From positions 1 to 64,000 of IMG/VR virus record IMGVR_UViG_3300027969_000058: 64,000 nt of DNA; one strand, given 5' to 3'. Of the stretch, positions 1 to 64,000 are shown piece after piece; positions within the stretch are counted from its first letter, which is position 1, and every line of letters begins with the position of its first letter. This DNA is from a virus. Under the pieces are notes generated by a model. That model did no database searches and had not been told where the DNA came from. It saw only the letters and a list, made by a program, of their open reading frames with translations. The translations under genes and the position numbers were made by a program.

Positions 1-65
1 TAATAGATCATTTAAAATTAGAACCTGGAAAGGTTAGACGGTTTTATGAAAATGTCAACGGTTGA
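1..65 (+). CDS. 3' end of a plus-strand gene entering from the left (partial)
   Basis: An open frame enters from the window start and closes with TGA at 63-65, giving a C-terminal tail that ends in RRFYENVNG. The composition is protein-like and the frame ends a few bases inside the 3' end of the convergent Rieske gene. Nothing can be said about function. It could be chance, because only about 20 codons are visible. Confidence 0.35.
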   Translation, partial: IDHLKLEPGKVRRFYENVNG

Positions 66-879
66 GAAACGATCTAAAATGATATTTAGATTCTTCAAGA
101 TTAGTTTGAGCAAACTCGGTTAACATTTGAGATTGTTCTTTATCTTGTGCCCAAGCTGTTTCCCATACCTGTTGATTCAATGCGTAGCTGTTTTTTAGAT
201 CAGACAAGTCTTTATATTTGTAAACCACAACTCGTGAACTATTAGTGCTGTTGGGAATAGCAACAGTAATAAAAACTGCTCCAGGTTGCCACTCTATCAT
301 AGTTTCAGGATAAACTGCTAACCATGCAGCACCGTATCCATCGTGTTTTCTTACCAGCTGCAAACTGCGATTGTCGTAGTAAACCCAGTCAACTTCACTG
401 ATGTTAGATAGTCCAATTTGGTCATAGACTCCCGCATGAATTGTGGCTATGTGATCTACATCTAAAAACAAGTCCATGATATTCTCGGGAACAGCAGAAA
501 CGAGATCAATTCTCTTTTCGACTAATTTTAGGTTAGTTAAATCTACAAACTCAAGTTCTTTGCAGGCTATGGGTGCAGTTGATAAAAACCCATTCCATTC
601 GTAGACAGGTAATTCTTCTAAAGCTGTTTCGTTTTTGCAGTAGTATTCTGTACGGCCTGACTTAATAGGAGCACCTTCTAAAGTAAAACTCCAATTATGA
701 TAGGGGCATACTCTGCTACCTATTCCCGACTTCGTTGATATAATACTCCGTTGATGCGGACATACATTAGAAATAATTTTGTATTGATTATTTGATTTTA
801 CCAATACGTACTTATTATCTAATTGTTCTATAGGCGTATAAGTGCCTTCTTCAAAATCAGTTACATGCCCTAAAAACAT
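55..879 (-). CDS. Rieske non-heme iron oxygenase
   Basis: Probable ring- or lipid-hydroxylating oxygenase using a [2Fe-2S] Rieske centre and a mononuclear iron. The N-terminal Rieske ligands are visible as C40-P-H42 and C58-x2-H61. The iron-site motif D140-x2-H143-x4-H148 follows at the start of the catalytic domain. At 274 residues it is shorter than typical alpha subunits (about 350-450), so the catalytic domain is compact. It heads a minus-strand run with a PP-loop enzyme and two desaturases, which also use activated oxygen. The reductase partner is not in view. Family call is secure; substrate unknown. Confidence 0.85.
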   Translation of the reverse strand: MFLGHVTDFEEGTYTPIEQLDNKYVLVKSNNQYKIISNVCPHQRSIISTKSGIGSRVCPYHNWSFTLEGAPIKSGRTEYYCKNETALEELPVYEWNGFLSTAPIACKELEFVDLTNLKLVEKRIDLVSAVPENIMDLFLDVDHIATIHAGVYDQIGLSNISEVDWVYYDNRSLQLVRKHDGYGAAWLAVYPETMIEWQPGAVFITVAIPNSTNSSRVVVYKYKDLSDLKNSYALNQQVWETAWAQDKEQSQMLTEFAQTNLEESKYHFRSFLNR

Positions 880-880
880 A

Positions 881-1792
881 TTATTCCAAAATTCCTAACA
901 TTTCTTCGTGTGTGCCAATGAAGGATAATTCACTGGTTCCGTATTTACGTTTAAGTTTATTTTGATATTCTCTTAATAGATACCAAACTGCATCAGGCGC
1001 TCCTATCTTAGGGCGAGGCAAACAGTTCATAATTTTAAATTTATTCTCTTCACTGGATAGTGTCATATCTCTTGCCTTAACATATGACAGTACAATTTCA
1101 GGAGTCCAACTTAAAAAATTATACGTGTGGTAACCTGGATTATGCATATCTATATAGAAATCATCTTCGTGTAATAACCAACCAGATCGTAAACTACCGT
1201 CGGGCATATAAAAGCCCTTATCCCTAACTATATCGATTAGATAATCTAATGTATGATCGGGAAAGTATTCTGGAAAGGCCTGTCCGTTAATAACTATGCC
1301 GTCATGCTTTCTTGCATATTCTGCCAAACAAATGTTCTGTGCAGGGTAAAGTTTACGTCCTTTTATTTTATCAATAAATGGTTTTACTTCGGCAAATAAT
1401 TCTAATGTAGTTATATCTTTTACAACAGGTTCAAGATTGTTTTCTTTGCACCACCTATATGCCCACCAGCTGTCGGTATAGGTTAACGGAAAGCCTGTGC
1501 CCCATACTTCATGAATAATAGGAGTAAAATCTATTTTCATTTTTTTAAGTGTTCTTGCAACAGTTTCACTATCGCAACCCCCACTCATAGGCACAAAGAT
1601 TTTTTTACCCTTGTTAATCTCGTAAAGCTCTTCTGCAACAAGTTCGCAGGCTTTATCAAAGGACAACGATACAGTTGATTTTTTTGTAAGTTTAACAGCA
1701 AAATTATCCTTAGGATTTACCCTTGTAGTATTACCATTAAAGTGGTATTTGATCCACTTATCTTTGCCAATACCGTTTAATTCTGTATCCAT
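881..1792 (-). CDS. PP-loop ATPase (asparagine-synthase-like)
   Basis: Member of the adenine-nucleotide alpha-hydrolase fold that adenylates a carboxylate, amide or tRNA base. The pyrophosphate loop SGGCDS is at residues 70-75 after a hydrophobic strand (KKIFVP). There is no N-terminal glutaminase domain, so it is not a full asparagine synthetase. It touches the desaturase gene at 1792 and lies 1 bp from the Rieske gene, suggesting one transcript. A second PP-loop gene (33030-34055) also sits beside a lipid-type gene. Substrate is unknown. Confidence 0.7.
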   Translation of the reverse strand: MDTELNGIGKDKWIKYHFNGNTTRVNPKDNFAVKLTKKSTVSLSFDKACELVAEELYEINKGKKIFVPMSGGCDSETVARTLKKMKIDFTPIIHEVWGTGFPLTYTDSWWAYRWCKENNLEPVVKDITTLELFAEVKPFIDKIKGRKLYPAQNICLAEYARKHDGIVINGQAFPEYFPDHTLDYLIDIVRDKGFYMPDGSLRSGWLLHEDDFYIDMHNPGYHTYNFLSWTPEIVLSYVKARDMTLSSEENKFKIMNCLPRPKIGAPDAVWYLLREYQNKLKRKYGTSELSFIGTHEEMLGILE

Positions 1793-2574
1793 TATTTTCT
1801 TTCATTTTTTGCAAGACGCAGTAGCATTAGTAGTTCTATTACATATCTACCCGGGTCAAACTGCCACCACTTTTGTCCTATTCTATAATCGCCGGGGCGT
1901 ACATGATGATTATTATGCCATCCTTCCCCGAATGTCAAGAGCGCCCACCACCAAACATTGTGTGACTGATCAGAATTCTTAACAACCTTTTTACCAAACT
2001 TAGGATCATGATCTATCCAATTGCTAAATCTTGATGCAATGGTATTCATGAATACTGGGATTAGGTATAGATATATAGCGATCATAGGATCAATTGCTAA
2101 TAACAGTCCAAGTGTAACTAATACTACACCTATGTAATATTCGTGTAAGAATCTATGTACCGGGTCATTAATAATATCCCTAACAATCCACTTATTAAAA
2201 TCTACGCTGTAGTCTCCTATAATTGCACCCATTGGCCCTAAGATTACTGGGCTATGTGGGTCACCGGGTTTATCTGCATGTCTGTGATGCATTTTATGCA
2301 CAAATACCCAACCAGCACTGCTACCAGTACAACCAATGTTGGCAAAGTAGCTGAACAGATACTCAAGTGGTTTCCAGAGTGTATATGATTTATGTGTAAG
2401 CAATCGATGAAATGTAACAGTAATTCCGAGACAGGTTATTAAAAAATATCCAAATAGCGACAGTAACCAGTATTCAATACTTGCCGGATTAAGTAATGCC
2501 CATAGGGTTACACAACCAGCTGTCAGTTGCATTATTATAAAAAACCATTCCCTTGGGTACAAATACTTTTTCAT
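1792..2574 (-). CDS. Membrane fatty-acid desaturase (paralogue 1)
   Basis: Integral-membrane di-iron desaturase of the acyl-CoA/acyl-lipid delta-9 type. The three histidine boxes are intact: HRLLTH (56-61), HKMHH (93-97) and HNNHH (about 220-224). Hydrophobic stretches flank the first box and lie between boxes two and three, as in DesC-type enzymes. Length (260) is near that of short bacterial members. Its start overlaps the end of the next desaturase (2571-2574, ATGA-type overlap), so the two are translationally coupled. Confidence 0.92.
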   Translation of the reverse strand: MKKYLYPREWFFIIMQLTAGCVTLWALLNPASIEYWLLSLFGYFLITCLGITVTFHRLLTHKSYTLWKPLEYLFSYFANIGCTGSSAGWVFVHKMHHRHADKPGDPHSPVILGPMGAIIGDYSVDFNKWIVRDIINDPVHRFLHEYYIGVVLVTLGLLLAIDPMIAIYLYLIPVFMNTIASRFSNWIDHDPKFGKKVVKNSDQSHNVWWWALLTFGEGWHNNHHVRPGDYRIGQKWWQFDPGRYVIELLMLLRLAKNERK

Positions 2575-3332
2575 TTTTTAATCATCCTAATAATACTTCC
2601 AGCAGGATCAAACTCCCACCATTGTGTCTGTGTAGATATTGCGCCTGGATTCCCATGGTGATTGTTATGCCATGCTTCTCCTAATATTGCAGGAAATAAC
2701 CATTTATTATTTCTACTACTATCCTTTGTATTAAAATTCCTATAACCGTGCATATGTCCAAAATAATTAAAATTATACTGACTTATCTGGATTAATAATA
2801 TAGGTACTACCCAACCAAAGTATAAAATTTTAAGATCAATGACTGCCAGCAATACTACAAATAAGAGAATAATTGCCATGTACCATTTGTGTAAAAACAA
2901 ATGCACCGGTGTCATTAGATCCTTTACTACAAATATCTTCATAGTTTCTGATTCTTGAGGTCGGCCTGCACGGAAGGCAAATAAGTTATAACCAGTATGT
3001 TTAGGACTATGTGTATCTTTCTCAGTATCTGAATATGCATGATGTTGTCGATGAATGTAAACCCATCCTAATGGACTGCCTCTACCAGCTAATATTGATA
3101 ATACAGTGAAACTCCATTTTATAAACGGATGACCAAATTCAAAGGATTTGTGCGAATAGTAACGGTGAAGTGTTATCCATATACCTAATATGTTAAAAAT
3201 ATAAAACATTAAACCAACTGTAGCAACGTTTGTCCAAGTAATTGTATCTAAATAAAAAATGCCTGTAATAGTTACCATCGTTGAACACAATGTCAGCAGG
3301 TTAAGATTTTTTAATGTAGAACCAAATATCAT
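2571..3332 (-). CDS. Membrane fatty-acid desaturase (paralogue 2)
   Basis: Second member of the tandem desaturase pair. Histidine boxes are HRYYSH (56-61), HRQHH (94-98) and HNNHH (about 222-226), so the di-iron site is complete. The sequence differs substantially from paralogue 1 outside these boxes, which suggests distinct substrate or position specificity rather than a recent duplication. It is the first gene of the Rieske/PP-loop/desaturase run; an AT-rich gap of 59 bp separates it from the GNAT-like gene upstream. Confidence 0.92.
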   Translation of the reverse strand: MIFGSTLKNLNLLTLCSTMVTITGIFYLDTITWTNVATVGLMFYIFNILGIWITLHRYYSHKSFEFGHPFIKWSFTVLSILAGRGSPLGWVYIHRQHHAYSDTEKDTHSPKHTGYNLFAFRAGRPQESETMKIFVVKDLMTPVHLFLHKWYMAIILLFVVLLAVIDLKILYFGWVVPILLIQISQYNFNYFGHMHGYRNFNTKDSSRNNKWLFPAILGEAWHNNHHGNPGAISTQTQWWEFDPAGSIIRMIKK

Positions 3333-3391
3333 TTAGCAGCCTCAAAATAGGAGTTGTAGTAGTATTTATCTACTATTACAGCTATGTGTTT

Positions 3392-4066
3392 TTAAGTTAG
3401 TTTTTGTAATTTTGTATTTTTTTCTGTATGGGATCTAATTAATTCCCAATCAAATTTGTATGCTTCGTCAATCCGGTGTCCTATTGCCCATTGCGTTATT
3501 CCGTTAATCTCAATAGGAAACGGCACGTCTACTACTCCATTATGGAAAAACTTTTCTATAGTCCTGTTTTTTTGATGGCCAACTCCGTTCCTTTTAATAA
3601 TATTTAACAGTCTCCTATTGTACTTGTTGACTGTAATAATTATCATTTTATAATTATTTCGTGTTGCCCATGCTAATTGAGCAGGCCATAAAATGTCACC
3701 AAGAAAATGGTATCCTCGATATTCTTTGTTAACAAATGACCTAACAGATCCTAAGGCAATCTCAGGACAAAATTCAGAACGATGAATGCCGGATCCAGCA
3801 ATTATAGCATTATTTTTCTCTAAAAAATAGTATTGTCCATTTCCCTTGTAAAATCTTTTTTTATTCCAAAGGATGTTTGCCAACGTTTCGTTTCGTTCCA
3901 GCCAATTTAATGCACCCATATTATAGGCAGCAGGACTGCCCTTATCTGGATTAGGATGCGACTCAATTGATATTTCCTCGCACCATGGAATTACCTTAGT
4001 CTTAATGTAGTGACCAGGCGCATTCAATTTAGTAAACGGGACAATTTTGTATTCTTTATTTTCCAT
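3392..4066 (-). CDS. GNAT-fold acyltransferase-like protein
   Basis: A 224-residue protein with a GNAT-like pattern: a central strand (YYFLEKNNAIIAGSGI), a polar stretch, then LGDILWPAQLAWATRNNYKMIIITVNKYN, which resembles the helix and strand holding the acyl-CoA pyrophosphate. The canonical Q/RxxGxG/A loop is not clear. A related protein is at 7002-7649. It is divergent from the plus-strand gene at 4096. Acyl transfer is an inference from fold-level resemblance. Confidence 0.45.
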   Translation of the reverse strand: MENKEYKIVPFTKLNAPGHYIKTKVIPWCEEISIESHPNPDKGSPAAYNMGALNWLERNETLANILWNKKRFYKGNGQYYFLEKNNAIIAGSGIHRSEFCPEIALGSVRSFVNKEYRGYHFLGDILWPAQLAWATRNNYKMIIITVNKYNRRLLNIIKRNGVGHQKNRTIEKFFHNGVVDVPFPIEINGITQWAIGHRIDEAYKFDWELIRSHTEKNTKLQKLT

Positions 4067-4095
4067 ACATGTTATATATCTAACTAAATAGTTGC

Positions 4096-4605
4096 ATGGA
4101 AACTATCAGAGTATTAGAAGTCTTCAACGAGCTTGAAGCACTTAAAAAAGAAGTAATGGATATATACTTGGTGCATAAGAATCAAGAAAATCAAGTCATT
4201 CTACAAACTAATGTAGAAGGAGTTGAGGACTGGCACACTGGTGTTGGCCAAGTAGAACATCTTGAAAACAAATTAGAAAATGATTATGTTCATATTCAGC
4301 CGAGTCTTCGGGGCTCGTTGCTTGAAAAGTATATTACAAAGTACGGCGGGTTTAGAACTCGAATTATGGGAATGTCTACTAAGAGTAGCTACAGCGTACA
4401 CAGCGATTTTACTTCGCGTATTCATATTCCTATAGTTACAAACTTTCACTCTTGGATGATTTGGCCCCATCTACACAAATGTCATCACTTGAGAGAAGGT
4501 GTAATTTATTGGACTGACACAACAAAGAAGCATACAGCAATCAATGGCTCATTAACTGATGAGCGTATACATGTTGTTATGTGCGTCGATTACCCACCAG
4601 CATAA
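4096..4605 (+). CDS. 2OG-Fe(II) oxygenase, Asp/Asn hydroxylase-like
   Basis: Small double-stranded beta-helix oxygenase expected to use 2-oxoglutarate, Fe(II) and O2. The iron ligands appear as HSD in the VHSDFTSRIHIPI segment and a distal His in KKHTAING, followed by an Arg (ERIH) placed to bind 2-oxoglutarate. Length (169) fits the minimal fold. Its 3' end overlaps the convergent methyltransferase gene by about 28 bp. Substrate unknown; one of about eleven such proteins in this window. Confidence 0.75.
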   Translation: METIRVLEVFNELEALKKEVMDIYLVHKNQENQVILQTNVEGVEDWHTGVGQVEHLENKLENDYVHIQPSLRGSLLEKYITKYGGFRTRIMGMSTKSSYSVHSDFTSRIHIPIVTNFHSWMIWPHLHKCHHLREGVIYWTDTTKKHTAINGSLTDERIHVVMCVDYPPA

Positions 4606-5203
4606 ATCTTGAATATGATCCAAGATTAAGCTCGCCTGTAAAGTTGAGCTCCATTGGATATTTAGAAGACATCTCCTCGACTGATTCACATGTATTAACA
4701 TGATCGTATCCTTCGAGATTATTACTGTGTAAAACAATTTTTGCACTTGCAGGAATGCGCTCATACCAGGAGTTATCGGCGATATGCTCGCAACTGGTGT
4801 TAATAATTAAATCGTAGCCGCTAAGATCGATAGCATTAACATCTTCCGATAGATGTTTAAAGTTAGGATTTTTTCTATTCAAGTGTATTGCTAATTTTTC
4901 TAATCTTGAATCGGGATCGGTTTCTGTAATATTACTGAAACCTAATTTAAAAAGACAATAGCTGGTAAATCCTAACCAAGACCCTACTACCAGTACTCGA
5001 CTATTGCTGTCCAAGTTTAGTTCCTTAATTTTACTCATCATCCATGCCTTACTCTGCATCTGTTTAGTTCGGAATGCATCTCGTATTTCCTCAAGTGTAA
5101 CAATAGAAAATGCTTCTCTATCGTAAAGTGCATTCATCACTTCGGGGATGTGTCGAGTTACTGACGAGAAGTTTACGTCTTTACCTTCAATTTTTTCAAT
5201 CAT
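4577..5203 (-). CDS. Class I SAM-dependent methyltransferase
   Basis: Rossmann-type methyltransferase. Motif I is degenerate (VLVVGSWLGFTSYCL), followed by an acidic strand end (ITETDPD), a further strand (KHLSEDVNAIDL) and motif-IV-like YDLIINTSCEH. The start chosen is the ATG that overlaps the stop of the small membrane-protein gene upstream and has AAAGG upstream; a longer reading adds eight residues. No substrate domain is evident. Grouped with GNAT and glycosyltransferase-like genes. Confidence 0.72.
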   Translation of the reverse strand: MIEKIEGKDVNFSSVTRHIPEVMNALYDREAFSIVTLEEIRDAFRTKQMQSKAWMMSKIKELNLDSNSRVLVVGSWLGFTSYCLFKLGFSNITETDPDSRLEKLAIHLNRKNPNFKHLSEDVNAIDLSGYDLIINTSCEHIADNSWYERIPASAKIVLHSNNLEGYDHVNTCESVEEMSSKYPMELNFTGELNLGSYSRFMLVGNRRT

Positions 5204-5390
5204 GTTTAAACTGCCTTTCGGTTCCATCTACAATTTTCTTAGCCAAGTTATATGGCGTATACTTAAACAAAAATGGAAATACGCTGTGTATAATCCCAGT
5301 TACAACTATACCAATTGCTATTAAATTAAAATAGCTGGCATACATCAAATGTTTGAAATAAGTTGTCTTTGCGTCTTTAAGATGCCCCAT
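5196..5390 (-). CDS. Small membrane protein, DUF6356-like
   Basis: A 64-residue protein with one hydrophobic helix (residues about 17-42), a leading KxxYFKHLMYA segment and IHSVFPFLFKYTP after the helix. This pattern resembles the DUF6356 small membrane proteins as I remember them; the match is from memory. It overlaps its upstream neighbour by 14 bp and its downstream methyltransferase by 8 bp, indicating coupled translation. Confidence 0.55.
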   Translation of the reverse strand: MGHLKDAKTTYFKHLMYASYFNLIAIGIVVTGIIHSVFPFLFKYTPYNLAKKIVDGTERQFKHD

Positions 5391-6084
5391 GTTTACCCTT
5401 AAAATATTTTTCGAGCCACGTGTAATTGTTTATCTTATACAGCTCTGTTAAATTGTTATCAAATTTTTCAACGTATTCTTTAGCGTCAACGTATCCTTGA
5501 TATGCCCAGATTGCATTTAATTCTGTTATATGCTCGCAGGCCTTCCATTGATCAATATATACATCTATGTTTTTAGCATTTGGTCTGGATCGAAATATCA
5601 CGCTCATCAATTTAACACAGTGTCTAAAAGCAGTCTTCCATGCGTCATACGGGGTCTTATTATAGATTGTGTCTGAATATGCTTGATCAATAACCATTTT
5701 GGTTTGTGTTGCGTTTAGACTGAAATCGCCCTTACTCATATCTCGATTTACAATGCTGCCTTTCCTCCATAATTTAACTCCGCCTAATAAGGTTAAATTT
5801 TTGTGTAACGGATCGTTAGCTTTGAACATTAATAAATCACTATTAATTTGTTCATGATATTCTAAAGTATGAGTAAGCCAATTATCTCCGTCAACTGTCC
5901 AAAAGAATTCAGTTTGACATAGATCATCACAAAGCAAATGGACTTTGTCTATGCCCGTTATGCCGTGCAATCTCACTGCATCTGGATGCAGTTCTTTTGT
6001 ACGTTGCCAGTTTATTTCACTGTTGCTTTCTTTGAAACTAATAAAAAATACGTCCACTGTAATACCTATAAATATTTCGCTCAT
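5377..6084 (-). CDS. Glycosyltransferase-like protein
   Basis: About 235 residues with a nucleotide-sugar-transferase flavour: an N-terminal strand (FIGITVDVFFISF), then FFWTVDGDN, which resembles the DxD metal/sugar-nucleotide motif, and LLGGVKLWRKGSI downstream. The start used is the ATG at 6084, which shares two bases with the divergent plus-strand start at 6083; an upstream GTG would add eight residues. Exact family not recognised. Confidence 0.4.
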   Translation of the reverse strand: MSEIFIGITVDVFFISFKESNSEINWQRTKELHPDAVRLHGITGIDKVHLLCDDLCQTEFFWTVDGDNWLTHTLEYHEQINSDLLMFKANDPLHKNLTLLGGVKLWRKGSIVNRDMSKGDFSLNATQTKMVIDQAYSDTIYNKTPYDAWKTAFRHCVKLMSVIFRSRPNAKNIDVYIDQWKACEHITELNAIWAYQGYVDAKEYVEKFDNNLTELYKINNYTWLEKYFKGKHGAS

Positions 6085-7021
6085 GCTATTTAAGACCTTT
6101 ACTTCCACTGTTCAAAAATATTCTCATAAATTAGCCATTAATAATCTAACTTACCAACAGTTATATGATATGGTCATTGAACGAGAGTATGTACCAGTAA
6201 GCTACGCTACCGATTGGACTGTATTACTTGACGTTCTTAAGGCTGCAAGTTTAAATAAAGCCGTGGCTATTATGCCTAAGTTTAAAAGAGAATTAGTACA
6301 ACTACCAGTTACGTTGCCCGACGAATTTGGAATCACATTGTTTAGTAGTGGCAGTAGTTCAGGTATTCGAAAACAACTCTTTATGCCCGAACGAATGATT
6401 ATGGCTAATGCAAAGAATGCTGTAGAATGCCAGCAGATTACTGATCAGGATCGCATACTAACTGTATGCTCTCTAAATCATACAGGCGGATTAAGTGCCC
6501 AAACTATTGCAGGGTTGCTCTGCGGTGCATACAATCTTATAGAGCAGTTCAATGCATTTAACTTTTTTAAATTACTACAGCAACATAATATCACCGTTAC
6601 ACATCTAATTCCGGTACATATAGATGCGTTGATCAAAGTCAACTCAGAGTTAGCCATACCCAATCTACGTTTAACAGTTGCAGGCAGTGACTGTGTACAT
6701 AAGTATCATGTAGAATTTTGGATTAATCGTGGAGTAAATTTTATAATGAATTACGGAATGACTGAAGCAGGGCCTATCATTATTAATCACAAATTTGCAC
6801 AGGGTGATGAGTTAACAGTATTTGATCAAGGTGTACCGCTTGGCGATACCTGCTGGGCTGATACTAAAATTGTTAACGGAGAATTATTCTTAAAAGGCAA
6901 CAGTGTGATCATAGGTGACACATGGTTACCAACAGGCGACTGCGTTGAGTTATGGAATAATTGGTATATCTACAAAGGTAGAAAAAGCGCAGGCTGCAAG
7001 ATTATTCCAAAGGCCTACTAA
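6083..7021 (+). CDS. AMP-forming acyl ligase (compact, MenE/FadD-like)
   Basis: ANL-superfamily adenylating enzyme expected to activate a carboxylate as acyl-AMP/acyl-CoA. Visible motifs: A3 loop SSGSSSG (88-94), A5 YGMTE (224-228), A7 TGD (284-286) and a C-terminal YKGRKSAGCKI hinge-like region. At 312 residues it lacks much of the usual N-terminal half and most of the C-terminal lid, resembling the shortest MenE-type ligases. Start 6083 is chosen because it leaves a natural N-terminus (AINNLTYQQLY). Together with the ketoacyl synthase and desaturases it suggests fatty-acid chemistry. Confidence 0.75.
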   Translation: MLFKTFTSTVQKYSHKLAINNLTYQQLYDMVIEREYVPVSYATDWTVLLDVLKAASLNKAVAIMPKFKRELVQLPVTLPDEFGITLFSSGSSSGIRKQLFMPERMIMANAKNAVECQQITDQDRILTVCSLNHTGGLSAQTIAGLLCGAYNLIEQFNAFNFFKLLQQHNITVTHLIPVHIDALIKVNSELAIPNLRLTVAGSDCVHKYHVEFWINRGVNFIMNYGMTEAGPIIINHKFAQGDELTVFDQGVPLGDTCWADTKIVNGELFLKGNSVIIGDTWLPTGDCVELWNNWYIYKGRKSAGCKIIPKAY

Positions 7022-7649
7022 CAAATCCATTCTTAATCATATTGTAATATTCATCGTCGAGCCCTATGCCTAATCGCTCTCGAGATGAATGAAATGCGCA
7101 TAATGCACTGTGATACTGAGTTAAATTAATTCTCCACAAAGTTTGTGGTATATGATAAACAATTGATTCTCTGTGAAATTTAACAATGTCTCTTTTTTCA
7201 AGCAGTTGTAATGCACGGTGGGTACGTTTCATTTTCCCGCTAACATCATGATCTCCGTGGCTTGTAGTTATTAACCAATCTTTACAGTTGTTATCTAATG
7301 CATACTGGATCTGATAAGGTAGTAAAATACTAAAAGGTACACTGTTCATATGATTCTTACTCAGCCCCGGAATCAAGTGATCATATTCGGGTAGTGTAGC
7401 ACTCCTAAACAAACATCGCACTGTGGTATAGTTTCTATCAGCGTCGGGCCATTTATGGCAACCGCTGACTGAAGCAAGGTTGCCGTCGACTAACAATCCC
7501 CAAAATTCAGGAGGATGCGCCATATCTTGATGCCCGTTGAACTTCATCTTTGCTGGTGAGGTATTGTTAGAAAAGCCTGCCAGCCTTGCTTTGTCGCAGA
7601 ACTTAACCAACAGTTCTATATTTTCATTGTTTAGTTTTATAACTTGCAT
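7002..7649 (-). CDS. GNAT-fold acyltransferase-like protein
   Basis: About 215 residues from the ATG at 7649 (MQVIKLNNENIELLVKFC). Central strands WGLLVDGNLASVSGCHKWP and CLFRSATLPEY precede a helix-strand unit (LPYQIQYALDNNCKDWLITTS), similar in layout to the protein at 3392-4066. A CoA loop is not clear. The upstream 100 bp could extend the frame by 33 hydrophobic residues, but these look like intergenic translation. Converges with the acyl ligase, overlapping it by 20 bp. Confidence 0.4.
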   Translation of the reverse strand: MQVIKLNNENIELLVKFCDKARLAGFSNNTSPAKMKFNGHQDMAHPPEFWGLLVDGNLASVSGCHKWPDADRNYTTVRCLFRSATLPEYDHLIPGLSKNHMNSVPFSILLPYQIQYALDNNCKDWLITTSHGDHDVSGKMKRTHRALQLLEKRDIVKFHRESIVYHIPQTLWRINLTQYHSALCAFHSSRERLGIGLDDEYYNMIKNGFVSRPLE

Positions 7650-7751
7650 GTGCATATAAATAGGATCACTATAGTATTTTAGCATAATTTGTGGGAGAAG
7701 TAAAGTCTTTACCCAAAAAAAATTTAGATAAATATTTTTAAGGAACACAAC

Positions 7752-8297
7752 ATGTATAAAACATTTAACATTGATTACAACAAAGAATTATTATTGGCAT
7801 TATATAACGAACATAAGTCTGGAGACTCGGCTACAAAAGGTGGTTTCCTTGAACTTGATTTTGATGAAATTTTAGAAAATGCTGAAATATTACGATTGTT
7901 TGATATTTTAGAAATCTTTGGTGCACCGCATACGGGCACTGTTGCATTCAATTCTGTAGTTAATACAAGCGGCCCACATATATTTCCGGCGTGTAATGGG
8001 ATGGTTATTTTTCCAATTGTTGGTTCGTTCATCACTAAATTTTATTCGTATAAAGTTCCGTTGGTTCGAGGGCGACCGGCATTGATGGGGCCAATGCAAG
8101 ACCCAATCGAACACTTAGCATTGATGGATTCGTTTGTCGATGAAGTAGTAGTTGATAAGCCCACTGTTATTGACGGACTGTGTCCACATCAAGATTGTAA
8201 AATTGACGGCGAAGAATGCATATTTTTGTGTTTTAAAATACCTATGCATATTGATTGGAATACTATAACAGCGTTTGTCGATTCGTTAGAAGGTTAA
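7752..8297 (+). CDS. Unrecognised protein, possible beta-helix/cupin fold
   Basis: A 181-residue protein preceded by a good ribosome site (AAGGA, 7 bases from ATG). The middle (TSGPHIFPACNGMVIFPIVGSF) has a strand-rich pattern and a His typical of beta-helix oxygenases or cupins. A later CPHQDC and HIDWNT could add metal ligands, but no clean HxD...H set is visible. It starts a plus-strand operon (four bases to the nitroreductase gene, then an oxygenase). Confidence 0.5.
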   Translation: MYKTFNIDYNKELLLALYNEHKSGDSATKGGFLELDFDEILENAEILRLFDILEIFGAPHTGTVAFNSVVNTSGPHIFPACNGMVIFPIVGSFITKFYSYKVPLVRGRPALMGPMQDPIEHLALMDSFVDEVVVDKPTVIDGLCPHQDCKIDGEECIFLCFKIPMHIDWNTITAFVDSLEG

Positions 8298-8301
8298 ACT
8301 T

Positions 8302-9420
8302 ATGTATATAAATGCTTATAAAATGTTACTTGATAACAAGGACTTTTGTTTAGAAGAGACAATGGCATTTATCAATGCCCACACGCAGACTCAAACACTG
8401 GGGTTTGAGGGATTTCCGCAAACTGTTCCGTCTGTTGACTTTTGCCGCCGCGATATAAAAATTGTTATTAATGCGTATCTCGAGGGCCTTGAGTTGGATA
8501 ACAACGAACGTATGATATTTGTAGGTAGTAGATATTGGAAAGGCGATAAGTCTGCACTTGTTGGTAATAAACAAAAAGAGATCACTGCTCATCATTTTTT
8601 AAGAGATCTAATTGTAAACTACGTTTTTAAAAACTTACAATATACATCTCAGCAAGCTATTGCATTACAGGTGATAACTACTCAAGAAGTTGAACAGGTA
8701 GCGGTTACTAAGATCTATAATGATTGTCAGTTGCTAATTGAGTCAATTGTAGATGGTCCTAAGAAAGAGTATCTACATAATCATCTTGAAAAACGATTTA
8801 CTGCTAAATGGTGGGATCCCATTGAAGTTGAAAACGATAAGTTAGAAACTATTCTCGAATGTGCATATCAAGCGCCAAGTAAACAAGGTCATCACGATTT
8901 TGAAATACATGTATTAACTGATTCTACAGAAGGAAAAGAGTTTAAAGACTATCTGTTCTGGGAGAATACTGCATGTCTTAACAAAGTAAGAGCAGCACCT
9001 GGTCCCGGACCACGACGCTATAACGGACAAATGTTAGCGCCTATTGTTATTGTTTGGTTAGGTAAAACTCAACCAGCAACACGTAATCCATACGGTGAAA
9101 GCGAATGGCTAAGAACTAACAACGATTGTATTATCAGTGCTACTATGGCTATGTGTCAAGCAGAAGAGCTGGGTGTGAGAACAGGATTTTGCGGAACACT
9201 TGGCGGAAGAGAAATTGCTGATCGATTAAATCGTCCTAACCATACTGCAATTATTTCAGTTGGGTTTGGATATGCTACGCCGGACTCTTTACAAGTTAGA
9301 AAAGTTATAAAAGACGGTGTTGAAATGGGTTTTGACTTATCAAATACTGATCACACTATTAGAAGATCCGATAACAGAAAAAATAGACCATCCAAGTATT
9401 CGATGATAAATTACTTATAA
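8302..9420 (+). CDS. Nitroreductase-family flavoprotein with extra N-terminal domain
   Basis: The C-terminal 220 residues resemble FMN nitroreductases: an AYQAPSKQGHHDF flavin-binding start, and NNDCIISATMAMCQAEELGVRTGFCGT, the helix and loop that contact FMN. The first 150 residues form a helical domain of unknown role. Products of such enzymes include reduced or oxidised ring compounds. It is followed 10 bp later by a 2OG oxygenase, whose SD (AAGGAGG) overlaps this gene's stop. Confidence 0.72.
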   Translation: MYINAYKMLLDNKDFCLEETMAFINAHTQTQTLGFEGFPQTVPSVDFCRRDIKIVINAYLEGLELDNNERMIFVGSRYWKGDKSALVGNKQKEITAHHFLRDLIVNYVFKNLQYTSQQAIALQVITTQEVEQVAVTKIYNDCQLLIESIVDGPKKEYLHNHLEKRFTAKWWDPIEVENDKLETILECAYQAPSKQGHHDFEIHVLTDSTEGKEFKDYLFWENTACLNKVRAAPGPGPRRYNGQMLAPIVIVWLGKTQPATRNPYGESEWLRTNNDCIISATMAMCQAEELGVRTGFCGTLGGREIADRLNRPNHTAIISVGFGYATPDSLQVRKVIKDGVEMGFDLSNTDHTIRRSDNRKNRPSKYSMINYL

Positions 9421-9430
9421 GGAGGTCTGT

Positions 9431-10144
9431 ATGACAGATTCAAATAAAGTAGTTCCGCCTGGACATAGCGGCAAAGCCCCTAAATTCGATGTTAGTCAAG
9501 TTACACTCGAAACAGTCGCTAATGAATTAGCATTGCTAAATCTTGGTGATTTCGAGCCATTGAATATTAAAATTAATTGTGGACAATTTATGCGAGAAGT
9601 TGCACAGTTTGATAACGACTGGGTTGACTATTTGCCAAGAACCGACAAGCCCAATAATAGACAAGGTTTAGTGTTGTCAAACTTACCTGGTAAAAGTCAC
9701 ACAGACAATCCCAGCCTTCCACAAGCAAGTATGGAAGCTGGTCGAAGATTAAGCGAAAATGATTTTGTAGAAAAGACAGTGGTCTACGATCAATGTAAAA
9801 GTTTACAACCGTTACTTGACGAATTCCAACCTATTGGCAGAACATTTTTAATTAAATCAAATATTGGTGGCTATTTTGTCCCGCATCGAGATCATCCTAC
9901 TATGCCTCGTGAAAGTTTCAGGATTGCAGTGTTTTTAAATAACTGCGCACCTTTGCAATACGACTGGCTCATCGATACTGATCGAAAACTACCTATTGAA
10001 ATGGGTCGTGCTTATTATATTAACACACGTAAAACTCATAGAACAATTAGCTGGACTAATGACAGTATCCATTTAATTATGAATATTCCTTTTAATTCAG
10101 CCAACGTAGCAAAGGCTATTGCAAGGTTGCAACATCCACACTAA
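9431..10144 (+). CDS. 2OG-Fe(II) oxygenase, prolyl/aspartyl hydroxylase-like
   Basis: A 237-residue protein with metal motif HRD in GGYFVPHRDHPTMPRESFRIAV and a distal RKTHRTISW His, followed by strand IHLIMNIPF. This is the HxD...H triad of 2-oxoglutarate oxygenases. Starts after an ideal Shine-Dalgarno AAGGAGG. Its 3' end overlaps by 29 bp the convergent oxygenase at 10116. Substrate unknown. Confidence 0.78.
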   Translation: MTDSNKVVPPGHSGKAPKFDVSQVTLETVANELALLNLGDFEPLNIKINCGQFMREVAQFDNDWVDYLPRTDKPNNRQGLVLSNLPGKSHTDNPSLPQASMEAGRRLSENDFVEKTVVYDQCKSLQPLLDEFQPIGRTFLIKSNIGGYFVPHRDHPTMPRESFRIAVFLNNCAPLQYDWLIDTDRKLPIEMGRAYYINTRKTHRTISWTNDSIHLIMNIPFNSANVAKAIARLQHPH

Positions 10145-10667
10145 TAGCTTTTTTAAACAGCTCTTTTGCTTGTGAAAAAGAGTGGTTCTTGTTCACACTC
10201 CAGCTGATGATTACTCGACGCTGGTTTCCGTTTTTAACTGCGTGTGGTACGGTATTGTTTATCAATGTAGGAGAAGTCAGTGTAAATTTAAAAGTTTCTT
10301 CAACTGGAGACTTAATAATGTTATAAACTCGAGTTGGCAGGAATTCAGATTCTCCATCGTCTTTTAATTTGTAAAATATAGTATGAGAATCTTCAGTTCC
10401 TATAATAGGAATATTAAACGCACAATCTCTTGCGGCATCAATATGCAATGGTATATCTACACCGGGACGGCAGTCGTATATATTATACATAGCACTTAAG
10501 AATGGAAAACGTTCTTTTAGTGAACGCATATAATCATCAAGCTCAACAAGGCGTTGGTGCGGATGTAATCCTTCAACTGTGGGATGTTCTGTTTCAAGAA
10601 CTAATTTTTTTAAATAATCTATATCAAGATCAATATCAATTTTGTAGGCATACTCATTGTTTAACAT
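10116..10667 (-). CDS. 2OG-Fe(II) oxygenase
   Basis: About 183 residues starting at MLNNEYAYK, chosen because AAAGGA lies eight bases before the ATG; an upstream frame would overlap the previous gene further. Metal motif HID (IPLHIDAARDCAFNIPIIG) and distal His in NNTVPHAVKNGNQRRVIISW, with an Arg after it for 2-oxoglutarate. The start overlaps the end of the upstream oxygenase by 14 bp, so the two are coupled. Confidence 0.75.
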   Translation of the reverse strand: MLNNEYAYKIDIDLDIDYLKKLVLETEHPTVEGLHPHQRLVELDDYMRSLKERFPFLSAMYNIYDCRPGVDIPLHIDAARDCAFNIPIIGTEDSHTIFYKLKDDGESEFLPTRVYNIIKSPVEETFKFTLTSPTLINNTVPHAVKNGNQRRVIISWSVNKNHSFSQAKELFKKAISVDVATLQ

Positions 10668-11418
10668 ATTTTTGATCCTTTGGCATTTCACCTAAGTAAG
10701 TGAACATACTAATGCCTATCTTTCTTTTAATGTTTTGAGTTTTAAAATTACTTGCACAATGTAATCTCACAGCGTCAAACACTATTACATTTCCCGGAAT
10801 CCAAGGCTGTGCAGATTGGAAACTGAGACCGTTAAACCAAAAGTACTGGCAATGTGTTAAGTATTGGTTAAAAATATCTCTACTTAACGGTTCTGTACTT
10901 TTATTATGTACTTGACTGTACTCGTATATTGGTGTGTTATAATAAGATTCGATTTCTCGAGGTGCGCCACCAAAAAACTTACTTGGTCCTTCAAGATAGT
11001 ATTGATCAAAGAAACATAGATACGGATGTTGCCCTTCATCGTATCCTTCTTCGTATTCTATTTGAAGTGGAATAGTGATACCTTTATACGTCACAGGTCC
11101 TAATTTATCATCGTCATTGTGTATAATATGCGGGCTAACTACATCAAAAAAGAAAGCAGTGTATATTTTGCACTCGCCAATTTCTTCTTTTACTTTTTCA
11201 AAAATCTTTTTAAGTACAGGAATATTATTAAAATCGTCTCGCAACTCGCTGGTTACTGGACCTGTGTTTTTGTGTATTTTATTTGATCGAGTTTTGTATA
11301 ATTCTAATAGTTCGTTGATATCGTCTTTAGTCAGTACCTGTTCAAGACTAATAACATCTTTAAAGTTTGACACAATAGTATCACGCTCTTCTTGTGTTCG
11401 ATTCCTAAATAAATTCAT
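10654..11418 (-). CDS. 2OG-Fe(II) oxygenase
   Basis: About 254 residues. Metal motif HND (SPHIIHNDDDKLG), a beta-strand core (ITIPLQIEYEEGYD) and distal His in VFDAVRLHCASNF, followed by KRKIGISMFTYL. The ATG at 11418 has GGAG five bases upstream; GTG two codons earlier is less likely. The domain resembles phage and bacterial prolyl-hydroxylase-type proteins. A terminator at 11467-11495 isolates it from the kinase gene upstream. Confidence 0.72.
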   Translation of the reverse strand: MNLFRNRTQEERDTIVSNFKDVISLEQVLTKDDINELLELYKTRSNKIHKNTGPVTSELRDDFNNIPVLKKIFEKVKEEIGECKIYTAFFFDVVSPHIIHNDDDKLGPVTYKGITIPLQIEYEEGYDEGQHPYLCFFDQYYLEGPSKFFGGAPREIESYYNTPIYEYSQVHNKSTEPLSRDIFNQYLTHCQYFWFNGLSFQSAQPWIPGNVIVFDAVRLHCASNFKTQNIKRKIGISMFTYLGEMPKDQKYVKQ

Positions 11419-11466
11419 TGCCACTCCAAATGTATCTAATATTTATAGGATCAAGAATGCATAGCC

Positions 11467-11495
11467 AAAAAAATAGGACCTAAAGGTCCTATTTT
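11467..11495 (-). terminator. Rho-independent terminator
   Basis: Perfect hairpin AATAGGACC-TTTA-GGTCCTATT followed by a T run on the minus strand, immediately after the kinase stop. Confidence 0.85.
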
Positions 11496-11958
11496 AACCT
11501 GCATACCAAATCTCTGTAAATCCTTCTTCTTCAGTTGGATCTTCCCAACTGGCAATCATACTGGCAACAACATGATCTGGAATGTCTTTTCCGGGGCGAC
11601 TGCCTAACCGACGAATAAGTTCTGTGTGTTCAGGCGTCTTAAACACTACAGCAATATGTTCGTAGTCGGGTAACATGTTAAACTTACGGGCACGACTTTT
11701 TACAGTTGTACTGGTTTGATCCCAAATGATATCACGTTTTAATTCACGGGCCGCAATAACTTCTTTAGCCATCAAGTCTACAGCAGTGGGCATAAAATCT
11801 ACGAATACTTCGGAGTAGGTTCGACCTACTTCCTTGGCGTAAACTTCAACCCACTTATCAGTGTTAATGTAGACACACGTGACTGCCCAATCTTGATTTA
11901 AAAACCAGGTACTTTTTCCACTGCCCGGAACTCCAATTAATTGATAACACTTTGGCAT
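11494..11958 (-). CDS. P-loop nucleic-acid/nucleotide kinase-like ATPase
   Basis: Walker A GVPGSGKST at residues 9-17, followed by INTDKW and later IIWDQTSTTVKSRARK, the layout of T4-PNK-type and zeta-toxin-like kinases (strand ending in D, Arg-rich lid). 154 residues, so a single kinase domain with no phosphatase. Clusters with a metallophosphoesterase and a protein phosphatase, suggesting RNA-end or nucleotide housekeeping. Confidence 0.7.
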   Translation of the reverse strand: MPKCYQLIGVPGSGKSTWFLNQDWAVTCVYINTDKWVEVYAKEVGRTYSEVFVDFMPTAVDLMAKEVIAARELKRDIIWDQTSTTVKSRARKFNMLPDYEHIAVVFKTPEHTELIRRLGSRPGKDIPDHVVASMIASWEDPTEEEGFTEIWYAG

Positions 11959-11959
11959 A

Positions 11960-12076
11960 TTATATTACCTCTACAATGTAGTATCCTGAATTAGGATACA
12001 TTTCGATTAACCATTCCAACATGCCCGGTTCATTGGGCAGTCGGATGGATTTGTACTTATTTGTAATATATGTCAT
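11960..12076 (-). CDS. Small protein, 38 residues
   Basis: Starts MTYITNKYKSI directly after the metallophosphoesterase stop (TAATATG junction) and ends one base before the kinase start region. Tight packing between two real genes supports it. No recognised domain. Confidence 0.5.
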   Translation of the reverse strand: MTYITNKYKSIRLPNEPGMLEWLIEMYPNSGYYIVEVI

Positions 12077-12077
12077 A

Positions 12078-12665
12078 TTACATCGTTGGTCCGTTGCCAC
12101 TCTTAAAGCCAACAGTGCCGCCCTCTGCTTCAATGCGTTTAATGACATCTTCAAATAAGATAGGAGCAAAATCCGGAAGTTGTTCCACGCAAACGCAGTG
12201 GTAGCGAGTATCAACTACAGGAATTCCATACTTACCTGCAGGTTCCATCATTACACGATTAGCGTGTAAGTGACCGTGAATGTTAGTACCGAACCGGCCT
12301 AATGACTCTGGGTGCAATGGAATATGACTTAAAATAAGTCCGTTCATAACGTGGTAGGCACGTAATTCACGGAAGTATTGTCTGTACTCGTCATCACGAA
12401 AGATATCATGGTTGCCGCGTATTAACACTTTGTCACCGTTTAATCGATGTAAGATTTTCAATGCCTTACGGTTGATCACAACGTCACCTAAATGGTAGAC
12501 CTTATCAGTAGGCTTGACACGGTCATTCCAAGCCTTGACCATGGCTTCGTCCATTTCATCTGCATCATCCCATGGACGTAATTTTGTAACACCATCGTTA
12601 CGGGTAAAGCGGCATACACCTGTGTGTCCAAAGTGCGTGTCGCTTACTAAGAATACACTTGGCAT
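12078..12665 (-). CDS. Calcineurin-like metallophosphoesterase
   Basis: Binuclear metal phosphoesterase with all motifs visible: DTHFGH (D9, H11), HLGDVV, RGNHD, SHIPLH and NIHGHLHAN. Length 195 matches small phage and bacterial members that hydrolyse phosphodiesters or phosphoproteins. Good SD (AAGGAGG) before the ATG. Lies in an operon with the 57-residue gene upstream and the kinase downstream. Confidence 0.9.
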   Translation of the reverse strand: MPSVFLVSDTHFGHTGVCRFTRNDGVTKLRPWDDADEMDEAMVKAWNDRVKPTDKVYHLGDVVINRKALKILHRLNGDKVLIRGNHDIFRDDEYRQYFRELRAYHVMNGLILSHIPLHPESLGRFGTNIHGHLHANRVMMEPAGKYGIPVVDTRYHCVCVEQLPDFAPILFEDVIKRIEAEGGTVGFKSGNGPTM

Positions 12666-12677
12666 ATTGCCTCCTTT

Positions 12678-12851
12678 TTAGTAAGTTTCTTTTACAATAT
12701 CAAACTCTTCTGCAGGCCATTTGGCTTTAAACTCATCTGACTTAACATATTCGTTGTATGCTTTAGCATCAAAGAACATCTTATGAAATACTGTTTTAAA
12801 TGTGCCTTTTGGGTTTATAGTCAAATAAACCGATTTTGCTTTGCCTGCCAT
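12678..12851 (-). CDS. Small protein, 57 residues
   Basis: Begins MAGKAKSVYLTINPKG with AAAGGA eight bases before ATG and a consensus sigma70 promoter 28-56 bp upstream. Charged and aromatic, ends EEFDIVKETY. First gene of the phosphoesterase/kinase operon. No domain recognised; the strong signals make it a real gene. Confidence 0.8.
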   Translation of the reverse strand: MAGKAKSVYLTINPKGTFKTVFHKMFFDAKAYNEYVKSDEFKAKWPAEEFDIVKETY

Positions 12852-12878
12852 AGTATGTCCTTTACTGTTTAATGTAAC

Positions 12879-12907
12879 ATTATAACACAGGCTTAGAGAT
12901 TAGTCAA
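12879..12907 (-). promoter_or_regulatory. Sigma70 promoter TTGACT-17-TATAAT
   Basis: -35 TTGACT at 12902-12907, -10 TATAAT at 12879-12884, 17-bp spacer. Drives the 57-residue gene and the phosphoesterase operon. Confidence 0.85.
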
Positions 12908-13367
12908 CTGATTTAAAGGTGCGCCAGTCATCTAAGTTTGGCTTTTCGTCCGGATCATACGTCCAGCCCAACGTCTTCATCATTCGATGTTTAACCAAAA
13001 GATTTGGACTACGGAATCTTTCAGTGTCGTCAAAGCCCATCATGACTCCTACCTCACAGACCGCACCAGAACGGCAAATGCCAGCATAGCAATGAACAAC
13101 CACGTTCATACGATTAGCCAATGCGTGTTGCAGTAGTCGAACAAGCTCTGCAGCCTGCTCATAACTACAACGCATAGCTTCGTCCAAGGCAAAGTCCTTT
13201 TCTTCAATATCCAAGAACTCAAAGTTGTGACGCTCTTTAAACTGATGCTTGGCTTCAGGTCTCCAGCTGGCTGGATCCACAATACTGATCAGCATACTAT
13301 TTTCGCCAGCCGCGTGATGGAACCCTGTCGGGATATCAGCGGCAGCTACATTTTCAATCCAAGGCAT
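12900..13367 (-). CDS. Dual-specificity/tyrosine phosphatase-like protein
   Basis: Cys-based phosphatase signature HCYAGICRS at about 92-100 (Cys nucleophile, Arg in the P-loop). The start at MPWIEN is preceded by GGAGGT five bases away. An Asp general acid is plausible in the DPASW loop. Gene sits one operon step below the small coiled-coil protein at 13383. Target unknown: could be RNA 5' ends or proteins. Confidence 0.82.
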   Translation of the reverse strand: MPWIENVAAADIPTGFHHAAGENSMLISIVDPASWRPEAKHQFKERHNFEFLDIEEKDFALDEAMRCSYEQAAELVRLLQHALANRMNVVVHCYAGICRSGAVCEVGVMMGFDDTERFRSPNLLVKHRMMKTLGWTYDPDEKPNLDDWRTFKSVD

Positions 13368-13382
13368 ATTAACCTCCAATGA

Positions 13383-13571
13383 TTATTGATGACCTTTACT
13401 TGTCAAACGGAAAAGTATACTAATTTCGTAGTGCAAATTCATAATTCGATTTCGACGTTTAATATATTCTTCATTGGCATTATCGCCATTGATAGTGAGA
13501 TAGTGCTCTGCGGCCTCATCGTTGGCTGCAATTAATTCTTTCTCTAATTTTTCTCTTTTCTCTTTTAACAT
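13383..13571 (-). CDS. Small coiled-coil protein (paralogue of the 59.4-kb gene)
   Basis: 62 residues, MLKEKREKLEKELI... ending LTSKGHQ. The 65-residue protein at 59417-59614 has the same length, a similar acidic helix and the same GHQ tail, so they are paralogues. Predicted long helix with EEY(I/Q)xxR(N/D)RI in the middle. Function unknown. Confidence 0.75.
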   Translation of the reverse strand: MLKEKREKLEKELIAANDEAAEHYLTINGDNANEEYIKRRNRIMNLHYEISILFRLTSKGHQ

Positions 13572-13576
13572 TGTAG

Positions 13577-13978
13577 TTACTCCTCTAATGATCTACGAAA
13601 AATAAGTTCTTGCCTTGCAAAGGCATCAATCTCCCAGGGCATATCTAAGTACTTAGTACGTTTACTGTACTTTTTGCCTCTCCACCATTTATCACCGCCA
13701 TCTGCCTTCAATGTGCCTCTGGCAAGTTGTTTAACATGTACCATTTCGTGTGCTAAAGTAATACCCATTTCTTGCCACTTTGCAGGATGTAGGGCAATCA
13801 CATACGAGTCTAATCCAGCTAATGATGTAGTAAGTCCTTTGTCGTGTTCTAATCGGCACACATCAATTAGTAAAAATTTACGACTACGCTCAAGCCCCAA
13901 CTGACGGATCATGCTTGGTAAAATAGCATTAATAAATTTTTTAGTTTTTTCACTGCGCGATTTTACAAGATATTCCAT
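13577..13978 (-). CDS. SprT-like zinc metalloprotease
   Basis: Zinc motif HEMVH (in TLAHEMVHVKQLARGTL) typical of SprT/Spartan and related peptidases. The 5' end is set at the ATG at 13978 (MEYLVKSR) because a consensus promoter lies at 14006-14034, inside the longer open frame; the upstream 39 codons would be untranslated. 133 residues, so only the catalytic domain. Confidence 0.78.
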   Translation of the reverse strand: MEYLVKSRSEKTKKFINAILPSMIRQLGLERSRKFLLIDVCRLEHDKGLTTSLAGLDSYVIALHPAKWQEMGITLAHEMVHVKQLARGTLKADGGDKWWRGKKYSKRTKYLDMPWEIDAFARQELIFRRSLEE

Positions 13979-14005
13979 AGTTGCCTTTTGTTGTACAATG
14001 TAAGT

Positions 14006-14034
14006 ATTATACTGGTTTTTAACTAAAGTGTCAA
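14006..14034 (-). promoter_or_regulatory. Sigma70 promoter TTGACA-17-TATAAT
   Basis: -35 TTGACA at 14029-14034, -10 TATAAT at 14006-14011. Sets the start of the SprT-like gene. Confidence 0.88.
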
Positions 14035-14047
14035 CTGTTGCATAATC

Positions 14048-14071
14048 AAAAGAATAGGACCATAGGTCCTG
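14048..14071 (-). terminator. Probable Rho-independent terminator
   Basis: Hairpin AGGACC-TAT-GGTCCT followed by ATTCTTTT on the minus strand, between the 120-residue gene and the promoter for the SprT-like gene. Confidence 0.55.
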
Positions 14072-14166
14072 GGTGTAATTGAAGCGGCCGGGCAAGTAAC
14101 GAACTTTCTTTTTTGCTTGGAGGCAATGTTTTACATATAAACTACAGCCGCAGTTTATTTATAAAA

Positions 14167-14529
14167 CTAACTAAGGTTGATTATATATCCCTTGCATCGT
14201 AATGTAAGTTCATCGCCGGAATTTAAGGTAGTTGTATTTAATAAGTCTGTAATATGATTTCCGTTTAACTTTTTGCTCAGTGTTTTCAATAGCTGTTTTT
14301 TAGCTGATATACCTTCTACAAAAGAACTTACACCAATGAAAACTATGCTATTGGCTGAATTATTTTTAATCTCAAATGCAGTAGGAACGAACCAACTTGA
14401 ATAAGAATCAAACTCAATAACTTTATCTACTTTTGCATCTATTTTGGAATATTTTTTATGTTTAATACTTACCATAGAATCTGCATTGCCACCGGAAAAA
14501 TAAAAAAAGAATGTAGTTTTACTTGCCAT
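14167..14529 (-). CDS. Unrecognised protein
   Basis: 120 residues from ATG at 14529 (MASKTTFFFYF), overlapping the end of the SGNH-like gene. Beta-rich, with ends such as LRCKGYIINLS and FIGVSSFVEG. It may be a partner of its upstream neighbour, to which it is translationally coupled. No family recognised. Confidence 0.6.
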   Translation of the reverse strand: MASKTTFFFYFSGGNADSMVSIKHKKYSKIDAKVDKVIEFDSYSSWFVPTAFEIKNNSANSIVFIGVSSFVEGISAKKQLLKTLSKKLNGNHITDLLNTTTLNSGDELTLRCKGYIINLS

Positions 14530-15298
14530 TTTCAAATAAGCTCGGAAGCCCCATTATTTTCTTATAAAAATAATTAGAAATTGCAGTATGACTATTTGTA
14601 CCCAATGCATAGTATTTTCCTGCAAAGTCAAACGGCACACGTTTATCAAATCTGTTTATTGTTAAGTCAAACAGGCTAAAATTATTAGCTTTGGCAATAT
14701 TTGTTATTAGGTGTTTATTTTTAAAAATGTTGTAGTTATCTGATTTCCAATCTATAAAATCCCAATAATCTTCGTACGGAACTATTTCTCCATCATGAGA
14801 TGTAATTATTCCTGTAAATTCTTTACTGACAAATTCTCGCCTGTTGTTATGCGGCCAAAGGACACATACTGCTGTTATCTCTTCGCTCAATACTTGAGTT
14901 ATTTTTACAAGTACCCTTGACATTGTATCGCAACTCCCTCCAATTATTCCCATGTTTAACACTACGTGGTCGGGCATCTGTTTCGAAAGATTGGTAGGCC
15001 ATATATCATTGTAGTTTAGATTTATACCAAAAGTATCAGTACAACCTAAACATAATATTATTTTTTTGTTTTTTAATTCTTCAACATTGTAATCAAAATT
15101 ACTTCTATAACCAAGGTTATTAAAAGCAAAAGTTATATCAGGATACCATTGATTTATTCGTAACACGGCAGATCGATATTCTTCAGGATTTATTTTTTTT
15201 GAAAATATGTCCTGATATGCAGAAGGAAACTCCGATTTAAAGTACTTGTCTTTAAACTCATCTTTACCTAAATAATATTCTATTTTCTCTACACTCAT
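14519..15298 (-). CDS. SGNH/GDSL hydrolase-like protein
   Basis: 259 residues. A block-I-like turn (ILCLGCTDTFGINL) is followed by WPTNLSKQMPDHVVLNMGIIGGS, whose order (G, then N near a Gly-rich turn) is the layout of SGNH-family esterases. The catalytic Ser is replaced by Cys/Thr in CTDTFG, so activity is uncertain. C-terminal SHTAISNYFYK could hold the block-V His. May act on acyl or sugar esters. Confidence 0.5.
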   Translation of the reverse strand: MSVEKIEYYLGKDEFKDKYFKSEFPSAYQDIFSKKINPEEYRSAVLRINQWYPDITFAFNNLGYRSNFDYNVEELKNKKIILCLGCTDTFGINLNYNDIWPTNLSKQMPDHVVLNMGIIGGSCDTMSRVLVKITQVLSEEITAVCVLWPHNNRREFVSKEFTGIITSHDGEIVPYEDYWDFIDWKSDNYNIFKNKHLITNIAKANNFSLFDLTINRFDKRVPFDFAGKYYALGTNSHTAISNYFYKKIMGLPSLFENGK

Positions 15299-15366
15299 TT
15301 AACATTTTCTTTAAAATTATCATTGTTCTTGTACAAAATAACTATTTATTACAGCGTCTGTTAATC

Positions 15367-15395
15367 TAAAAAAATAGCACCCAAAGGTGCTATCT
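15367..15395 (-). terminator. Rho-independent terminator
   Basis: Hairpin ATAGCACC-TTTG-GGTGCTAT followed by a T run, after the Ro60-like gene. Confidence 0.85.
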
Positions 15396-15409
15396 AAAAA
15401 CATTGTTTT

Positions 15410-16816
15410 TTAGATATCGTAGCGTGGGACCATTACAGTCTTAAGCATGATACCTTCTGGAGTGAATTGATCCAAATCAGCGGACAGCAAACTGGTCATT
15501 ATACTTGGGCTAAATCCACTTACCAAAGCCGCACCACTCTTGTCAGCCTTAACAGGCACGTTGTCTGAACTGTTTAGGTTCCAGAAAACAATCTGTGGCA
15601 CAGTGTAACCTGCATCTGCGAACTTGCGTTCGATCATTTGCATTGCTGTGTCGTCGTAACGGGCGCATTGGTTAAACTGCATGTCACTCAAGATTAGCAA
15701 CATGGCTGGCATGTCGCTGGCTGGCACTGCGCCCTTAACTGCAACGCTTAGGATCTTGTCCATAGCGGCATGCAAGTTAGTGCTCATGTCCCAATCACTC
15801 TTGCTCATTTGAGCAACCTTGTCAACAATATTACCCTTTAGAGTAACCAGTTCTGGTTTGTCTGAGAAAGTCAAGAATGTGTCCTTGAACACGCCCTTGT
15901 TCTTATCTGCTAAGTACAAGCCCAAGCTGATTGAAACATCCATGCAAGTTACGCCAGTGTTCTTTCCTGCTGGGCAACTCATAGAACCGCTAACGTCTAC
16001 GATTGGCATGATGCTGGCATCTCCAACGTAGTTAGGCAAAGCATCCCACTGTGCCACAATGTGGTCAGTAGCTGTCTTGTCCAAAGTAGTGCGATTGATA
16101 ACACCCTTCAGTACATCATGTGGAAAGATTGCGTTGGCGTTAACCTTAACAGTCTTGTCACCTGATACTAACTTAGCCACATACTCTGCGAACAGAGGAG
16201 TGTGACGACCGAATGCCTTCTTGTAGTTGCGAGCAGCCACAGATGGAACATGCGAGAAGTTGATGTTATCCCAGTCGTTGGCACACATTTGTGTTTCAAC
16301 AACTGTGGTCATTGCTACCAATGACTTGCGGTACTGCTTAGGAGTCATTCCAAAGAATGCTCGTACTTCAGCCGCAATCTTACCCTTACGAGGAGTCCAC
16401 TTTGCAGCCAAACCGTTCTTAGCACGAAGAGCATCACCCAACATGGTATAAGCGGCTGACTTTAGGTCTGGGTTGGTAAAGACAAATATGTCATCCCAAC
16501 GACCTACTTCTGGAATCTTCTTTAGAAGAGCTAAAGCGGCGTCTGGGTCACGCTTTTCCAAATGAACAAGTATGTCGCGGAATAATTGACGCTCACCTGC
16601 ACCACCACGGACATCACGTGCCCATTGTGCGATGCGTAGCGCAACGTCAGAGTTTTCTACGTAAGCCGCAGTGAACTCGCCGGTGATGTTCTTACCACGG
16701 CTTGCGCCGATCTTGTAGAACAGGTCAACACAAGCCGAAGCTGTTGACTTACGTGCCTTCATGCCGTTGGCAGTACGGGCTTCTTGATTTGCGATTGCTT
16801 GAACGAAAGTGTTCAT
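15410..16816 (-). CDS. TROVE/Ro60-like RNA-binding protein with vWA domain
   Basis: 468 residues. The N-terminal helical-repeat half carries ARDVRGGAGERQLFRD, the signature turn of TROVE (Ro60/Rsr) and related DUF2828 proteins. The C-terminal half is a von Willebrand A domain with MIDAS DVSGSMS. Ro proteins form a ring that holds misfolded RNA and small Y RNAs. Start has AAAGGA eight bases upstream. It has its own promoter about 275 bp upstream and a long structured leader. TROVE versus DUF2828 cannot be decided by eye. Confidence 0.82.
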   Translation of the reverse strand: MNTFVQAIANQEARTANGMKARKSTASACVDLFYKIGASRGKNITGEFTAAYVENSDVALRIAQWARDVRGGAGERQLFRDILVHLEKRDPDAALALLKKIPEVGRWDDIFVFTNPDLKSAAYTMLGDALRAKNGLAAKWTPRKGKIAAEVRAFFGMTPKQYRKSLVAMTTVVETQMCANDWDNINFSHVPSVAARNYKKAFGRHTPLFAEYVAKLVSGDKTVKVNANAIFPHDVLKGVINRTTLDKTATDHIVAQWDALPNYVGDASIMPIVDVSGSMSCPAGKNTGVTCMDVSISLGLYLADKNKGVFKDTFLTFSDKPELVTLKGNIVDKVAQMSKSDWDMSTNLHAAMDKILSVAVKGAVPASDMPAMLLILSDMQFNQCARYDDTAMQMIERKFADAGYTVPQIVFWNLNSSDNVPVKADKSGAALVSGFSPSIMTSLLSADLDQFTPEGIMLKTVMVPRYDI

Positions 16817-17090
16817 GATATTTCCTTTACAGAATGTGTTGTTTTTCGATTATAGTGAAAATTGAATTTGCTGTTAACATTCTAAATTTAACAGGATCGT
16901 TGTTGACTGCTTTTATTTTACACAGGCCATCACTCTGTGCTCGTTAGTCTTGTTTCAATAGACCCCTTCAACGCTCGGTGTTTTTACGCACTCTGCTCCA
17001 GTTTCTACCACAGTGTCTAACAGTTCATAGTATATGAATGTTGCTGTACCGATCCTAAAACTCTTTAGCATTGTTACTTGCTATGTATCT
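16817..17090 (-). ncRNA. Long structured 5' leader of the Ro60-like gene, possible Y-type RNA
   Basis: About 270 bases between a promoter at 17091-17119 and the Ro60-like start, with no convincing ORF. It contains a hairpin AACATTCATA-TAC-TATGAACTGTT and, at 16828-16884, a stem-loop with loop AACAGCAAATT that recurs twice in the tRNA array. Bacterial Ro genes often have Y RNA genes next to them, so this may be a Y-like RNA or a cis-regulatory leader. Identity is inferred, not shown. Confidence 0.45.
16828..16884 (-). repeat. RNA motif copy C (AACAGCAAATT stem-loop)
   Basis: Arms AGAATGT and ACATTCT enclose AACAGCAAATT next to the 5' arm; the 3' arm is followed by CTGT. Same plan as 29101-29160 and 30305-30368 with compensated arm changes. 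Lies just before the SD of the Ro60-like gene. Confidence 0.55.
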
Positions 17091-17119
17091 ATTATAACAG
17101 TATTGCACTGTCTTGTCTA
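17091..17119 (-). promoter_or_regulatory. Sigma70 promoter TAGACA-17-TATAAT
   Basis: -35 TAGACA at 17114-17119, -10 TATAAT at 17091-17096. Drives the leader and Ro60-like gene. Confidence 0.8.
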
Positions 17120-17150
17120 CTCTTTTTGGCTAAATGCCTAAAAGTATTTT

Positions 17151-17227
17151 TGGTCGGAGTACAAGGATTCGAACCTTGGACCCCCTGGTCCCAAACCAGG
17201 TGCGCTACCAGACTGCGCTACACTCCG
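17151..17227 (-). tRNA. tRNA-Pro(TGG)
   Basis: Full cloverleaf, anticodon loop TTTGGGA, 7-bp acceptor with C1-G72, discriminator A, CCA encoded (TGG on the plus strand). Confidence 0.95.
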
Positions 17228-17301
17228 AATATTTGGATGGGCTTCTCACCCAAATGACTCTAAACGAGTTGTTGATAGTCATCTTTCATACTACCCTTGT
17301 T

Positions 17302-17376
17302 TGGTACCTGGTCACGGTTTCGAACCGCGGACCCTCTCCGTGTAAAGGAGACGCTCTACCCCTGAGCTAACCAGGC
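17302..17376 (-). tRNA. tRNA-Val(TAC)
   Basis: Anticodon loop TTTACAC in a GC-rich 5-bp stem, T arm CGCGG-TTCGAAA-CCGTG, G1-T72 wobble, encoded CCA. Two small hairpins lie in the 74 bp between it and tRNA-Pro. Confidence 0.95.
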
Positions 17377-17385
17377 AAAATTATC

Positions 17386-17556
17386 TTAGTTACTTTGCGG
17401 GCCTGAAGGACGTTTTTCTCGTTTTGGCTGAACGTCAGCACAAAGTTCTGCGTCGATCATTGCACGTTTAAATGCATTACGATCTTCTGCATTAGTAATA
17501 GTACACATGAATCTTTTTGTTTGCTTACTAATTTTAAATGTTTTACCTGGTTTCAT
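17386..17556 (-). CDS. Small basic protein, 56 residues
   Basis: Begins MKPGKTFKISKQTKRFMC and ends RPSGPQSN; rich in Lys/Arg. A perfect promoter (17582-17610) lies 26 bp upstream and the gene reads directly into tRNA-Val, forming a gene-plus-tRNA transcript. Function unknown; the strong promoter suggests an early gene. Confidence 0.78.
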   Translation of the reverse strand: MKPGKTFKISKQTKRFMCTITNAEDRNAFKRAMIDAELCADVQPKREKRPSGPQSN

Positions 17557-17581
17557 TGTAGTCTCTTTGTTTAGTATTCTT

Positions 17582-17610
17582 ATTATACAGTATATTTGTT
17601 AGTGTGTCAA
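17582..17610 (-). promoter_or_regulatory. Sigma70 promoter TTGACA-17-TATAAT
   Basis: -35 TTGACA at 17605-17610, -10 TATAAT at 17582-17587; drives the 56-residue gene and tRNA-Val/Pro. Confidence 0.9.
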
Positions 17611-17622
17611 TTGTTTTAACTA

Positions 17623-18213
17623 TTAATCTATAAACACAAATTCAAATATAAAGCATGTCCTTGGATCATCACTATTGTGACGGCTTACGGCATGTGGAAC
17701 ACCCGGCGGGTGAATTATTAATTGTCCTTCGCTGGGAACTATAAAGTGTTTTTTATTTCCTGGATACTCGTGATGCTCAGAACCATTTACTCCGCCATCA
17801 ATTAGCACTAACTCTGCACTATTCTTTGGCACTTGATAATAAAAAATAACAACACCGTCTGCTTGTTCTGGATGTGTATGACAGCGACCTTCGCAGTCTT
17901 TCAGCATCCTATTAGTCCATGCTCTTGGCATTACATATCTTGGCTTTTTTATGCCCCTGTCATCTGCTACTAATTGTAATTGTGTTCCAATCCATTCCAT
18001 TAGTCTTTCCATTCCTGGAAGTTTGGCAATGTGCAAATCGATACCTACCGAAGTAAGTGCTTCGCCTATTTGCGATCTATCAACTTTATTCTTGATGTCA
18101 GGAATCCTGTACACCATTTCTATCGAGTCAGATAGAGTTTTATTTTTATAAATGCTCTCATCAGGACACTTTGATAGGAATATCTTATGACCAAAGATAG
18201 TCTGGGTATTCAT
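17623..18213 (-). CDS. Cupin/2OG-oxygenase-like protein
   Basis: 196 residues. CHTHPEQADGVVIFYYQVP has a metal-like HTHxxxxD pattern and LIIHPPGVPHAVSRHN gives the second His, the two-motif layout of cupins and of some phage 2OG oxygenases. No obvious partner enzyme. Adjacent to the RNA polymerase omega gene with three bases between, so the two share a transcript. Confidence 0.65.
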   Translation of the reverse strand: MNTQTIFGHKIFLSKCPDESIYKNKTLSDSIEMVYRIPDIKNKVDRSQIGEALTSVGIDLHIAKLPGMERLMEWIGTQLQLVADDRGIKKPRYVMPRAWTNRMLKDCEGRCHTHPEQADGVVIFYYQVPKNSAELVLIDGGVNGSEHHEYPGNKKHFIVPSEGQLIIHPPGVPHAVSRHNSDDPRTCFIFEFVFID

Positions 18214-18216
18214 TTG

Positions 18217-18444
18217 TTATCTAATTCTTTTTAAATAATCAGGACCTAATTTGCCTTCTTGAAATTCAAGTAATGCAGTTATGGGCGTATATATGTGTTC
18301 TTTACTTTCACTTTGCTTATGACGACGTGAAAGTTCTTTTGCACGTGCCGCTGCCATAATAACAAGATCGAATCTGTTATTGCCTGCGTTAATAACACAT
18401 TGCTCAATATCAATCTGAGGTCCACGACTTAATTTATTATTCAT
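18217..18444 (-). CDS. rpoZ: RNA polymerase omega subunit (RpoZ-like)
   Basis: 75 residues; GNNRFDLVIMAAARAKELSR is the signature omega helix (cellular GNRFDLVLVAARRAR) and ITALLEFQEGK matches the conserved VIALREIEEG. The N-terminal DIEQCVINAG fits as well. Omega helps fold beta' and stabilises RNA polymerase. A phage copy could modify host RNAP. A complete promoter (18482-18510) lies inside the upstream gene, so it can be expressed alone. Confidence 0.88.
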   Translation of the reverse strand: MNNKLSRGPQIDIEQCVINAGNNRFDLVIMAAARAKELSRRHKQSESKEHIYTPITALLEFQEGKLGPDYLKRIR

Positions 18445-18445
18445 A

Positions 18446-19072
18446 TTATCTCTTAAAAAAGTTATCTATCTCACTCAGCATATTATACTGACTTTTTAAC
18501 AACATGTCAACGGTATTTGAGTAACTATCATTACCACACCATGGCGCACCTACGGCAATTGTTAATTTTACTTCGTCTGTAAAGTTGGTCATACCATGTG
18601 GCCAACTCCCGTCCATAATAAACGGACCAGTTATGTTTGGAGCATGTATATTACCTTTATCAGTAACAAAGTATAAAGTGTCAGTTCTGCCTTGTAACAC
18701 TATTCTAAATTTATGTTGTTGTGACCCCATATCTTTCTTGTCACAATCAATGTGCTCATTATTAGCAAAGGTTGGCTTGGTCATCAAAGCCATAACTCTC
18801 GATTTCATCCCCATCCAAGGGAATACGTAATCATCAAACCAGTTTCTTAAAATTAGCGGTGTATAACTAACCCATTGGAAATCTGCAGTTTTGGATCTGT
18901 TATCTGATCCTGCCTTACCTTGTTTCCCACCTTTAGTCATCAAAGGCAACATACTGGTGGCGCGATATTCATCCCACCACCAGTAGTTTTGGTTAACGTT
19001 TATAAGTTCTGACGCAACTGCATTGCGATCAAACTCTGGAAGATTCACTTTAGAAAACAGTATATTACTCAT
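18446..19072 (-). CDS. 2OG-Fe(II) oxygenase-like protein
   Basis: 208 residues. Metal motif HID (ANNEHIDCDKKDMG), strand HKFRIVLQGRTDTLYFVT and distal His in DGSWPHGMTNF followed by VKLTIAVGAPW. The usual Arg is not evident. The stop lies one base from the omega gene start. The 3' part carries the internal promoter for omega. Confidence 0.7.
   Translation of the reverse strand: MSNILFSKVNLPEFDRNAVASELINVNQNYWWWDEYRATSMLPLMTKGGKQGKAGSDNRSKTADFQWVSYTPLILRNWFDDYVFPWMGMKSRVMALMTKPTFANNEHIDCDKKDMGSQQHKFRIVLQGRTDTLYFVTDKGNIHAPNITGPFIMDGSWPHGMTNFTDEVKLTIAVGAPWCGNDSYSNTVDMLLKSQYNMLSEIDNFFKR
18482..18510 (-). promoter_or_regulatory. Sigma70 promoter TTGACA-17-TATAAT inside a gene
   Basis: -35 TTGACA at 18505-18510, -10 TATAAT at 18482-18487, lying in the last 65 bp of the oxygenase gene, 38 bp before the omega ATG. 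Confidence 0.85.
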
Positions 19073-19079
19073 AATTGAA

Positions 19080-19153
19080 TGGAGCGGGATGGGAGAATCG
19101 AACTCCCGACATTAGATTGGAAATCTAAGGTAATGCCATTTTACGAATCCCGC
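19080..19153 (-). tRNA. tRNA-Gly(TCC)
   Basis: Anticodon loop TTTCCAA, acceptor GCGGGAT paired with ATCCCGC, discriminator T, encoded CCA. Confidence 0.95.
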
Positions 19154-19162
19154 AGGTGTTTA

Positions 19163-20323
19163 TTATTTAAGATATAGTTTTAACTTTTCTGTTATACCAA
19201 GTTCTTTAATATTGTATTTCCAAGAATGCAAGGTCCATGTACCTACTTCACCGTTAGTATCAAATGCACTCGTTGATGTAAGTGCTGTGATAATCATCTT
19301 AGCAAACGGACTTGCTTTTGATAACAACTGACTAATTTTCTTTGTGCCTAAACTTTCTGCGTAGGTCCAGAAGTCATTTTTGTATGAAGAACCGGCAAAG
19401 TAGTGCAGACTAATCATGCCTTCAATTTCGTTAATTAAATTTGCGTAACCAAAATTTGCACGCTCTGCTGTTGTTTTAGAATTAAACACATCTGCGGCCA
19501 TTAGATTAATCTGGTGAGCAAGTCCTGTGGAAGTTGCTTCTAAAGGTTCTAAGAAGAAAGATGCATTTCCATTATACACTACACGTTCGGAAAAATTGTT
19601 CTTTTTAAAATAATTGTTAAACTTTATTGAACGTTGAACAGACGGAACTAAGTTTAATTCTTTTAACAGTTCTGCTACTTCTTCTTTTACCTGTTCTTCT
19701 GTGGCAAATTTATCATTATATATGTAACCAATTGCACAGCGATTTTGTAACGGAATACCAAATACCCAACCCCATGACATAGCATAGGTAAGTGTGTGGC
19801 TAAATCTCGGATGGTCCCAAGGACATTGAGAAACAAAAGCGGCATTGACCGGAATGTGTTCTGCCAATCTATATTCTTCGCCAAATTCTGTCGGCGATCC
19901 TGTACACATTATAACATGATCGGCGTCGATGCCGTACCGTTCATTGATATTCTTCTCAATTAAATTTATTCTGGAGTTTGCTTTTAGTTTTTCAAATACA
20001 TAATCTTGAAATGTTACAGCACTAAAATGTATACCAACTGCTCCAATCGGAAACGGATGCAGAAATTCTTTTTCAGAAGTTCCCCAATTTCGTTTACTAA
20101 TGCCCACCTTAGGTGTAGCATTCAATGTGATCATGTCATTGCTATCAAACATTAAATTTTCTTGCAATGCTCTTGGGAAATTTAATGTGGTGCCTTCACC
20201 GACTGCGGCAGGTATAATTGCCGGATCATAGATCCAATCAATGGCATAATCGGTATGTCTAAGAAAATGGGCCGCTGTCATACAACCAACTGTGCCTCTT
20301 CCTACAACTGCTAATTTTTTCAT
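19163..20323 (-). CDS. FAD-dependent tryptophan-halogenase family protein
   Basis: 386 residues. FAD motif GRGTVG (8-13); GISKRNW preceded by PK (72), matching the region of the catalytic Lys of PrnA-type halogenases; WGWVFGIP (184-191), matching the WxWxIP signature; and FFLEPLEATS, matching the conserved Glu block. Shorter than typical (about 510-540), so the C-terminal substrate-binding part is reduced. Likely halogenates an indole or other nucleophilic ring; substrate unknown. Lies in the tRNA array between Gly and Thr tRNAs. Confidence 0.85.
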   Translation of the reverse strand: MKKLAVVGRGTVGCMTAAHFLRHTDYAIDWIYDPAIIPAAVGEGTTLNFPRALQENLMFDSNDMITLNATPKVGISKRNWGTSEKEFLHPFPIGAVGIHFSAVTFQDYVFEKLKANSRINLIEKNINERYGIDADHVIMCTGSPTEFGEEYRLAEHIPVNAAFVSQCPWDHPRFSHTLTYAMSWGWVFGIPLQNRCAIGYIYNDKFATEEQVKEEVAELLKELNLVPSVQRSIKFNNYFKKNNFSERVVYNGNASFFLEPLEATSTGLAHQINLMAADVFNSKTTAERANFGYANLINEIEGMISLHYFAGSSYKNDFWTYAESLGTKKISQLLSKASPFAKMIITALTSTSAFDTNGEVGTWTLHSWKYNIKELGITEKLKLYLK

Positions 20324-20337
20324 CTGTTATCTTTGTT

Positions 20338-20413
20338 TGGTGCCCCCACCATGAATCGAACACGGGACAACCTGATTACAAATCAGGTGCTCTACCAGCT
20401 GAGCTATAAGGGC
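20338..20413 (-). tRNA. tRNA-Thr(TGT), copy 1
   Basis: Anticodon loop TTTGTAA, GC-rich anticodon stem CCTGA/TCAGG, encoded CCA. A second Thr(TGT) is at 29163. Confidence 0.95.
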
Positions 20414-20422
20414 TTGTATTAA

Positions 20423-20572
20423 TTAAGCGTCAGGTGTATCTTCTTGATATAGCTCTGGGTTAGCAGCTCTGTACTCGTCGATTTTTTTATCAAAATCGTC
20501 GTCACTTAAACTGTGCCAACCTACGCAATACCCGGTTGGACTACGTCCACATCCACATGGTGTTTGGCTCAT
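20423..20572 (-). CDS. CDGSH-like mini protein 1 (49 residues)
   Basis: Sequence starts MSQTPCGCGRSPTGYCVGWH. The ligand pattern C-x-C-x7-C-x3-H is one residue shorter than the mitoNEET/CDGSH C-x-C-x8-C-x3-H [2Fe-2S] site. The tail is acidic. Two paralogues follow on the same strand. Too short to hold more than one cluster; function unknown. Confidence 0.72.
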   Translation of the reverse strand: MSQTPCGCGRSPTGYCVGWHSLSDDDFDKKIDEYRAANPELYQEDTPDA

Positions 20573-20583
20573 GATAAATTTCC

Positions 20584-20766
20584 TTATTCTGGTGCAGATT
20601 CTGCGGCTGCTAATTGTTCAATGGCTGTTTGTGCTAAATCGTAGGAGCATGGAGGAGTCCATGCTCCAGTATAGCCTTCTGGCGGTTTAGCAGTAAATAC
20701 GTGATCTCCAAGGCAATAGCCTGAATCGCTACGTCCACAATTGCATGGTAATGTTAATGAATCCAT
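20584..20766 (-). CDS. CDGSH-like mini protein 2 (60 residues)
   Basis: CNCGRSDSGYCLGDH is the same C-x-C-x7-C-x3-H pattern as its neighbours; the rest is Pro/Ala-rich. Second of three tandem copies, with an SD-like AAGGA in the junction. Confidence 0.72.
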   Translation of the reverse strand: MDSLTLPCNCGRSDSGYCLGDHVFTAKPPEGYTGAWTPPCSYDLAQTAIEQLAAAESAPE

Positions 20767-20777
20767 TTTAGTTGTCC

Positions 20778-21032
20778 TTATTCTGGTGCAGATTCTGCTG
20801 GTGTGTCTGGATTAGTCCAGGTATATGTTTGAGGAGCAGGCTCAGCATACTCAATTGGCGGCACAAGAGTAGTTAGTTCTAAATTGTGCTGTGCTAATCG
20901 TACTTGATAAGTAGCTTCGTCTAATCGATGCCATCCGATACATCTTCCATTTGGACTGCGCCCGCATTCACAGTTATTCAGGCTTGCAGGCTCATCAAAG
21001 TGGGAATGTTCTGCGTGTTCTGTTTGACTCAT
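20778..21032 (-). CDS. CDGSH-like mini protein 3 (84 residues)
   Basis: CECGRSPNGRCIGWH near residue 21 repeats the same ligand set. The His-rich N-terminus (EHAEHSHF) and C-terminal Pro-rich tail are unique. All three genes share one likely transcript between Ala and Thr tRNAs. Confidence 0.72.
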   Translation of the reverse strand: MSQTEHAEHSHFDEPASLNNCECGRSPNGRCIGWHRLDEATYQVRLAQHNLELTTLVPPIEYAEPAPQTYTWTNPDTPAESAPE

Positions 21033-21053
21033 AATAAATTTTCCTATAATAGT

Positions 21054-21129
21054 TGGTGGAGATAGTCAGGATCGAACTGACGACCTTTAGCTTGCAAAGC
21101 TACTGCTCTCCCAGCTGAGCTATACCCCC
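21054..21129 (-). tRNA. tRNA-Ala(TGC)
   Basis: Anticodon loop TTTGCAA; acceptor GGGGGTA with TATCTCC (two G-T pairs); encoded CCA. Confidence 0.95.
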
Positions 21130-21130
21130 G

Positions 21131-21301
21131 TTATCTCTGTTGCATTTCTTCAATACGCTTAAACTCCTCATCCTCATTAATTGCATCTTGCACTTCTCGA
21201 GGATCAGGTTTTCTAAAAATATTATCGTAATTATCACAATACAATTGTGTAGCAGCCTTTGTTTGAATGCTATCTCCAGTTATATCATTTTTTGTAACCA
21301 T
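21131..21301 (-). CDS. Small acidic protein, 56 residues
   Basis: MVTKNDITGDSIQTKAATQL at the start, EDEEFKRIEEMQQR at the end. AAGGGA SD seven bases upstream. Reads into tRNA-Ala (one base gap). No domain recognised. Confidence 0.65.
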   Translation of the reverse strand: MVTKNDITGDSIQTKAATQLYCDNYDNIFRKPDPREVQDAINEDEEFKRIEEMQQR

Positions 21302-21318
21302 AATATTTCCCTTATTTG

Positions 21319-21394
21319 TGGCTCCCTAACGTGGGCTCGAACCACGGACCAACGGATTAACAGTCCGGCACTCTACCAACTGAGCTATTAGGGA
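21319..21394 (-). tRNA. tRNA-Asn(GTT), copy 1
   Basis: Anticodon loop CTGTTAA, acceptor TCCCTAA, discriminator G, encoded CCA. Confidence 0.95.
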
Positions 21395-21419
21395 ATAACT
21401 TATTACTTATCTCTTTTTA

Positions 21420-21509
21420 TGGCGGAACGACTGAGACTCGAACTCAGAACCCGGATTACGCCGAGCGACAGATTAGCAATCTGCTCTAATACCATTATAG
21501 GACCGTTCC
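21420..21509 (-). tRNA. tRNA-Ser(GCT)
   Basis: Class II with a long variable arm (CTCGGCGTAATCCGGG), anticodon loop TTGCTAA, acceptor GGAACGG, discriminator G, encoded CCA. Confidence 0.94.
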
Positions 21510-21594
21510 ATATAGAAGCACACTTAGAACTTTTCGCAACGGAGGTGTTCTTTCCAAGTGCATAGCTTATAACTATGCTAAATGTGCTTTTATA
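21510..21594 (-). ncRNA. Structured spacer between tRNAs
   Basis: Outer arms TATAGAAGCACA and TGTGCTTTTATA enclose two inner hairpins (AGAAC/GTTCT and GCATAG/CTATGC), a three-way-junction shape. No ORF. May be an RNA processing signal or a small structured RNA. Confidence 0.45.
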
Positions 21595-21706
21595 TGGTGT
21601 AGCTGGGAGGCTTCGAACCTCCAAAGGTTTTTGAATTATATTCTAAACCCGACCCCATTCTGTACTATAAGTACAGCGGGAGCTTTGCCTATTTGCTCAC
21701 AGCTAC
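21595..21706 (-). tRNA. Class II tRNA with anticodon TAT (Ile-type codon AUA), atypical
   Basis: Acceptor GTAGCTG/CAGCTAC, T arm GGAGG-TTCGAAG-CCTCC, encoded CCA. The anticodon stem CTGTA/TACAG holds loop CTTATAG, so anticodon TAT. It has a 37-base variable region with its own stem, which is not normal for isoleucine tRNA. A second one is at 28217. Charging identity is uncertain. Confidence 0.72.
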
Positions 21707-21713
21707 TATTGTA

Positions 21714-21742
21714 ATTATACAACATTAGCTAAGAGCTGTCAA
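21714..21742 (-). promoter_or_regulatory. Sigma70 promoter TTGACA-17-TATAAT
   Basis: -35 TTGACA at 21737-21742, -10 at 21714-21719. Initiates the tRNA transcript beginning with the class II TAT tRNA. Confidence 0.85.
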
Positions 21743-21748
21743 ATATTT

Positions 21749-21823
21749 TGGCCGGTCTTGCAGGAGTCGAACCCACGACTTTTGTTTCGAAGACAAAGAT
21801 GATATCCATTTCACCAAAGACCG
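21749..21823 (-). tRNA. tRNA-Arg(TCG)
   Basis: Anticodon loop CTTCGAA, acceptor CGGTCTT, discriminator G, encoded CCA. Confidence 0.93.
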
Positions 21824-21827
21824 TATA

Positions 21828-22979
21828 TCAATTTAGATACTTGTTAATCCAGAAATCAAAGGTTTCGGTTTGATTTCTCAATGCTGGTAATGTTTGCATA
21901 TATTCAACGCAGTTATCCCATTCTTCTGTGGGAGGTGCATTAGTAAGTTCTATTCCTGTAAGGATCATTCGTCGTGCTATCCCCGGACAGTTACCACTGG
22001 TTAAGTATGCATTGAGCTTATCTCTTACTCTTTGTTTAATTGCTTCTGGCAATTGTGCAACACGTAATTGCTCCGGAGCAATAATAGGTGAACTCATCAA
22101 GGTTGGAAATTTTGTTGTATTACTCCAGAGTTTTGTAATAGTTTCAACACACTCCGGCAATGCAAATACATTGTAAGCACCTATAGTAATTTGAAATCCT
22201 GATGGATTTAAATACTTTGAAAGAAGTATAAATTTTTCTCTAAATTCGTCTTGGTCTATACCTCGTATCCAATAATTTAAGTCTAATGGTGCATCAATAG
22301 ATACATTTATTTGTATATCACATTCTGCTAACTTTTCTGCAATTGCTTGTAAATGGCTTTCTTTAATCTGCTTAAGACCTGTAGATAATGACAATATCTT
22401 TAGCTTAGGTGCATTTGAGATAATGTCTATAAACTTTAGAAAGTTTGGACTTATTAATGGCTCACCGCCGTACAAATGTACTACTTCTAAATCATTGAGA
22501 TGATTGTTAATTTCCTCAAAATTAGATTTTGAATTAATTGGATGTTCTTTATTAATTTCTACAAATCTGTGGTAAGTTTTAATATCCGCAGTCTTTAGTA
22601 AATTTCCAATAGTAGTGGAAAAATGAGAACCGCACATCACACAAGAACTTGCACAGACATTGTCAAGTGCAATTGTTACTTTTTTAAGTTGGTGTGTAGT
22701 AGGAGCAGTCCATCCTGTCTTGCGATAATTATCTTCTGAAAATTTTCTAAAAGAATAATTATTTTTAGGAACATCACAGGCTCGACATCCTTCGAGTAGC
22801 CTGCCACTTTCAAAGTGATCTTTACGCCATGCAACTAACTTTTCTGAAAAGAAATCGGCAACAAAATTTTCATCGTATGGAGTAGGTCCTATAAACTTAC
22901 AACAAGGCCTTGCACCACCATAGGGATTTACTTCAATGCTGTAGTACGGTACCCAGCACAATGGTTCTGTTTTTTGCAT
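21828..22979 (-). CDS. Radical SAM enzyme, twitch/SPASM-like
   Basis: 383 residues. The iron-sulfur motif is C109-x3-C113-x2-C116 (NVCASSCVMCGS) in the position of the S-adenosylmethionine cluster. The N-terminal part has paired Cys (RPCC; EGCRACDV) that may hold an auxiliary cluster, as in SPASM/twitch enzymes. VVHLYGGEPLISP is the downstream GGE motif that binds SAM. Such enzymes make carbon-carbon or sulfur bonds in peptides, or modify tRNA. Five bases from tRNA-Arg; substrate unknown. Confidence 0.85.
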   Translation of the reverse strand: MQKTEPLCWVPYYSIEVNPYGGARPCCKFIGPTPYDENFVADFFSEKLVAWRKDHFESGRLLEGCRACDVPKNNYSFRKFSEDNYRKTGWTAPTTHQLKKVTIALDNVCASSCVMCGSHFSTTIGNLLKTADIKTYHRFVEINKEHPINSKSNFEEINNHLNDLEVVHLYGGEPLISPNFLKFIDIISNAPKLKILSLSTGLKQIKESHLQAIAEKLAECDIQINVSIDAPLDLNYWIRGIDQDEFREKFILLSKYLNPSGFQITIGAYNVFALPECVETITKLWSNTTKFPTLMSSPIIAPEQLRVAQLPEAIKQRVRDKLNAYLTSGNCPGIARRMILTGIELTNAPPTEEWDNCVEYMQTLPALRNQTETFDFWINKYLN

Positions 22980-22990
22980 ATTATATTTAT

Positions 22991-23069
22991 TGGTTGCAGA
23001 GGCAGGATTCGCACCTGCGATCTGTAGCTTATGAGACTACCGGGGACGGCTGGACTCCCCTACTCTGCG
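22991..23069 (-). tRNA. Initiator-like tRNA-Met(CAT)
   Basis: Anticodon loop CTCATAA. The first pair is C1 opposite A72, the hallmark mismatch of bacterial initiator tRNA. D-stem GGGG/CCCC is long; T loop is TGCGAAT with G at position 55, unlike normal. The three G-C pairs of standard initiator anticodon stems are missing, so it may be a variant or an Ile2-type. CCA encoded. Confidence 0.85.
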
Positions 23070-23075
23070 ATAATT

Positions 23076-23151
23076 TGGAGCGGCTAACCGGGTTCGAACC
23101 GGTGACATTCACGTTGGCAACGTGATGCTCTACCAACTGAGCTACAGCCGC
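23076..23151 (-). tRNA. tRNA-Gly(GCC)
   Basis: Anticodon loop TTGCCAA, acceptor GCGGCTG, discriminator T, encoded CCA. Confidence 0.95.
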
Positions 23152-23154
23152 AAT

Positions 23155-23925
23155 TTATACTTTACCTATTAGTGGTATCAACCACTTTCCTATATCAAAC
23201 TCATACCATGCATGGCTATCATGATGTCTTGAAGGGTGGGCGTGATGATTATTCTGCAATGCACCTGATCCTTGCCAGCAAAGCCAACTGAACCATGCAA
23301 AGTTTCTACTATTATCTTTAGTTTCAAATCTTCTTGAACCCCACATGTGTCCTGCACTATTTGTAAAACTTGTAGTTAACATTCCAATACTTGATCCAAG
23401 GCACATAAACACAGTTAAGTGCCAGTCGATTGCTAACGTAACCACTATACCCAACCACCAAACTTTAATAGAATGTTGTTCAATAAACAAATAAAACTTA
23501 TCTGATAAAAATCGTTTTCCTAATAATAAAGAAAGCTTCATAGGATGTTTTGTAAGCTGCCAACCCATAAATGCTTTCCAAAAATTTTCAACAGGGCTGT
23601 GTGGATCTTCGGCTGTGTCGCTTTTGGCATGGTGTGTTATATGTACTATCCTATAAGATATAGGACTACCAAATGCTCCCAATGCCGCAAATATTGATCC
23701 AACTCGGGCAACCCACGATTTGCATTCAAATGCCTGATGGCTAAAATATCTATGTAAAAAGATACCTTCTCCTACTACGTAAAACAAAAACCATGAACAA
23801 AATGAAACTGATAACCATATGTAATTTTGCTCTGTAACTAATAGCACTATTGCTAATACAGCAATCAAATATTGTACAAAAATTGTCTGCAGAGTATAGT
23901 TTCTAATTGATCCGATACTGTTCAT
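23155..23925 (-). CDS. Membrane fatty-acid desaturase (paralogue 3)
   Basis: 256 residues. Histidine boxes HRYFSH, HITHH and NNHHAH are all present at spacings like the other paralogues, with hydrophobic pairs between. Its ATG overlaps the stop of the 49-residue gene upstream (ATGA). Starts a transcript that ends next to tRNA-Gly. Confidence 0.9.
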   Translation of the reverse strand: MNSIGSIRNYTLQTIFVQYLIAVLAIVLLVTEQNYIWLSVSFCSWFLFYVVGEGIFLHRYFSHQAFECKSWVARVGSIFAALGAFGSPISYRIVHITHHAKSDTAEDPHSPVENFWKAFMGWQLTKHPMKLSLLLGKRFLSDKFYLFIEQHSIKVWWLGIVVTLAIDWHLTVFMCLGSSIGMLTTSFTNSAGHMWGSRRFETKDNSRNFAWFSWLCWQGSGALQNNHHAHPSRHHDSHAWYEFDIGKWLIPLIGKV

Positions 23926-24071
23926 TTAGTTTTCTTATCCTTTATTTTCTTTAAAAATAACCAACGAATATAGGATGGTAACTTAATTGGTAGATCAAAC
24001 GATTCTAAAGAAGGTGTAGTTTCTTTAGGAATATGACCGTATGCTTTTTCAAGCGTTTCTTTAGCTGACAT
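23922..24071 (-). CDS. Small basic protein, 49 residues
   Basis: MSAKETLEKAYGHIPKETTP at the start; LPSYIRWLFLKKIKDKK near the end is amphipathic. Translationally coupled to the desaturase by an ATGA overlap, so it may be a partner or adaptor. No family recognised. Confidence 0.7.
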   Translation of the reverse strand: MSAKETLEKAYGHIPKETTPSLESFDLPIKLPSYIRWLFLKKIKDKKTK

Positions 24072-24088
24072 AGCACTGCTCCTTTATT

Positions 24089-24165
24089 TGGTGCCCCAGG
24101 GGAGACTCGAACTCCCAAAATTTGGCTTCTAAGACCAACACGTATACCAATTCCGTCACCGGGGC
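24089..24165 (-). tRNA. tRNA-Leu(TAG), short variable arm
   Basis: Anticodon loop CTTAGAA, acceptor GCCCCGG. The variable loop is only about five bases; bacterial Leu tRNAs normally have a long arm. CCA encoded. Confidence 0.85.
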
Positions 24166-24812
24166 GTTATAAGTTTACCTTCATTTACTTTATCGATAAC
24201 TTGCTGAAAAGTCATTGATAAGCATTTAAATCTAAGGAACACACGTTCCTTGTCATTATTTCTCACTCCATGAATAATATCACCATTAAACATACTTGGG
24301 TGAGTAAGACTGTAGTGATAACTATAAATTAAATCTCTGTCAGGTTTAATTGCCTGAGCATAACCTTTTGCACGTTCCCATGTTTCACCCTCTGGCAGTC
24401 TATAAAAATCTATAGGACTTGCACCCTCATCAGGGTAAATTGGAAACATAATACCGCAGTGCATGTGGTAATCAACATGCGGCTTAAAAACATATCCGGG
24501 CTTGTATATAAGCACATCAACATCCGGACCAGTCAATGGCTGATCAAAGTTAAATCTGCTTACTAATTTCTTAATAGGTTCAAAATCTTTTACCTGTTTG
24601 CCTATAAAACCAGCAGTATCGATTGTATCAAACAATCCATCTTGAAATTCTTTACCGTGTGATAAATTTGAGGGATTTCGTTCTTTTCTAAATCTATTTA
24701 AAACTGATCCAAAATCATTTCTGTATTGTCTTACGCTTTCAAACCAATCTTTTAATTCGGTTCTGTCGTATGTAACTTCGTCAAATATCACATGATGTTC
24801 AAAAATCTGCAT
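24156..24812 (-). CDS. 2OG-Fe(II) oxygenase
   Basis: 218 residues. PGYVFKPHVDYHMHCG gives the HxD pair; GDIIHGVRNNDKERVFLRF gives the distal His and the Arg that binds 2-oxoglutarate. The prolyl-hydroxylase-like core is complete. Its final bases overlap the 5' end of tRNA-Leu(TAG), so the transcript runs into that tRNA. Confidence 0.8.
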   Translation of the reverse strand: MQIFEHHVIFDEVTYDRTELKDWFESVRQYRNDFGSVLNRFRKERNPSNLSHGKEFQDGLFDTIDTAGFIGKQVKDFEPIKKLVSRFNFDQPLTGPDVDVLIYKPGYVFKPHVDYHMHCGIMFPIYPDEGASPIDFYRLPEGETWERAKGYAQAIKPDRDLIYSYHYSLTHPSMFNGDIIHGVRNNDKERVFLRFKCLSMTFQQVIDKVNEGKLITPR

Positions 24813-24870
24813 AAGAATTCCTATGTTCTCTACTGCTATTTATTGCGTAGCCCATATATGCAGATTATTA

Positions 24871-24945
24871 TGGCGGTCCGAACGGGAATCGAACCCGTCT
24901 CCTCGCAGTGACAGTGCGAAATACTAACCGATATACTATCGGACC
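24871..24945 (-). tRNA. tRNA-Asp(GTC), copy 1
   Basis: Anticodon loop CTGTCAC, acceptor GGTCCGA, discriminator G, encoded CCA. Confidence 0.94.
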
Positions 24946-24950
24946 GAAGT

Positions 24951-25027
24951 TGGAAGTGCGAGTGGGACTCGAACCCACGGCTTTACGGATTTGCAATCCG
25001 GTACATTGGCCACTCTGTCACCGCACT
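24951..25027 (-). tRNA. tRNA-Cys(GCA)
   Basis: Anticodon loop TTGCAAA, acceptor AGTGCGG, discriminator T, encoded CCA. Confidence 0.93.
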
Positions 25028-25034
25028 ATAAAAT

Positions 25035-25123
25035 TGGTGGAGATGATAGGATTCGAACCTATTGCGTTTCTTAAGTACCGGATTTACAGTCCGGGGCCAC
25101 TCCACCATCGTAGCCGCATCTCC
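25035..25123 (-). tRNA. tRNA-Tyr(GTA)
   Basis: Class II with variable arm TACTTAAGAAACG, anticodon loop CTGTAAA, acceptor GGAGATG, encoded CCA. Confidence 0.93.
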
Positions 25124-25350
25124 ATTTGTTATACATACCTGTTATGGACAGTAATCGCCCTACTGCCGTTTGTGGAATTCACACTCCCTGGAACGCTTAT
25201 TACTAAGACCGCTAAGTCTATGATTCGACGATTTCCACATCCTGTTAAGGTTAACCTTAGACCATGTCTAAGTGAGCCGGCACTCCCCTATATTGCGTCG
25301 GATGACATTAAGCTGGTGAACACAGCTTTTTTCCGGGTATGTATAACAAA
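25124..25350 (-). ncRNA. 226-nt structured RNA candidate
   Basis: Lies between tRNA-Tyr and tRNA-Glu. Its ends pair perfectly over 15 bp (TTTGTTATACATACC with its complement), and inner segments form further hairpins around GGTTAACC and a CAGTA...TACTG pair. No ORF of note. It is not a recognisable RNase P, SRP or 6S RNA. Probably a separate RNA or a processing domain of the tRNA transcript. Confidence 0.6.
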
Positions 25351-25425
25351 TGGTACTCGATAGCGGAGTCGAACCGCTCTTCCCAGGATGAAAACCTGGT
25401 GTCCTAACCGATAGACGAATCGAGC
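25351..25425 (-). tRNA. tRNA-Glu(TTC), copy 1
   Basis: Anticodon loop TTTTCAT, acceptor GCTCGAT, encoded CCA. First gene after the promoter at 25478. Confidence 0.94.
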
Positions 25426-25477
25426 ACAATGTCTTTTAAATTTTTAAGGAACAAGACTAATTGCTTAGTATGTGTAT

Positions 25478-25506
25478 ATTATAGCATCAACGCTGTAATG
25501 CGTCAA
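25478..25506 (-). promoter_or_regulatory. Sigma70 promoter TTGACG-17-TATAAT
   Basis: -35 TTGACG at 25501-25506, -10 at 25478-25483; starts the Glu/structured-RNA/Tyr/Cys/Asp transcript. Confidence 0.82.
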
Positions 25507-25549
25507 CTCATTTTGGCTCAAGAATAATAAATCTTGAGTAAATAATAGT

Positions 25550-26242
25550 ATGACTAAACCATACTTTAAACTCAATCTTCCAATCCCTACCAACAAGCTA
25601 TTAGCACCTACATTCAAATTACCAGGCACAGAGTACAATGTTGATAATCCATATATCCCAGTTGAAAAAGATGTACATGGTAACGCATTAAATTGTGCTA
25701 CACACAATAAGTGGATACACCGATTTAACGGACCCGACGGTGGCGCAGGATATGTGCCTATTCTCGATGTTCTCAGTAAAGAACTTGTAGATTTTATGAC
25801 TGCTCGAGATCTCGATATAGGTTGTATCTTTATATTCTACGCATGTCCCGGAAGTCTTCCGGGCGGAATACACGCAGACTGGGGAAATGTCACAACAGGA
25901 AAACATGCTAATTTTGCAATTAACTGGACAGTAGGAGAGCCAGGAGGCAGTAGCATGATTTGGTATGAGCCTATCGATCCAACTGTTGACGAAAATGGTT
26001 GGCCAATTAAGGCCCAGCCGGCTGCACTTGCTTATCCAATTCCTACTTGGAAGAAAAAGTATGTTCAAGAAATTGCAAGATACAGTATTGACGAGCCTAC
26101 ACTGGTAAGAACTGACATACCACACAACGCAGAAAACTATTCCGAAACTCCCCGATGGTGTTTTAGTATTCGAACTAATTTGGTTATTACAGAATGGCAG
26201 GAAGCGATCGATAAATTTTCAGACGTCCTGGTTGAAGTTTAA
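25550..26242 (+). CDS. 2OG-Fe(II) oxygenase-like protein
   Basis: 230 residues, first gene of a plus-strand patch. GSLPGGIHADWGN holds the H-x-D pair, AINWTVGEPGGSSMIWYEP is a beta-rich core, and TDIPHNAENYSE gives the distal His followed by SIRTNLVI. Resembles the family of the other oxygenases here. A hairpin (CTCAAGA/TCTTGAG) precedes the ATG. Confidence 0.65.
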   Translation: MTKPYFKLNLPIPTNKLLAPTFKLPGTEYNVDNPYIPVEKDVHGNALNCATHNKWIHRFNGPDGGAGYVPILDVLSKELVDFMTARDLDIGCIFIFYACPGSLPGGIHADWGNVTTGKHANFAINWTVGEPGGSSMIWYEPIDPTVDENGWPIKAQPAALAYPIPTWKKKYVQEIARYSIDEPTLVRTDIPHNAENYSETPRWCFSIRTNLVITEWQEAIDKFSDVLVEV

Positions 26243-26244
26243 TT

Positions 26245-26321
26245 TGGTACGGTGAGCGGGATTCGAACCCGCACTCGACAGATTTTAAGTCTGTTGCCTC
26301 TGCCTATTGGGCTACCACCGC
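26245..26321 (-). tRNA. tRNA-Leu(TAA), short variable arm
   Basis: Anticodon loop CTTAAAA, acceptor GCGGTGG with G1-T72 and G7-T66 wobbles. Variable loop of five bases, again without the class II arm. Encoded CCA. Converges on the oxygenase gene. Confidence 0.85.
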
Positions 26322-26345
26322 ATATATTCTAACTATAAATAGATC

Positions 26346-27125
26346 ATGAATAGATCAACTATCGACCCTATAATACTGTCTACAGTAGGAATAACATTTC
26401 CTATTGTGTCAATATTTTGGATATTTTTAAATTTAAACTTAGAATCAATATTAACATTATACTTGACTTCTTGGTTTACAGCCATACATGTTACACTATT
26501 TGCGCATCGTGCATGGACACACAAAGCATGGATACCAAATTTAGTTGTTAAAATCTACGGACTGTTTATGTTCACAGTTCTGTTAGTGGGTAACAGTATT
26601 GGTTGGGTTTCTGTGCATAGAGAACATCATCGGCATACTGATACAGACAAAGACCCACATAGTCCGTACTTTAAATCAAGATTACAAATACATTTTCTAT
26701 CCTACTTTAACGAAATTAAAATTCAATACATAACTGATCTCATGCGTGACAAACATCAGTTATTTTTTGCTAAACAGTATTGGACTATTAATCTAATTCT
26801 ATTCTTAGTATTATTTTTAATAGACCCTAACTTATTATTCTTTTGGATCGCAGTCCTTGGCGTAAATGTTATTAAAATGCATACTATAAACTCTTTAGGA
26901 CACAACACTCCAAAGTTTCTATTACCTATAGACAATACTGCTGGTAGTTCTAATAGTCTAATACTTGCGCTGATTAATATTAACAACGGTGAAGCATGGC
27001 ATAAGAATCATCATGATGATCCTAAGAATTGGAATTTTAGTAGACGATGGTACGAAATTGATCCGCCGGCTTGGATAATACGAGCGTTAGTCTTTGCAAG
27101 ATTAGCAAAATTTAATAATGGATAA
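26346..27125 (+). CDS. Membrane fatty-acid desaturase (paralogue 4)
   Basis: 259 residues. Boxes HRAWTH, HREHH and HKNHH are intact; hydrophobic helices occupy about residues 10-55 and 150-190. It is on the plus strand, unlike the other paralogues, and overlaps the start of the oxygenase-like gene at 27118. A TATAAATA sequence at 26334 lies too close to the ATG to be a reliable promoter. Confidence 0.9.
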   Translation: MNRSTIDPIILSTVGITFPIVSIFWIFLNLNLESILTLYLTSWFTAIHVTLFAHRAWTHKAWIPNLVVKIYGLFMFTVLLVGNSIGWVSVHREHHRHTDTDKDPHSPYFKSRLQIHFLSYFNEIKIQYITDLMRDKHQLFFAKQYWTINLILFLVLFLIDPNLLFFWIAVLGVNVIKMHTINSLGHNTPKFLLPIDNTAGSSNSLILALININNGEAWHKNHHDDPKNWNFSRRWYEIDPPAWIIRALVFARLAKFNNG

Positions 27126-27864
27126 TACAATGGACATCTTAGATATATTATATACACCGCTTGCTGTAAAGCCGCAACCTGATTACCAAATTGAAGATTT
27201 ACGAAATTGGTTAGCTAACAATTATGGCCCGCTTGCCAGATATAAAAATATCCTTGCAAGTACACGACTTATAGCAGAACGAGTAGTTGAAAACTACCCT
27301 TGGGATTTAACTGTTGCATATATTAATATGACTGATACAGGTCCGGGATGGCTCAATGGATTTGATAAACAATTCCCTGAGCTTTCTAAATATCTGTACG
27401 AAGCATTCGACTTGCCGCTTGAAGAACTTGGTCTTGTAATATTCTTGCCTATTCGAGAAAACCATAAAGGTTTAGGCTTTTGGCATAATGACGGTGATAT
27501 CTCAGGTTTACGAATATTCTTTGAAATAGAGGATGTTACTAAAAACAAACTACTAATTCGTAGGATGAAAGAACCCTATGAGAAAAGACTTAACATTCCA
27601 ATACCTATGGATGAAGACACATATCTTCAAAAAGAAGTATTTGAATGTAAGATCCTATCTGATAGACAATGTCATTTTCTTAATAACATACGAGGAGCAC
27701 ACGCAACTTATACCGAAGAATTAGGCACTAATAGGATTGCTGCATTTGTTACCAGTAAACTGAATAATCAACAAAAGTTTTTTGATTTAGTTAAACCATT
27801 GATATTGAGATCTGCTGAACAGTATAAAGAGCATGTTATAATGTGGGAACCTGAATCTAAATAA
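27118..27864 (+). CDS. 2OG-Fe(II) oxygenase-like protein
   Basis: 248 residues. FWHNDGDISGLRIFFEIED is an H-x-D-type segment in a strand-rich context, with a later His (RGAHATYTEELGTNRIAAFV) and Arg in the expected order. The start overlaps the desaturase stop, so both enzymes are made together. An internal ATG four codons later is possible. Confidence 0.65.
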   Translation: MDNTMDILDILYTPLAVKPQPDYQIEDLRNWLANNYGPLARYKNILASTRLIAERVVENYPWDLTVAYINMTDTGPGWLNGFDKQFPELSKYLYEAFDLPLEELGLVIFLPIRENHKGLGFWHNDGDISGLRIFFEIEDVTKNKLLIRRMKEPYEKRLNIPIPMDEDTYLQKEVFECKILSDRQCHFLNNIRGAHATYTEELGTNRIAAFVTSKLNNQQKFFDLVKPLILRSAEQYKEHVIMWEPESK

Positions 27865-27867
27865 GTT

Positions 27868-27956
27868 TGGAGGAAGGATGGTAGAATCGAACTCCAACCG
27901 CTTTCGCAGTCCATCTGTTTTCAAGACAGTGCAGGGCCCAGCCCTGATAACCTTCC
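27868..27956 (-). tRNA. tRNA-Ser(TGA)
   Basis: Class II (variable arm GGACTGCGAAAGCGG), anticodon loop CTTGAAA, acceptor GGAAGGT, discriminator T, encoded CCA. Confidence 0.9.
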
Positions 27957-27962
27957 GAATGC

Positions 27963-28037
27963 TGGCGCGGCGAATTGGACTCGAACCAACATAGAACACT
28001 TTAGAAGAGTGTTGCCTTTCCATTAGACTACCGCCGC
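27963..28037 (-). tRNA. tRNA-Arg(TCT)
   Basis: Anticodon loop CTTCTAA, acceptor GCGGCGG, discriminator G, encoded CCA. Confidence 0.94.
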
Positions 28038-28045
28038 AATAAAAA

Positions 28046-28121
28046 TGGTACACCCTGTTGGAATCGAACCAACTTCAACGGCTCTTCAGACCGCCGCTAT
28101 GACCACATCAGCTAAAGGTGC
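28046..28121 (-). tRNA. tRNA-Phe(GAA)
   Basis: Anticodon loop CTGAAGA in stem GCGGT/GCCGT, acceptor GCACCTT, encoded CCA. Confidence 0.9.
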
Positions 28122-28133
28122 AATAAATTGTAT

Positions 28134-28210
28134 TGGTACCCCCTGTCTGATTCGAACAGACAGCCAACTCCTTTTGAGAGAATCCGCACTACCAATTAGC
28201 GTAAGGGGGT
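28134..28210 (-). tRNA. tRNA-Leu(CAA), short variable arm
   Basis: Anticodon loop CTCAAAA in stem ATTCT/GGAGT, acceptor ACCCCCT/AGGGGGT, T arm GTCTG-TTCGAAT-CAGAC, encoded CCA. Third Leu tRNA without a class II arm. Confidence 0.82.
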
Positions 28211-28216
28211 ATTGTA

Positions 28217-28308
28217 TGGTACCAGCGGAGGGAATCGAACCCTCTCAAGAACGCTAATCTGGCGCTAAAAGTCTTATAAGGACTCTCTGACTACCAAGTC
28301 TCGCTGGC
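28217..28308 (-). tRNA. Class II tRNA with anticodon TAT, copy 2
   Basis: Acceptor GCCAGCG/CGCTGGT with G1-T72, anticodon loop CTTATAA in a six-pair stem, variable-arm stem AGCGC/GCGTT, T arm GAGGG-TTCGATT-CCCTC, encoded CCA. Same odd class as 21595-21706. Confidence 0.75.
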
Positions 28309-28317
28309 ATTAAAAAT

Positions 28318-28393
28318 TGGGGTATCCTACCGGTATCGATCCGGTACTACCGATTTCACAGAACGGGGTGCAGGCCACTACACTAAGGACACC
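28318..28393 (-). tRNA. tRNA-His(GTG)
   Basis: Anticodon loop CTGTGAA. The extra G-1 pairs with discriminator C73, the histidine identity pair, both encoded. One mismatch in the anticodon stem. CCA encoded. Confidence 0.92.
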
Positions 28394-28403
28394 ATAGAAA
28401 ATT

Positions 28404-28477
28404 TGGCAGGGGCATTAGGGATCGAACCTAAACTAACAGAGTCAAAGTCTGTTGTGCTACCATTACACAATGCCCCA
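28404..28477 (-). tRNA. tRNA-Gln(TTG)
   Basis: Anticodon loop CTTTGAC, acceptor TGGGGCA with an open 1-72 (T-T) position, weak as expected for Gln, discriminator G, encoded CCA. Confidence 0.93.
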
Positions 28478-28483
28478 ACAATT

Positions 28484-28558
28484 TGGTAGCCAATGATGGG
28501 AACGATCCATCGACCCCCGCCTTATCAAGACGGTGCTCTACCACTGAGCTAATTGGCT
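28484..28558 (-). tRNA. tRNA-Ile(GAT)
   Basis: Anticodon loop TTGATAA, acceptor AGCCAAT, T loop ATCGTTC (unusual), encoded CCA. Confidence 0.9.
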
Positions 28559-28621
28559 AAAATTTGTGCTGGGTAGGTGCTCCAGCGACGATCGTCTTGA
28601 TATTATCTCACGCCCCTTGTT

Positions 28622-28695
28622 TGGCGTACCTCCAGGGACTCGAACCCCGACGAACAGTTTTGGAGACTGTCATGCTGCCATTACATTAGAGATAC
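28622..28695 (-). tRNA. tRNA-Trp(CCA)
   Basis: Anticodon loop CTCCAAA, acceptor GTATCTC, discriminator G, encoded CCA. The 63-bp gap above holds a GCTGG/CCAGC hairpin. Confidence 0.93.
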
Positions 28696-28700
28696 ATAAT

Positions 28701-28776
28701 TGGTAGTAACGGTCGGACTCGAACCGACGATAAACACCGTATGAAGGTGGTGCATTAGCCACTATGCTACGTTACC
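28701..28776 (-). tRNA. tRNA-Met(CAT), elongator
   Basis: Anticodon loop TTCATAC, normal G1-T72 acceptor, so probably the elongator (or a lysidine-type Ile2). One mismatch at 27-43. CCA encoded. Confidence 0.88.
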
Positions 28777-28842
28777 ATATGTAAACACACTTCATGAGCA
28801 TGAGCCCACTTGTCTCCTAAGGATAGAGTGTGTTTACATATG
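28775..28842 (-). ncRNA. Perfect inverted-repeat spacer between Met and Lys tRNAs
   Basis: Arms CATATGTAAACACACT pair perfectly (16 bp) with the far side and reach to the CCA of tRNA-Lys; the loop holds CTTAGGAG. Likely an RNA processing or cleavage stem. Confidence 0.55.
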
Positions 28843-28914
28843 GTAGGGGTGCTCGGGAACGATCCGAGTTTTACTGGTTAAAAGCCAGTTACTTCACCTT
28901 AAAGTTTCACCCCC
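28841..28914 (-). tRNA. tRNA-Lys(TTT)
   Basis: Anticodon loop CTTTTAA, acceptor GGGGGTG, T loop ATCGTTC, encoded CCA. Confidence 0.92.
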
Positions 28915-28917
28915 ATA

Positions 28918-28992
28918 TGGTCCACGCTCTGAGAATCGAACTCAGTTAGTCCGGTTAAGAGCCGGGTACTTCGCCACTAAAGTTTAGCGTGG
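28918..28992 (-). tRNA. tRNA-Lys(CTT)
   Basis: Anticodon loop CTCTTAA, acceptor CCACGCT, D arm like the TTT gene next door, encoded CCA. A paralogue pair. Confidence 0.92.
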
Positions 28993-29052
28993 ATGGTCGT
29001 AATATATTTTCTTTTACGTGCCATCCAGGACCATACGGGGTCTAAGATGACA

Positions 29053-29073
29053 CTAACGTTTAGCACGTTTCAT
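29053..29073 (-). CDS. Possible six-codon minigene (MKRAKR)
   Basis: ATG at 29073, stop TAG at 29053, preceded by a perfect AAGGAG SD with six-base spacing. Lies between tRNA-Thr and tRNA-Lys in the tRNA transcript. May be a leader peptide or chance. Confidence 0.3.
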   Translation of the reverse strand: MKRAKR

Positions 29074-29100
29074 GTCGTTCTCCTTATGAACATTTTTAAA

Positions 29101-29160
29101 AACAGGATGCTTATTTTTCAATTAAAAGTTGAATTTAAAATTTGCTGTTCGCATCCTTAA
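29101..29160 (-). repeat. RNA motif copy A (AACAGCAAATT stem-loop)
   Basis: Arms AGGATGC and GCATCCT enclose AACAGCAAATT; CTGT follows the 3' arm. Directly downstream of the tRNA-Thr CCA. Confidence 0.6.
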
Positions 29161-29162
29161 CT

Positions 29163-29236
29163 TGGTGCCCCATGACAGAATCGAACTGCCGTAACCTGAT
29201 TACAAAACAGGTGTAATACCATTATACTAAAAGGGC
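29163..29236 (-). tRNA. tRNA-Thr(TGT), copy 2
   Basis: Anticodon loop TTTGTAA, acceptor GCCCTTT, mismatch at 31-39, encoded CCA. Different body from copy 1. Confidence 0.9.
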
Positions 29237-29241
29237 AAATT

Positions 29242-29319
29242 TGGCTGTGCGTCCAGGAATCGAACCTGGCTCAATCTTCGTTAACAGCGAAGCGCCTACA
29301 CCTTGCTTGCTCACGCACA
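29242..29319 (-). tRNA. tRNA-Asn(GTT), copy 2
   Basis: Anticodon loop CTGTTAA, stem CTTCG/CGAAG, acceptor TGTGCGT, large D loop, discriminator G, encoded CCA. Confidence 0.9.
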
Positions 29320-29325
29320 ATAAAT

Positions 29326-29400
29326 TGGCGCCGTAGATGGGACTCGAACCCACCTGGTATGGATAGACAATCCACTGCCCTCCCCGAGGACTACTACGGC
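29326..29400 (-). tRNA. tRNA-Asp(GTC), copy 2
   Basis: Anticodon loop TTGTCTA, acceptor GCCGTAG, discriminator G, encoded CCA. Confidence 0.93.
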
Positions 29401-29421
29401 ATATTGAATTTTATTTAATTG

Positions 29422-30186
29422 TCAACGTTTAATTAACTCAATTAAACGAGCACCGATATCTATTTCGTGGTCAAGTTTACCAAATCTATAAGATTTAGGG
29501 TCATGGTGATGATTATTATGCCAGCCTGCCCCTAACGAAAAATAGGATATTATGGGAACATTGCGTGAATTATCTTTGGTTTTGTAACTCACGTATCCAT
29601 ATTTAGAATTGTGGAAAAAATAATTACTTAAATTATCAGCTACTGTCATTAAGAAATAGCCGCCAATGCAGAAAAAGAATAAAAAGAAATAAGGATTAAT
29701 TAAAAATAGTATTAATCCAATACCCCAATAAAATTTGTAATAGTGGTCATGTATCAATCTAATAACTTTATCTCTATACAAACTGCGAGGTGCTATTAAT
29801 CCGGATACATTTTCTAATGTAGGTTTAATAAACCAAAGAAATGAACTTTGCCAAAATCCATGTATTGGACTATGTAAGTCAGCTTGTGTATCAGAATGTC
29901 TATGATGATGTAAATGAAGGGCAGTCCAAAAAATAGGACTACCTTGTCCAGTTAAACTACCAAACACAACAAAGATATAGTGCCAAAATTTTGATACCTC
30001 AAAGCTTTGATGTGTTAAGTATCTATGAAACCCAATGGTGTTTCCAAATATACCTAATATATAAAAACCCAATATAGAATATAAAATGTAAAGCCAATGA
30101 AAATTAAAAATCAATACGCCAAGGGCAAATATCGTTAAGAATATTTGTGGTAACATTAATATATAAAAGTGCTTGCTCATCATCAT
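29422..30186 (-). CDS. Membrane fatty-acid desaturase (paralogue 5)
   Basis: 254 residues. Boxes HRYLTH, HLHHHRH and HNNHHH complete. Three ATG codons run in a row at the start (30186, 30183, 30180), so the exact start is unclear. Phe-rich hydrophobic stretch near residues 155-185. Only membrane desaturase next to Asp tRNA; no coupled neighbour. Confidence 0.9.
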   Translation of the reverse strand: MMMSKHFYILMLPQIFLTIFALGVLIFNFHWLYILYSILGFYILGIFGNTIGFHRYLTHQSFEVSKFWHYIFVVFGSLTGQGSPIFWTALHLHHHRHSDTQADLHSPIHGFWQSSFLWFIKPTLENVSGLIAPRSLYRDKVIRLIHDHYYKFYWGIGLILFLINPYFFLFFFCIGGYFLMTVADNLSNYFFHNSKYGYVSYKTKDNSRNVPIISYFSLGAGWHNNHHHDPKSYRFGKLDHEIDIGARLIELIKR

Positions 30187-30222
30187 ATTTATAATAAGAC
30201 TTGGGAAAGGATTGAACTTATT

Positions 30223-30297
30223 TGGTACTCCGAACGGGAATCGAACCCGTGTTACCGACTTGAAAGGCCAGCGTTCTAACCATTAAACTACCGGAGT
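30223..30297 (-). tRNA. tRNA-Glu(TTC), copy 2
   Basis: Anticodon loop CTTTCAA, acceptor ACTCCGG, G7-T66 wobble, encoded CCA. Confidence 0.92.
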
Positions 30298-30304
30298 GTA
30301 ATAA

Positions 30305-30368
30305 AACAGGATAGCATTTTGTTTTCATTTCCATTGAAAGTTTTTAATTTGCTGTTGCTATCCTTAAC
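30305..30368 (-). repeat. RNA motif copy B (AACAGCAAATT stem-loop)
   Basis: Arms AGGATAGC and GCTATCCT (a compensated insertion relative to copy A) around the same AACAGCAAATT. Lies just after the tRNA-Arg CCA. Confidence 0.6.
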
Positions 30369-30369
30369 T

Positions 30370-30444
30370 TGGTGCCTCTGTATGGAATCGAACCACAATC
30401 CCTGGTTTCGTAAACCAGTATATTATCCATTATACTACAGAGGC
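30370..30444 (-). tRNA. tRNA-Arg(ACG)
   Basis: Anticodon loop TTACGAA, acceptor GCCTCTG, encoded CCA. Last (5'-most) tRNA of the main array. Confidence 0.93.
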
Positions 30445-30679
30445 AAATTTAAACACTCTCAGCACTATGTGCCGTGTCCTTCTGATCAAGGGAAGTAGAG
30501 AGTGTGTATTAAAGCACTCTAAAATACTTAGGCTGCCTGTTCTTAAAGAATGCTTTAATACGTAACCATTTTTTTATCCACATAAGGATAATCCATCCGG
30601 TACGCCGCCCGTTCGCTCCGTGTTTTAAGTGCAGAGCCAGGACCTCGTTTCCTGTATATTCACACTTTGCGGTCTACAA
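30445..30679 (-). other. Gene-poor stretch with two hairpins
   Basis: No credible ORF. Two stem-loops: TTTAAACACTCTC with GAGAGTGTGTATTAAA near 30450-30515, and ATTAAAGCA with TGCTTTAAT near 30512-30560. A GC-richer block at 30600-30650 has no recognisable signal. Confidence 0.5.
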
Positions 30680-30835
30680 TCACTCGTGAGCAATCTCGCG
30701 CTTTCTAACGGCTTTGCTATACACTTTTGCACGTTCCATCTTTGCTAAGATCATCTTGCGAAGATCTTCTTTAGACAGTGTATGCTCACGTGTAAACTCT
30801 GCTTCTCGTTGTTTCTTTTTATCTTGTTCTATCAT
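30680..30835 (-). CDS. Small charged protein, 51 residues
   Basis: MIEQDKKKQREAEFTREHTL at the start; a long charged helix follows. The ATG lacks a good SD and sits 15 bp after a terminator, so translation may be weak. Alternative longer frame would read through the terminator and is rejected. Confidence 0.45.
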   Translation of the reverse strand: MIEQDKKKQREAEFTREHTLSKEDLRKMILAKMERAKVYSKAVRKREIAHE

Positions 30836-30849
30836 AATCGTTTGAGCAA

Positions 30850-30880
30850 CAAAAAACCCCAGGGTTTTTAATCCTGGGGT
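30850..30880 (-). terminator. Rho-independent terminator
   Basis: CCCCAGG-loop-CCTGGGG followed by T6 on the minus strand, after the 47-residue ORF and before the 51-residue ORF. Could attenuate the transcript from the tandem promoters. Confidence 0.82.
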
Positions 30881-30906
30881 CCTTGGAGTGTTGTTGTGTA
30901 TTTTTA

Positions 30907-31050
30907 TTACACTACGGTCCTCCGGGACCCCTGGCAAATCTCTGGTGTGCGATCATAACTTGACAGTCCATTAATCGATAACCAAGAGCAGGCTATTACA
31001 CCTGCCTGTTTGGGCATCGTATTAAACTGATGTCTGTTAAATGATTGCAT
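30907..31050 (-). CDS. Small protein, 47 residues
   Basis: MQSFNRHQFNTMPKQAGVIA at the start. The first ORF downstream of two sigma70 promoters and followed by a terminator 27 bp after the stop, a one-gene unit. SD is weak (AAGAGA). Contains Cys residues but no motif; could be a short translated RNA. Confidence 0.45.
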   Translation of the reverse strand: MQSFNRHQFNTMPKQAGVIACSWLSINGLSSYDRTPEICQGSRRTVV

Positions 31051-31115
31051 TTTGTTTCTCTTAAATCTCTTTAAAAATTTTGTTAGTAAGCACCATTGCC
31101 TGCTAACTTGTATCT

Positions 31116-31144
31116 ATTATAGCGTCTCTCAACGCCCCTGTCAA
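31116..31144 (-). promoter_or_regulatory. Sigma70 promoter TTGACA-17-TATAAT (proximal of two)
   Basis: -35 at 31139-31144, -10 at 31116-31121. Confidence 0.85.
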
Positions 31145-31214
31145 CATGTTTTGGATATCTTTTTTGTTGTATTTTTACAACAGCCTCGAACACCTTGCTT
31201 GCTAACTTGTTTCT

Positions 31215-31243
31215 ATTGTACAGTTATTTATGTCTCTTGTCAA
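31215..31243 (-). promoter_or_regulatory. Sigma70 promoter TTGACA-17-TACAAT (distal of two)
   Basis: -35 at 31238-31243, -10 at 31215-31220. The sequence downstream of its -10 (AATAGAAACAAGTTAGCA) nearly repeats that of the proximal promoter (AATAGATACAAGTTAGCA), suggesting a tandem duplication. Confidence 0.78.
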
Positions 31244-31276
31244 GAACTATTTTAATATCTGAGCATTTTAGTTAAT

Positions 31277-32428
31277 TTATTTTTCAACTAAGATGCCTGC
31301 GCTGACTCCGCCGAATCCAAAACTTAATTTGATAAAGTTTGAAGTGTCTTGCTTTTTAATATTATGCAACACAATATCATGCTTTGTCAAGAGGGGATCA
31401 GTAGTTAATGATGTATAAGGTATCCAACCTTCCTGCATACCAACTATTGAGTAGGCAGTTTCAATACCTGCCGATGCTGCCAGTGTATGACCTAACGATC
31501 CTTTTAATCCATAGATTGAAGTTTCGTAAGGCAACTGCTCAAGACTCTTCAGTTCAATATCGTCGCCTACCTTAGTACTGGTTGCATGGCAGTTAAAACT
31601 GTCAATCTTATTTTCAAAAGCGCCAAGATTCTGTAACAAGTATAATCCTGCAGATCCGTCTGGACTCGGAGACGTTAGATTGTAGAAATCGTTGTACAAA
31701 CTTATTTTCTTAATCTTAGCAACATACTTCTGTGCAAAGTCTTCCCGAGTTATGACGTAGCAGACTGCGCCTTCACCTAACGCCATCCCGGATCTGTTTT
31801 TATCAAAAGGCATCACGTTGTCTTTTGTGTATACGCCCATAGAGTTAAAAATAAATGCACTAATAGGAGTTGTAGATTCTACACCTATAACAATAGCAGT
31901 GTCAACAACCCGGGTAATTAGCATACTTTCTGCTATACTGAGTGCAGTTAGGAAACCACTACAAGCCTGAGTAATCATTAAACTGGGGCCGGTTAGTTTC
32001 AATGTTCTACTAACCGTTGTGCAGATAGTACTGGCAGTGCCAATTGCACATAGTTTAGGACTAATTCTCGATTTCTTTTGTTCAAAGGCTTTCCAAATAT
32101 CAAATTTTACATCAGATGAGCCTTCAAGAGTAGTGCCAATAACTGCGGTATTCTTAGGCAACTTTAACCCATGGCATGCACGTAGGGCAGTTAACACAGG
32201 CAACTTAATTTGACGAGTCATGTATAATTCATTAAACCCCAATAACTGTAATTCTTTGTCAATTTCTTCAGTAGTAGCAGGTACATCATATTTGCTTAGG
32301 CCGCTAACTTGCTCTTCGGTATATCTTGAAGAATTTGCAGCATTGCCTTTTTTGTAGTTAGCTACTGAATCTGTTAAATTTAATCCATTAGCGTCGATGA
32401 TATCGAGTGCGTTAATAATTATAGTCAT
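31277..32428 (-). CDS. Beta-ketoacyl synthase (KAS I/II type)
   Basis: 383 residues. Nucleophile Cys in TQACSGFL (C156), active-site CHATSTKVGDD (first His) and LGHTLAASAG (second His) form the Cys-His-His set of decarboxylating KAS enzymes. Condenses malonyl- and acyl-carrier units in fatty-acid or polyketide assembly. No acyl-carrier protein or other FAS subunit is visible in the window, so it must rely on the host or on genes outside. Sits 7 bp from an unknown gene and next to a PP-loop enzyme. Confidence 0.88.
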   Translation of the reverse strand: MTIIINALDIIDANGLNLTDSVANYKKGNAANSSRYTEEQVSGLSKYDVPATTEEIDKELQLLGFNELYMTRQIKLPVLTALRACHGLKLPKNTAVIGTTLEGSSDVKFDIWKAFEQKKSRISPKLCAIGTASTICTTVSRTLKLTGPSLMITQACSGFLTALSIAESMLITRVVDTAIVIGVESTTPISAFIFNSMGVYTKDNVMPFDKNRSGMALGEGAVCYVITREDFAQKYVAKIKKISLYNDFYNLTSPSPDGSAGLYLLQNLGAFENKIDSFNCHATSTKVGDDIELKSLEQLPYETSIYGLKGSLGHTLAASAGIETAYSIVGMQEGWIPYTSLTTDPLLTKHDIVLHNIKKQDTSNFIKLSFGFGGVSAGILVEK

Positions 32429-32435
32429 AGTAATA

Positions 32436-33029
32436 TTAGTTAGGAATGCCCACAGATTGCTTAATAGTATTCATAGTTTGAATAGGGTCGGTTGAAAGTT
32501 TAATTTTTCTACTCCACTTGTTCCATTGTATTTCTGATGCAAGTAGGAAGTGATTATATGTGCCAGTTTTGATTTCGTACTCAGCAATGGCAATCGGTAA
32601 ATCATCGGCAGTATCAACCAAACTGTTTAACAGTTCGCCCACTTCTCCAGTTTCTTTATACTTGTCAATTTCTTTACGATACATTGGCACAAGGTCAACA
32701 CGACCAAACATATTAGTTGCACGTACAAATCGCATACCTGCTACAATTCGAGAAAATTGCTCAAGACATTCTGCTCGGTCACTTAGCAATTTAATTTTAG
32801 ATTTAGCGTCATCTGAAAGATCTGATTGAGCCGACTTAAATTGTCTTGTAATTTTAAGTTCCCACATGTGTATGTTTTCTTCAAATCCTGGTGGAAACAT
32901 TTTCCTTGACATAATCTGCCACGAAAATTCTTCTAACTCAGCAGGGCAAGTCAGTGCTGTGTAATCAGCTATCCTTGCTACCCTGCCAGTGTCTATGTCT
33001 ACATAGACTATCTGCATATCTGTTGCCAT
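32436..33029 (-). CDS. Unrecognised protein between KAS and PP-loop genes
   Basis: 197 residues, start ATG at 33029 directly abuts the PP-loop stop (33030), so the three genes form one operon. Helical and acidic; the middle (FSRIVAGMRFVRATNMFGRVDLVPMYRKE) has no family signature I recognise. Could be an acyl-binding or adaptor protein. Confidence 0.65.
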   Translation of the reverse strand: MATDMQIVYVDIDTGRVARIADYTALTCPAELEEFSWQIMSRKMFPPGFEENIHMWELKITRQFKSAQSDLSDDAKSKIKLLSDRAECLEQFSRIVAGMRFVRATNMFGRVDLVPMYRKEIDKYKETGEVGELLNSLVDTADDLPIAIAEYEIKTGTYNHFLLASEIQWNKWSRKIKLSTDPIQTMNTIKQSVGIPN

Positions 33030-34055
33030 TTAATTTTCCTTCATTCTTTCTATTGTTTGATCTTTATTTAAAAAATTCCATTCTTCATCAATTGCCCAAT
33101 TAAAATCATTGCTGATGAATAAATTTTGCAAACTGGGTAATTTTAATTTATTCATGAACGATTGATCTTTAGTGTAGTCTACTACATATTCTTTTGCAAT
33201 GTACTTATAGCTGTGCCACGAAGTTTTAATTTTTTTATCGTGATTATGTATGCTCCAAACTTGGAAATCCGCAGTATCAAAAAAATGCAATAATTTGTGC
33301 TGCCATTTACCGGGATTAGTCCACGACTTGCTTGCAAATATTCTTAATTGCACATGTTGCCATTTTTGCGTAATATTTAACCACCAGCAAAAATCAAATA
33401 CGGTTTTAATTTTAAAAGGAGCTTCATCGACTATGGGTCTATGTTTATCAAAGTATTCGAGCGCAGTAGCACGGTCAATTGCGGAGTACATCTTTGGTGC
33501 GCCAGTTTCATAATCTTCAAATAGTATTTCTTCGCCTTGCTTGGCTGTACTGATTGGAACATCGGATCCTAAAATTTGATCACCTAATTCACCGGTTACT
33601 ACATGCCCAGATGCTAACAATGGTTCTATTTTATCCGTGCTTATTTCAATTTTAAATTTTTTTGCAATAACTATAAAGAAGTTTTTGTTTTCTTTAATAC
33701 TATCGTTGTTACACAGTACAGTTACTCTTTCTAAATCAGCAGTAGGCCAGGTCCTAAGGATTGCAGTAATTACAACCGTGCTGTCTATTCCTCCGCTCCA
33801 CATAACATATAACTTACCGGGCAATTTTAGTAATTCCATTGCTCGTTCGTCACATGCTGTTGCAAACGTTTTGTTATGGTTTGGTATTTTTAATATATCA
33901 GAGATTGGGGACGACAGGCATTTAAAATGAAATGCATCAGGTTTGTAATTTAATCTACTAACTCCTGTGAATAATGGGAAGACTGGCATATGCCCTTTCG
34001 GTAACATGCCAGGTAGTTCAACAGGATTAAGATATAGTAATAACTTAGTCGTCAT
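33030..34055 (-). CDS. PP-loop ATPase (asparagine-synthase-like)
   Basis: 341 residues. SGGIDST in LYVMWSGGIDSTVVITAIL is the pyrophosphate loop, and VTGELGDQILGSD recalls the asparagine-synthase region that orients ATP. No glutaminase domain. With the KAS and the unknown protein it may make an amide or adenylated acyl product. Similar to 881-1792 in fold but not closely in sequence. Confidence 0.75.
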   Translation of the reverse strand: MTTKLLLYLNPVELPGMLPKGHMPVFPLFTGVSRLNYKPDAFHFKCLSSPISDILKIPNHNKTFATACDERAMELLKLPGKLYVMWSGGIDSTVVITAILRTWPTADLERVTVLCNNDSIKENKNFFIVIAKKFKIEISTDKIEPLLASGHVVTGELGDQILGSDVPISTAKQGEEILFEDYETGAPKMYSAIDRATALEYFDKHRPIVDEAPFKIKTVFDFCWWLNITQKWQHVQLRIFASKSWTNPGKWQHKLLHFFDTADFQVWSIHNHDKKIKTSWHSYKYIAKEYVVDYTKDQSFMNKLKLPSLQNLFISNDFNWAIDEEWNFLNKDQTIERMKEN

Positions 34056-34107
34056 ACTAATAGTTATCTTATTAACTATTCAGTACCTTATTAACTGAAT
34101 TACTGCC

Positions 34108-34134
34108 AAAAAAATAGACCCCGAAGGGTCTATG
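34108..34134 (-). terminator. Rho-independent terminator of tmRNA
   Basis: ATAGACCC-TTCG-GGGTCTAT followed by T7 on the minus strand, after the tmRNA tag region. Confidence 0.9.
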
Positions 34135-34372
34135 GTTGTTTATTTTACAAGGTAAGTCCTACCCCGGAGTTGCAGTTTCTTAGGCTGCTAATTCAAAACC
34201 TTCGTTATTGCTTGCGAAAACATTAACGTTGGTTTCAAAATACTCGAATGTATTTGCTGTTGCATTTACTTTGATTTGCTTGATTTAGAGTCATCGCCTA
34301 CTCAGTTGCCGTCTCTAACTATTTGCCCAATCGATTACCAGAGCAGGCCCAACTAAGTAGTCTCGCACCAAC

Positions 34373-34446
34373 TGGTGGATATAGCGAGAATCGACCTCGC
34401 ATTTTATAGATTCGGAATCCATCTGTCCTACTTGGACGATATACCC
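34373..34446 (-). tRNA. tRNA-Arg(CCG), inside the permuted tmRNA spacer
   Basis: Anticodon loop TTCCGAA in stem ATGGA/TCTAT, acceptor GGGTATA/TATATCC, T loop GTCGATT, encoded CCA. Lies between the two tmRNA halves, so its processing could also help open the tmRNA precursor. Confidence 0.85.
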
Positions 34447-34527
34447 GACACTACTTAGGTGGACCTGGCGAGATTCGAACTCGCGTCTTGAACACATCCT
34501 TTTTGAAGGGATTACAACTATACGCTT

Positions 34528-34556
34528 ATTATAGCGCATTGTATTTAGCGTGTCAA
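34528..34556 (-). promoter_or_regulatory. Sigma70 promoter TTGACA-17-TATAAT (tmRNA)
   Basis: -35 TTGACA at 34551-34556, -10 TATAAT at 34528-34533; perfect consensus. Start near 34521. Confidence 0.92.
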
Positions 34557-34557
34557 C

Positions 34558-35199
34558 TTATTGTTTTGTCAAAAGCTGGACAAAGTCTAACAGTAGTTCG
34601 TGATGTTGACCAAGATGATACTTGCCCTGCATCCAGCTATAGCCGTCATACCAAAACTGTTCGCTTTCAGGATGAGCACCTATTAAGCCTATACGGTTCT
34701 GTATAATAGCCATTGGGTCATCATTAGCATACTTGGCAATGGTGTCATAGTAGCCTGCGCCTGTAAAAGCACAACCGTCATACCAGAACATGGTCATTGG
34801 TTTGCCTAACCATTCTATCTTTATGTTCTTAGCATGTGGTCTGCGGGTATCTGTATTTGGTTGTGTAATATACTGTACTGCATCTACACCTTCTAATATA
34901 TCAAAGTAGTGTTTGCCTGCCCAATAGGCGCCCATACATATGCCAAGGTAATAGCCGCCATCAGCTATAAACTGTTTAATGCGTTCGCCACTGTATTTAA
35001 ATGCTCGATCAAAGCTACCAGCGTCGCCAAAGCCGCCAGGAACTGCTACAATGTCTACATCATCAAAAAAACCGTCTTCTAACTCGTTGATACCAAAGAT
35101 TTTAAAATTATAATGGTCCCTAAGAGCTCGGATAATACCATTGCCTGACTGTACTGAACATTTCGGATCATACAAAAACAGGGCAATAGTAGGTTTCAT
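34558..35199 (-). CDS. Class I glutamine amidotransferase-like (BPL_N type)
   Basis: 213 residues. Nucleophile elbow GICMGAYWAG, opening VPGGFGDAG, and GAHPESEQ near the end. This is the GAT1/biotin-ligase-N-like fold. Last gene of the acidic amino-acid operon, so it may hydrolyse glutamine or act in amino-acid metabolism; no transferase partner is obvious. Confidence 0.72.
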   Translation of the reverse strand: MKPTIALFLYDPKCSVQSGNGIIRALRDHYNFKIFGINELEDGFFDDVDIVAVPGGFGDAGSFDRAFKYSGERIKQFIADGGYYLGICMGAYWAGKHYFDILEGVDAVQYITQPNTDTRRPHAKNIKIEWLGKPMTMFWYDGCAFTGAGYYDTIAKYANDDPMAIIQNRIGLIGAHPESEQFWYDGYSWMQGKYHLGQHHELLLDFVQLLTKQ

Positions 35200-35200
35200 A

Positions 35201-35344
35201 CTACTTGGTTAGTAGCTTAAACAATGCAAGTTCTCTTGCATCTTCCTTTGCGCTTAACGCAACTTCTTCTGCGCTTGGTGTCCAGGCTGATACACAAGCT
35301 GATGCAAATACTGCAACGACAAATATAAATGATGTTAATTTCAT
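35201..35344 (-). CDS. Small exported protein, 47 residues
   Basis: Starts MKLTSFIFVVAVFASACVSA, a signal peptide with a Cys at the cleavage site (lipobox-like ASAC, not perfect). The tail has EEVALSAKEDARELALFKLL. One base from the racemase stop region and overlapping its neighbour junction. Could be a lipoprotein partner of the transport module. Confidence 0.6.
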   Translation of the reverse strand: MKLTSFIFVVAVFASACVSAWTPSAEEVALSAKEDARELALFKLLTK

Positions 35345-35345
35345 A

Positions 35346-36047
35346 TTAACTCCTTTTGAATTGTTTGATAGCAGATTTAACTAAACTATCAATGCTATTT
35401 ATTAGTGGGATATTACCCTGCTGAGATTCTCTCACTGCTAACGGTATCTCTGTACAGCCTAACACAACTGCGGTTGCTCCGCGAGTAATTAGACTATCTA
35501 CTACAGACATCAACATTGCGTGTGATTTAATCATGTCACCTGCTTTGACTAAATCTATAGCAGGCTGTACCAATGTATCCATTTCTTCTTTAGTGGGTAC
35601 TATACAATCCCAACCTTGTTTATTAAGTTTGTATTGATACAATCCTAACTCAATAGTTGCCTGTGTGCCCATTAGTCCAACTGTAGAATTTGTTACATTT
35701 ACATCTCTTAATGCATCAGCAACGCTGTCTACAATGTGTATGATAGTAACTCGAGGATTTTGTCTAACTAATTCACTATACCAAAAATGTGCGGTATTAC
35801 ATGGAATAACAATTAAGTTGCAACCTGCAGAAAATAGCCCCTTAATTCCAGCTAATAGATAAGGTAACGGCTTGTCATCTTTATTAAGTAAACTTGTGCT
35901 GCGATCTGGAACAATAGGGTCACTCCATAACACAAAAGGTATGTGGTCTTGGTCACAGGTAGCAGGAGTTTGTTGGATCAATCTAACAACATACTCGGCA
36001 CTGGCAGCAGGACCCATTCCGCCAAGTATGCCTAATCGTTTAGTCAT
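35346..36047 (-). CDS. Aspartate/glutamate racemase
   Basis: 233 residues from MTKRLGILGG. Catalytic Cys pair in PCNTAH (Cys 83) and GCTEIP near 195, as in RacD/MurI-type racemases. Interconverts L- and D-aspartate or glutamate. In an operon with an acidic-amino-acid symporter and a solute-binding protein, so the substrate is probably Asp or Glu. An upstream ATG would add 27 residues but overlaps the next gene. Confidence 0.88.
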   Translation of the reverse strand: MTKRLGILGGMGPAASAEYVVRLIQQTPATCDQDHIPFVLWSDPIVPDRSTSLLNKDDKPLPYLLAGIKGLFSAGCNLIVIPCNTAHFWYSELVRQNPRVTIIHIVDSVADALRDVNVTNSTVGLMGTQATIELGLYQYKLNKQGWDCIVPTKEEMDTLVQPAIDLVKAGDMIKSHAMLMSVVDSLITRGATAVVLGCTEIPLAVRESQQGNIPLINSIDSLVKSAIKQFKRS

Positions 36048-36099
36048 AATACAATCAATATGATTATTAAAATACCAACGGCTATGACTGTAGGGAGTC

Positions 36100-36702
36100 T
36101 CATTTTTTGAATAACAATGATGAAGCAATGATCAGTGCTGTTTGTGCGGCTTCTACATCAGTGGGCTGTTCTTTCCACCCTACACTAATTTGTCCAATGA
36201 ATACACCAGGTTCTGCCGGCACACTAATACGACACATATAGTTAACACCATTGTCTTTGTAGGTAAACCCAATAAGACTCTGTGGTTTTGTATACGGACT
36301 ACAGGGAATTTTACCAGACATTAGGCCAATGACATCATTGTTGTTATCGTAGTTTTTACTAAACAACCCAACATCTAAGCCATTGTGGTCTTTTATCTTC
36401 CCACCATTGCGTGTGGCCAAGAACGCAATTTTTCTTGTATTTGATAGAGTGTTAACTTCCATGATAGACACAAGTTCTATGTCTGTATGTTTTATTAGAA
36501 AGTTGTATGCTTCTTCATATTTGCCATTCATCTTTGGCATGGCTTGTTGAGCACGGTAGCTGGCCATAAAGGCATCTTTTTCGCTGTAGGCTACCCATCC
36601 TAAAAAAGTGAATAGGCAAAGGAATACAACAGTGAATAGGCGAAATGGACTTTCGCCTATATAAGTCAGTAACCCAAAGAAAAAATCTTTAAGTTTGTCC
36701 AT
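36100..36702 (-). CDS. Membrane-anchored periplasmic-type domain protein
   Basis: 200 residues. One membrane helix (FRLFTVVFLCLFTFLGWVAY, about 21-40), then a globular domain. VYxxxxNxTRKIAFLATRNGG and GFTYKDNGVNYMCRISV may form a sensor-like fold. Overlaps the symporter stop by 14 bp. Might modulate the transporter. No family recognised. Confidence 0.6.
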   Translation of the reverse strand: MDKLKDFFFGLLTYIGESPFRLFTVVFLCLFTFLGWVAYSEKDAFMASYRAQQAMPKMNGKYEEAYNFLIKHTDIELVSIMEVNTLSNTRKIAFLATRNGGKIKDHNGLDVGLFSKNYDNNNDVIGLMSGKIPCSPYTKPQSLIGFTYKDNGVNYMCRISVPAEPGVFIGQISVGWKEQPTDVEAAQTALIIASSLLFKK

Positions 36703-37963
36703 CCGCAGTTACCTCTTTATCGCAGACAAATGCTGTAACTGCTACGTTGCCGTGTACGTGACTTGCTGTGCGAATCATATCCATCAATGGGTCAACTGCA
36801 ATTAACAATACCAATACTGCTTCGCTTGGTAATTTTAACAAATCACAGACAACTGCCACTGTGGCAACTGTGAGAATACCTGTTGTACCTGCTGATGCTA
36901 AACCTGCTAAGATACTGCCAAACAACACCACCAACAATCCAGTAACTCCCATAGGTGCACCGTAGATGTTGGCAATAAACACTGTGGCAATTGCGTAATA
37001 AACAATACTGCCAATGCGGTTAACTGTGAAACTTAGTGGCACAGTTAATTCTACACCAGTTCTTTCAAACTTTAACTTGTGTAGTGCTTCTTGTGCGTAT
37101 GGGATACAGGCTAAACTACTGCGTGAACTAATAGCAACAATCAGCGTTTCCTTAGTTTCTTTAATAACAGTCATTAGGCTCAGGCCCGAACGTTGCCAAA
37201 TAACAATAGTACCAGCAATGATAACCAGTAATCCACCAATGGCCTGTTGCATGATAAACTCAACCATGGTCAAGAAAATACCAACACCCACTTTACCAAC
37301 TTGGCTACTGATCATTGCTAACAGTGCAAACGGTAGAAAATAGTTTAAGAACTTAAAAATACTGATACTGGCCTGTTGAACGCTTTTCAACATGTCCACT
37401 AATATTTCCTGTCCTGTACTTTTAATGTTGCCTAAAGCAATACCAAAGATTAAACAGAAGATAACAATCTTCAAACTTTCACCAGCGGCTAATGTATTAA
37501 AGATATTTTCTGGAATAAACTTCTGTGCCATTTGCATTGGGTCAACGTGCGGTGTAACGGGCATCGGTTCTTTTAATGTAATGTTAAGATCACTTCCAGA
37601 TTCTTTGTCGTTAACAATTGAACCAAGCTGTGCTTGTTTTGCAGGAGTCATTTCGCTACCAGTCAACGCAACAGTACCAACACCAATAACTGCGGCGAGG
37701 AACATACTGCCAACAAAGCCAATGATAATTTTGCGTATCATTGCGGCACTGCCTTCTTTTTGTAGTAGACTAATAACACCAACTAAAATAGTTGCAAGTA
37801 AGAAAGGTATTACCACAACTTTAAGCAAGCTGATGTAAATTCCCCCAACACTTTCAAAGTTCATACTTTGTGCAGGTGCATACACTCCTGCCAATACTCC
37901 AAGTATGATTGACCCTAAAATAGTCCACGGACTTGATAAGAAGTTTTTTAAATTAAATTTCAT
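36689..37963 (-). CDS. gltP: Na+/H+:dicarboxylate (glutamate/aspartate) symporter
   Basis: 424 residues, eight or more membrane segments. SSRSSLACIP corresponds to the Ser-rich hairpin before the transport domain, and GLASAGTTGILTVATVAVVCD to the second hairpin and helix of the DAACS family. Imports Glu, Asp or C4-dicarboxylates with sodium or protons. Full-length for the family. Such transporters are rarely seen in phages; sits between the solute-binding protein and the sensor-like gene. Confidence 0.9.
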   Translation of the reverse strand: MKFNLKNFLSSPWTILGSIILGVLAGVYAPAQSMNFESVGGIYISLLKVVVIPFLLATILVGVISLLQKEGSAAMIRKIIIGFVGSMFLAAVIGVGTVALTGSEMTPAKQAQLGSIVNDKESGSDLNITLKEPMPVTPHVDPMQMAQKFIPENIFNTLAAGESLKIVIFCLIFGIALGNIKSTGQEILVDMLKSVQQASISIFKFLNYFLPFALLAMISSQVGKVGVGIFLTMVEFIMQQAIGGLLVIIAGTIVIWQRSGLSLMTVIKETKETLIVAISSRSSLACIPYAQEALHKLKFERTGVELTVPLSFTVNRIGSIVYYAIATVFIANIYGAPMGVTGLLVVLFGSILAGLASAGTTGILTVATVAVVCDLLKLPSEAVLVLLIAVDPLMDMIRTASHVHGNVAVTAFVCDKEVTADGQT

Positions 37964-37975
37964 TTTGTTTCCTAA

Positions 37976-38827
37976 TTATTTCGTTACAGGAGCCGGAGTC
38001 TTTTTCTCAGCTTTGTATCGATCCATTAACTTCTTTGTGTCAATGTTACTGTATTCAGTTCTAATAACATAGTTAACTATGCTGAGTAGTTGTACTGAAT
38101 TAACATTTGCAGCCACAGCAATGTTATCAATGGAGTCGGAGATAGTCACTGTTTTGGTAGTGATTGCTGCCTCGGGCTTTTCAAATGAAATTTTCTTAAT
38201 TTCAAACTCATCTCTATAGCCAGCGGCAATTGCGCCGTTGGTTACATTATTGATAATTGTATCCCAACTATCTTCGGGAGTATATACAGCTTTGGGGAAA
38301 TTTGCACGGGCAAATGTATCATAACTTGAATTACGGACAAAAGATATCTTTCCGTTAAATGTTCTAATCACTTCATACACTTCTCGACCTTGTGAATTTT
38401 GACTCAACCAAAGACGATTAATAATCATTGCTTGTTTAAGTTTGATATAGGGATCGCTAAATCTAACAACTTGTAAACGTGGACCAGTTACAGATAATTT
38501 GCTCACAGCAAGATCTGCACGGCCGTCACGAACCTGTTCTACAACTTCGGCGAAACTCTCTGCGTCTCGTCTAAACTGTACAGGGACTCCGATAATTACA
38601 CCAATTCGGCGTGCAATTTCAACGTCAAGTCCTCGAATGTCGTCACCTTCACCACTGAAGAATGGAGGAACGTCTTTTTTAGTCATAGCAATGATTAAGA
38701 CGTTTTTCTTCTTAATTGCTGCAATGTCTGTGGGTAGTGGTACGGTTGAACCAGCCAGTTGGGCAACAGCGTGTGCTGAAGTAAGGCCGGTAACCAGTAC
38801 AAAGAGTAATGTGAGTAGTTTTTTCAT
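37976..38827 (-). CDS. Periplasmic amino-acid-binding protein, SBP family 3
   Basis: 283 residues. Signal peptide MKKLLTLLFVLVTGLTSAHA (cleaved near A21), then the type 3 layout: PPFFSGEGDDIRGLDVEIARRIG, RDGRADLAVSKLSVTGPRLQVVRFSDPYI. Binds amino acids. No ABC permease or ATPase is next to it; it is paired with a symporter, so its role may be in sensing or feeding the symporter. Confidence 0.88.
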   Translation of the reverse strand: MKKLLTLLFVLVTGLTSAHAVAQLAGSTVPLPTDIAAIKKKNVLIIAMTKKDVPPFFSGEGDDIRGLDVEIARRIGVIIGVPVQFRRDAESFAEVVEQVRDGRADLAVSKLSVTGPRLQVVRFSDPYIKLKQAMIINRLWLSQNSQGREVYEVIRTFNGKISFVRNSSYDTFARANFPKAVYTPEDSWDTIINNVTNGAIAAGYRDEFEIKKISFEKPEAAITTKTVTISDSIDNIAVAANVNSVQLLSIVNYVIRTEYSNIDTKKLMDRYKAEKKTPAPVTK

Positions 38828-38888
38828 AGTAAGTTATTTATACTATAAAATCAAAGACTTATTTACAAATAGATTACGTGTAGCTGAA

Positions 38889-39488
38889 TTACTTGTTTGC
38901 TAATGGGTTATCTATAGCCTGTTTGATTTTCATATCAACTTCTGCTCTTAATGCTCTAATTTCAGATTGTTGTTCTTTTTGGTTCTTAACAAGTTCGCGA
39001 TTAATGTCTTTTAGTGTGGCATCAACATCACGCTTAATTTCCTTCACAGTTCCATCAACATCACGCTTGATTTCCTTCATGCCTGAATCAGTTAAACGTT
39101 GATCTGTCTTGCTTGAACGCTCAACATTTTCAACCACGCCCTCTAATCTACGAACATCGCCCTTTAAATCTATCTTGATGGTATCAGTATATTCAACCAT
39201 TTTGCTGGTGTTGGCATCCAACACTTCCATCTTTTTATAGATTTCAGTCAAGTCGGGTGTGACATATTTGGCAATTTTATCCTTCATGCCCATGTAGTCT
39301 TTGTACACTTCAAATACTCCATACAATCCACCCAGTAGTGAACTTACTAAGGTAGCTGCCACCATTAGTTTAGCTGGTGTGAATTCATACCCACCAATGC
39401 TGATGACTGTGTCTTTACTGGCATATTTCTTTACAGCCGCTTCAGCTTCGTCAATCTTTGTATTGACGTCTTTAATTTCTTCTGTCAT
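38889..39488 (-). CDS. Membrane coiled-coil protein
   Basis: 199 residues. A membrane helix near 35-60, then a heptad-like region with the imperfect repeat EIKRDVDGTVKEIKRDV. N-terminal part (KKYASKDTVISIGGYEF) is cytoplasmic or external. Overlaps the end of the 59-residue gene. Looks like a holin-associated or tail-anchored structural protein, unproven. Confidence 0.65.
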   Translation of the reverse strand: MTEEIKDVNTKIDEAEAAVKKYASKDTVISIGGYEFTPAKLMVAATLVSSLLGGLYGVFEVYKDYMGMKDKIAKYVTPDLTEIYKKMEVLDANTSKMVEYTDTIKIDLKGDVRRLEGVVENVERSSKTDQRLTDSGMKEIKRDVDGTVKEIKRDVDATLKDINRELVKNQKEQQSEIRALRAEVDMKIKQAIDNPLANK

Positions 39489-39651
39489 TTTTTGCTCCTA
39501 AATTTTGCTCTGCTAACATCTTGACCCATGCTTTTTTAGCTTCAAGCGTATCTTTAGCATTTTGTACTCGTATACTGCCTCTCGATATAATGCTTGATGA
39601 TGACAATCCTAATCCAATTCCTACAATTAAAAAAGCAATATAATATTCCAT
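39472..39651 (-). CDS. Small membrane protein, 59 residues
   Basis: MEYYIAFLIVGIGLGLSSSS gives one membrane segment, then a charged tail ending LGAKNDRRN. Starts within two bases of the upstream gene's stop and overlaps the next start by 17 bp, so all three are coupled. Possible spanin or holin partner; not proven. Confidence 0.65.
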   Translation of the reverse strand: MEYYIAFLIVGIGLGLSSSSIISRGSIRVQNAKDTLEAKKAWVKMLAEQNLGAKNDRRN

Positions 39652-39653
39652 CG

Positions 39654-41612
39654 TTATTCTCCCATCTTGTATTGGCTGTCAACCATTCGCTTGTGTAAAC
39701 TATCACTGCTCAGTTGACGCAATACTTGTACATTGTCTACAACTCGCTGTGCTTTATAAATCTCTTTAGGTTCATAAAAAGCAGTGTCTCTTAACACAAT
39801 TGAATATGCACTAAATCCCACAGGAGTTGTTGCCATAGTGGCAATATCAACTCCACTGGCTAATTCATTTGACTGTACATTTCTATTCACAGTGCTGTTT
39901 TGTTGTGTATTTTCTTGCATCATTTCAAAACGCGGTTGTATCATCATATCTGATAGAGGATTACCAGCACGACCCGAGCCACCGACGCTGGCTACTTGTG
40001 TTGGCGGTGCTTCTACATCCACTGGTCTTGCTTCTGATCGAGGTTGATACACTGGTGCGGACTGTGTAGTTGGCGGTGCTATATTAGATACAGTAAATGA
40101 ACTTAGTGGGTTGTAGGCAAATGGATTAACATTAAGGGTCAATCCTGTACCGCTGGCTGTTTGCTGAGTTGTTTGAGTTGTTCTACTTACCTGTGTCTGT
40201 ACTGACGAAGCCTGTTGTGTAGTAAGTTGAGATTGTGTTGATTGCGTCATTGTCTGCTGACTGGTCTGTGTTGTTTGACTGGAAAACTGTGCGGCTGCTG
40301 TGGCACTGTTGGCACTCATATCTTGATTTATGCTAACTGCGGCATTACTGGCGGCGTTTGAACTTTGCACAGCACCTTCAAATGCTTTGGCTGCATTTTG
40401 CACAGCCGTTGCTTGTACTGCTTTGTCTTTTTCCTGTGCGGCACGAGCTACACTCAATGCTGCCCCCGGTGTCATCTTAGGACCATCATTTGATCTACCA
40501 GGTCCTGCTTGTTGTGGACCAGCTTGGCTTGGCCCCGAACTTGGCGGTGGTGCAGACTGTGCTTGTTGTGGAGGACCGCCTGCAGGTTGTGGACCAGCGG
40601 CTGGACCTTGTTGCGGACCTTGCGGGCCAGGCTGTGATGGACTATCTTGTGGCCCGCCGGAATTTTGATTTGGCTCTTGCCCTTGCGGGCCTGCTGCCGG
40701 ACCTTGTGGTCCTTGTGGTCCTACTTGTCCCATTGGGCCTTGCGGTCCTTGCGGCCCAGGTGCAGGGTTAGTAAAGTCAGTGCCTGTTAGTGCTGGGCCT
40801 GCTGCCGGTCCAGGAGACACTAATGCATAGTTAGTCACAGGCACAAACGATGTTGCAGATGCATTTGATACTGTGGATCCTAATATTGAATTTTTAACAG
40901 TGGCTAATGCATATCCTGGACAAGTGGGACTTGACAGTGGGTCAGCAATACACGGATCAGGCTTAACTGAATATTTTAAACTGAAGTTTACATTCATAAC
41001 TTCTGGGCCGTACGGTCCTACCCAATAATTGTTATCTCTACCAACAAATCCATATTGTACATTACCCATAGTTGATGCAGTATAAGGCGTGGCAAATGTT
41101 TCGCTAAAATTAAAAGTAGTCCAATTATACCTTCTATTAGTCTGACTTGTATAATCATAGGCAGCAACTTGATTGCCGCTACTGCCATATAATTTTACAT
41201 AGGCAGACAAATAATCCTGAGCACCATTATCCCAACCGTTGCCGTTTTTAGCAGTGAATCCAAAGTTGAATCCGCTAAGTTGCACTCCACTGCCGCCAAT
41301 AGACAATGCCTTGTTTATGTTGACCACTTGATTTAAGTCTACTGTGCCGTATGAAAAATTAATAACATTAGATCCAGCACCCCACGCACTTACTCGAGGA
41401 TTAGGGCCGCAATATCCAGGGTCTCCATATGACCAACATGTCAACTGTTGTCCCACACTGCCTGCATTATTCCAGACTGATGTTGTATCCGTGGGACTAC
41501 CGGTAAAATTTGTTAGATTACCAGTAACAGAGTCAGTTGTTTGACTATTAGAATAACTTGAACACAAGAGCCCCAAGCAGAGCACCAATGCCAACTTTCT
41601 TATAAGTGTCAT
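39654..41612 (-). CDS. Exported collagen-like protein
   Basis: 652 residues with a signal peptide (MTLIRKLALVLCLGLLCSSY). The first 240 residues are beta-rich, then a Gly-Pro-Gln-rich region of imperfect Gly-x-y repeats (GPQGPQGPMG, then Ala/Pro/Gln-rich), followed by Ala/Ser/Gln-rich segments and a C-terminal part. Collagen-like stalks are known in phage and bacterial fibres. It overlaps the start of the next exported protein by 65 bp. Confidence 0.75.
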   Translation of the reverse strand: MTLIRKLALVLCLGLLCSSYSNSQTTDSVTGNLTNFTGSPTDTTSVWNNAGSVGQQLTCWSYGDPGYCGPNPRVSAWGAGSNVINFSYGTVDLNQVVNINKALSIGGSGVQLSGFNFGFTAKNGNGWDNGAQDYLSAYVKLYGSSGNQVAAYDYTSQTNRRYNWTTFNFSETFATPYTASTMGNVQYGFVGRDNNYWVGPYGPEVMNVNFSLKYSVKPDPCIADPLSSPTCPGYALATVKNSILGSTVSNASATSFVPVTNYALVSPGPAAGPALTGTDFTNPAPGPQGPQGPMGQVGPQGPQGPAAGPQGQEPNQNSGGPQDSPSQPGPQGPQQGPAAGPQPAGGPPQQAQSAPPPSSGPSQAGPQQAGPGRSNDGPKMTPGAALSVARAAQEKDKAVQATAVQNAAKAFEGAVQSSNAASNAAVSINQDMSANSATAAAQFSSQTTQTSQQTMTQSTQSQLTTQQASSVQTQVSRTTQTTQQTASGTGLTLNVNPFAYNPLSSFTVSNIAPPTTQSAPVYQPRSEARPVDVEAPPTQVASVGGSGRAGNPLSDMMIQPRFEMMQENTQQNSTVNRNVQSNELASGVDIATMATTPVGFSAYSIVLRDTAFYEPKEIYKAQRVVDNVQVLRQLSSDSLHKRMVDSQYKMGE

Positions 41613-42714
41613 CTATTTTTGCCTCATCTATTTTTGGTATTTTATCCAAGTTAGCTTCCCACTCAGCTTTGGCTTGTAAACCAATCTTACCTTCGTATGG
41701 GCAAGGAGTGCCAGCAGCCAACATAGCGTCAAAAACACGACGATCTTGACACATAGTAGCAACTGCGGCTACCTTCATACCCATATCATACAATGTTTTA
41801 CTTAACTTTAGTCGTTCACAATTCATATCGCGAACTGTTCCGCCGCCACTTACACCAAATATTTGTGTTTGTATACTTCCGCTTGTTCCTGTTGAGCATA
41901 AGTCGGCATTGCCGCCGCTCATCATTGCTGGGGCAACTGACGTAGGAGGAGGTTGGATTACTCGTTGTGTTATTTCAGTTTTGTTAATGTTAGTGTTGGT
42001 CATTTCACCACTGTTAATATTTTGATTAACGTTGGCATTTTGATTAACATTAGTACTGGTGTTAGTGTTATTATTGTTATTAGTCATTGTACCACTATTG
42101 GTATTTTGATTAATGTTAGTCATTGTACCACTATTAATGTTAGTGTTAGTGTTAGTGTTATTTGAGGTAGAAGTACTGTTATTAATATTACGGTTAGTCA
42201 TGTCGCCGGTATTAACATTATTGTTAGTATTTGTACTGGTACTGACATTATTGTTGTTATAGGTCATTGTACCACTGTTAATGTTATTGTTAGTATTAAC
42301 ATTATTAGATGTACTGGTACTGGTACTAATATTACGGTTAGTCATATCACCTGTGTTAACGTTGTTGTTGTTAAATGTTTGCGTACCGCTGTTAATGTTG
42401 TTGTTGTTATTGTTATTTGTATAGGTAACTGAACCACTCATAACATTGTTGTTATTATTGTTGTTGGTTACTGTGCCACTATTAACGTTGTTGTTGTTAT
42501 TAGTGTTGGTTGTGCCACCGCTTAATGCAGTGTTATTGTTAGTAGTGACTGTGCCACTATTAACGTTGTTAGTGTTGATCGTACTGGTACTGGTAGTAGT
42601 ACTATTAGTGTCAACCAGAGACTTTGAGTCGTAGGTACCCTGATTGATTAGTGTTTGTGCTTGTGCCGAAAGTGCAAGAAAGGCTATTATGCCCATTATT
42701 ACTTTTCTTTTCAT
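41548..42714 (-). CDS. Exported Asn-rich repeat protein
   Basis: 388 residues; signal peptide MKRKVIMGIIAFLALSAQA. Residues about 40-250 consist of short Asn/Thr units (such as NNNVNSGTVT and NINSGTMT), which could form a beta-solenoid. The C-terminal part has Cys residues (MNCERLKL, TMCQDRRVF) and ends in a hydrophobic helix. Likely a surface or fibre component. Confidence 0.75.
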   Translation of the reverse strand: MKRKVIMGIIAFLALSAQAQTLINQGTYDSKSLVDTNSTTTSTSTINTNNVNSGTVTTNNNTALSGGTTNTNNNNNVNSGTVTNNNNNNNVMSGSVTYTNNNNNNNINSGTQTFNNNNVNTGDMTNRNISTSTSTSNNVNTNNNINSGTMTYNNNNVSTSTNTNNNVNTGDMTNRNINNSTSTSNNTNTNTNINSGTMTNINQNTNSGTMTNNNNNTNTSTNVNQNANVNQNINSGEMTNTNINKTEITQRVIQPPPTSVAPAMMSGGNADLCSTGTSGSIQTQIFGVSGGGTVRDMNCERLKLSKTLYDMGMKVAAVATMCQDRRVFDAMLAAGTPCPYEGKIGLQAKAEWEANLDKIPKIDEAKIDDTYKKVGIGALLGALVFKLF

Positions 42715-42820
42715 GTTTTTCGCTCCATGTGAGAAATTTGTTCACCTATATATTTACGTATAGATTTGCGGAAATTAAACTCCGATGTTATTTTTTTGTT
42801 AGGTGTAAATTTTTTAACAC

Positions 42821-42958
42821 CTAACGATCATTCGTAGGCTTAGGCGCTCGAACTCGGTCCTTAGATTCTTTCAGTATCTTTTCCGCTAATGGACTGGAGT
42901 GATGCGGGTGCTGCTTTGGGGGTGTTTTAGGTCTTGGCTTATGTTTGAACCAGCTCAT
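42821..42958 (-). CDS. Small basic protein, 45 residues
   Basis: MSWFKHKPRPKTPPKQHPHH, Pro/His-rich then a helix (SPLAEKILKESKDRVR). SD AGGGAG lies seven bases before the ATG, but the same bases form one arm of a hairpin (42965-43003), so translation may be regulated. A second hairpin without a T-run follows the stop. Confidence 0.65.
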   Translation of the reverse strand: MSWFKHKPRPKTPPKQHPHHSSPLAEKILKESKDRVRAPKPTNDR

Positions 42959-42964
42959 AAGAAA

Positions 42965-43003
42965 TCTCCCTGTTGTTGCAAATTATTTACAACTCGAGGG
43001 AGA
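42965..43003 (-). promoter_or_regulatory. Hairpin covering the SD of the 45-residue gene
   Basis: TCTCCC...GGGAGA arms with inner GTTG/CAAC pairing enclose the AGGGAG SD on the minus strand. Confidence 0.5.
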
Positions 43004-43024
43004 TGATTTATCTACAGCTATTAT

Positions 43025-44698
43025 TTAAGCAATGCCTACTTGCGGGCCAGCTTTACCTTGACTATCGTCAAAATCAATACCACCTGAAATAACTACACTG
43101 CTGTCACCAGATGTAAGCATGTCACCTGAGTTAATAACTGTGTAGTTGCCGTTAGTTGGGTTAAGAACTAAGATAATGCCAACATTGTCAGTTTGGCTGT
43201 AAATTTGATACCATGCGGCTGTTAGAATTGTTTTAAACTTTTCGTAGTCAATAGTACCATCTTCATTTGGAATACTTGCAATCATTTCTTCGTCAAAGAA
43301 TGGTCTTCCTTTTTCTGAAACAACTGCTCCTACCGCAGTGATTAAAAATTCTGCCACAGCACCTTGTGGATTTACGCCGCGCTTGCCTTGTAGACCTGGC
43401 GGTACTTGTGCATTAAAACTATCAAACCATTTAGGGCTTGTCATGCTTGTATGCTTAACAGAGCCAGTTTCTTTTGTCTTGCCTGTACCTACTTTAGTTT
43501 TCACACCTTTAACAGTTTTGTACTTAAATTCTTCGCTAAAGTTTTTACCAATGCTATTGGGATCAACACCTGCTGTGTCGCATAGTTTTTTTAGTGCAGG
43601 TATAAATGTTTTCTTACCAGCAGAACCTGCAAGGACTCCGCTACCGCCTAATCGACCACCACTGTTAGCGTTACGGCTGGCCTTAACTTCAACATCAACT
43701 GAATTACCGGTTGCATCAACACTGCTTAGATCGCCTTTGCCTTTAGATTTTGAAACTGGTTTGCAAAGAATGGATAATCCAAGTTCACCTGGACCCCAGG
43801 CGCCACCGCCTTGGCCTGCGTCTAACGCTAATAGCTTATCAAATATTTTTTCGTATATGTATGCTAAGTCGGGATCAGTAATTAGTAATGCAATATTTCC
43901 TTCTTTAAGATTAAGCAAATCATTAAACTCAACAATACCAGTCTCACATTGTTTCATAAAGTTTAAAATTTTAGGACTTTCTTTTTTAAAATTTCTTAAG
44001 TTAGGAGGTTGGTCTTTAAATCCCAAATCTTGGAAAATGTTTTCTAATGGGTATAGCAACTTTTGATAAAGTGCAGTTTGTGTAGGTTTTGGACGAGTAT
44101 TGTTCTCATCACGCTCACCTACACGTTTTGATTCATTAGAATACCAAACACGTAATTGATCTAATATACCCACTGCTTTACCTGCTAACAAGTCAGCAGA
44201 TTCTTTAACTTGTTTAAAGAATTGATCTACAGTTACTAATGCTTCTGTACCGCCAGCAGTAAATGATTTCTTAACAGCACTAACATGTCCTTTGTGAATC
44301 ATTCTCATAGAGTCTCGTAATGCTGGATCAGTACGCAAATTTGATAACATTTTTGCAGCAGCTTTGGGATCGCTCATCAATGCAACAAATGATTCGTACC
44401 ACGGTTCGTCGCCTGCTTCGACTGCTTCTGCTATTGGTTCTTCTTTAGCTGGCGCAGGTACTTGAGCTACAGGAGCTGGGGTTGTAACTTGCGGTTGAGC
44501 TGCTGGTGCAGCCGGCTCTTCTATCGATTGCTTAGTAGTTGAAACAAGATTCTTAATAACACCCATAGCAACACTATAAAGCGGATCGTTAGGATCAACA
44601 ATTTCAATAATGTTGCTTAGAATCTGAAGATCGTTTTCACCTTTGCCCGTAGGCGGTGCAAACTCTAATAGGATTGATTTAAATTCACTGTATCTCAT
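43025..44698 (-). CDS. Large phage protein, possible PD-(D/E)xK nuclease region
   Basis: 557 residues, first residues MRYSEFKSILLEFAPP. A Pro/Ala/Gln-rich linker is near 60-105. SSVDATGNSVDVEVKASRN looks like the D...E-x-K pattern of the PD-(D/E)xK nuclease superfamily. The rest is helical. Next to the bilin genes but separate from them. Function uncertain. Confidence 0.55.
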   Translation of the reverse strand: MRYSEFKSILLEFAPPTGKGENDLQILSNIIEIVDPNDPLYSVAMGVIKNLVSTTKQSIEEPAAPAAQPQVTTPAPVAQVPAPAKEEPIAEAVEAGDEPWYESFVALMSDPKAAAKMLSNLRTDPALRDSMRMIHKGHVSAVKKSFTAGGTEALVTVDQFFKQVKESADLLAGKAVGILDQLRVWYSNESKRVGERDENNTRPKPTQTALYQKLLYPLENIFQDLGFKDQPPNLRNFKKESPKILNFMKQCETGIVEFNDLLNLKEGNIALLITDPDLAYIYEKIFDKLLALDAGQGGGAWGPGELGLSILCKPVSKSKGKGDLSSVDATGNSVDVEVKASRNANSGGRLGGSGVLAGSAGKKTFIPALKKLCDTAGVDPNSIGKNFSEEFKYKTVKGVKTKVGTGKTKETGSVKHTSMTSPKWFDSFNAQVPPGLQGKRGVNPQGAVAEFLITAVGAVVSEKGRPFFDEEMIASIPNEDGTIDYEKFKTILTAAWYQIYSQTDNVGIILVLNPTNGNYTVINSGDMLTSGDSSVVISGGIDFDDSQGKAGPQVGIA

Positions 44699-44708
44699 AG
44701 TGTAATAT

Positions 44709-45389
44709 TTAGCGTATTTCCGGGAAGAGACATTCCTGTACGAACACTGTTACATCTTCTTCGCTAAGGCCTAAGCTAACCATAACTTTAGGTGTGTGCG
44801 GATTTTGCTTTTGATTTTGTGCATAGTAGTTCTGTGCTGCCGATGTATCTACAGCAGTGTTATTAGTTTCGCCTACACATTCTGTATAGTGATTTACTAA
44901 AATACTTGCTAAAGATGCTATCTGCTTTAGTTCGCTTTCATCACTAACGTTTCCGGCTGCTACCATATTTTTACTAAAAATACGCTGAGCCCATTCTGGT
45001 AATGCACGTTGTTTGTTCCATTCGTAACGACTGACTTCATCGCCGAAGTATTCAATCATAGGATGTGCTGTGTCGCCTGCTGGGCTGTAGTCAATAAAAC
45101 AACCGGTAATCTTGTTTTTACCTGCGATTACGTCAAAGCCGAATATCGGAGCAGGATTATGCGTATGTGGGAAAATACAACAATGCATCATCCAAAGACC
45201 TTTAGTGTCACGAGCGTCTACAATATCGATGTGTGCTCGTCTATACAATTCGCCTGAATACACGCGGTTAACCCAACCGGGTTGGTTAAATCGATCCATT
45301 CCGGGCTCATTAACTAATGTGCCCGTTTTCTCAAAAGTCTGTTCGAATTTTTCAGCAATATCTTGCAGTGTTTCCCAAACGTTACTCAT
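44709..45389 (-). CDS. Ferredoxin-dependent bilin reductase (PebS/PcyX-like)
   Basis: 226 residues. IFGFDVIAGKNKITGCFIDY corresponds to the FDBR beta-sheet that encloses biliverdin, and FPHTHNPAPIFGFD has the catalytic Asp/His region. It overlaps the heme oxygenase stop by eight bases, so biliverdin can pass directly on. FDBRs with an adjacent HO are known from marine phages (PebS in cyanophages; PcyX in phages linked to alphaproteobacteria). Which bilin is made cannot be told by eye. Confidence 0.85.
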   Translation of the reverse strand: MSNVWETLQDIAEKFEQTFEKTGTLVNEPGMDRFNQPGWVNRVYSGELYRRAHIDIVDARDTKGLWMMHCCIFPHTHNPAPIFGFDVIAGKNKITGCFIDYSPAGDTAHPMIEYFGDEVSRYEWNKQRALPEWAQRIFSKNMVAAGNVSDESELKQIASLASILVNHYTECVGETNNTAVDTSAAQNYYAQNQKQNPHTPKVMVSLGLSEEDVTVFVQECLFPEIR

Positions 45390-45921
45390 TTCCTAATACT
45401 TTCATTAATTTAATTGCCCATTCAAATGCAACACGGGCTTCGTCGCCAAGGTCGTCTGTAAGCTCTGCACGAATGGCTGCTTTTAAATTATGTGCATCCT
45501 TGAATTCGTAGAACTTACCAGAGCCTGGGCATTTTTTAGCAATGATCTGTCCGCCAAATAAATCGCCCATATGACGGCAGTATAGGTGTGCCTTAACTAA
45601 GTGTTTACGAGAGTCGTCGTAATTTAGTGCTAACAAATACTGGTAGTATTCAATGGTTGCAGGCAGCCATCTAAGTTGATGGTGCGGCCCAACTAATTCT
45701 ATACAGTCTTGATATATCTTATGTGTACGTTCAATGTCTGGTAAGTTTTTTAACATACCTTGACTATTTGCCGCAGTTTCAATGCCGTTGTATACTAATA
45801 CCATTTGCCAAAGATAGTTAGCATACTCTTCTTTAGAAAAGGTTCCGCCAACTAACTTTTTAGCAAATAAAGTTTCTTCTGCTTTTTGATGTAGATCGTG
45901 TGTAATGTCTCGTAAGCTCAT
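45382..45921 (-). CDS. Heme oxygenase
   Basis: 179 residues. Proximal His in DLHQKAEE (H11) and the distal loop GDLFGGQIIAKK match HO of the HmuO/HO-1 class. Converts heme to biliverdin, iron and CO using reduced ferredoxin. Overlaps ClpS upstream (4 bp) and the bilin reductase downstream (8 bp), so the three are coupled. Length is typical for bacterial HO. Confidence 0.9.
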   Translation of the reverse strand: MSLRDITHDLHQKAEETLFAKKLVGGTFSKEEYANYLWQMVLVYNGIETAANSQGMLKNLPDIERTHKIYQDCIELVGPHHQLRWLPATIEYYQYLLALNYDDSRKHLVKAHLYCRHMGDLFGGQIIAKKCPGSGKFYEFKDAHNLKAAIRAELTDDLGDEARVAFEWAIKLMKVLGNE

Positions 45922-46220
45922 TCTTCTTCCATTTTAATTTGGAGTGGGAAACCACTTGCTCGGGCAAGCTGGGTAGCTTCGACTGCTTTTACTTCTGCAA
46001 TTTCGAAACTGTAAACTCCAGCAATTCCACTACCAGTACTATGTATCTGTATTGTAATATCTTTAGCTGTTTCTTGAGTGTGCTTAAAAATATCGGTTAA
46101 GATTCCAACTACAAAATCCATAGGAGTAGTATCGTCGTTGATGAGAACTACTTTCCAACGTTTAGGTTCTTGAATCTTTTGTTTGATTTTATCGTCAATT
46201 TGAATTTCAGATGTAGGCAT
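45918..46220 (-). CDS. clpS: ClpS adaptor protein
   Basis: 100 residues; WKVVLINDDTTPMDFVVGIL is the ClpS N-end substrate-binding signature. Directs N-degron proteins to ClpAP. Phage copy may redirect host proteolysis. Directly follows a terminator at 46236-46260, with its own SD (AAAGAGAG). Confidence 0.93.
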   Translation of the reverse strand: MPTSEIQIDDKIKQKIQEPKRWKVVLINDDTTPMDFVVGILTDIFKHTQETAKDITIQIHSTGSGIAGVYSFEIAEVKAVEATQLARASGFPLQIKMEEE

Positions 46221-46235
46221 AGTTATACTCTCTTT

Positions 46236-46260
46236 AAAAAGGGAGAAGTTGCCTCCTCCC
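46236..46260 (-). terminator. Rho-independent terminator
   Basis: GGGAG...CTCCC hairpin followed by T5, between hsp20 and clpS. Confidence 0.75.
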
Positions 46261-46273
46261 GTATTATTTACAT

Positions 46274-46708
46274 TTATTTTACTTCAATTCTTCGAGGCTT
46301 AAGAGCGTCGGGAATTATAAGTGTAAGTTTAATATGAAGGATGCCGTTAGTCAACAATACGTCGCCCACTTCCATATACTGCGGAATAGTAAAGGCTCTT
46401 TCAAAGTTTCTTGCGGCGAGGCCTCGATGTATGTATTGAGCATCACTGTTTTCTATTTCAGGCTTGTAACCCTTAATAATTAACTGATCCTGGTCAACCT
46501 CGACTGATATATCAGGCTTGTCAAATCCTGCAACTGCAATCTCAATTTCGTAGTGTGTATCGTCAAATTTGAGTATATTGAACGGAGGGTAATTGATGTT
46601 GTTACCAATTCCTTTTGATTCGATGTTATTGAAAATACGATCAAATCCGATCAATGCTCTACTTAAATGGGCAAGAGCTGCCGCATCAATAGTTCTTAAT
46701 TGTGTCAT
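46274..46708 (-). CDS. hsp20: Small heat-shock protein Hsp20
   Basis: 144 residues. Alpha-crystallin domain (YEIEIAVAGFDKPDISVEVDQ; GLAARNFERAFTIP), with the C-terminal conserved LIIP-like ending. Holds unfolding proteins. Hsp20 is common in T4-like phages of marine bacteria. Its leader carries a ROSE-like hairpin (46716-46762), so production is probably induced by heat. Confidence 0.95.
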   Translation of the reverse strand: MTQLRTIDAAALAHLSRALIGFDRIFNNIESKGIGNNINYPPFNILKFDDTHYEIEIAVAGFDKPDISVEVDQDQLIIKGYKPEIENSDAQYIHRGLAARNFERAFTIPQYMEVGDVLLTNGILHIKLTLIIPDALKPRRIEVK

Positions 46709-46715
46709 TTTATTT

Positions 46716-46762
46716 CTCCTTAATAAGCAAGAACTGCGTAGGGCCCCGAAGGCGCCCTACTT
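46716..46762 (-). promoter_or_regulatory. ROSE-like RNA thermometer of hsp20
   Basis: CTTGCT (46726-46731) faces AGGAG (46716-46720): U-A, C-G, bulged G, U-G, U-A, C-G, the core pairing of ROSE elements, closing the SD. An upstream hairpin (GTAGGG/CCCTAC, TTCG loop, 46738-46760) completes the module. Shared plan with the dnaK leader. Confidence 0.72.
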
Positions 46763-46775
46763 TAAAAATACTATC

Positions 46776-48695
46776 TTATTTTCTATCTTTAAAGATTTCT
46801 TCAAACTCTGCGTTTGTTTCAGCGGTGGTAGGTGTCTTACCTTCGTTTTTACTATTTTGTAAATCACCACGGACTTTCATGATTGGTTCTGCTATTTTTA
46901 CAAGTTCCGTAGCCGCTTTATTAATTACATCGGTATCTTCACCTGCTAACGCTTCTTCAACTGCTGTTACACCTGCAAGGAATGCATCTCTATCTTCCTG
47001 AGTGATTTTATCTTTAAACTCTTCACTTTCTTCAACGTCTTTAAGATCAGATTTTAGACTGTTAACCAATGCTTCGGCTTGGTTTCGCTCTTCAATAAGA
47101 GTTCGAAGTTTTTTATCTGACTCTGCATTAGCTTCAGCATCTTGTACCATACGCTCGATTTCTTCTGGTGTAAGACCGCTGTTACCTTGGATGGTAATTT
47201 TGTTTTCTTTACCAGTTAGTTGATCTTTAGCAGATACATGCATAATACCATTAGCATCAATATCGAGTGTTACTTCAACTTGTGGCTGGCCTCTACGGCT
47301 TGGCGTTGGGATCCCTTCAAGATTAAACTCGCCTAACAATTTGTTATACTGAGTAAACTCACGTTCTCCCTGGAAACATCTAATAGTAACAGCCTGTTGA
47401 TTATCTTCAGCAGTTGTAAAATTCTGGCTTGTCTTAGTTGGGATAGTGGAGTTTTTAGCAATTAGCTTTGCCATCACGCCACCTTGGGTTTCAATACCAA
47501 GACTCAACGGAGTAACGTCTAATAGCAATACATCATTACGATCGCCTTTTAATACTGCGCCCTGGATTGCCGCGCCTGCCGCCACAGCTTCGTCTGGATT
47601 AACGTCTTTGCGTGGAGCCTTGCCAAATAGCTTTTCAACAGCTTCTTGCACCTTGGGCATACGTGTCATACCACCAACAAGAATAACATCACTGATGTCA
47701 GATGCTTGTAAGCCTGCGTCTGCTAATGCTGTACGGCATGGAGCCAAAGATCTCTGAATCAATGCATCTACTAAACTTTCAAATTTAGATCGGCTAATAG
47801 TAACATTTAAGTGCTTAGGTCCTGTGGCGTCAGCTGTGATATATGGTAAATTCACTGATGTGCTCTGTGTACTTGACAATTCAATCTTGGCTTTTTCAGC
47901 GGCTTCTTTCAAACGCTGTAATGCCAACATATCCTTAGTTAAGTCGATGCCTTGTTCTTTCTTGAACTCATCAACGATGTAATCCATAATACGTTGGTCA
48001 AAGTCTTCGCCGCCAAGGAATGTATCACCATTGGTAGACATTACTTCAATTTGTTTGTCGCCCTCAACTTCTGAAATTTCAATAATAGAAATATCAAATG
48101 TTCCGCCGCCAAGATCATAAACTGCAATCTTGCAGTCTGTTTTTTCTTGTTTGTCAACACCATAGGCAAGTGCGGCCGCTGTTGGCTCGTTGATAATACG
48201 CAGAACGTCAAGTCCTGCAATTTTGCCAGCATCTTTTGTTGCCTGTCTCTGGCTATCATTAAAGTATGCAGGAACAGTAATAACTGCTTCAGTTACTGCA
48301 TAACCAAGATAGTCTTCTGCAGTCTGTTTCATTTTACGTAAAACTTCCGCTGAGATTTGTGGCGGTGCTAATTCTTTATCATTAACCTTAACCCATGCAT
48401 CGCCGTTTTCAGCTTCTATAATAGTGTATGGCATTAGGCCAATATCTTTCTGTACAGCTTCTTCTTTGAATTTACGACCAATTAAACGCTTTGATGCGTA
48501 GATTGTGTTTTTTGGGTTAGTGACTGCTTGTCGTTTTGCTGTTGCACCTACAAGAATTTCCGTATCTGTATATGCAATGATTGAGGGTGTTGTACGTGCG
48601 CCTTCGCTATTTTCAATAACTTTAGTAACGCCATTTTCAATAATGGCTACACACGAATTTGTTGTACCGAGATCGATACCGATGACTTTGCTCAT
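46776..48695 (-). CDS. dnaK: Full-length Hsp70 chaperone DnaK
   Basis: 639 residues, complete: nucleotide-binding domain with [11 protein letters not shown] and [10 protein letters not shown]-type motif ([12 protein letters not shown]), linker [12 protein letters not shown], and substrate domain with lid. Length equals bacterial DnaK. Phages rarely carry it. No DnaJ or GrpE gene is visible. It may also serve the phage IscU, which carries the Hsp70-recognised LPPVK motif. Translation is probably controlled by the ROSE-like leader. Confidence 0.97.
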
Positions 48696-48703
48696 AATAG
48701 TTT

Positions 48704-48752
48704 CTCCTTAGTTAAGCAAGAATTTGTAGGCCCTTACGGCGCTCTACAAATT
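48704..48752 (-). promoter_or_regulatory. ROSE-like RNA thermometer of dnaK
   Basis: CTTGCT (48715-48720) pairs with AGGAG (48704-48708) in the same bulged-G manner; upstream hairpin TTTGTAG/CTACAAA at 48722-48752. Same two-hairpin plan as hsp20 although the stem sequences differ. Confidence 0.72.
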
Positions 48753-48755
48753 TAT

Positions 48756-49340
48756 TTATCTTTTTCCACTTAACGGTGTGATTAATGTACCGTCAAATTT
48801 TGTAGTGCCTTGTAGTGTTTTAAACACATTCTGCACTCCTACTGCTTGATTCCACGCATCTTCAAGAGCATGGTGTTTTAGTACGGGAGGCCTGTTAGGA
48901 TTGATACCAATATCAAACAGTGTACGGGTATCACGAACTTCCCAAAAACTCCACGGAATTGCTTTGCCGATTTTACGAAAAATATGCTCACAAATAACAA
49001 TATCAAATGTTGCACCGTGGCTCCAAACTCGTTTGGCTCCCCAACAGAATTTATAAAGTTGATGCATAGCGTCTACTATATCAACTCTATCAGTTTCTCC
49101 AAATGCTTCATCTTGGGCTTCTTTGCTTTGATTAGCCCACCAAGCAATTGTATCGTCGTTGGTGACTAAGCCTATTTTGTCGCAACTATCTAAATCAACT
49201 CTTGTATAGAACTTTGTACATTTTGGATCATTAACATCATCACCGAACGGATCAAACTTAACAGCGCCAATTGTAAGAATGGCAGCATCTGGGGATGTTG
49301 CCAAAGTTTCCAAGTCAATCATAATATCTGTATTTGCCAT
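48756..49340 (-). CDS. dexA: DexA-type 3'-5' exonuclease
   Basis: 194 residues. Exo I DIMIDLETLA, Exo II SHGATFDI, Exo III HHALEDAWNQA give the DEDD nuclease core. Homologue of T4 DexA, which degrades host DNA ends. First gene after a consensus promoter (49368-49396) and upstream of dnaK in the same strand, so probably one transcript. Confidence 0.9.
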   Translation of the reverse strand: MANTDIMIDLETLATSPDAAILTIGAVKFDPFGDDVNDPKCTKFYTRVDLDSCDKIGLVTNDDTIAWWANQSKEAQDEAFGETDRVDIVDAMHQLYKFCWGAKRVWSHGATFDIVICEHIFRKIGKAIPWSFWEVRDTRTLFDIGINPNRPPVLKHHALEDAWNQAVGVQNVFKTLQGTTKFDGTLITPLSGKR

Positions 49341-49367
49341 TATATTCTTTCTTTATTAAGAACTAAC

Positions 49368-49396
49368 ATTATAGCATAATACAGATCATATGTCAA
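49368..49396 (-). promoter_or_regulatory. Sigma70 promoter TTGACA-17-TATAAT
   Basis: -35 at 49391-49396, -10 at 49368-49373; drives dexA-dnaK. The -35 overlaps the S21 stop. Confidence 0.88.
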
Positions 49397-49641
49397 TACA
49401 TTTTCTTAGGTAGTTCTTGTTCTCTGAGCTTTTTAGCCCAACGACTTTTGGCTGCGGCTGCTTTGCGCTTTCGAGCTGTTGTGGGTTTCTCGTAAAACTC
49501 TTTCTTTTGTAAATCCTTGAGTTTATTACTGTCCTCAATTTTATTTTTGAATTTACGTAGGGCACGATTAACATCGTCACCATCTCTAAGAAATACGGTT
49601 GATCCGTATAATCTAATTGCGTTATTGTCCTTCATCTTCAT
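49393..49641 (-). CDS. rpsU: Ribosomal protein bS21
   Basis: 82 residues. VNRALRKFKNKIEDSNKL and YEKPTTARKRKAAAAKSRW are the bS21 signature. bS21 helps 30S engage mRNA start regions. Phage copies may favour phage mRNAs. Overlaps the upstream gene by 20 bp. Confidence 0.93.
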   Translation of the reverse strand: MKMKDNNAIRLYGSTVFLRDGDDVNRALRKFKNKIEDSNKLKDLQKKEFYEKPTTARKRKAAAAKSRWAKKLREQELPKKMY

Positions 49642-50038
49642 CCTCTTCTGGTTCTTCTTTGTCTTTGAATGCTTCTAAAATCCAATCAAGATTAAATATC
49701 CTGTTTCTACTAATTAGATTCCAGGGCGTTAGCTCATCATTGGTCATATAGTATGCATTTGGTTGTGCTAATATAAAACTAACAAAATTTTTAGTTATCT
49801 CATCGCAGTTGTCAATATCTATAATAACAAAGTCCGAGTTATTGGCTGCATTAAGCATCCAGGCAATATCTACTTCATCTGTGTCATATATGTATACATT
49901 TATATCATCAGGGCAAGCACTAAGTAAAGTCTGAAATTGCATCTTTACTTTAGTGCTGGGTTTTACTAACAGATATCCGGGGTTCAAATTAAACAGCGTA
50001 TCTGGTGGAGTGATAAGATTAATTTTTCCTAAGTTCAT
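49622..50038 (-). CDS. Conserved phage protein of unknown function
   Basis: 138 residues from MNLGKINLITPP. NLNPGYLLVKPS and VIIDIDNCDE suggest a small alpha/beta fold. The C-terminal tail is acidic (EEPEEDEDEGQ). Overlaps S21 by 20 bp, so they are co-translated. Not a recognised enzyme. Confidence 0.65.
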   Translation of the reverse strand: MNLGKINLITPPDTLFNLNPGYLLVKPSTKVKMQFQTLLSACPDDINVYIYDTDEVDIAWMLNAANNSDFVIIDIDNCDEITKNFVSFILAQPNAYYMTNDELTPWNLISRNRIFNLDWILEAFKDKEEPEEDEDEGQ

Positions 50039-50228
50039 AAATTCTTTGTGCAAAATAGTCTAATTGATCAATACTGTAGATGCTGAACTTAGGACCCTTT
50101 TCTTGAATTCGTTTTACAAATTCAGCTAACTCAGGCTCTTGTGTCTCATCAACTACAATATTTTTAAATTCGTGTTCGCTGTACTCTTTATATAGTCTAT
50201 CTGAAGAACGCATTTGATCTTTTTTCAT
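50019..50228 (-). CDS. Small protein, 69 residues
   Basis: MKKDQMRSSDRLYKEYSEHE... ends YFAQRIYELRKN. Overlaps the start of its downstream neighbour by 20 bp. Helical, no family recognised. Confidence 0.65.
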   Translation of the reverse strand: MKKDQMRSSDRLYKEYSEHEFKNIVVDETQEPELAEFVKRIQEKGPKFSIYSIDQLDYFAQRIYELRKN

Positions 50229-50278
50229 TATGCGTTGCCAAAGTGTTGTTTCACCTTGTTCAGCATTTTGAACATAGG

Positions 50279-51448
50279 TTAGTTCTTCTTCTCTTTGAGC
50301 TTCTGCTGCCCCTCTTCCTTGATCATGTAAGTTGTCTTTTTTTTTAGATCTTCTGTAAGTTCAGGAAGAATTTGATAAGTTGATGAGTTCACTGTGAGAT
50401 CCACAGTGTCAACTGTAGTAGGTTCAGTTTCTTCAACCTTGGGGGTAGCAGGAACAAATTCTACTACGGCAGTGACAGCGATATTCGGTGATTGAATTTC
50501 AATCGGTGTGTCAAGTTTTGCAACTATTGGATCTAAATTTTCAAAATGAGCAAATGGTTGATTCAAGTATGGATGTTTATCTAATACAGATTCGTCTGGT
50601 AAAACAGTTTCTTTGATCTGCTCAACCTGAGCGTCAGTTAACGGTCCATCGTCTGGCTCGTAAGTTGGCACTGGTACTACTTTTAGTTTTTCTTCTTTTA
50701 ACCAGCCAAACGTCATTTGAGCTGCCAATAGCATGATAACTGCCAAAGGATCAAATACAACCACAATTAAAATAATTACCCATGTAACGGCTTTTTCAAG
50801 AAGATTAGCATCTGGGTTGTCACCGTAGACAAAAGCCGCGATGTATTTGATTGGTCCTACTTCGGCTTCTACTTTACGTACCTCAGCGGCAATAGGCGCC
50901 CTCTCTTCAGATAGTTGACTAATAGTTTTCTGTTCGGCAGTGATCTCAGATTGGAGACGAGTACGTTCTTTTTGCTGTCCTCTTCGAATCGAAACTGCTT
51001 TGTCGGCACCCTTTTCATCTTGGCTTCGGCCCATGACTTGGTCCACAGCCTCATCCATCTGTTTAAGCGCCTTACGGTTCGCATCTATATTATCCTTTGC
51101 TGTCTTAATCTTTTCGTCATAGATGGCAATCTTACTTGTTACGTCGCCGCCGACTAAAGTTTGATCGGTATGTGCCTTACTTAAGAATCCAAAGATACCC
51201 ATGCTGGTTATAAACATTAGTACAATGATTGCAACCAACATGTAACTGCGTATAAAGTTAGGAGCTCGTTCCCAGTTAGCTTTAAGCCATGAAGCGCATA
51301 CTAATTTTGCTATTTCTAAACTACCTCCCATAATATAGATAGGAATAGTTGCGGCTGCAAAAATAGCGGCCAAGCCAATAACACTATAATAGATGGCCAC
51401 TCCGGAGATGACAAGGCCAGTAAGGAGTAATAAAGACGCCAGTATCAT
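50279..51448 (-). CDS. Multi-pass membrane protein with coiled coil
   Basis: 389 residues. Four membrane helices (two in 1-45, one near 70-90, one near 220-245) and a long charged coiled coil between them. C-terminal cytoplasmic tail is Pro/Thr/Val-rich. Could be a lysis or host-membrane modifying protein. Confidence 0.65.
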   Translation of the reverse strand: MILASLLLLTGLVISGVAIYYSVIGLAAIFAAATIPIYIMGGSLEIAKLVCASWLKANWERAPNFIRSYMLVAIIVLMFITSMGIFGFLSKAHTDQTLVGGDVTSKIAIYDEKIKTAKDNIDANRKALKQMDEAVDQVMGRSQDEKGADKAVSIRRGQQKERTRLQSEITAEQKTISQLSEERAPIAAEVRKVEAEVGPIKYIAAFVYGDNPDANLLEKAVTWVIILIVVVFDPLAVIMLLAAQMTFGWLKEEKLKVVPVPTYEPDDGPLTDAQVEQIKETVLPDESVLDKHPYLNQPFAHFENLDPIVAKLDTPIEIQSPNIAVTAVVEFVPATPKVEETEPTTVDTVDLTVNSSTYQILPELTEDLKKKTTYMIKEEGQQKLKEKKN

Positions 51449-51451
51449 TAA

Positions 51452-52075
51452 TTAAACAGTAGAAACTATTTCCGTTCCGTCTAAAATTTGAACAGAAACA
51501 TCATCATATACATCGCCATCGGTATCAGGCCGTTGAATTGTAATTGATGACAGTACGCCTGCTGTTCCTACAGTGTCGTATGTATTCCATTTACGTGTAT
51601 AGCCTGAGGTGCCGCCACGTTGAATACCTTGTGCTACAAGATAACGTATTGCTTTTGCTGTAGTGTCGATTGTAACAGCGGCACCTGTAGTAGGTGCAAA
51701 TGTTGTAGCAACTTTTTGAACTGCACCTAATACAAAATCATCTCTGTCATATTTTACAGTAAATGCAATGTTAGTAGGAACATTGTTAGCATCTGTTGCG
51801 CCGGCGCTGGTTACTTCTACATCAATAATTTGAGCATCACTATGCTTAGATAACTCTTCAATAATTGCTTGCCAGCGCATATTGCCACGACTTAATCGTA
51901 GTGAGTTTACTTCAGATGAAGGTAATGTAGTGTAGCTATCCCAATTGTAGGGGTTTACTGCGCCATTAGCAGGTGCTGCCGCTGTCCATGTAGCAGTGCC
52001 ACCGGTCATTGTAATTACCACACGATAAAAATCTGGTGATAGTTGGTTTGTGTCTTGTTGAAATCCTGAGGCCAT
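51452..52075 (-). CDS. Probable virion structural protein
   Basis: 207 residues, Thr/Ala/Val-rich, beta-dominated: FYRVVITMTGGTATWTAAAP and TIDTTAKAIRYLVAQGIQRGG. Resembles structural proteins in T4-like marine phages, from memory. Four bases from the membrane protein gene. Confidence 0.55.
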   Translation of the reverse strand: MASGFQQDTNQLSPDFYRVVITMTGGTATWTAAAPANGAVNPYNWDSYTTLPSSEVNSLRLSRGNMRWQAIIEELSKHSDAQIIDVEVTSAGATDANNVPTNIAFTVKYDRDDFVLGAVQKVATTFAPTTGAAVTIDTTAKAIRYLVAQGIQRGGTSGYTRKWNTYDTVGTAGVLSSITIQRPDTDGDVYDDVSVQILDGTEIVSTV

Positions 52076-52096
52076 TTTTTAGCTTCCTATGTTATT

Positions 52097-52498
52097 CTAA
52101 TATTTATCAACAAAAGTCCAAGTCCTTCTATTAGTATTAAGACATGCGGTGTCTTGATAGCTATTAGCTTTGTCATTTATACGTATAAAACTATAAATTC
52201 TTCTACATACTGTGCCGCTGGCTGGCCACGTATAAACAATTCTTACTTGTCCGTCTGCGTCGTCAATCATACTGCGCCATGTGACAGTTTCACCGTTGTC
52301 AAGATTATTTAGCGCATGATTAACGGCTTGTTTATGATTATCTAAATCTTGTTTAGATAATGATGTACCAAACCATTTGTTCATTACCCATGCAATGCCT
52401 ACAGTTTGTGATTCAAACGCAGGACTTTGTGCATATACAGGATTAAGGACTAACAGTAGGCACAATTTCCCAAGTACCGTCCCATTTTTTACACGCAT
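52097..52498 (-). CDS. Rickettsia-17-kDa-like surface antigen
   Basis: 133 residues from the ATG at 52498 with a signal peptide (MRVKNGTVLGKLCLLLVLNP). HALNNLDNGETVTWRSMIDD, then VCRRIYSFIRINDKANSYQD, matches the 17-kDa surface antigen/glycine-zipper-associated C-terminal domain found in alphaproteobacteria. Overlaps the lipoprotein gene upstream, so the three are one unit. Confidence 0.7.
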   Translation of the reverse strand: MRVKNGTVLGKLCLLLVLNPVYAQSPAFESQTVGIAWVMNKWFGTSLSKQDLDNHKQAVNHALNNLDNGETVTWRSMIDDADGQVRIVYTWPASGTVCRRIYSFIRINDKANSYQDTACLNTNRRTWTFVDKY

Positions 52499-52760
52499 AA
52501 GTACGTCTTTCAACTGTTTGTCCCCTTAAATTAGTAAGGTATCTAAATTCTCCGCAATCTGACGAGATTCCAGTTCGTGCCATAACTATTCGATCAACTG
52601 GGTCGTCGGAGCAGATAACAGTAGTTTTACTTGAAACATCACTGCCGTTATCTACTTCTACTATCTTCTTTGTATGACAAAATTGTCCTGCTACTTTTTT
52701 AGGTGATGAGCTACAGCCTGCGGCTGTAATTATCACTGCAAGAACAATTAGCCATTTCAT
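52443..52760 (-). CDS. Lipoprotein
   Basis: 105 residues; lipobox TAAGC (MKWLIVLAVIITAAGCSSS). Central Cys residues and WEIVPTVSP at the end. Overlaps its neighbours on both sides. Outer-membrane role suspected. Confidence 0.75.
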   Translation of the reverse strand: MKWLIVLAVIITAAGCSSSPKKVAGQFCHTKKIVEVDNGSDVSSKTTVICSDDPVDRIVMARTGISSDCGEFRYLTNLRGQTVERRTYACKKWDGTWEIVPTVSP

Positions 52761-53230
52761 TGCTTTCTCGCTTTAGATTCTGCAATAAGTTGATCAAATG
52801 TAGATTTAGGCATCTCAAGTCTAACAAATGTATAATGTTTCCCGCCCATGGTAAAATGTGCAGTTTCAGTACGCAGATGTTCGCGGATAGTAGTATCTTT
52901 TACCACATACGAAATTCGAGTTCGTGTGGACTTTTTATCGTTTACAAAGTTAATCTCAGTTTCACTATTAACTTCACTGTTAATACGCTTGGCAAAGTTG
53001 TTCATCGCAATAGCGTACATCTGTTCTTCGGCAGCCTGTGCATAAACACTTTCTCCACCGCCGCAGGCATTGGCAAATTCTTTCTTCCACCAAAACCAAC
53101 CTTTAACTGAACTCTGCTGGCATTCTGTATACCAATCTGGCATTGCATAGGCTTTGCGTTCTTCTACGGTCTTCATGCCTGAGCAGGCAGTTAGTGCGGC
53201 TATGATAGGAATTAAAATAAACTTTTTCAT
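52757..53230 (-). CDS. Lipoprotein, LPP20-like
   Basis: 157 residues. Lipobox ALTACSG after MKKFILIPIIA. EEQMYAIAMNNFAKRINSEV and KKSTRTRISYVVKD resemble the LPP20/FlgO-type domain. ATGA overlap with the next gene. Confidence 0.72.
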   Translation of the reverse strand: MKKFILIPIIAALTACSGMKTVEERKAYAMPDWYTECQQSSVKGWFWWKKEFANACGGGESVYAQAAEEQMYAIAMNNFAKRINSEVNSETEINFVNDKKSTRTRISYVVKDTTIREHLRTETAHFTMGGKHYTFVRLEMPKSTFDQLIAESKARKQ

Positions 53231-53355
53231 TTTGCCATCTCCTGTGAGTGTGTTTTAATAGTGTCGACTCCTCGGTCAAGCATACGAGCAACGCCCGAGA
53301 ATCCTACGGTAGCAAGTATTAGTCCAAAGACTGCGCCAATAACAAAGTTTTTCAT
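53227..53355 (-). CDS. Small membrane protein, 42 residues
   Basis: MKNFVIGAVFGLILATVGFS provides one helix; charged tail ends EMAK. First gene of the lipoprotein operon, after a promoter that lies in a terminator loop. Overlaps the LPP20-like gene start. Confidence 0.75.
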   Translation of the reverse strand: MKNFVIGAVFGLILATVGFSGVARMLDRGVDTIKTHSQEMAK

Positions 53356-53381
53356 ATTTGCCTTTCTGTGTGTGTGAAATT

Positions 53382-53419
53382 AAAAAGCCTCTGTAGCATG
53401 TATTATACTATCAGAGGCA
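53382..53419 (-). terminator. Terminator whose loop contains the next promoter
   Basis: GCCTCTG...CAGAGGC stem followed by a T run on the minus strand. The -10 of the downstream promoter is in the loop. Confidence 0.6.
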
Positions 53420-53430
53420 TTGTTAGTCAA
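53402..53430 (-). promoter_or_regulatory. Sigma70 promoter TTGACT-17-TATAAT
   Basis: -35 at 53425-53430, -10 at 53402-53407; drives the lipoprotein operon. Confidence 0.82.
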
Positions 53431-53440
53431 TGATATTTGG

Positions 53441-53743
53441 TTACTTAAAGAATATCAAAACCATCAATACGCTTTGGATGATAAATCCTACGCCAATTGT
53501 GATGACATTGAGCATATCCTTTTGGACTGCGGCTTTGACAAACATCAAAGTCAATCCTGTCCACATTAACAATATAATGTCTGCGCTGGGCATCTTATCA
53601 GTAAGCCCTGCCATCACAGCCAACAAACTTGGAATGGTTGCTGAATGGATTACAATTACTGCTAACCAACCCAAAGTTTCGGCAGATACATGGGCGACTT
53701 TTTCTCGCACAAATGTTCTAACTGTTTCAACATTAAAATCCAT
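53441..53743 (-). CDS. Membrane protein, holin candidate
   Basis: 100 residues with three helices (about 23-45, 55-73, 80-99). Sits two bases downstream of the lysin gene, where holins are usually found. No charged tail signature of a class I holin, so assignment is by context. Confidence 0.6.
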   Translation of the reverse strand: MDFNVETVRTFVREKVAHVSAETLGWLAVIVIHSATIPSLLAVMAGLTDKMPSADIILLMWTGLTLMFVKAAVQKDMLNVITIGVGFIIQSVLMVLIFFK

Positions 53744-53745
53744 GA

Positions 53746-54285
53746 TTATTCCTTATAAAAAATATGACGACCAATTTTACCAATTACTGGCTTACCCCAA
53801 CCTGGATTAACGTAGTCGGCATGATAGAACATGGCCTTCTTCATTGTGTCCAAACGGAATCCTTCTAATAGAACTTTTTTAGCAACTTCATAACTTTCAT
53901 TATATGCTGCCGTGTTCTTAATAATTGCTTTGCCACCATTTAGGCAGTACCAGCTAAATTGGCAAACTACTTTTTCCATAAACACATTCTTTTGGTAAAC
54001 AACGCCGCAGACATCGCTGGGAAATTTTCCAGATGCTGCTCGATTCATTGTTACCTGTGCTACTGCTACTTTACCTTCGAAGGACTCATATCCTGCTTCG
54101 TGGTAAATGTTTTTGGCTAAACAATCTAATTGTCTTTCTCTATCTTTGGCTGTTATAATTTCTGTCGAAGCCATAGCTTCTAAATTTTCCAGAGACGAAA
54201 ATTTCCTGGCTGTCACGGTTTGTATCAAACCTGCTATTAGAATGAAGCTAATAACAAAGATACTGAAACGTATCATTTTTTCCAT
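53746..54285 (-). CDS. SleB-type cell-wall hydrolase (endolysin)
   Basis: 179 residues. N-terminal signal anchor (FSIFVISFILIAGLIQTV), then the SleB core: CLAKNIYHEAGYESFEGKVA, MNRAASGKFPSDVCGVVYQ and CQFSWYC. Cleaves peptidoglycan; the anchor suggests a SAR-type or Sec-exported lysin. Adjacent to a holin-like gene. Confidence 0.9.
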   Translation of the reverse strand: MEKMIRFSIFVISFILIAGLIQTVTARKFSSLENLEAMASTEIITAKDRERQLDCLAKNIYHEAGYESFEGKVAVAQVTMNRAASGKFPSDVCGVVYQKNVFMEKVVCQFSWYCLNGGKAIIKNTAAYNESYEVAKKVLLEGFRLDTMKKAMFYHADYVNPGWGKPVIGKIGRHIFYKE

Positions 54286-54327
54286 AGTTTTCTCCTTAAG
54301 TAAGTAGTTATCTCGAATAGATTCGAG

Positions 54328-54723
54328 TTATCTACGCATTTTGCTAATATCAATAGCTTCTTCGTCGCTAAACACCGGTACTGCATTGCTTTTATGCATT
54401 GTTGCAATACCTTTAACTTTAGTTCCGGTATAGACCTTAGCTGGTGCTAATGTAGCAACACCATTATCCTGCCCTAAACTTTTAATATGGGTTGTTGTTC
54501 GGTTAGCAGGAATACTTAGCGAGTAATTCCCTGTTAAGGGTTCGGCGCACAATGCTCGCTTGCGCTTCTTTTCTTCAGCTTCTACTCCCCATCGTTTTTG
54601 AAGCTCTTTCCAATCTTTATCCAATTGCTCGCTTTTCCTTTTTGCTTCTGCGCTGGCAAATTTTACTTTACCTTTCTTCTTGCCTGTGGTACTGAGCCAC
54701 GGGCCTTCTAAATGCATTGTCAT
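54328..54723 (-). CDS. Unrecognised basic phage protein
   Basis: 131 residues, Lys/Arg-rich (KKKGKVKFASAEAKRKSEQL and KKRKRALC), ends in AIDISKMRR. Own promoter upstream (54754-54782). May be DNA- or RNA-binding by composition only. Confidence 0.6.
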   Translation of the reverse strand: MTMHLEGPWLSTTGKKKGKVKFASAEAKRKSEQLDKDWKELQKRWGVEAEEKKRKRALCAEPLTGNYSLSIPANRTTTHIKSLGQDNGVATLAPAKVYTGTKVKGIATMHKSNAVPVFSDEEAIDISKMRR

Positions 54724-54753
54724 ATTTTCACCAAAAGTTAAAACACAAGCTAT

Positions 54754-54782
54754 AGTATATAGCCTTGTTCGACTTCTGTCAA
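54754..54782 (-). promoter_or_regulatory. Sigma70 promoter TTGACA-17-TATACT
   Basis: -35 at 54777-54782, -10 TATACT at 54754-54759. Confidence 0.75.
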
Positions 54783-55103
54783 CTAAAACGAGTTAGCTAC
54801 CATTTCGAGCAATTCTTCATGCTCGAAATATGCATATTCTGGATTAAATTCATAAATGCCATCTTCTATGCTTTGCCAGTTTTCTATGCCTAAGATTTCA
54901 AAAATCTCATGCTTGCTTAACGGTTCGTCTCGCATATGGCTAACCCAGGCAGCTGTCATCACAGCACAGGCAAATACAACACGATCGCTGTAGACATCAT
55001 TGGCTTCACACCATTCAACTGTGCGTCGAAGATAATACTCTATATCTTCAATTCTGTGTTCTAATTGAGAAATCCAAAGTTTAGTTTGATTTCTTGACCA
55101 CAT
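54783..55103 (-). CDS. Unrecognised protein beside IscA
   Basis: 106 residues from MWSRNQTKLWISQL. Charged helix (EHRIEDIEYYLRR), then CAVMTAAWVSHM and acidic end EHEELLEMVANSF. The start at 55103 lies two bases from the IscA stop. No signature seen. Confidence 0.6.
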   Translation of the reverse strand: MWSRNQTKLWISQLEHRIEDIEYYLRRTVEWCEANDVYSDRVVFACAVMTAAWVSHMRDEPLSKHEIFEILGIENWQSIEDGIYEFNPEYAYFEHEELLEMVANSF

Positions 55104-55104
55104 A

Positions 55105-55431
55105 TTATATCCTAAAAGATTCGCCGCACCCGCAACGGTCACGCTCATTTGGGTTTGAAAAGTCGAATCCTTCGTTGAGTCCTTCACGGACCCAATCCAT
55201 GGTTATTCCAGTTAAGTAAACTAAACTTTTAGCATCTATTAATACTACAAAGTCTTTTTGAGCAAAGTTAGTAACACCTTCTTCATATTTGTACTCGTCA
55301 ACATATTCTAAGGTATAGGCTAAGCCGCTACAGCCAGTAGTTCTTACACCGACACGGATGCCTACGCCTTTGCCACGGCGCTCTAACGTTTGCTTAATCT
55401 TTTTATACGCTGTGTCGGTTACGGTAATCAT
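55105..55431 (-). CDS. iscA: IscA/HesB-type Fe-S carrier
   Basis: 108 residues. Cys34 (TTGCSGLAY) and the C-terminal CGCGESF pair (Cys 100/102) are the three conserved ligands. Takes clusters from scaffold proteins to targets. Overlaps IscU by 29 bp. Confidence 0.93.
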   Translation of the reverse strand: MITVTDTAYKKIKQTLERRGKGVGIRVGVRTTGCSGLAYTLEYVDEYKYEEGVTNFAQKDFVVLIDAKSLVYLTGITMDWVREGLNEGFDFSNPNERDRCGCGESFRI

Positions 55432-55789
55432 TTACGGCTGCTTTGATAGCATCTTCTGCTAAAATTGAACAATGTATCTTAACCGGCGGCAGGGCTAATT
55501 CTTCGGCAATTTCGGAGTTTTTAATTTCTCCGGCTTTATCGATGTGCATTCCTTTGACCCACTCTGTAATGAGGCTCGAACTCGCGATAGCCGATCCGCA
55601 GCCATACGTTTTAAATTTCGCATCTGTAATAATACCTGTATCATGATCCACCTTTATCTGTAGCTTCATTACGTCGCCACAAGCAGGTGCGCCAACCATA
55701 CCAGTACCAATATCAGGATCACCCTTGTCAAAAGATCCGACATTACGAGGGTTTTCGTAGTGGTCTATCACCTTATTGCTGTATGCCAT
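55403..55789 (-). CDS. iscU: IscU Fe-S scaffold
   Basis: 128 residues. Ligand Cys37 (APACGD), Cys64 (YGCGSA), Cys107 (IHCSIL). LPPVKIHC includes LPPVK, the motif bound by HscA/DnaK-type chaperones. No IscS or HscA gene is nearby; the phage DnaK at 46.8-48.7 kb could be its partner. Confidence 0.95.
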   Translation of the reverse strand: MAYSNKVIDHYENPRNVGSFDKGDPDIGTGMVGAPACGDVMKLQIKVDHDTGIITDAKFKTYGCGSAIASSSLITEWVKGMHIDKAGEIKNSEIAEELALPPVKIHCSILAEDAIKAAVNDYRNRHSV

Positions 55790-55843
55790 TTTTGTTACTC
55801 ACTAAATATAAAGTATTTATAACCCCGATTGCATATATTCTTA

Positions 55844-56449
55844 TTAAACGTAAATAACGTAGTCTGGATATTTTTGTATACTATCTGTTAATACAGATGC
55901 TAAAGATTCTTTAATCAATCCTTGATACATAATTAATTGTTTGCTGTGGCCTGGATTAAAGTCTGTAGCATGTTTTACTCTTAGATCATGATACCACCAA
56001 GTATTAGTCTCTTCCGGTAATTTTAGATAGTGCTTATTACTATTACTATCTTCATACCACCAAGTTTGCGTTGGATTAGTATCAATTAGTATACTTCTTA
56101 TTGAATTGAATTCAGTGCTCGCTGCAAAATCATGATGAGCACCGACCGTATTAACACTTTGCAACACTCGAACTACATGAACTTCCATGGGAAGTTTATC
56201 TAAGTTATCAAATAACAACGGAAATAATTCAGGACAGTTCACATTGTTACATGTGTACGGCATGATATCACCTGGATCTATACCTGTTTTAACGTAGATA
56301 TCGAATCCTTTCCAATAAACTTGTCTTGCGTTTTTTGTCCGTGATGACTTGGTCACAAATTTTTTATTTTGATCCCATACTTTATTCCATACTTCCCAGT
56401 CTTTAGGCTGGACTTTGGGGAAAATTAATGGAACTGATACTGGAATCAT
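55844..56449 (-). CDS. 2OG-Fe(II) oxygenase-like protein
   Basis: 201 residues. Metal-motif HHD (GAHHDFAASTEFN) and a later His in LRVKHATDFN, then KQLIMYQG. IRSILIDTNPTQTWWYEDS is strand-rich. A hairpin (CCCCT/AGGGG) precedes the ATG. Not near other metabolic genes. Confidence 0.68.
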   Translation of the reverse strand: MIPVSVPLIFPKVQPKDWEVWNKVWDQNKKFVTKSSRTKNARQVYWKGFDIYVKTGIDPGDIMPYTCNNVNCPELFPLLFDNLDKLPMEVHVVRVLQSVNTVGAHHDFAASTEFNSIRSILIDTNPTQTWWYEDSNSNKHYLKLPEETNTWWYHDLRVKHATDFNPGHSKQLIMYQGLIKESLASVLTDSIQKYPDYVIYV

Positions 56450-56482
56450 ATTCTACCCCTGTATTAGTAGGGGCCCTTTGAT

Positions 56483-56683
56483 TTATTTCTTGTCTGCAGG
56501 CTTACGTTCGTTTTTAACTGCGGTAACATCGTTACGAGTTTCTTTGCACAACTTAGCCAAATCTTGGCAATGTTTACGAACACGGGTGCCGGCAGCGCCA
56601 ACTTCCTTGTCATAGAACTTTTCGAAGTCTGCCTCCATGGCCTCTACGATTTTTGTGAACTCTTGATATTTGTTTGCTGACAT
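56483..56683 (-). CDS. Histone H1-like protein (Hc1 type)
   Basis: 66 residues. EFTKIVEAMEADFEKFYDKE, then GAAGTRVRKHCQDLAKLCKE resembles the N-terminal domain of bacterial/Chlamydia Hc1-like H1 proteins. Short and basic C-terminus (KNERKPADKK). Likely nucleoid-binding in the virion or cell. Confidence 0.72.
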   Translation of the reverse strand: MSANKYQEFTKIVEAMEADFEKFYDKEVGAAGTRVRKHCQDLAKLCKETRNDVTAVKNERKPADKK

Positions 56684-56710
56684 AATAGTCTCCTTTTGTT
56701 ATATTAGTTA

Positions 56711-56902
56711 TTACCAGTGATGTAATGTGTTTGCAATAATGAAACAACATGTTATCACATGTATGATCACCCAGAACGTCTTTAAAAACAACGCTATACG
56801 TGCTTCTCTTAAAGAAAGTATAGGTATATCCGGACGATCTTCGTCTGTTTGGCCCATTAAATGACCTGTTGCTCTTGCCCAAACTTTCTCTAAACTATTC
56901 AT
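56711..56902 (-). CDS. Conserved phage membrane protein
   Basis: 63 residues with a membrane helix (TFWVIIHVITCCFIIANTL). N-terminal EKVWARATGHLMGQTDEDR is hydrophilic. Overlaps the nucleotidase stop by four bases. Seen in T4-like marine phages as I recall. Confidence 0.7.
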   Translation of the reverse strand: MNSLEKVWARATGHLMGQTDEDRPDIPILSLREARIALFLKTFWVIIHVITCCFIIANTLHHW

Positions 56903-57396
56903 AGTATAGGAAATTGTCCGTCAAGCCAGGCTTTGCAGTCTGACCAATTTTTATAAATGTGTGATTTTCCACCAGCTTCGATCCATTCTCGACAATTAGA
57001 GTGTCTATCGTCAATTAGGATATCTTCAGGACTTTTGCAGTATCGCCACTTGTCGTGACTAAATGGTCCAAAGAACACTGGAATACCGGGAAAGTGAGAA
57101 TTTGCCCACCACACTTTATCCTGTGCCGCAAATGGCATTGAGTAATCATGTGGTAATGCTGTTAAGAAATATAGTCCACATCCTGTCTTAGCATGATGTG
57201 TTCTACACCAATTAACTAATTCAGTAGCGCCGGCCATCAACGGCAAGTTACGATAGAAACGCATGTCGTCTTTAACTTTATCCCATTGTTCTTGTGGAAT
57301 ACGATCACCATCTTTGTTCCATCGTAGTTTAAGAACTTGTTGTGCGTGGGCATGCCAATCAGCAACAACATCGTCCATGTCTAAATAAATGTTCAT
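56899..57396 (-). CDS. 5'(3')-deoxyribonucleotidase (NT5C-like)
   Basis: 165 residues. HAD motif DMDDVVADW at 6-14 and SPEDILIDDRHSN at the second-metal site match NT5C/T4-type nucleotidases, which remove phosphate from dNMP. Downstream of the NrdA/NrdB set, fitting nucleotide-pool control. Confidence 0.85.
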   Translation of the reverse strand: MNIYLDMDDVVADWHAHAQQVLKLRWNKDGDRIPQEQWDKVKDDMRFYRNLPLMAGATELVNWCRTHHAKTGCGLYFLTALPHDYSMPFAAQDKVWWANSHFPGIPVFFGPFSHDKWRYCKSPEDILIDDRHSNCREWIEAGGKSHIYKNWSDCKAWLDGQFPIL

Positions 57397-57432
57397 GTAA
57401 ACATTATGCTTTCATCTGATAAAAAGATCAAG

Positions 57433-57738
57433 TTAATTGGCAAACACGTCCGGTGAACCAGCAGTAATTGCACCGCTGTCAGTTGAGTCGCCTACTCGTG
57501 CAACTGCAATGTTACCAACAAACACACTGCCTGAGCCAGCGTTAATTGCGGCAGAATGTGCAACACATCGTCTTCCACTTTTAATAGTATGAGCTGCTGT
57601 AGGATTTCCTACACATTCAACTGGAATACCATTGGCAAAGACATTAGCGCCTGCACCTGTTGGTCCTGTAACCGTAGTAGAACCGTCACAGCTATGTCCT
57701 GTAGTTGTTGGGTCTCCGTCTCTGGCTATTGCTGGCAT
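57433..57738 (-). CDS. PAAR-domain tip protein
   Basis: 101 residues of PAAR repeats (MPAIARDGDPTTTGHSCDGS, later RRCVAHSAAINAG). Caps the tail spike and helps pierce the cell envelope. Confidence 0.92.
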   Translation of the reverse strand: MPAIARDGDPTTTGHSCDGSTTVTGPTGAGANVFANGIPVECVGNPTAAHTIKSGRRCVAHSAAINAGSGSVFVGNIAVARVGDSTDSGAITAGSPDVFAN

Positions 57739-57743
57739 ATTGA

Positions 57744-58058
57744 TTAGGTAATTATACTGCCTGCTGATACTGGTTGAATACCAGTTGTTTGAAACAAGTA
57801 CTGTTCAGCAATTTCTTTTACGGTTGTTCCACTTAGCATCACGGCTGCTTTATTTATAGTATAGTCAGCTTCCGGAGTAACTGTCATCATCACTGGTGCC
57901 ATGGCCGGACCGTTTTTAGTCATAGCCAGCATAACCGGCCTTGCTATAGTGAAACTGGTCATGTCTTCTTTGACATATTTTCCAATGAGTTCATCGCCGG
58001 TGATTATTTTTAAACTTACGATATCACCCGCATCAAATTTTGATTTTTCTAATAGCAT
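57744..58058 (-). CDS. Sm-like small phage protein
   Basis: 104 residues from MLLEKSKFDAG, beginning just after the glutaredoxin stop. DIVSLKIITGDELIGKYVKE has the shape of an Sm/LSm strand-turn fold. Conserved in T4-like phages by memory only. Not a clear functional call. Confidence 0.55.
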   Translation of the reverse strand: MLLEKSKFDAGDIVSLKIITGDELIGKYVKEDMTSFTIARPVMLAMTKNGPAMAPVMMTVTPEADYTINKAAVMLSGTTVKEIAEQYLFQTTGIQPVSAGSIIT

Positions 58059-58059
58059 A

Positions 58060-58302
58060 TTAACCTTTAAGTGTGTTAAAAAATTCTTCGTCTTTATCAG
58101 CAAGGCCTTGAAAGCCTCCGGGCAATAGCACGCCGTCTTTAAAAATTTGTGGAACTGAGCGTAGTCCTTGATCTACTAAAAACTCTCGGGCACCAGGTTC
58201 ATCTTCCATTTTAATTACAGTAAATGGAATTTCTTTGCTTTCTAATAGTGCTTTTGTTCTGTCGCAAAATGGACAGTTATTTTTTGAATATACAGTTATC
58301 AT
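58060..58302 (-). CDS. Glutaredoxin
   Basis: 80 residues. Active-site CPFC (10-13), VPQIF cis-Pro loop, and GSQ-like C-terminus. Reduces NrdA. 18 bp from NrdB and preceded by a promoter. Confidence 0.95.
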   Translation of the reverse strand: MITVYSKNNCPFCDRTKALLESKEIPFTVIKMEDEPGAREFLVDQGLRSVPQIFKDGVLLPGGFQGLADKDEEFFNTLKG

Positions 58303-58318
58303 ATGATCTCCTTGTTAG

Positions 58319-58348
58319 ATTATAACACAGGCAGTGCATCATAGTCAA
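58319..58348 (-). promoter_or_regulatory. Sigma70 promoter TTGACT-18-TATAAT
   Basis: -35 at 58343-58348, -10 at 58319-58324; drives glutaredoxin. Overlaps the nrdB end. Confidence 0.65.
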
Positions 58349-59420
58349 GTGTTTCACTCATGATACCAATTACATAGTTTGTACTTTCGTTCTCTTGCAA
58401 TGCTGTCTGCTTCTTGCTGGTATCGACGTGCTTGTTAAACCAGGGAATAGGAGTTGACTTAGGAGCACTGGTTTGATACTTGATACCAATATCTTTTAAC
58501 GCACCGACTGCTGTGTAGTCAACAAAGTCACGTAAGATGTTTGCGTTGAGTCCAATAACTGGACCCATCTTAAACAAGTAAGTAGCCCATTCTTTTTCTT
58601 CACGGATAACATCTATGTACAATGCATACACTTCTGCTTCACATTCTTGTTTAGCTTCGGCAAAGCGAGGGTCTTCTTTGATTACTTGATTGATCAAATA
58701 CGCTGTCCAGCCTTTGTGTAGCAATTCATCTTGTAGGATCAAGCTGATGATGTTACCGTTGCCCATGAATATCTTATTCTCTACCATGGCCAATGAAGTT
58801 GCAAATGATACCATAAAGCGGAATGCTTCCAGCGCATAACTTGCATGTAACGCTAACCAGATTGCTTTGATATATTCCTTTTCAGGTATAACTTCGCCAA
58901 GTTCTTTACGACAGTTGATAACGTGTAGTTTGTCATAGTAGTTGCCTACTGAACTGGCCATGTCTACAATTTCTTTAGTGTCGTGAATAGTGTTAAACAC
59001 ATCCTTAGGCACATTGTAGATATTTCTAATTATATGACTGTAGCTTTTGCTGTGGATGTTGGTCTCGAAGAAACCCCAATTGTACATGAGTGCTTCTACT
59101 TCGGGGAGACTACACACAGGAGTGAATACCTGTGTTGGTCCACGACCTTGCAAACTATCAAGTGCTGTTTGACGTAGCAAGTTACTGGTGAAGATATGCT
59201 TGACTGCTTCACTTGCATCTTTAAAATCGTTTGAATCTTTAGTAAGACTGATCTCTTCTGGTTGCCAAAAGAAACCACGTGCTGTGGCTTCAAAGTCAGC
59301 AATTTTTTTGTATTTGATTTCTTCAAAGCGTTGAATGGTAACTGGGCCTGCTGGGTCCAAAAACATCTTACGATTTAAATAATCTGTTTTAGTTGTTAGA
59401 TTATATTGTTGTTTACTCAT
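58320..59420 (-). CDS. nrdB: Ribonucleotide reductase beta (NrdB, class I)
   Basis: 366 residues. Di-iron motifs EVEALMYNWGFFETNIHSK, EEIVDMA-type, LQDELLHKGWT and SYSHIIRNIYN. With NrdA makes deoxynucleotides. Overlaps the small coiled-coil gene at its start (59417-59420). Confidence 0.97.
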   Translation of the reverse strand: MSKQQYNLTTKTDYLNRKMFLDPAGPVTIQRFEEIKYKKIADFEATARGFFWQPEEISLTKDSNDFKDASEAVKHIFTSNLLRQTALDSLQGRGPTQVFTPVCSLPEVEALMYNWGFFETNIHSKSYSHIIRNIYNVPKDVFNTIHDTKEIVDMASSVGNYYDKLHVINCRKELGEVIPEKEYIKAIWLALHASYALEAFRFMVSFATSLAMVENKIFMGNGNIISLILQDELLHKGWTAYLINQVIKEDPRFAEAKQECEAEVYALYIDVIREEKEWATYLFKMGPVIGLNANILRDFVDYTAVGALKDIGIKYQTSAPKSTPIPWFNKHVDTSKKQTALQENESTNYVIGIMSETLDYDALPVL

Positions 59421-59614
59421 TGATGTCCTCTGTGAATTAATTGATTAACCATGTTGAGATCAAACTCCAACTTAGAGATTCGATCTCGTGCCTGTTGATA
59501 TTCTTCACTGTGAACATCGCCGTTGTTTACCACAATATCTAAATACATCTCTGCGGCACGGTCGTGTGCTGTTTTAATATCGTGTTCTAATAATACTCTT
59601 CTATCTTTTAACAT
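59417..59614 (-). CDS. Small coiled-coil protein (paralogue of 13383-13571)
   Basis: 65 residues, MLKDRRVLLEHDIKTAHDRA... ending HRGHQ. Shares helical pattern and GHQ end with the 62-residue protein at 13383. ATGA overlap with NrdB and 9 bp from NrdA, so it lies inside the reductase operon. Confidence 0.78.
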   Translation of the reverse strand: MLKDRRVLLEHDIKTAHDRAAEMYLDIVVNNGDVHSEEYQQARDRISKLEFDLNMVNQLIHRGHQ

Positions 59615-59623
59615 GTCAATTCC

Positions 59624-61981
59624 TTATAGTTTACAACTTTCGCAGTCCTCTTCGAATAGGTCTAATTCGCTAATAACGCCATTACGACCGTTAAGAGAGT
59701 GCCCATTAACATATGACTCAGCAATAGCATCTACTAAAACTTTGCTACCTGCTTTGTTAATTAAACTATAGTAAAACGTTTTCAATCCCCAGTAGTGACT
59801 TTGCATCAAGTTCTTAGCAATCAACGTAGTTGGTACTTTACGATCTGGAAAATGTGCAGGATTATAGAATGTATTAGTTGAAATACTTTGATCAACGTAG
59901 GCAGCAATAACTGCGGCTGTTTTTAAATAGCCGTCGCAGTTTTTTTGTTCCCACATTAGTTGATACTTGTTCTTCAATTTGTGATACTCAGGAACAACTT
60001 GTGTAAATGATCCTGCTTTGCTTTCTTTTGTACTAATCAAGCTCATAGGCATTTCAATACCATTAGTACTGTTGATAACAACACTACTTGATTCAACTGG
60101 AGCAACTGCCATTTGTGTAGCATTACGAACACCATGTTCTTTCATGTTAACACGCAAGGTTTCCCAATCAAGTTCTGGAGTAAAGTCTGCAAGCTCATTA
60201 ACACCTGTAGCACGTAGTTCCCAGGGAAAGGTGCCTTGACCATATCGTGTACGATCACTGCCTTCACAACGGCCGCGTTCTTTAGCCAGTTCAACCGATG
60301 CCTCAGTTAGGTAGTAGGATTGATGTTCCATCCATGTTTTAACTTCAGCTAAAGAGTCTTGCTCTCCATACTTAAGACTTCGCTTGGCATGCCAGTAAGC
60401 AAGATTAGTGATACCAATTCCCAATGGGCGGATTTCATCATTGCTTAACTTCGACTGAATTGATAAGAAATCTTGATAGTCCAGTATATTATTGAGGCTT
60501 CTATGTAAAATGCGACAAGCCCTGCGCATATCTTCAGGATTACGGAAGGCTCCCCAATTAATGGAACCAAGAGTGCATAAAGCGATGCGGCCATCAGCAT
60601 CATCGAGACGCTTAAAAGACTTAGTAGGTAATAATATTTCACAGCATAGGTTACTCTGGTAAATTGTATGATACTCAGGATCAAATGGTCCTTGTTTCAT
60701 CACGTTGTCAATAAACACAAGATAGATACGTCCTGTGTCAGTGCGCTCTTTTAGTATGCCACTTTTGAATACTTCTTCAGCACTCATAGTCTTAGTACGC
60801 AGGCCCGGAGTACGTTCGTACTTTACATACAGCTCTTCAAAACGAGCCGTGTTTTGATAGAAGGCTTCGTACAAGTCAGGTACTTCGTTGGGATCAAAGA
60901 ATGTTATTTGTTCTTTGTTTTTAAATCGTCTCCAGAAGAAAGCACTAAGCACAACCCCATAATCCATATGACGGACTCGGGTTTCTTCTGTTCCTTGGTT
61001 GTTCTTAAGCACAATAAGATCATCAAACTGGTGATGCCAAATAGGATAAAATACAGTAGCACTTGCATTACGAATACCTCCTTGTGAACATGATCGTAAA
61101 TCTCCGAACCATTTCTTTAAGAAAGGTATCATACCAGTATGCATGATTTCGCCACCTCTGATGGGACTACCCAGGGGACGTAGTCTGCCAATCTCTAAAC
61201 CAATGCCCGCACGTTTACTGGCATACTTGGCCATCATTTCACCAGAAGCGAAAATACTATCCAAGTCATCATCACTGCGAATAAGTACGCACGAACTGAA
61301 TTGCTTAGTAGGGGTACCGAGACCAGCAAGGACAGGGGTAGCAAGAGTAAATAATCCATCAGATGCTGCATTGTAGTATTCCTTTATATATTTCATTCGA
61401 GCACTGTTAGGCTCTTCTTTGTGAAATACTGTTGCGGCAGCGATCATATATCTAATCTGAGGAGTCTCGTATGTTTGTTTAGTACTACGGTTTTTAACTA
61501 AGTATTTCTCTATTAATTGTTCAATAGCGGCATAACCATACTGCTCATCTTTGCTATGATCCAGCATGTCATTCATCTTGTTCCAGTCTTCTTCACCATA
61601 CCATTCCAGTAGCTCTGCTGTGTATAAGCCAGTGGCCACATTGGTCTTTACAATCTCGTAAAGGTGAGGAGGTTCGTAACTGCCATAAACATCCTTACGC
61701 AACATTGATACTCGTTGCTTGCCTGCTACGTATTGATAGTTAACATGCCCAACATCTGGATTTGATTCTACGTCGATCAAATCAACGATTGCTCGCAGTG
61801 TAATTTCGTCAATTTCTTTAGTTGTAATACCGTCATAAAAATGAGGCTGACTTTTAATTTCAATCATTGACTGACTAACATCTGCTATACTACTACATAC
61901 TTTTGCAATTTGTGTTTGCCATTTTTCAATTGTCAGCGTTTCTTTTGCTCCGCTTCTCTTAATTACAGTTATGTTAGTCAT
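59624..61981 (-). CDS. nrdA: Ribonucleotide reductase alpha (NrdA, class I)
   Basis: 785 residues. Substrate-site SSCVLIRSDDD and CCEILLP Cys pair, loop LCTLGSINWGA, and C-terminal redox CESC in DLFEEDCESCKL. ATP-cone region at the N-terminus (VIKRSGAKETL...). Class Ia enzyme reduced by glutaredoxin, encoded nearby. Confidence 0.98.
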   Translation of the reverse strand: MTNITVIKRSGAKETLTIEKWQTQIAKVCSSIADVSQSMIEIKSQPHFYDGITTKEIDEITLRAIVDLIDVESNPDVGHVNYQYVAGKQRVSMLRKDVYGSYEPPHLYEIVKTNVATGLYTAELLEWYGEEDWNKMNDMLDHSKDEQYGYAAIEQLIEKYLVKNRSTKQTYETPQIRYMIAAATVFHKEEPNSARMKYIKEYYNAASDGLFTLATPVLAGLGTPTKQFSSCVLIRSDDDLDSIFASGEMMAKYASKRAGIGLEIGRLRPLGSPIRGGEIMHTGMIPFLKKWFGDLRSCSQGGIRNASATVFYPIWHHQFDDLIVLKNNQGTEETRVRHMDYGVVLSAFFWRRFKNKEQITFFDPNEVPDLYEAFYQNTARFEELYVKYERTPGLRTKTMSAEEVFKSGILKERTDTGRIYLVFIDNVMKQGPFDPEYHTIYQSNLCCEILLPTKSFKRLDDADGRIALCTLGSINWGAFRNPEDMRRACRILHRSLNNILDYQDFLSIQSKLSNDEIRPLGIGITNLAYWHAKRSLKYGEQDSLAEVKTWMEHQSYYLTEASVELAKERGRCEGSDRTRYGQGTFPWELRATGVNELADFTPELDWETLRVNMKEHGVRNATQMAVAPVESSSVVINSTNGIEMPMSLISTKESKAGSFTQVVPEYHKLKNKYQLMWEQKNCDGYLKTAAVIAAYVDQSISTNTFYNPAHFPDRKVPTTLIAKNLMQSHYWGLKTFYYSLINKAGSKVLVDAIAESYVNGHSLNGRNGVISELDLFEEDCESCKL

Positions 61982-62044
61982 ATTTTATTCTCAGTGTCTT
62001 TCTTACTGCTCATGCAGTACAATATTTTTAATTTAGAAAACTAT

Positions 62045-62479
62045 TTAGTGAAGAGGTGGCATCACATATATCTTTAAATTGGATAGCGTTTTTGGTAGGG
62101 TTTTAGCGGGAATCCAGCCGGTTTCGTCGAAGCCGTAGACCTTATCATTTATGTATAACAAATAATACACTGTTTTATTGATTATGTCAATAGATATTTT
62201 TATCAAAGGTTTAGCGTTTTCAAAGTGCGTAGTTAATTGTAGAGTGTAACAGATTGCCAGTATAATATTGAATTGACAATATTCATTTTCATCTATGAGT
62301 TCCCACGGTGTGGGCCAACGACTTTGATCATATGGATCGGTATAAACTTTTACGTGGGGTAATTTTTTAAAATATAAATGAACATCATCCAATGGAGTAG
62401 ATGATGTTTCGAGTTGTTGCCTAAATGCAAACCAATCTGCAAGACGCTGTGCTGTTTTTTGCTCGATTGGTTTGAACAT
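62045..62479 (-). CDS. Unrecognised protein next to the tail spike
   Basis: 144 residues, MFKPIEQKTAQRLADWFAFR, then LTTHFENAKPLIKISIDIINKTVYYLLY. One-base overlap with the tail-spike gene (62479). Possibly a chaperone or accessory of the spike; no family recognised. Confidence 0.55.
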   Translation of the reverse strand: MFKPIEQKTAQRLADWFAFRQQLETSSTPLDDVHLYFKKLPHVKVYTDPYDQSRWPTPWELIDENEYCQFNIILAICYTLQLTTHFENAKPLIKISIDIINKTVYYLLYINDKVYGFDETGWIPAKTLPKTLSNLKIYVMPPLH

Positions 62480-64000
62480 TAACTAAGTGCAGAGTAGGCA
62501 TAGGTGAATGTGCTGGTATTGTCACCTGTGTTGGCATTGGTATAATAAATTACTATTGATTTAATACTTGAACTTGTAACTAAGGATGCTTGTAATAATA
62601 AATTACTGTCTTCACCATCTGCACCTACATACTCATACTCGTCAACAAGTTGAACATTGTTATTAGTTTTGTCAACTGCAATATGTAACGTGCCTTTTTT
62701 CATCTGTGTGTATTCAGTACTTTGAAAAACATAGTCAATTTTAAAACCAGACGATGTGTTCAACGGAAAGCGTACAAGTATTGCAGGGGAGGTAGTTGGC
62801 AATAATGTAATTGTATTTGTTTTAGTTTCCTGAAATAATACATGACCTTCAACTTCGGGTAAGTATGCTTCTGATAGATTATGTGTTGCTAAATCATTAA
62901 TTACATTACCTTGGTCGGCTCGGTCAAAGCTGTCTTGGCTTGAGCTGTTGCCTGCTGACAAGAATGAAATTTGTGCGTACACATTATTGCTGTTACCGCC
63001 AAAGTTGTTACCTACGTTGACAAATGTATTCCCGATAGATCGATTGCCATAGCCTGTTTCAACAATAATACCCTGTTGACAAACTTTGTCAAATAAGCTG
63101 TTTGAAATGATATTCTTTCTTGGGCCATAATCTGTAGAGCCTTCGCCAAATCCAATACCTTTGTATAGCGTTTTAAAAATACAGCCTTCAAACTGATTGT
63201 TAATAATATCGGTATTAGAGTATATTGCGTAAGTAAATCCTTCTGCTTGAAATCCAGTAAACTTATTACGTTCGCAAGTAACCAACGAGCTCTTAGCAGT
63301 CATTTCCAATGCCACGCTGTTGTCGATAGGGGTACCAGGACTCCAAGGAGCAGCGTCTGGAAGTAAGTCAGGAGTCCATGGACCCAGAGCTTTAATATTA
63401 ATAAATTCGCTATCCTTAACATTTTTAAAGTCGAATGCTCTTACAGAAGTTAAGTTAGTTGCAACTGAAAAATCCTTAAACAAAATATTCTTAGGTTGAT
63501 TATTAGCAGTAGTGGACCCATCAGTTCCTTTTGTTACTTTAGTAGATGTGTCATTAATAAATGTAAATGCTGATACAGTGTTGAATACTGGATATGTTGC
63601 CGAAGTTGACGACAATGTAAATGTTAAATCGTTAGCAGGAGTACTGCCACCTAATGCGTTTCCTAAGATTTTAATTGTATCACCAACCGCATACCCGCTG
63701 CCGCTGTGTACTATAGAAAAATTCATAGATGCGGCTGCATAAGAAGTGCCTGTGCCAGTTTTAGTAACTGTGATAATTGCTCCGGAACCCGAGCCTGTAA
63801 GTGTTGTTGTAGCACAATTAGTATATGTACCTGCGGTTGTTACACTGGTACCTGCTCGAGTTAAAGTAGTTTCCGTATTGATACCACCTTTGATAAAATT
63901 AAACACAGTTTTGCCAATGCCACTGCCCACTAATCGAACATTGCTTGGAATGTACAATGTGCCAGTAATCTTATATGTACCAGGGTCGAATTCCAATGCA
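62479..64000 (-). CDS. Tail-spike/fibre with right-handed beta-helix (partial)
   Basis: At least 505 residues, and open at the window edge, so the 5' end lies outside. EFDPGTYKITGTLYIPSNVRLVGSG is the first rung of a pectate-lyase-like parallel beta-helix; later rungs ENNxF/GNTF/SNSLF repeat (NNQFEGCIFK, ISNSLFDKVC). C-terminal part is a Ser/Thr-rich trimerisation-like region. Binds or cuts surface polysaccharide. Confidence 0.8.
   Translation of the reverse strand, partial: ALEFDPGTYKITGTLYIPSNVRLVGSGIGKTVFNFIKGGINTETTLTRAGTSVTTAGTYTNCATTTLTGSGSGAIITVTKTGTGTSYAAASMNFSIVHSGSGYAVGDTIKILGNALGGSTPANDLTFTLSSTSATYPVFNTVSAFTFINDTSTKVTKGTDGSTTANNQPKNILFKDFSVATNLTSVRAFDFKNVKDSEFINIKALGPWTPDLLPDAAPWSPGTPIDNSVALEMTAKSSLVTCERNKFTGFQAEGFTYAIYSNTDIINNQFEGCIFKTLYKGIGFGEGSTDYGPRKNIISNSLFDKVCQQGIIVETGYGNRSIGNTFVNVGNNFGGNSNNVYAQISFLSAGNSSSQDSFDRADQGNVINDLATHNLSEAYLPEVEGHVLFQETKTNTITLLPTTSPAILVRFPLNTSSGFKIDYVFQSTEYTQMKKGTLHIAVDKTNNNVQLVDEYEYVGADGEDSNLLLQASLVTSSSIKSIVIYYTNANTGDNTSTFTYAYSALS

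Follow-up and report, generated by a model that had tools for sequence, protein, structure and literature searches.

The intervening segment (IVS) that separates the halves of a phage permuted tmRNA gene is probably an exchangeable cargo slot, and in the phage described here its present occupant is a tRNA. From sequence comparisons we give this reading a probability of about 0.72. The permuted, two-piece tmRNA gene with a tRNA in its IVS is confirmed as real by the evidence set out below. We treat the tRNA as cargo, and not as a device needed to split the tmRNA, because it is absent from most relatives, many of which have protein genes in that position. Taken by itself, the nested tRNA adds one more case to a rare arrangement that has been reported once before. 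The more surprising parts are the cargo-slot pattern and the tRNA's combination of an alanine-type acceptor with an arginine anticodon.

A permuted tmRNA gene with its own promoter and terminator

The window is a 64-kb stretch out of a 114,735-base IMG/VR virus record, a phage from metagenome sequencing. ARAGORN calls a permuted tmRNA (tmRNA*) on the minus strand at 34549-34089. The Rfam model tmRNA_permuted (RF04321) matches the same strand at 34519-34180 with 96.4 bits (cut-off 47, E 1.9e-17), and the alignment spans the full model length, positions 1-213. An initial sequence-only reading of this DNA had proposed a permuted phage tmRNA and suggested the Rfam permuted models as a check; the ARAGORN call and the RF04321 score bear the proposal out, and beta_tmRNA (RF01850) also matches the gene, at 96.3 bits.

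The tmRNA halves lie in reversed order and rebuild a 7-bp acceptor (GGGCCUG/CAGGUCC) with G3:U70, followed by A73, an encoded CC, and then U rather than A. The T arm is standard (GCGAG-UUCGAAU-CUCGC), and the gene has a resume site and a 27-residue tag, ATANTFEYFETNVNVFASNNEGFELAA, which ends in ELAA. The acceptor, A73, T arm, and tag had been described in that reading and are all present, as are the promoter and terminator that it called perfect. The features are as follows.

34528 to 34556, minus strand: sigma-70-type promoter TTGACA-17-TATAAT, with 12 of 12 matches
34458 to 34519, minus strand: tmRNA acceptor piece (the tmRNA 3' part, first in the gene; putative 5' end), comprising a helix strand, the T arm (34468-34484), CAGGUCC (34461-34467), A73, and the encoded CC
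34351 to 34457, minus strand: IVS of 107 nt between the tmRNA halves
34450 to 34457, minus strand: IVS 5' arm TAAGTAGT, which pairs with 34354-34361 and prolongs the acceptor helix
34373 to 34446, minus strand: nested tRNA, anticodon CCG at 34415-34413, supported by ARAGORN, Rfam tRNA, structure, and compensatory changes
34367 to 34376, minus strand: trailer hairpin ACCA-GT-TGGT, pairing the tRNA's 3' ACCA end, conserved in 4/4 variants
34354 to 34361, minus strand: IVS 3' arm ACTACTTA
34134 to 34350, minus strand: tmRNA coding piece (putative 3' end), comprising the 5' acceptor strand GGGCCUG (34344-34350), resume site, tag, and downstream region
34180 to 34263, minus strand: tag reading frame ATANTFEYFETNVNVFASNNEGFELAA and its stop
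34108 to 34133, minus strand: intrinsic terminator with an 8-bp stem (34133-34114), a loop of 4, and a T run

Permuted tmRNA is known from Alphaproteobacteria, Betaproteobacteria, Cyanobacteria, and phages, chiefly aquatic (PMC9004378, PMC11915505). The host hint that had been drawn from the permuted form needs amending: the list on which it drew, alphaproteobacteria and cyanobacteria, left out the Betaproteobacteria, and the beta model is the sole clade-specific Rfam tmRNA model among the matches listed over cut-off in the window.

Other features of the window are recorded here as side observations. Unusual metabolic genes lie at 19163-20323, 21828-22979, 31277-32428, and 35346-38827; they include tryptophan halogenase-like, radical SAM, beta-ketoacyl synthase, Asp/Glu racemase, sodium:dicarboxylate symporter, and solute-binding protein genes. 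Three proteins (1792-2574, 26346-27125, and 29422-30186) match one PHROG (35201) and are apparently a repeated gene family.

A cloverleaf with an atypical elbow

The nested tRNA is a 74-nt ARAGORN call (34446-34373, minus strand, anticodon CCG). When the IVS is scanned alone, it matches the Rfam tRNA model at 45.5 bits (cut-off 29, E 3.4e-9); it is absent from the Rfam matches of the full scan, presumably because the overlapping tmRNA match, of the same clan, scored higher. When the IVS was dinucleotide-shuffled 20,000 times, no shuffle yielded a tRNA call. This result speaks against a chance fold, and an assembly artefact is countered by the same arrangement in contigs of other samples (L008/L224/L226, L018/L231/L234, and L232); even for an IMG/VR virus record with no isolate behind it, we give these two explanations almost no credence.

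The tRNA has G3:U70, A73, an encoded CCA, the D loop AAGTA, and the T loop GTCGATT. It lacks the standard elbow: the D loop is without G18-G19, and position 54 is G, not U, as in 3 of the four variants described below. The usual elbow contacts would thus be missing from the cargo tRNA, which makes ordinary decoding less likely. The sequence-only reading had placed a complete tRNA-Arg(CCG) within 8-bp arms in a 107-nt spacer. The cloverleaf and its setting stand, given the 45.5-bit score and the shuffles; "complete" fails for the tertiary core, and "tRNA-Arg" holds for the anticodon, with identity uncertain because the acceptor has alanine identity.

Four variants in one phage group

Relatives were gathered via the phage's DnaK and via DNA patterns. 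Permuted tmRNA is common in this set: RF04321 scores over its cut-off in 21/50 DnaK-related records, many of which are fragments. A tRNA in the IVS occurs in four distinct variants: the window, L008 (identical in L224 and L226), L018 (whose group includes L231 and L234), and L232, those beyond the window being from other samples. A look for tRNAs in the tmRNA spacers of related phages, as had been proposed for this locus, thus gave three further variants, and these carry compensatory changes. In the four-variant alignment, 98.8% of paired cells are standard pairs and 5 pairs are changed on both sides (IVS arm 1, tRNA acceptor 1, D stem 1, T stem 2). Among the pairing controls, 1/500 shuffles reaches either value, and slid partners give 0-1.

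Several elements persist across the variants. The anticodon CCG and U33 are unchanged in all four, the divergent L018 included, and the CCA of the cargo tRNA is kept. A conserved UGGU immediately after the tRNA could pair with its 3' ACCA in 4/4 variants. A long composite helix, formed by the tmRNA acceptor and the IVS arms and closing a loop, appears in 4/4 folds (z -5.0 to -7.0). The anticodon stem of L018 has two mismatched pairs, and the L018 tRNA, folded on its own, does no better than shuffled sequences. In two tRNA-bearing contigs, neighbouring gene order is partly kept and the tmRNA is placed differently relative to dnaK.

These observations bear on whether the tRNA is a functionless, decaying gene that came to lie in the spacer by accident. 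Its degenerate D and T loops, the poor folding of the lone L018 tRNA, and the lack of any relative found beyond this phage group are what decay would look like. The compensatory changes in the acceptor, D, and T stems and in the arms over four variants, together with the retained CCA and anticodon, speak against it, and we consider it quite improbable.

The four variants are one phage group, and hence few independent events. A blastn search of the locus against the phage collection gave no DNA-level match, a looser tRNA pattern search found no further variant, and with the T arm near the coding piece as query, ARAGORN called only the known cases on the extracted IVSs. A scan for the tRNA 3' end, trailer hairpin, and GGGCCTG returned loci beyond the known variants, which have no called tmRNA and look like chance matches within other genes.

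An arginine anticodon on an alanine-type acceptor

Alanyl-tRNA synthetases of all three domains depend mainly on G3-U70 (PMC6451123). Among 327 distinct tRNAs from the sampled loci, G3:U70 with A73 occurs in 20/20 tRNA-Ala versus 4/307 other tRNAs; these four are the three ARAGORN-called cargo tRNAs and one tRNA-Lys. The fourth variant, L232, is without an ARAGORN call and has identical acceptor features. The nested tRNA therefore has the G3:U70 and A73 of the alanine isotype and an anticodon, CCG, that is not an alanine one. With this acceptor, the sequence suggests that it is likely charged with alanine rather than arginine.

An ordinary tRNA-Arg(CCG) that supplements CGG decoding and merely happens to sit in the spacer would fit the CCG anticodon of all four variants and the phage's large tRNA gene set. 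Such a tRNA would be out of keeping with the sampled loci: G3:U70 is found in 0/27 other tRNA-Arg, as is its combination with A73, and the GGA D-loop motif present in nearly all of those 27 is missing from the nested tRNA. CGG is moreover the phage's rarest arginine codon (31/31,495 codons, 0.98 per 1000), and the phage also encodes a tRNA-Arg(TCG). We therefore hold an ordinary arginine tRNA to be unlikely.

As a side observation on other tRNAs of the sample, six distinct CTA-anticodon tRNAs (ARAGORN label Pyl) occur in L016, L140, L144, L185, and other sampled phage loci, and are possible amber readers.

Spacers without a tRNA

All collected IVSs except the four tRNA-bearing ones are without a called tRNA, and some are just 22-30 nt. 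Since most IVSs lack one, tRNA processing is evidently unnecessary for splitting the tmRNA. Relatives that share the D-loop-region motif have only hairpin spacers of 22-30 nt, such as TAAGTGTATAAGGTATATTTAG, which suggests that the tRNA occupies the apical loop of a minimal spacer.

The sequence-only reading had held that the tRNA's own processing could free the tmRNA pieces. For this locus the idea is possible; as a general mechanism it fails on the other collected IVSs. A stronger form makes the nested tRNA mainly a processing handle, with RNase P and 3' tRNA nucleases excising the tRNA and freeing the tmRNA pieces, and decoding irrelevant. It draws on a cloverleaf fold kept by compensation while the tertiary core is degenerate, on the 4/4 conservation of the trailer hairpin that pairs the CCA end, and on T-arm-like motifs in four more IVSs (7/111 in all, versus 0.19 in shuffles). 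A handle is not required in most related IVSs, very short ones included, and it would not account for the unchanged CCG and U33 of the divergent L018; we judge it a doubtful account of the tRNA.

The four IVSs with T-arm-like motifs and no called tRNA belong to L154, L176, L111, and L290; these motifs may be what is left of other captured tRNAs. The tmRNA spacers of L089, L150, L181, and L217 each contain a direct repeat, two copies of about TAAATTTACTTTGGTATT.

Protein genes in the same slot

The cargo-slot reading draws further on relatives in which the spacer holds an open reading frame (ORF). We counted an ORF where an IVS of at least 60 nt had a Shine-Dalgarno (SD) sequence and an ATG 4-16 nt into the IVS, with a frame covering at least 60% of it. 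By this count, 26/99 IVSs have an SD and ATG ORF filling the slot (shuffles: mean 2.2, maximum 7), and 19 of the 26 stop one base ahead of the coding piece. In a wider catalogue of 164 IVSs, ORFs run from 19 to 133 codons; this set was partly picked for an SD-like arm and so gives no prevalence figure. Loci with long IVSs still match RF04321. The median length of pairing between the closing arms is 12 bases, and in 59/61 cases the SD lies within that helix.

Two of the encoded proteins belong to recognized families. The IVS ORF of L195 is a full 84-residue thioredoxin (WCGPC, Pfam 4.1e-21), and that of L411 is a DUF2061 protein (Pfam 3.7e-21), which the IVS ORF of L400 resembles by eye. The coordinates of the first are as follows.

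L195, 209 to 477, minus strand: thioredoxin gene between permuted tmRNA halves; the same spacer occurs in L465 and L495

Most IVS ORF families, even those of ~20-residue peptides, show pN/pS of ~0.1-0.4, which points to purifying selection in most families and indicates that the ORFs are probably translated. The L099/L439/L462 family has ratios near 1, from few changes. The pairs L031/L085 and L483/L430 were left out of the selection test, as length differences misaligned them.

The exact ORF-type spacer start is found in at least 120 viral stretches, a figure that includes stretches not checked individually. In 84,980 bacterial and archaeal genomes it occurs in 4 places, none of which is a tmRNA on inspection. 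In a bacterial control by class and order, nearly all matches were weak and below the cut-off.

Two further groups of spacer ORFs were noted in passing. Families of hydrophobic peptides of 19-24 residues, with low pN/pS in most pairs, occur in L098, L174, L204, L205, L130, L139, L457, L493, L202, and others, and are possible membrane microproteins. Longer ORFs of 105-133 residues lie in the spacers of L473, L441, L435, L416, L402, and L487, several of them starting MRI.E or MKISE; four of these were run against Pfam and gave no family over the cut-off.

Relation to known systems

Two-piece tmRNAs are already known from phages: they make up 53 of 133 unique phage tmRNAs (PMC9004378). Phage members include that of Methylophilales phage Melnitz (PMC9004378), and Pseudomonas phage SM1 is also a member. 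The gene described here shares with RF04321/RF01850 members the order of acceptor piece, IVS, and coding piece, the alanine-type acceptor, and the tag. Where it differs from known members is the IVS, occupied here by a nested tRNA and in relatives by protein genes.

The closest precedent is a tRNA-Ala gene in the permuted tmRNA IVS of MAG GCA-2688965, a nominally archaeal genome, reported once as a unique feature (PMC11915505). As described there, it is a single case with an intact, high-scoring tRNA-Ala, whereas the present tRNA belongs to a phage lineage and has the anticodon CCG, an atypical elbow, and four covarying variants. This precedent overturns the view of the sequence-only reading that no tRNA in a permuted tmRNA spacer had been described; for phages, we found no such case in the open-licence literature searched.

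Protein genes in a permuted tmRNA IVS were likewise not found reported in that literature, including PMC11915505, which notes that one long IVS contains a repetitive element. The same paper describes tmRNA genes that contain group I introns with homing endonuclease ORFs. These resemble the present case in that a protein gene sits within a stretch missing from the mature tmRNA; theirs is a self-splicing intron located in the T loop (PMC11915505), whereas ours is the spacer of a permuted gene, with no intron or endonuclease.

The phage also encodes a further 32 tRNAs, many of whose genes form arrays (17-31 kb). Unlike the array members, the nested tRNA sits in another RNA gene with its own promoter. 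The thirty-two genes lie at 17151-30444 of the window, interleaved with protein genes, and the remaining 50 kb of the record has none.

Proposed mechanism

We propose that one promoter would yield a single precursor RNA, in which a single long helix is predicted to arise from the acceptor strands and IVS arms, its loop holding the tRNA and a small hairpin. Host tRNA enzymes would cut this precursor at the coding-piece G1, past the acceptor end, and on either side of the nested tRNA. Three presumed RNA products would result: acceptor piece, tRNA, and coding piece. The mature tmRNA would carry alanine and tag stalled proteins. For its part, the nested tRNA may read CGG, the phage's rarest arginine codon, with an alanine charge favoured. 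Where the cargo is an ORF, the SD in the closing helix may make tmRNA folding and maturation, on one hand, and cargo translation, on the other, mutually exclusive.

A broader reading generalizes the IVS into a nested-gene slot, closed by a helix with the cargo's SD at one end and the last codons and stop of the ORF at the other. We give this even odds, and the same balance applies to its corollaries: that a single RNA switch governs both the expression of the cargo and the maturation of the tmRNA; that cargo is swapped between phages, as micro-membrane proteins, thioredoxin, DUF2061, or an alanine-identity tRNA(CCG); and that this last, in the window's lineage, would place alanine at CGG codons.

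Implications

Until now the tmRNA spacer has been regarded as RNA that is thrown away. Should it prove to be a cargo slot, a single phage transcript would supply both the RNA that rescues ribosomes and a tRNA or protein, and the SD inside the closing helix suggests a built-in choice between cargo translation and tmRNA maturation. The spacers are also a source of overlooked small genes, which annotation that masks tmRNA genes would miss. Finally, a tRNA with an arginine anticodon and an alanine-type acceptor raises a testable question: do phages use a misreading tRNA?
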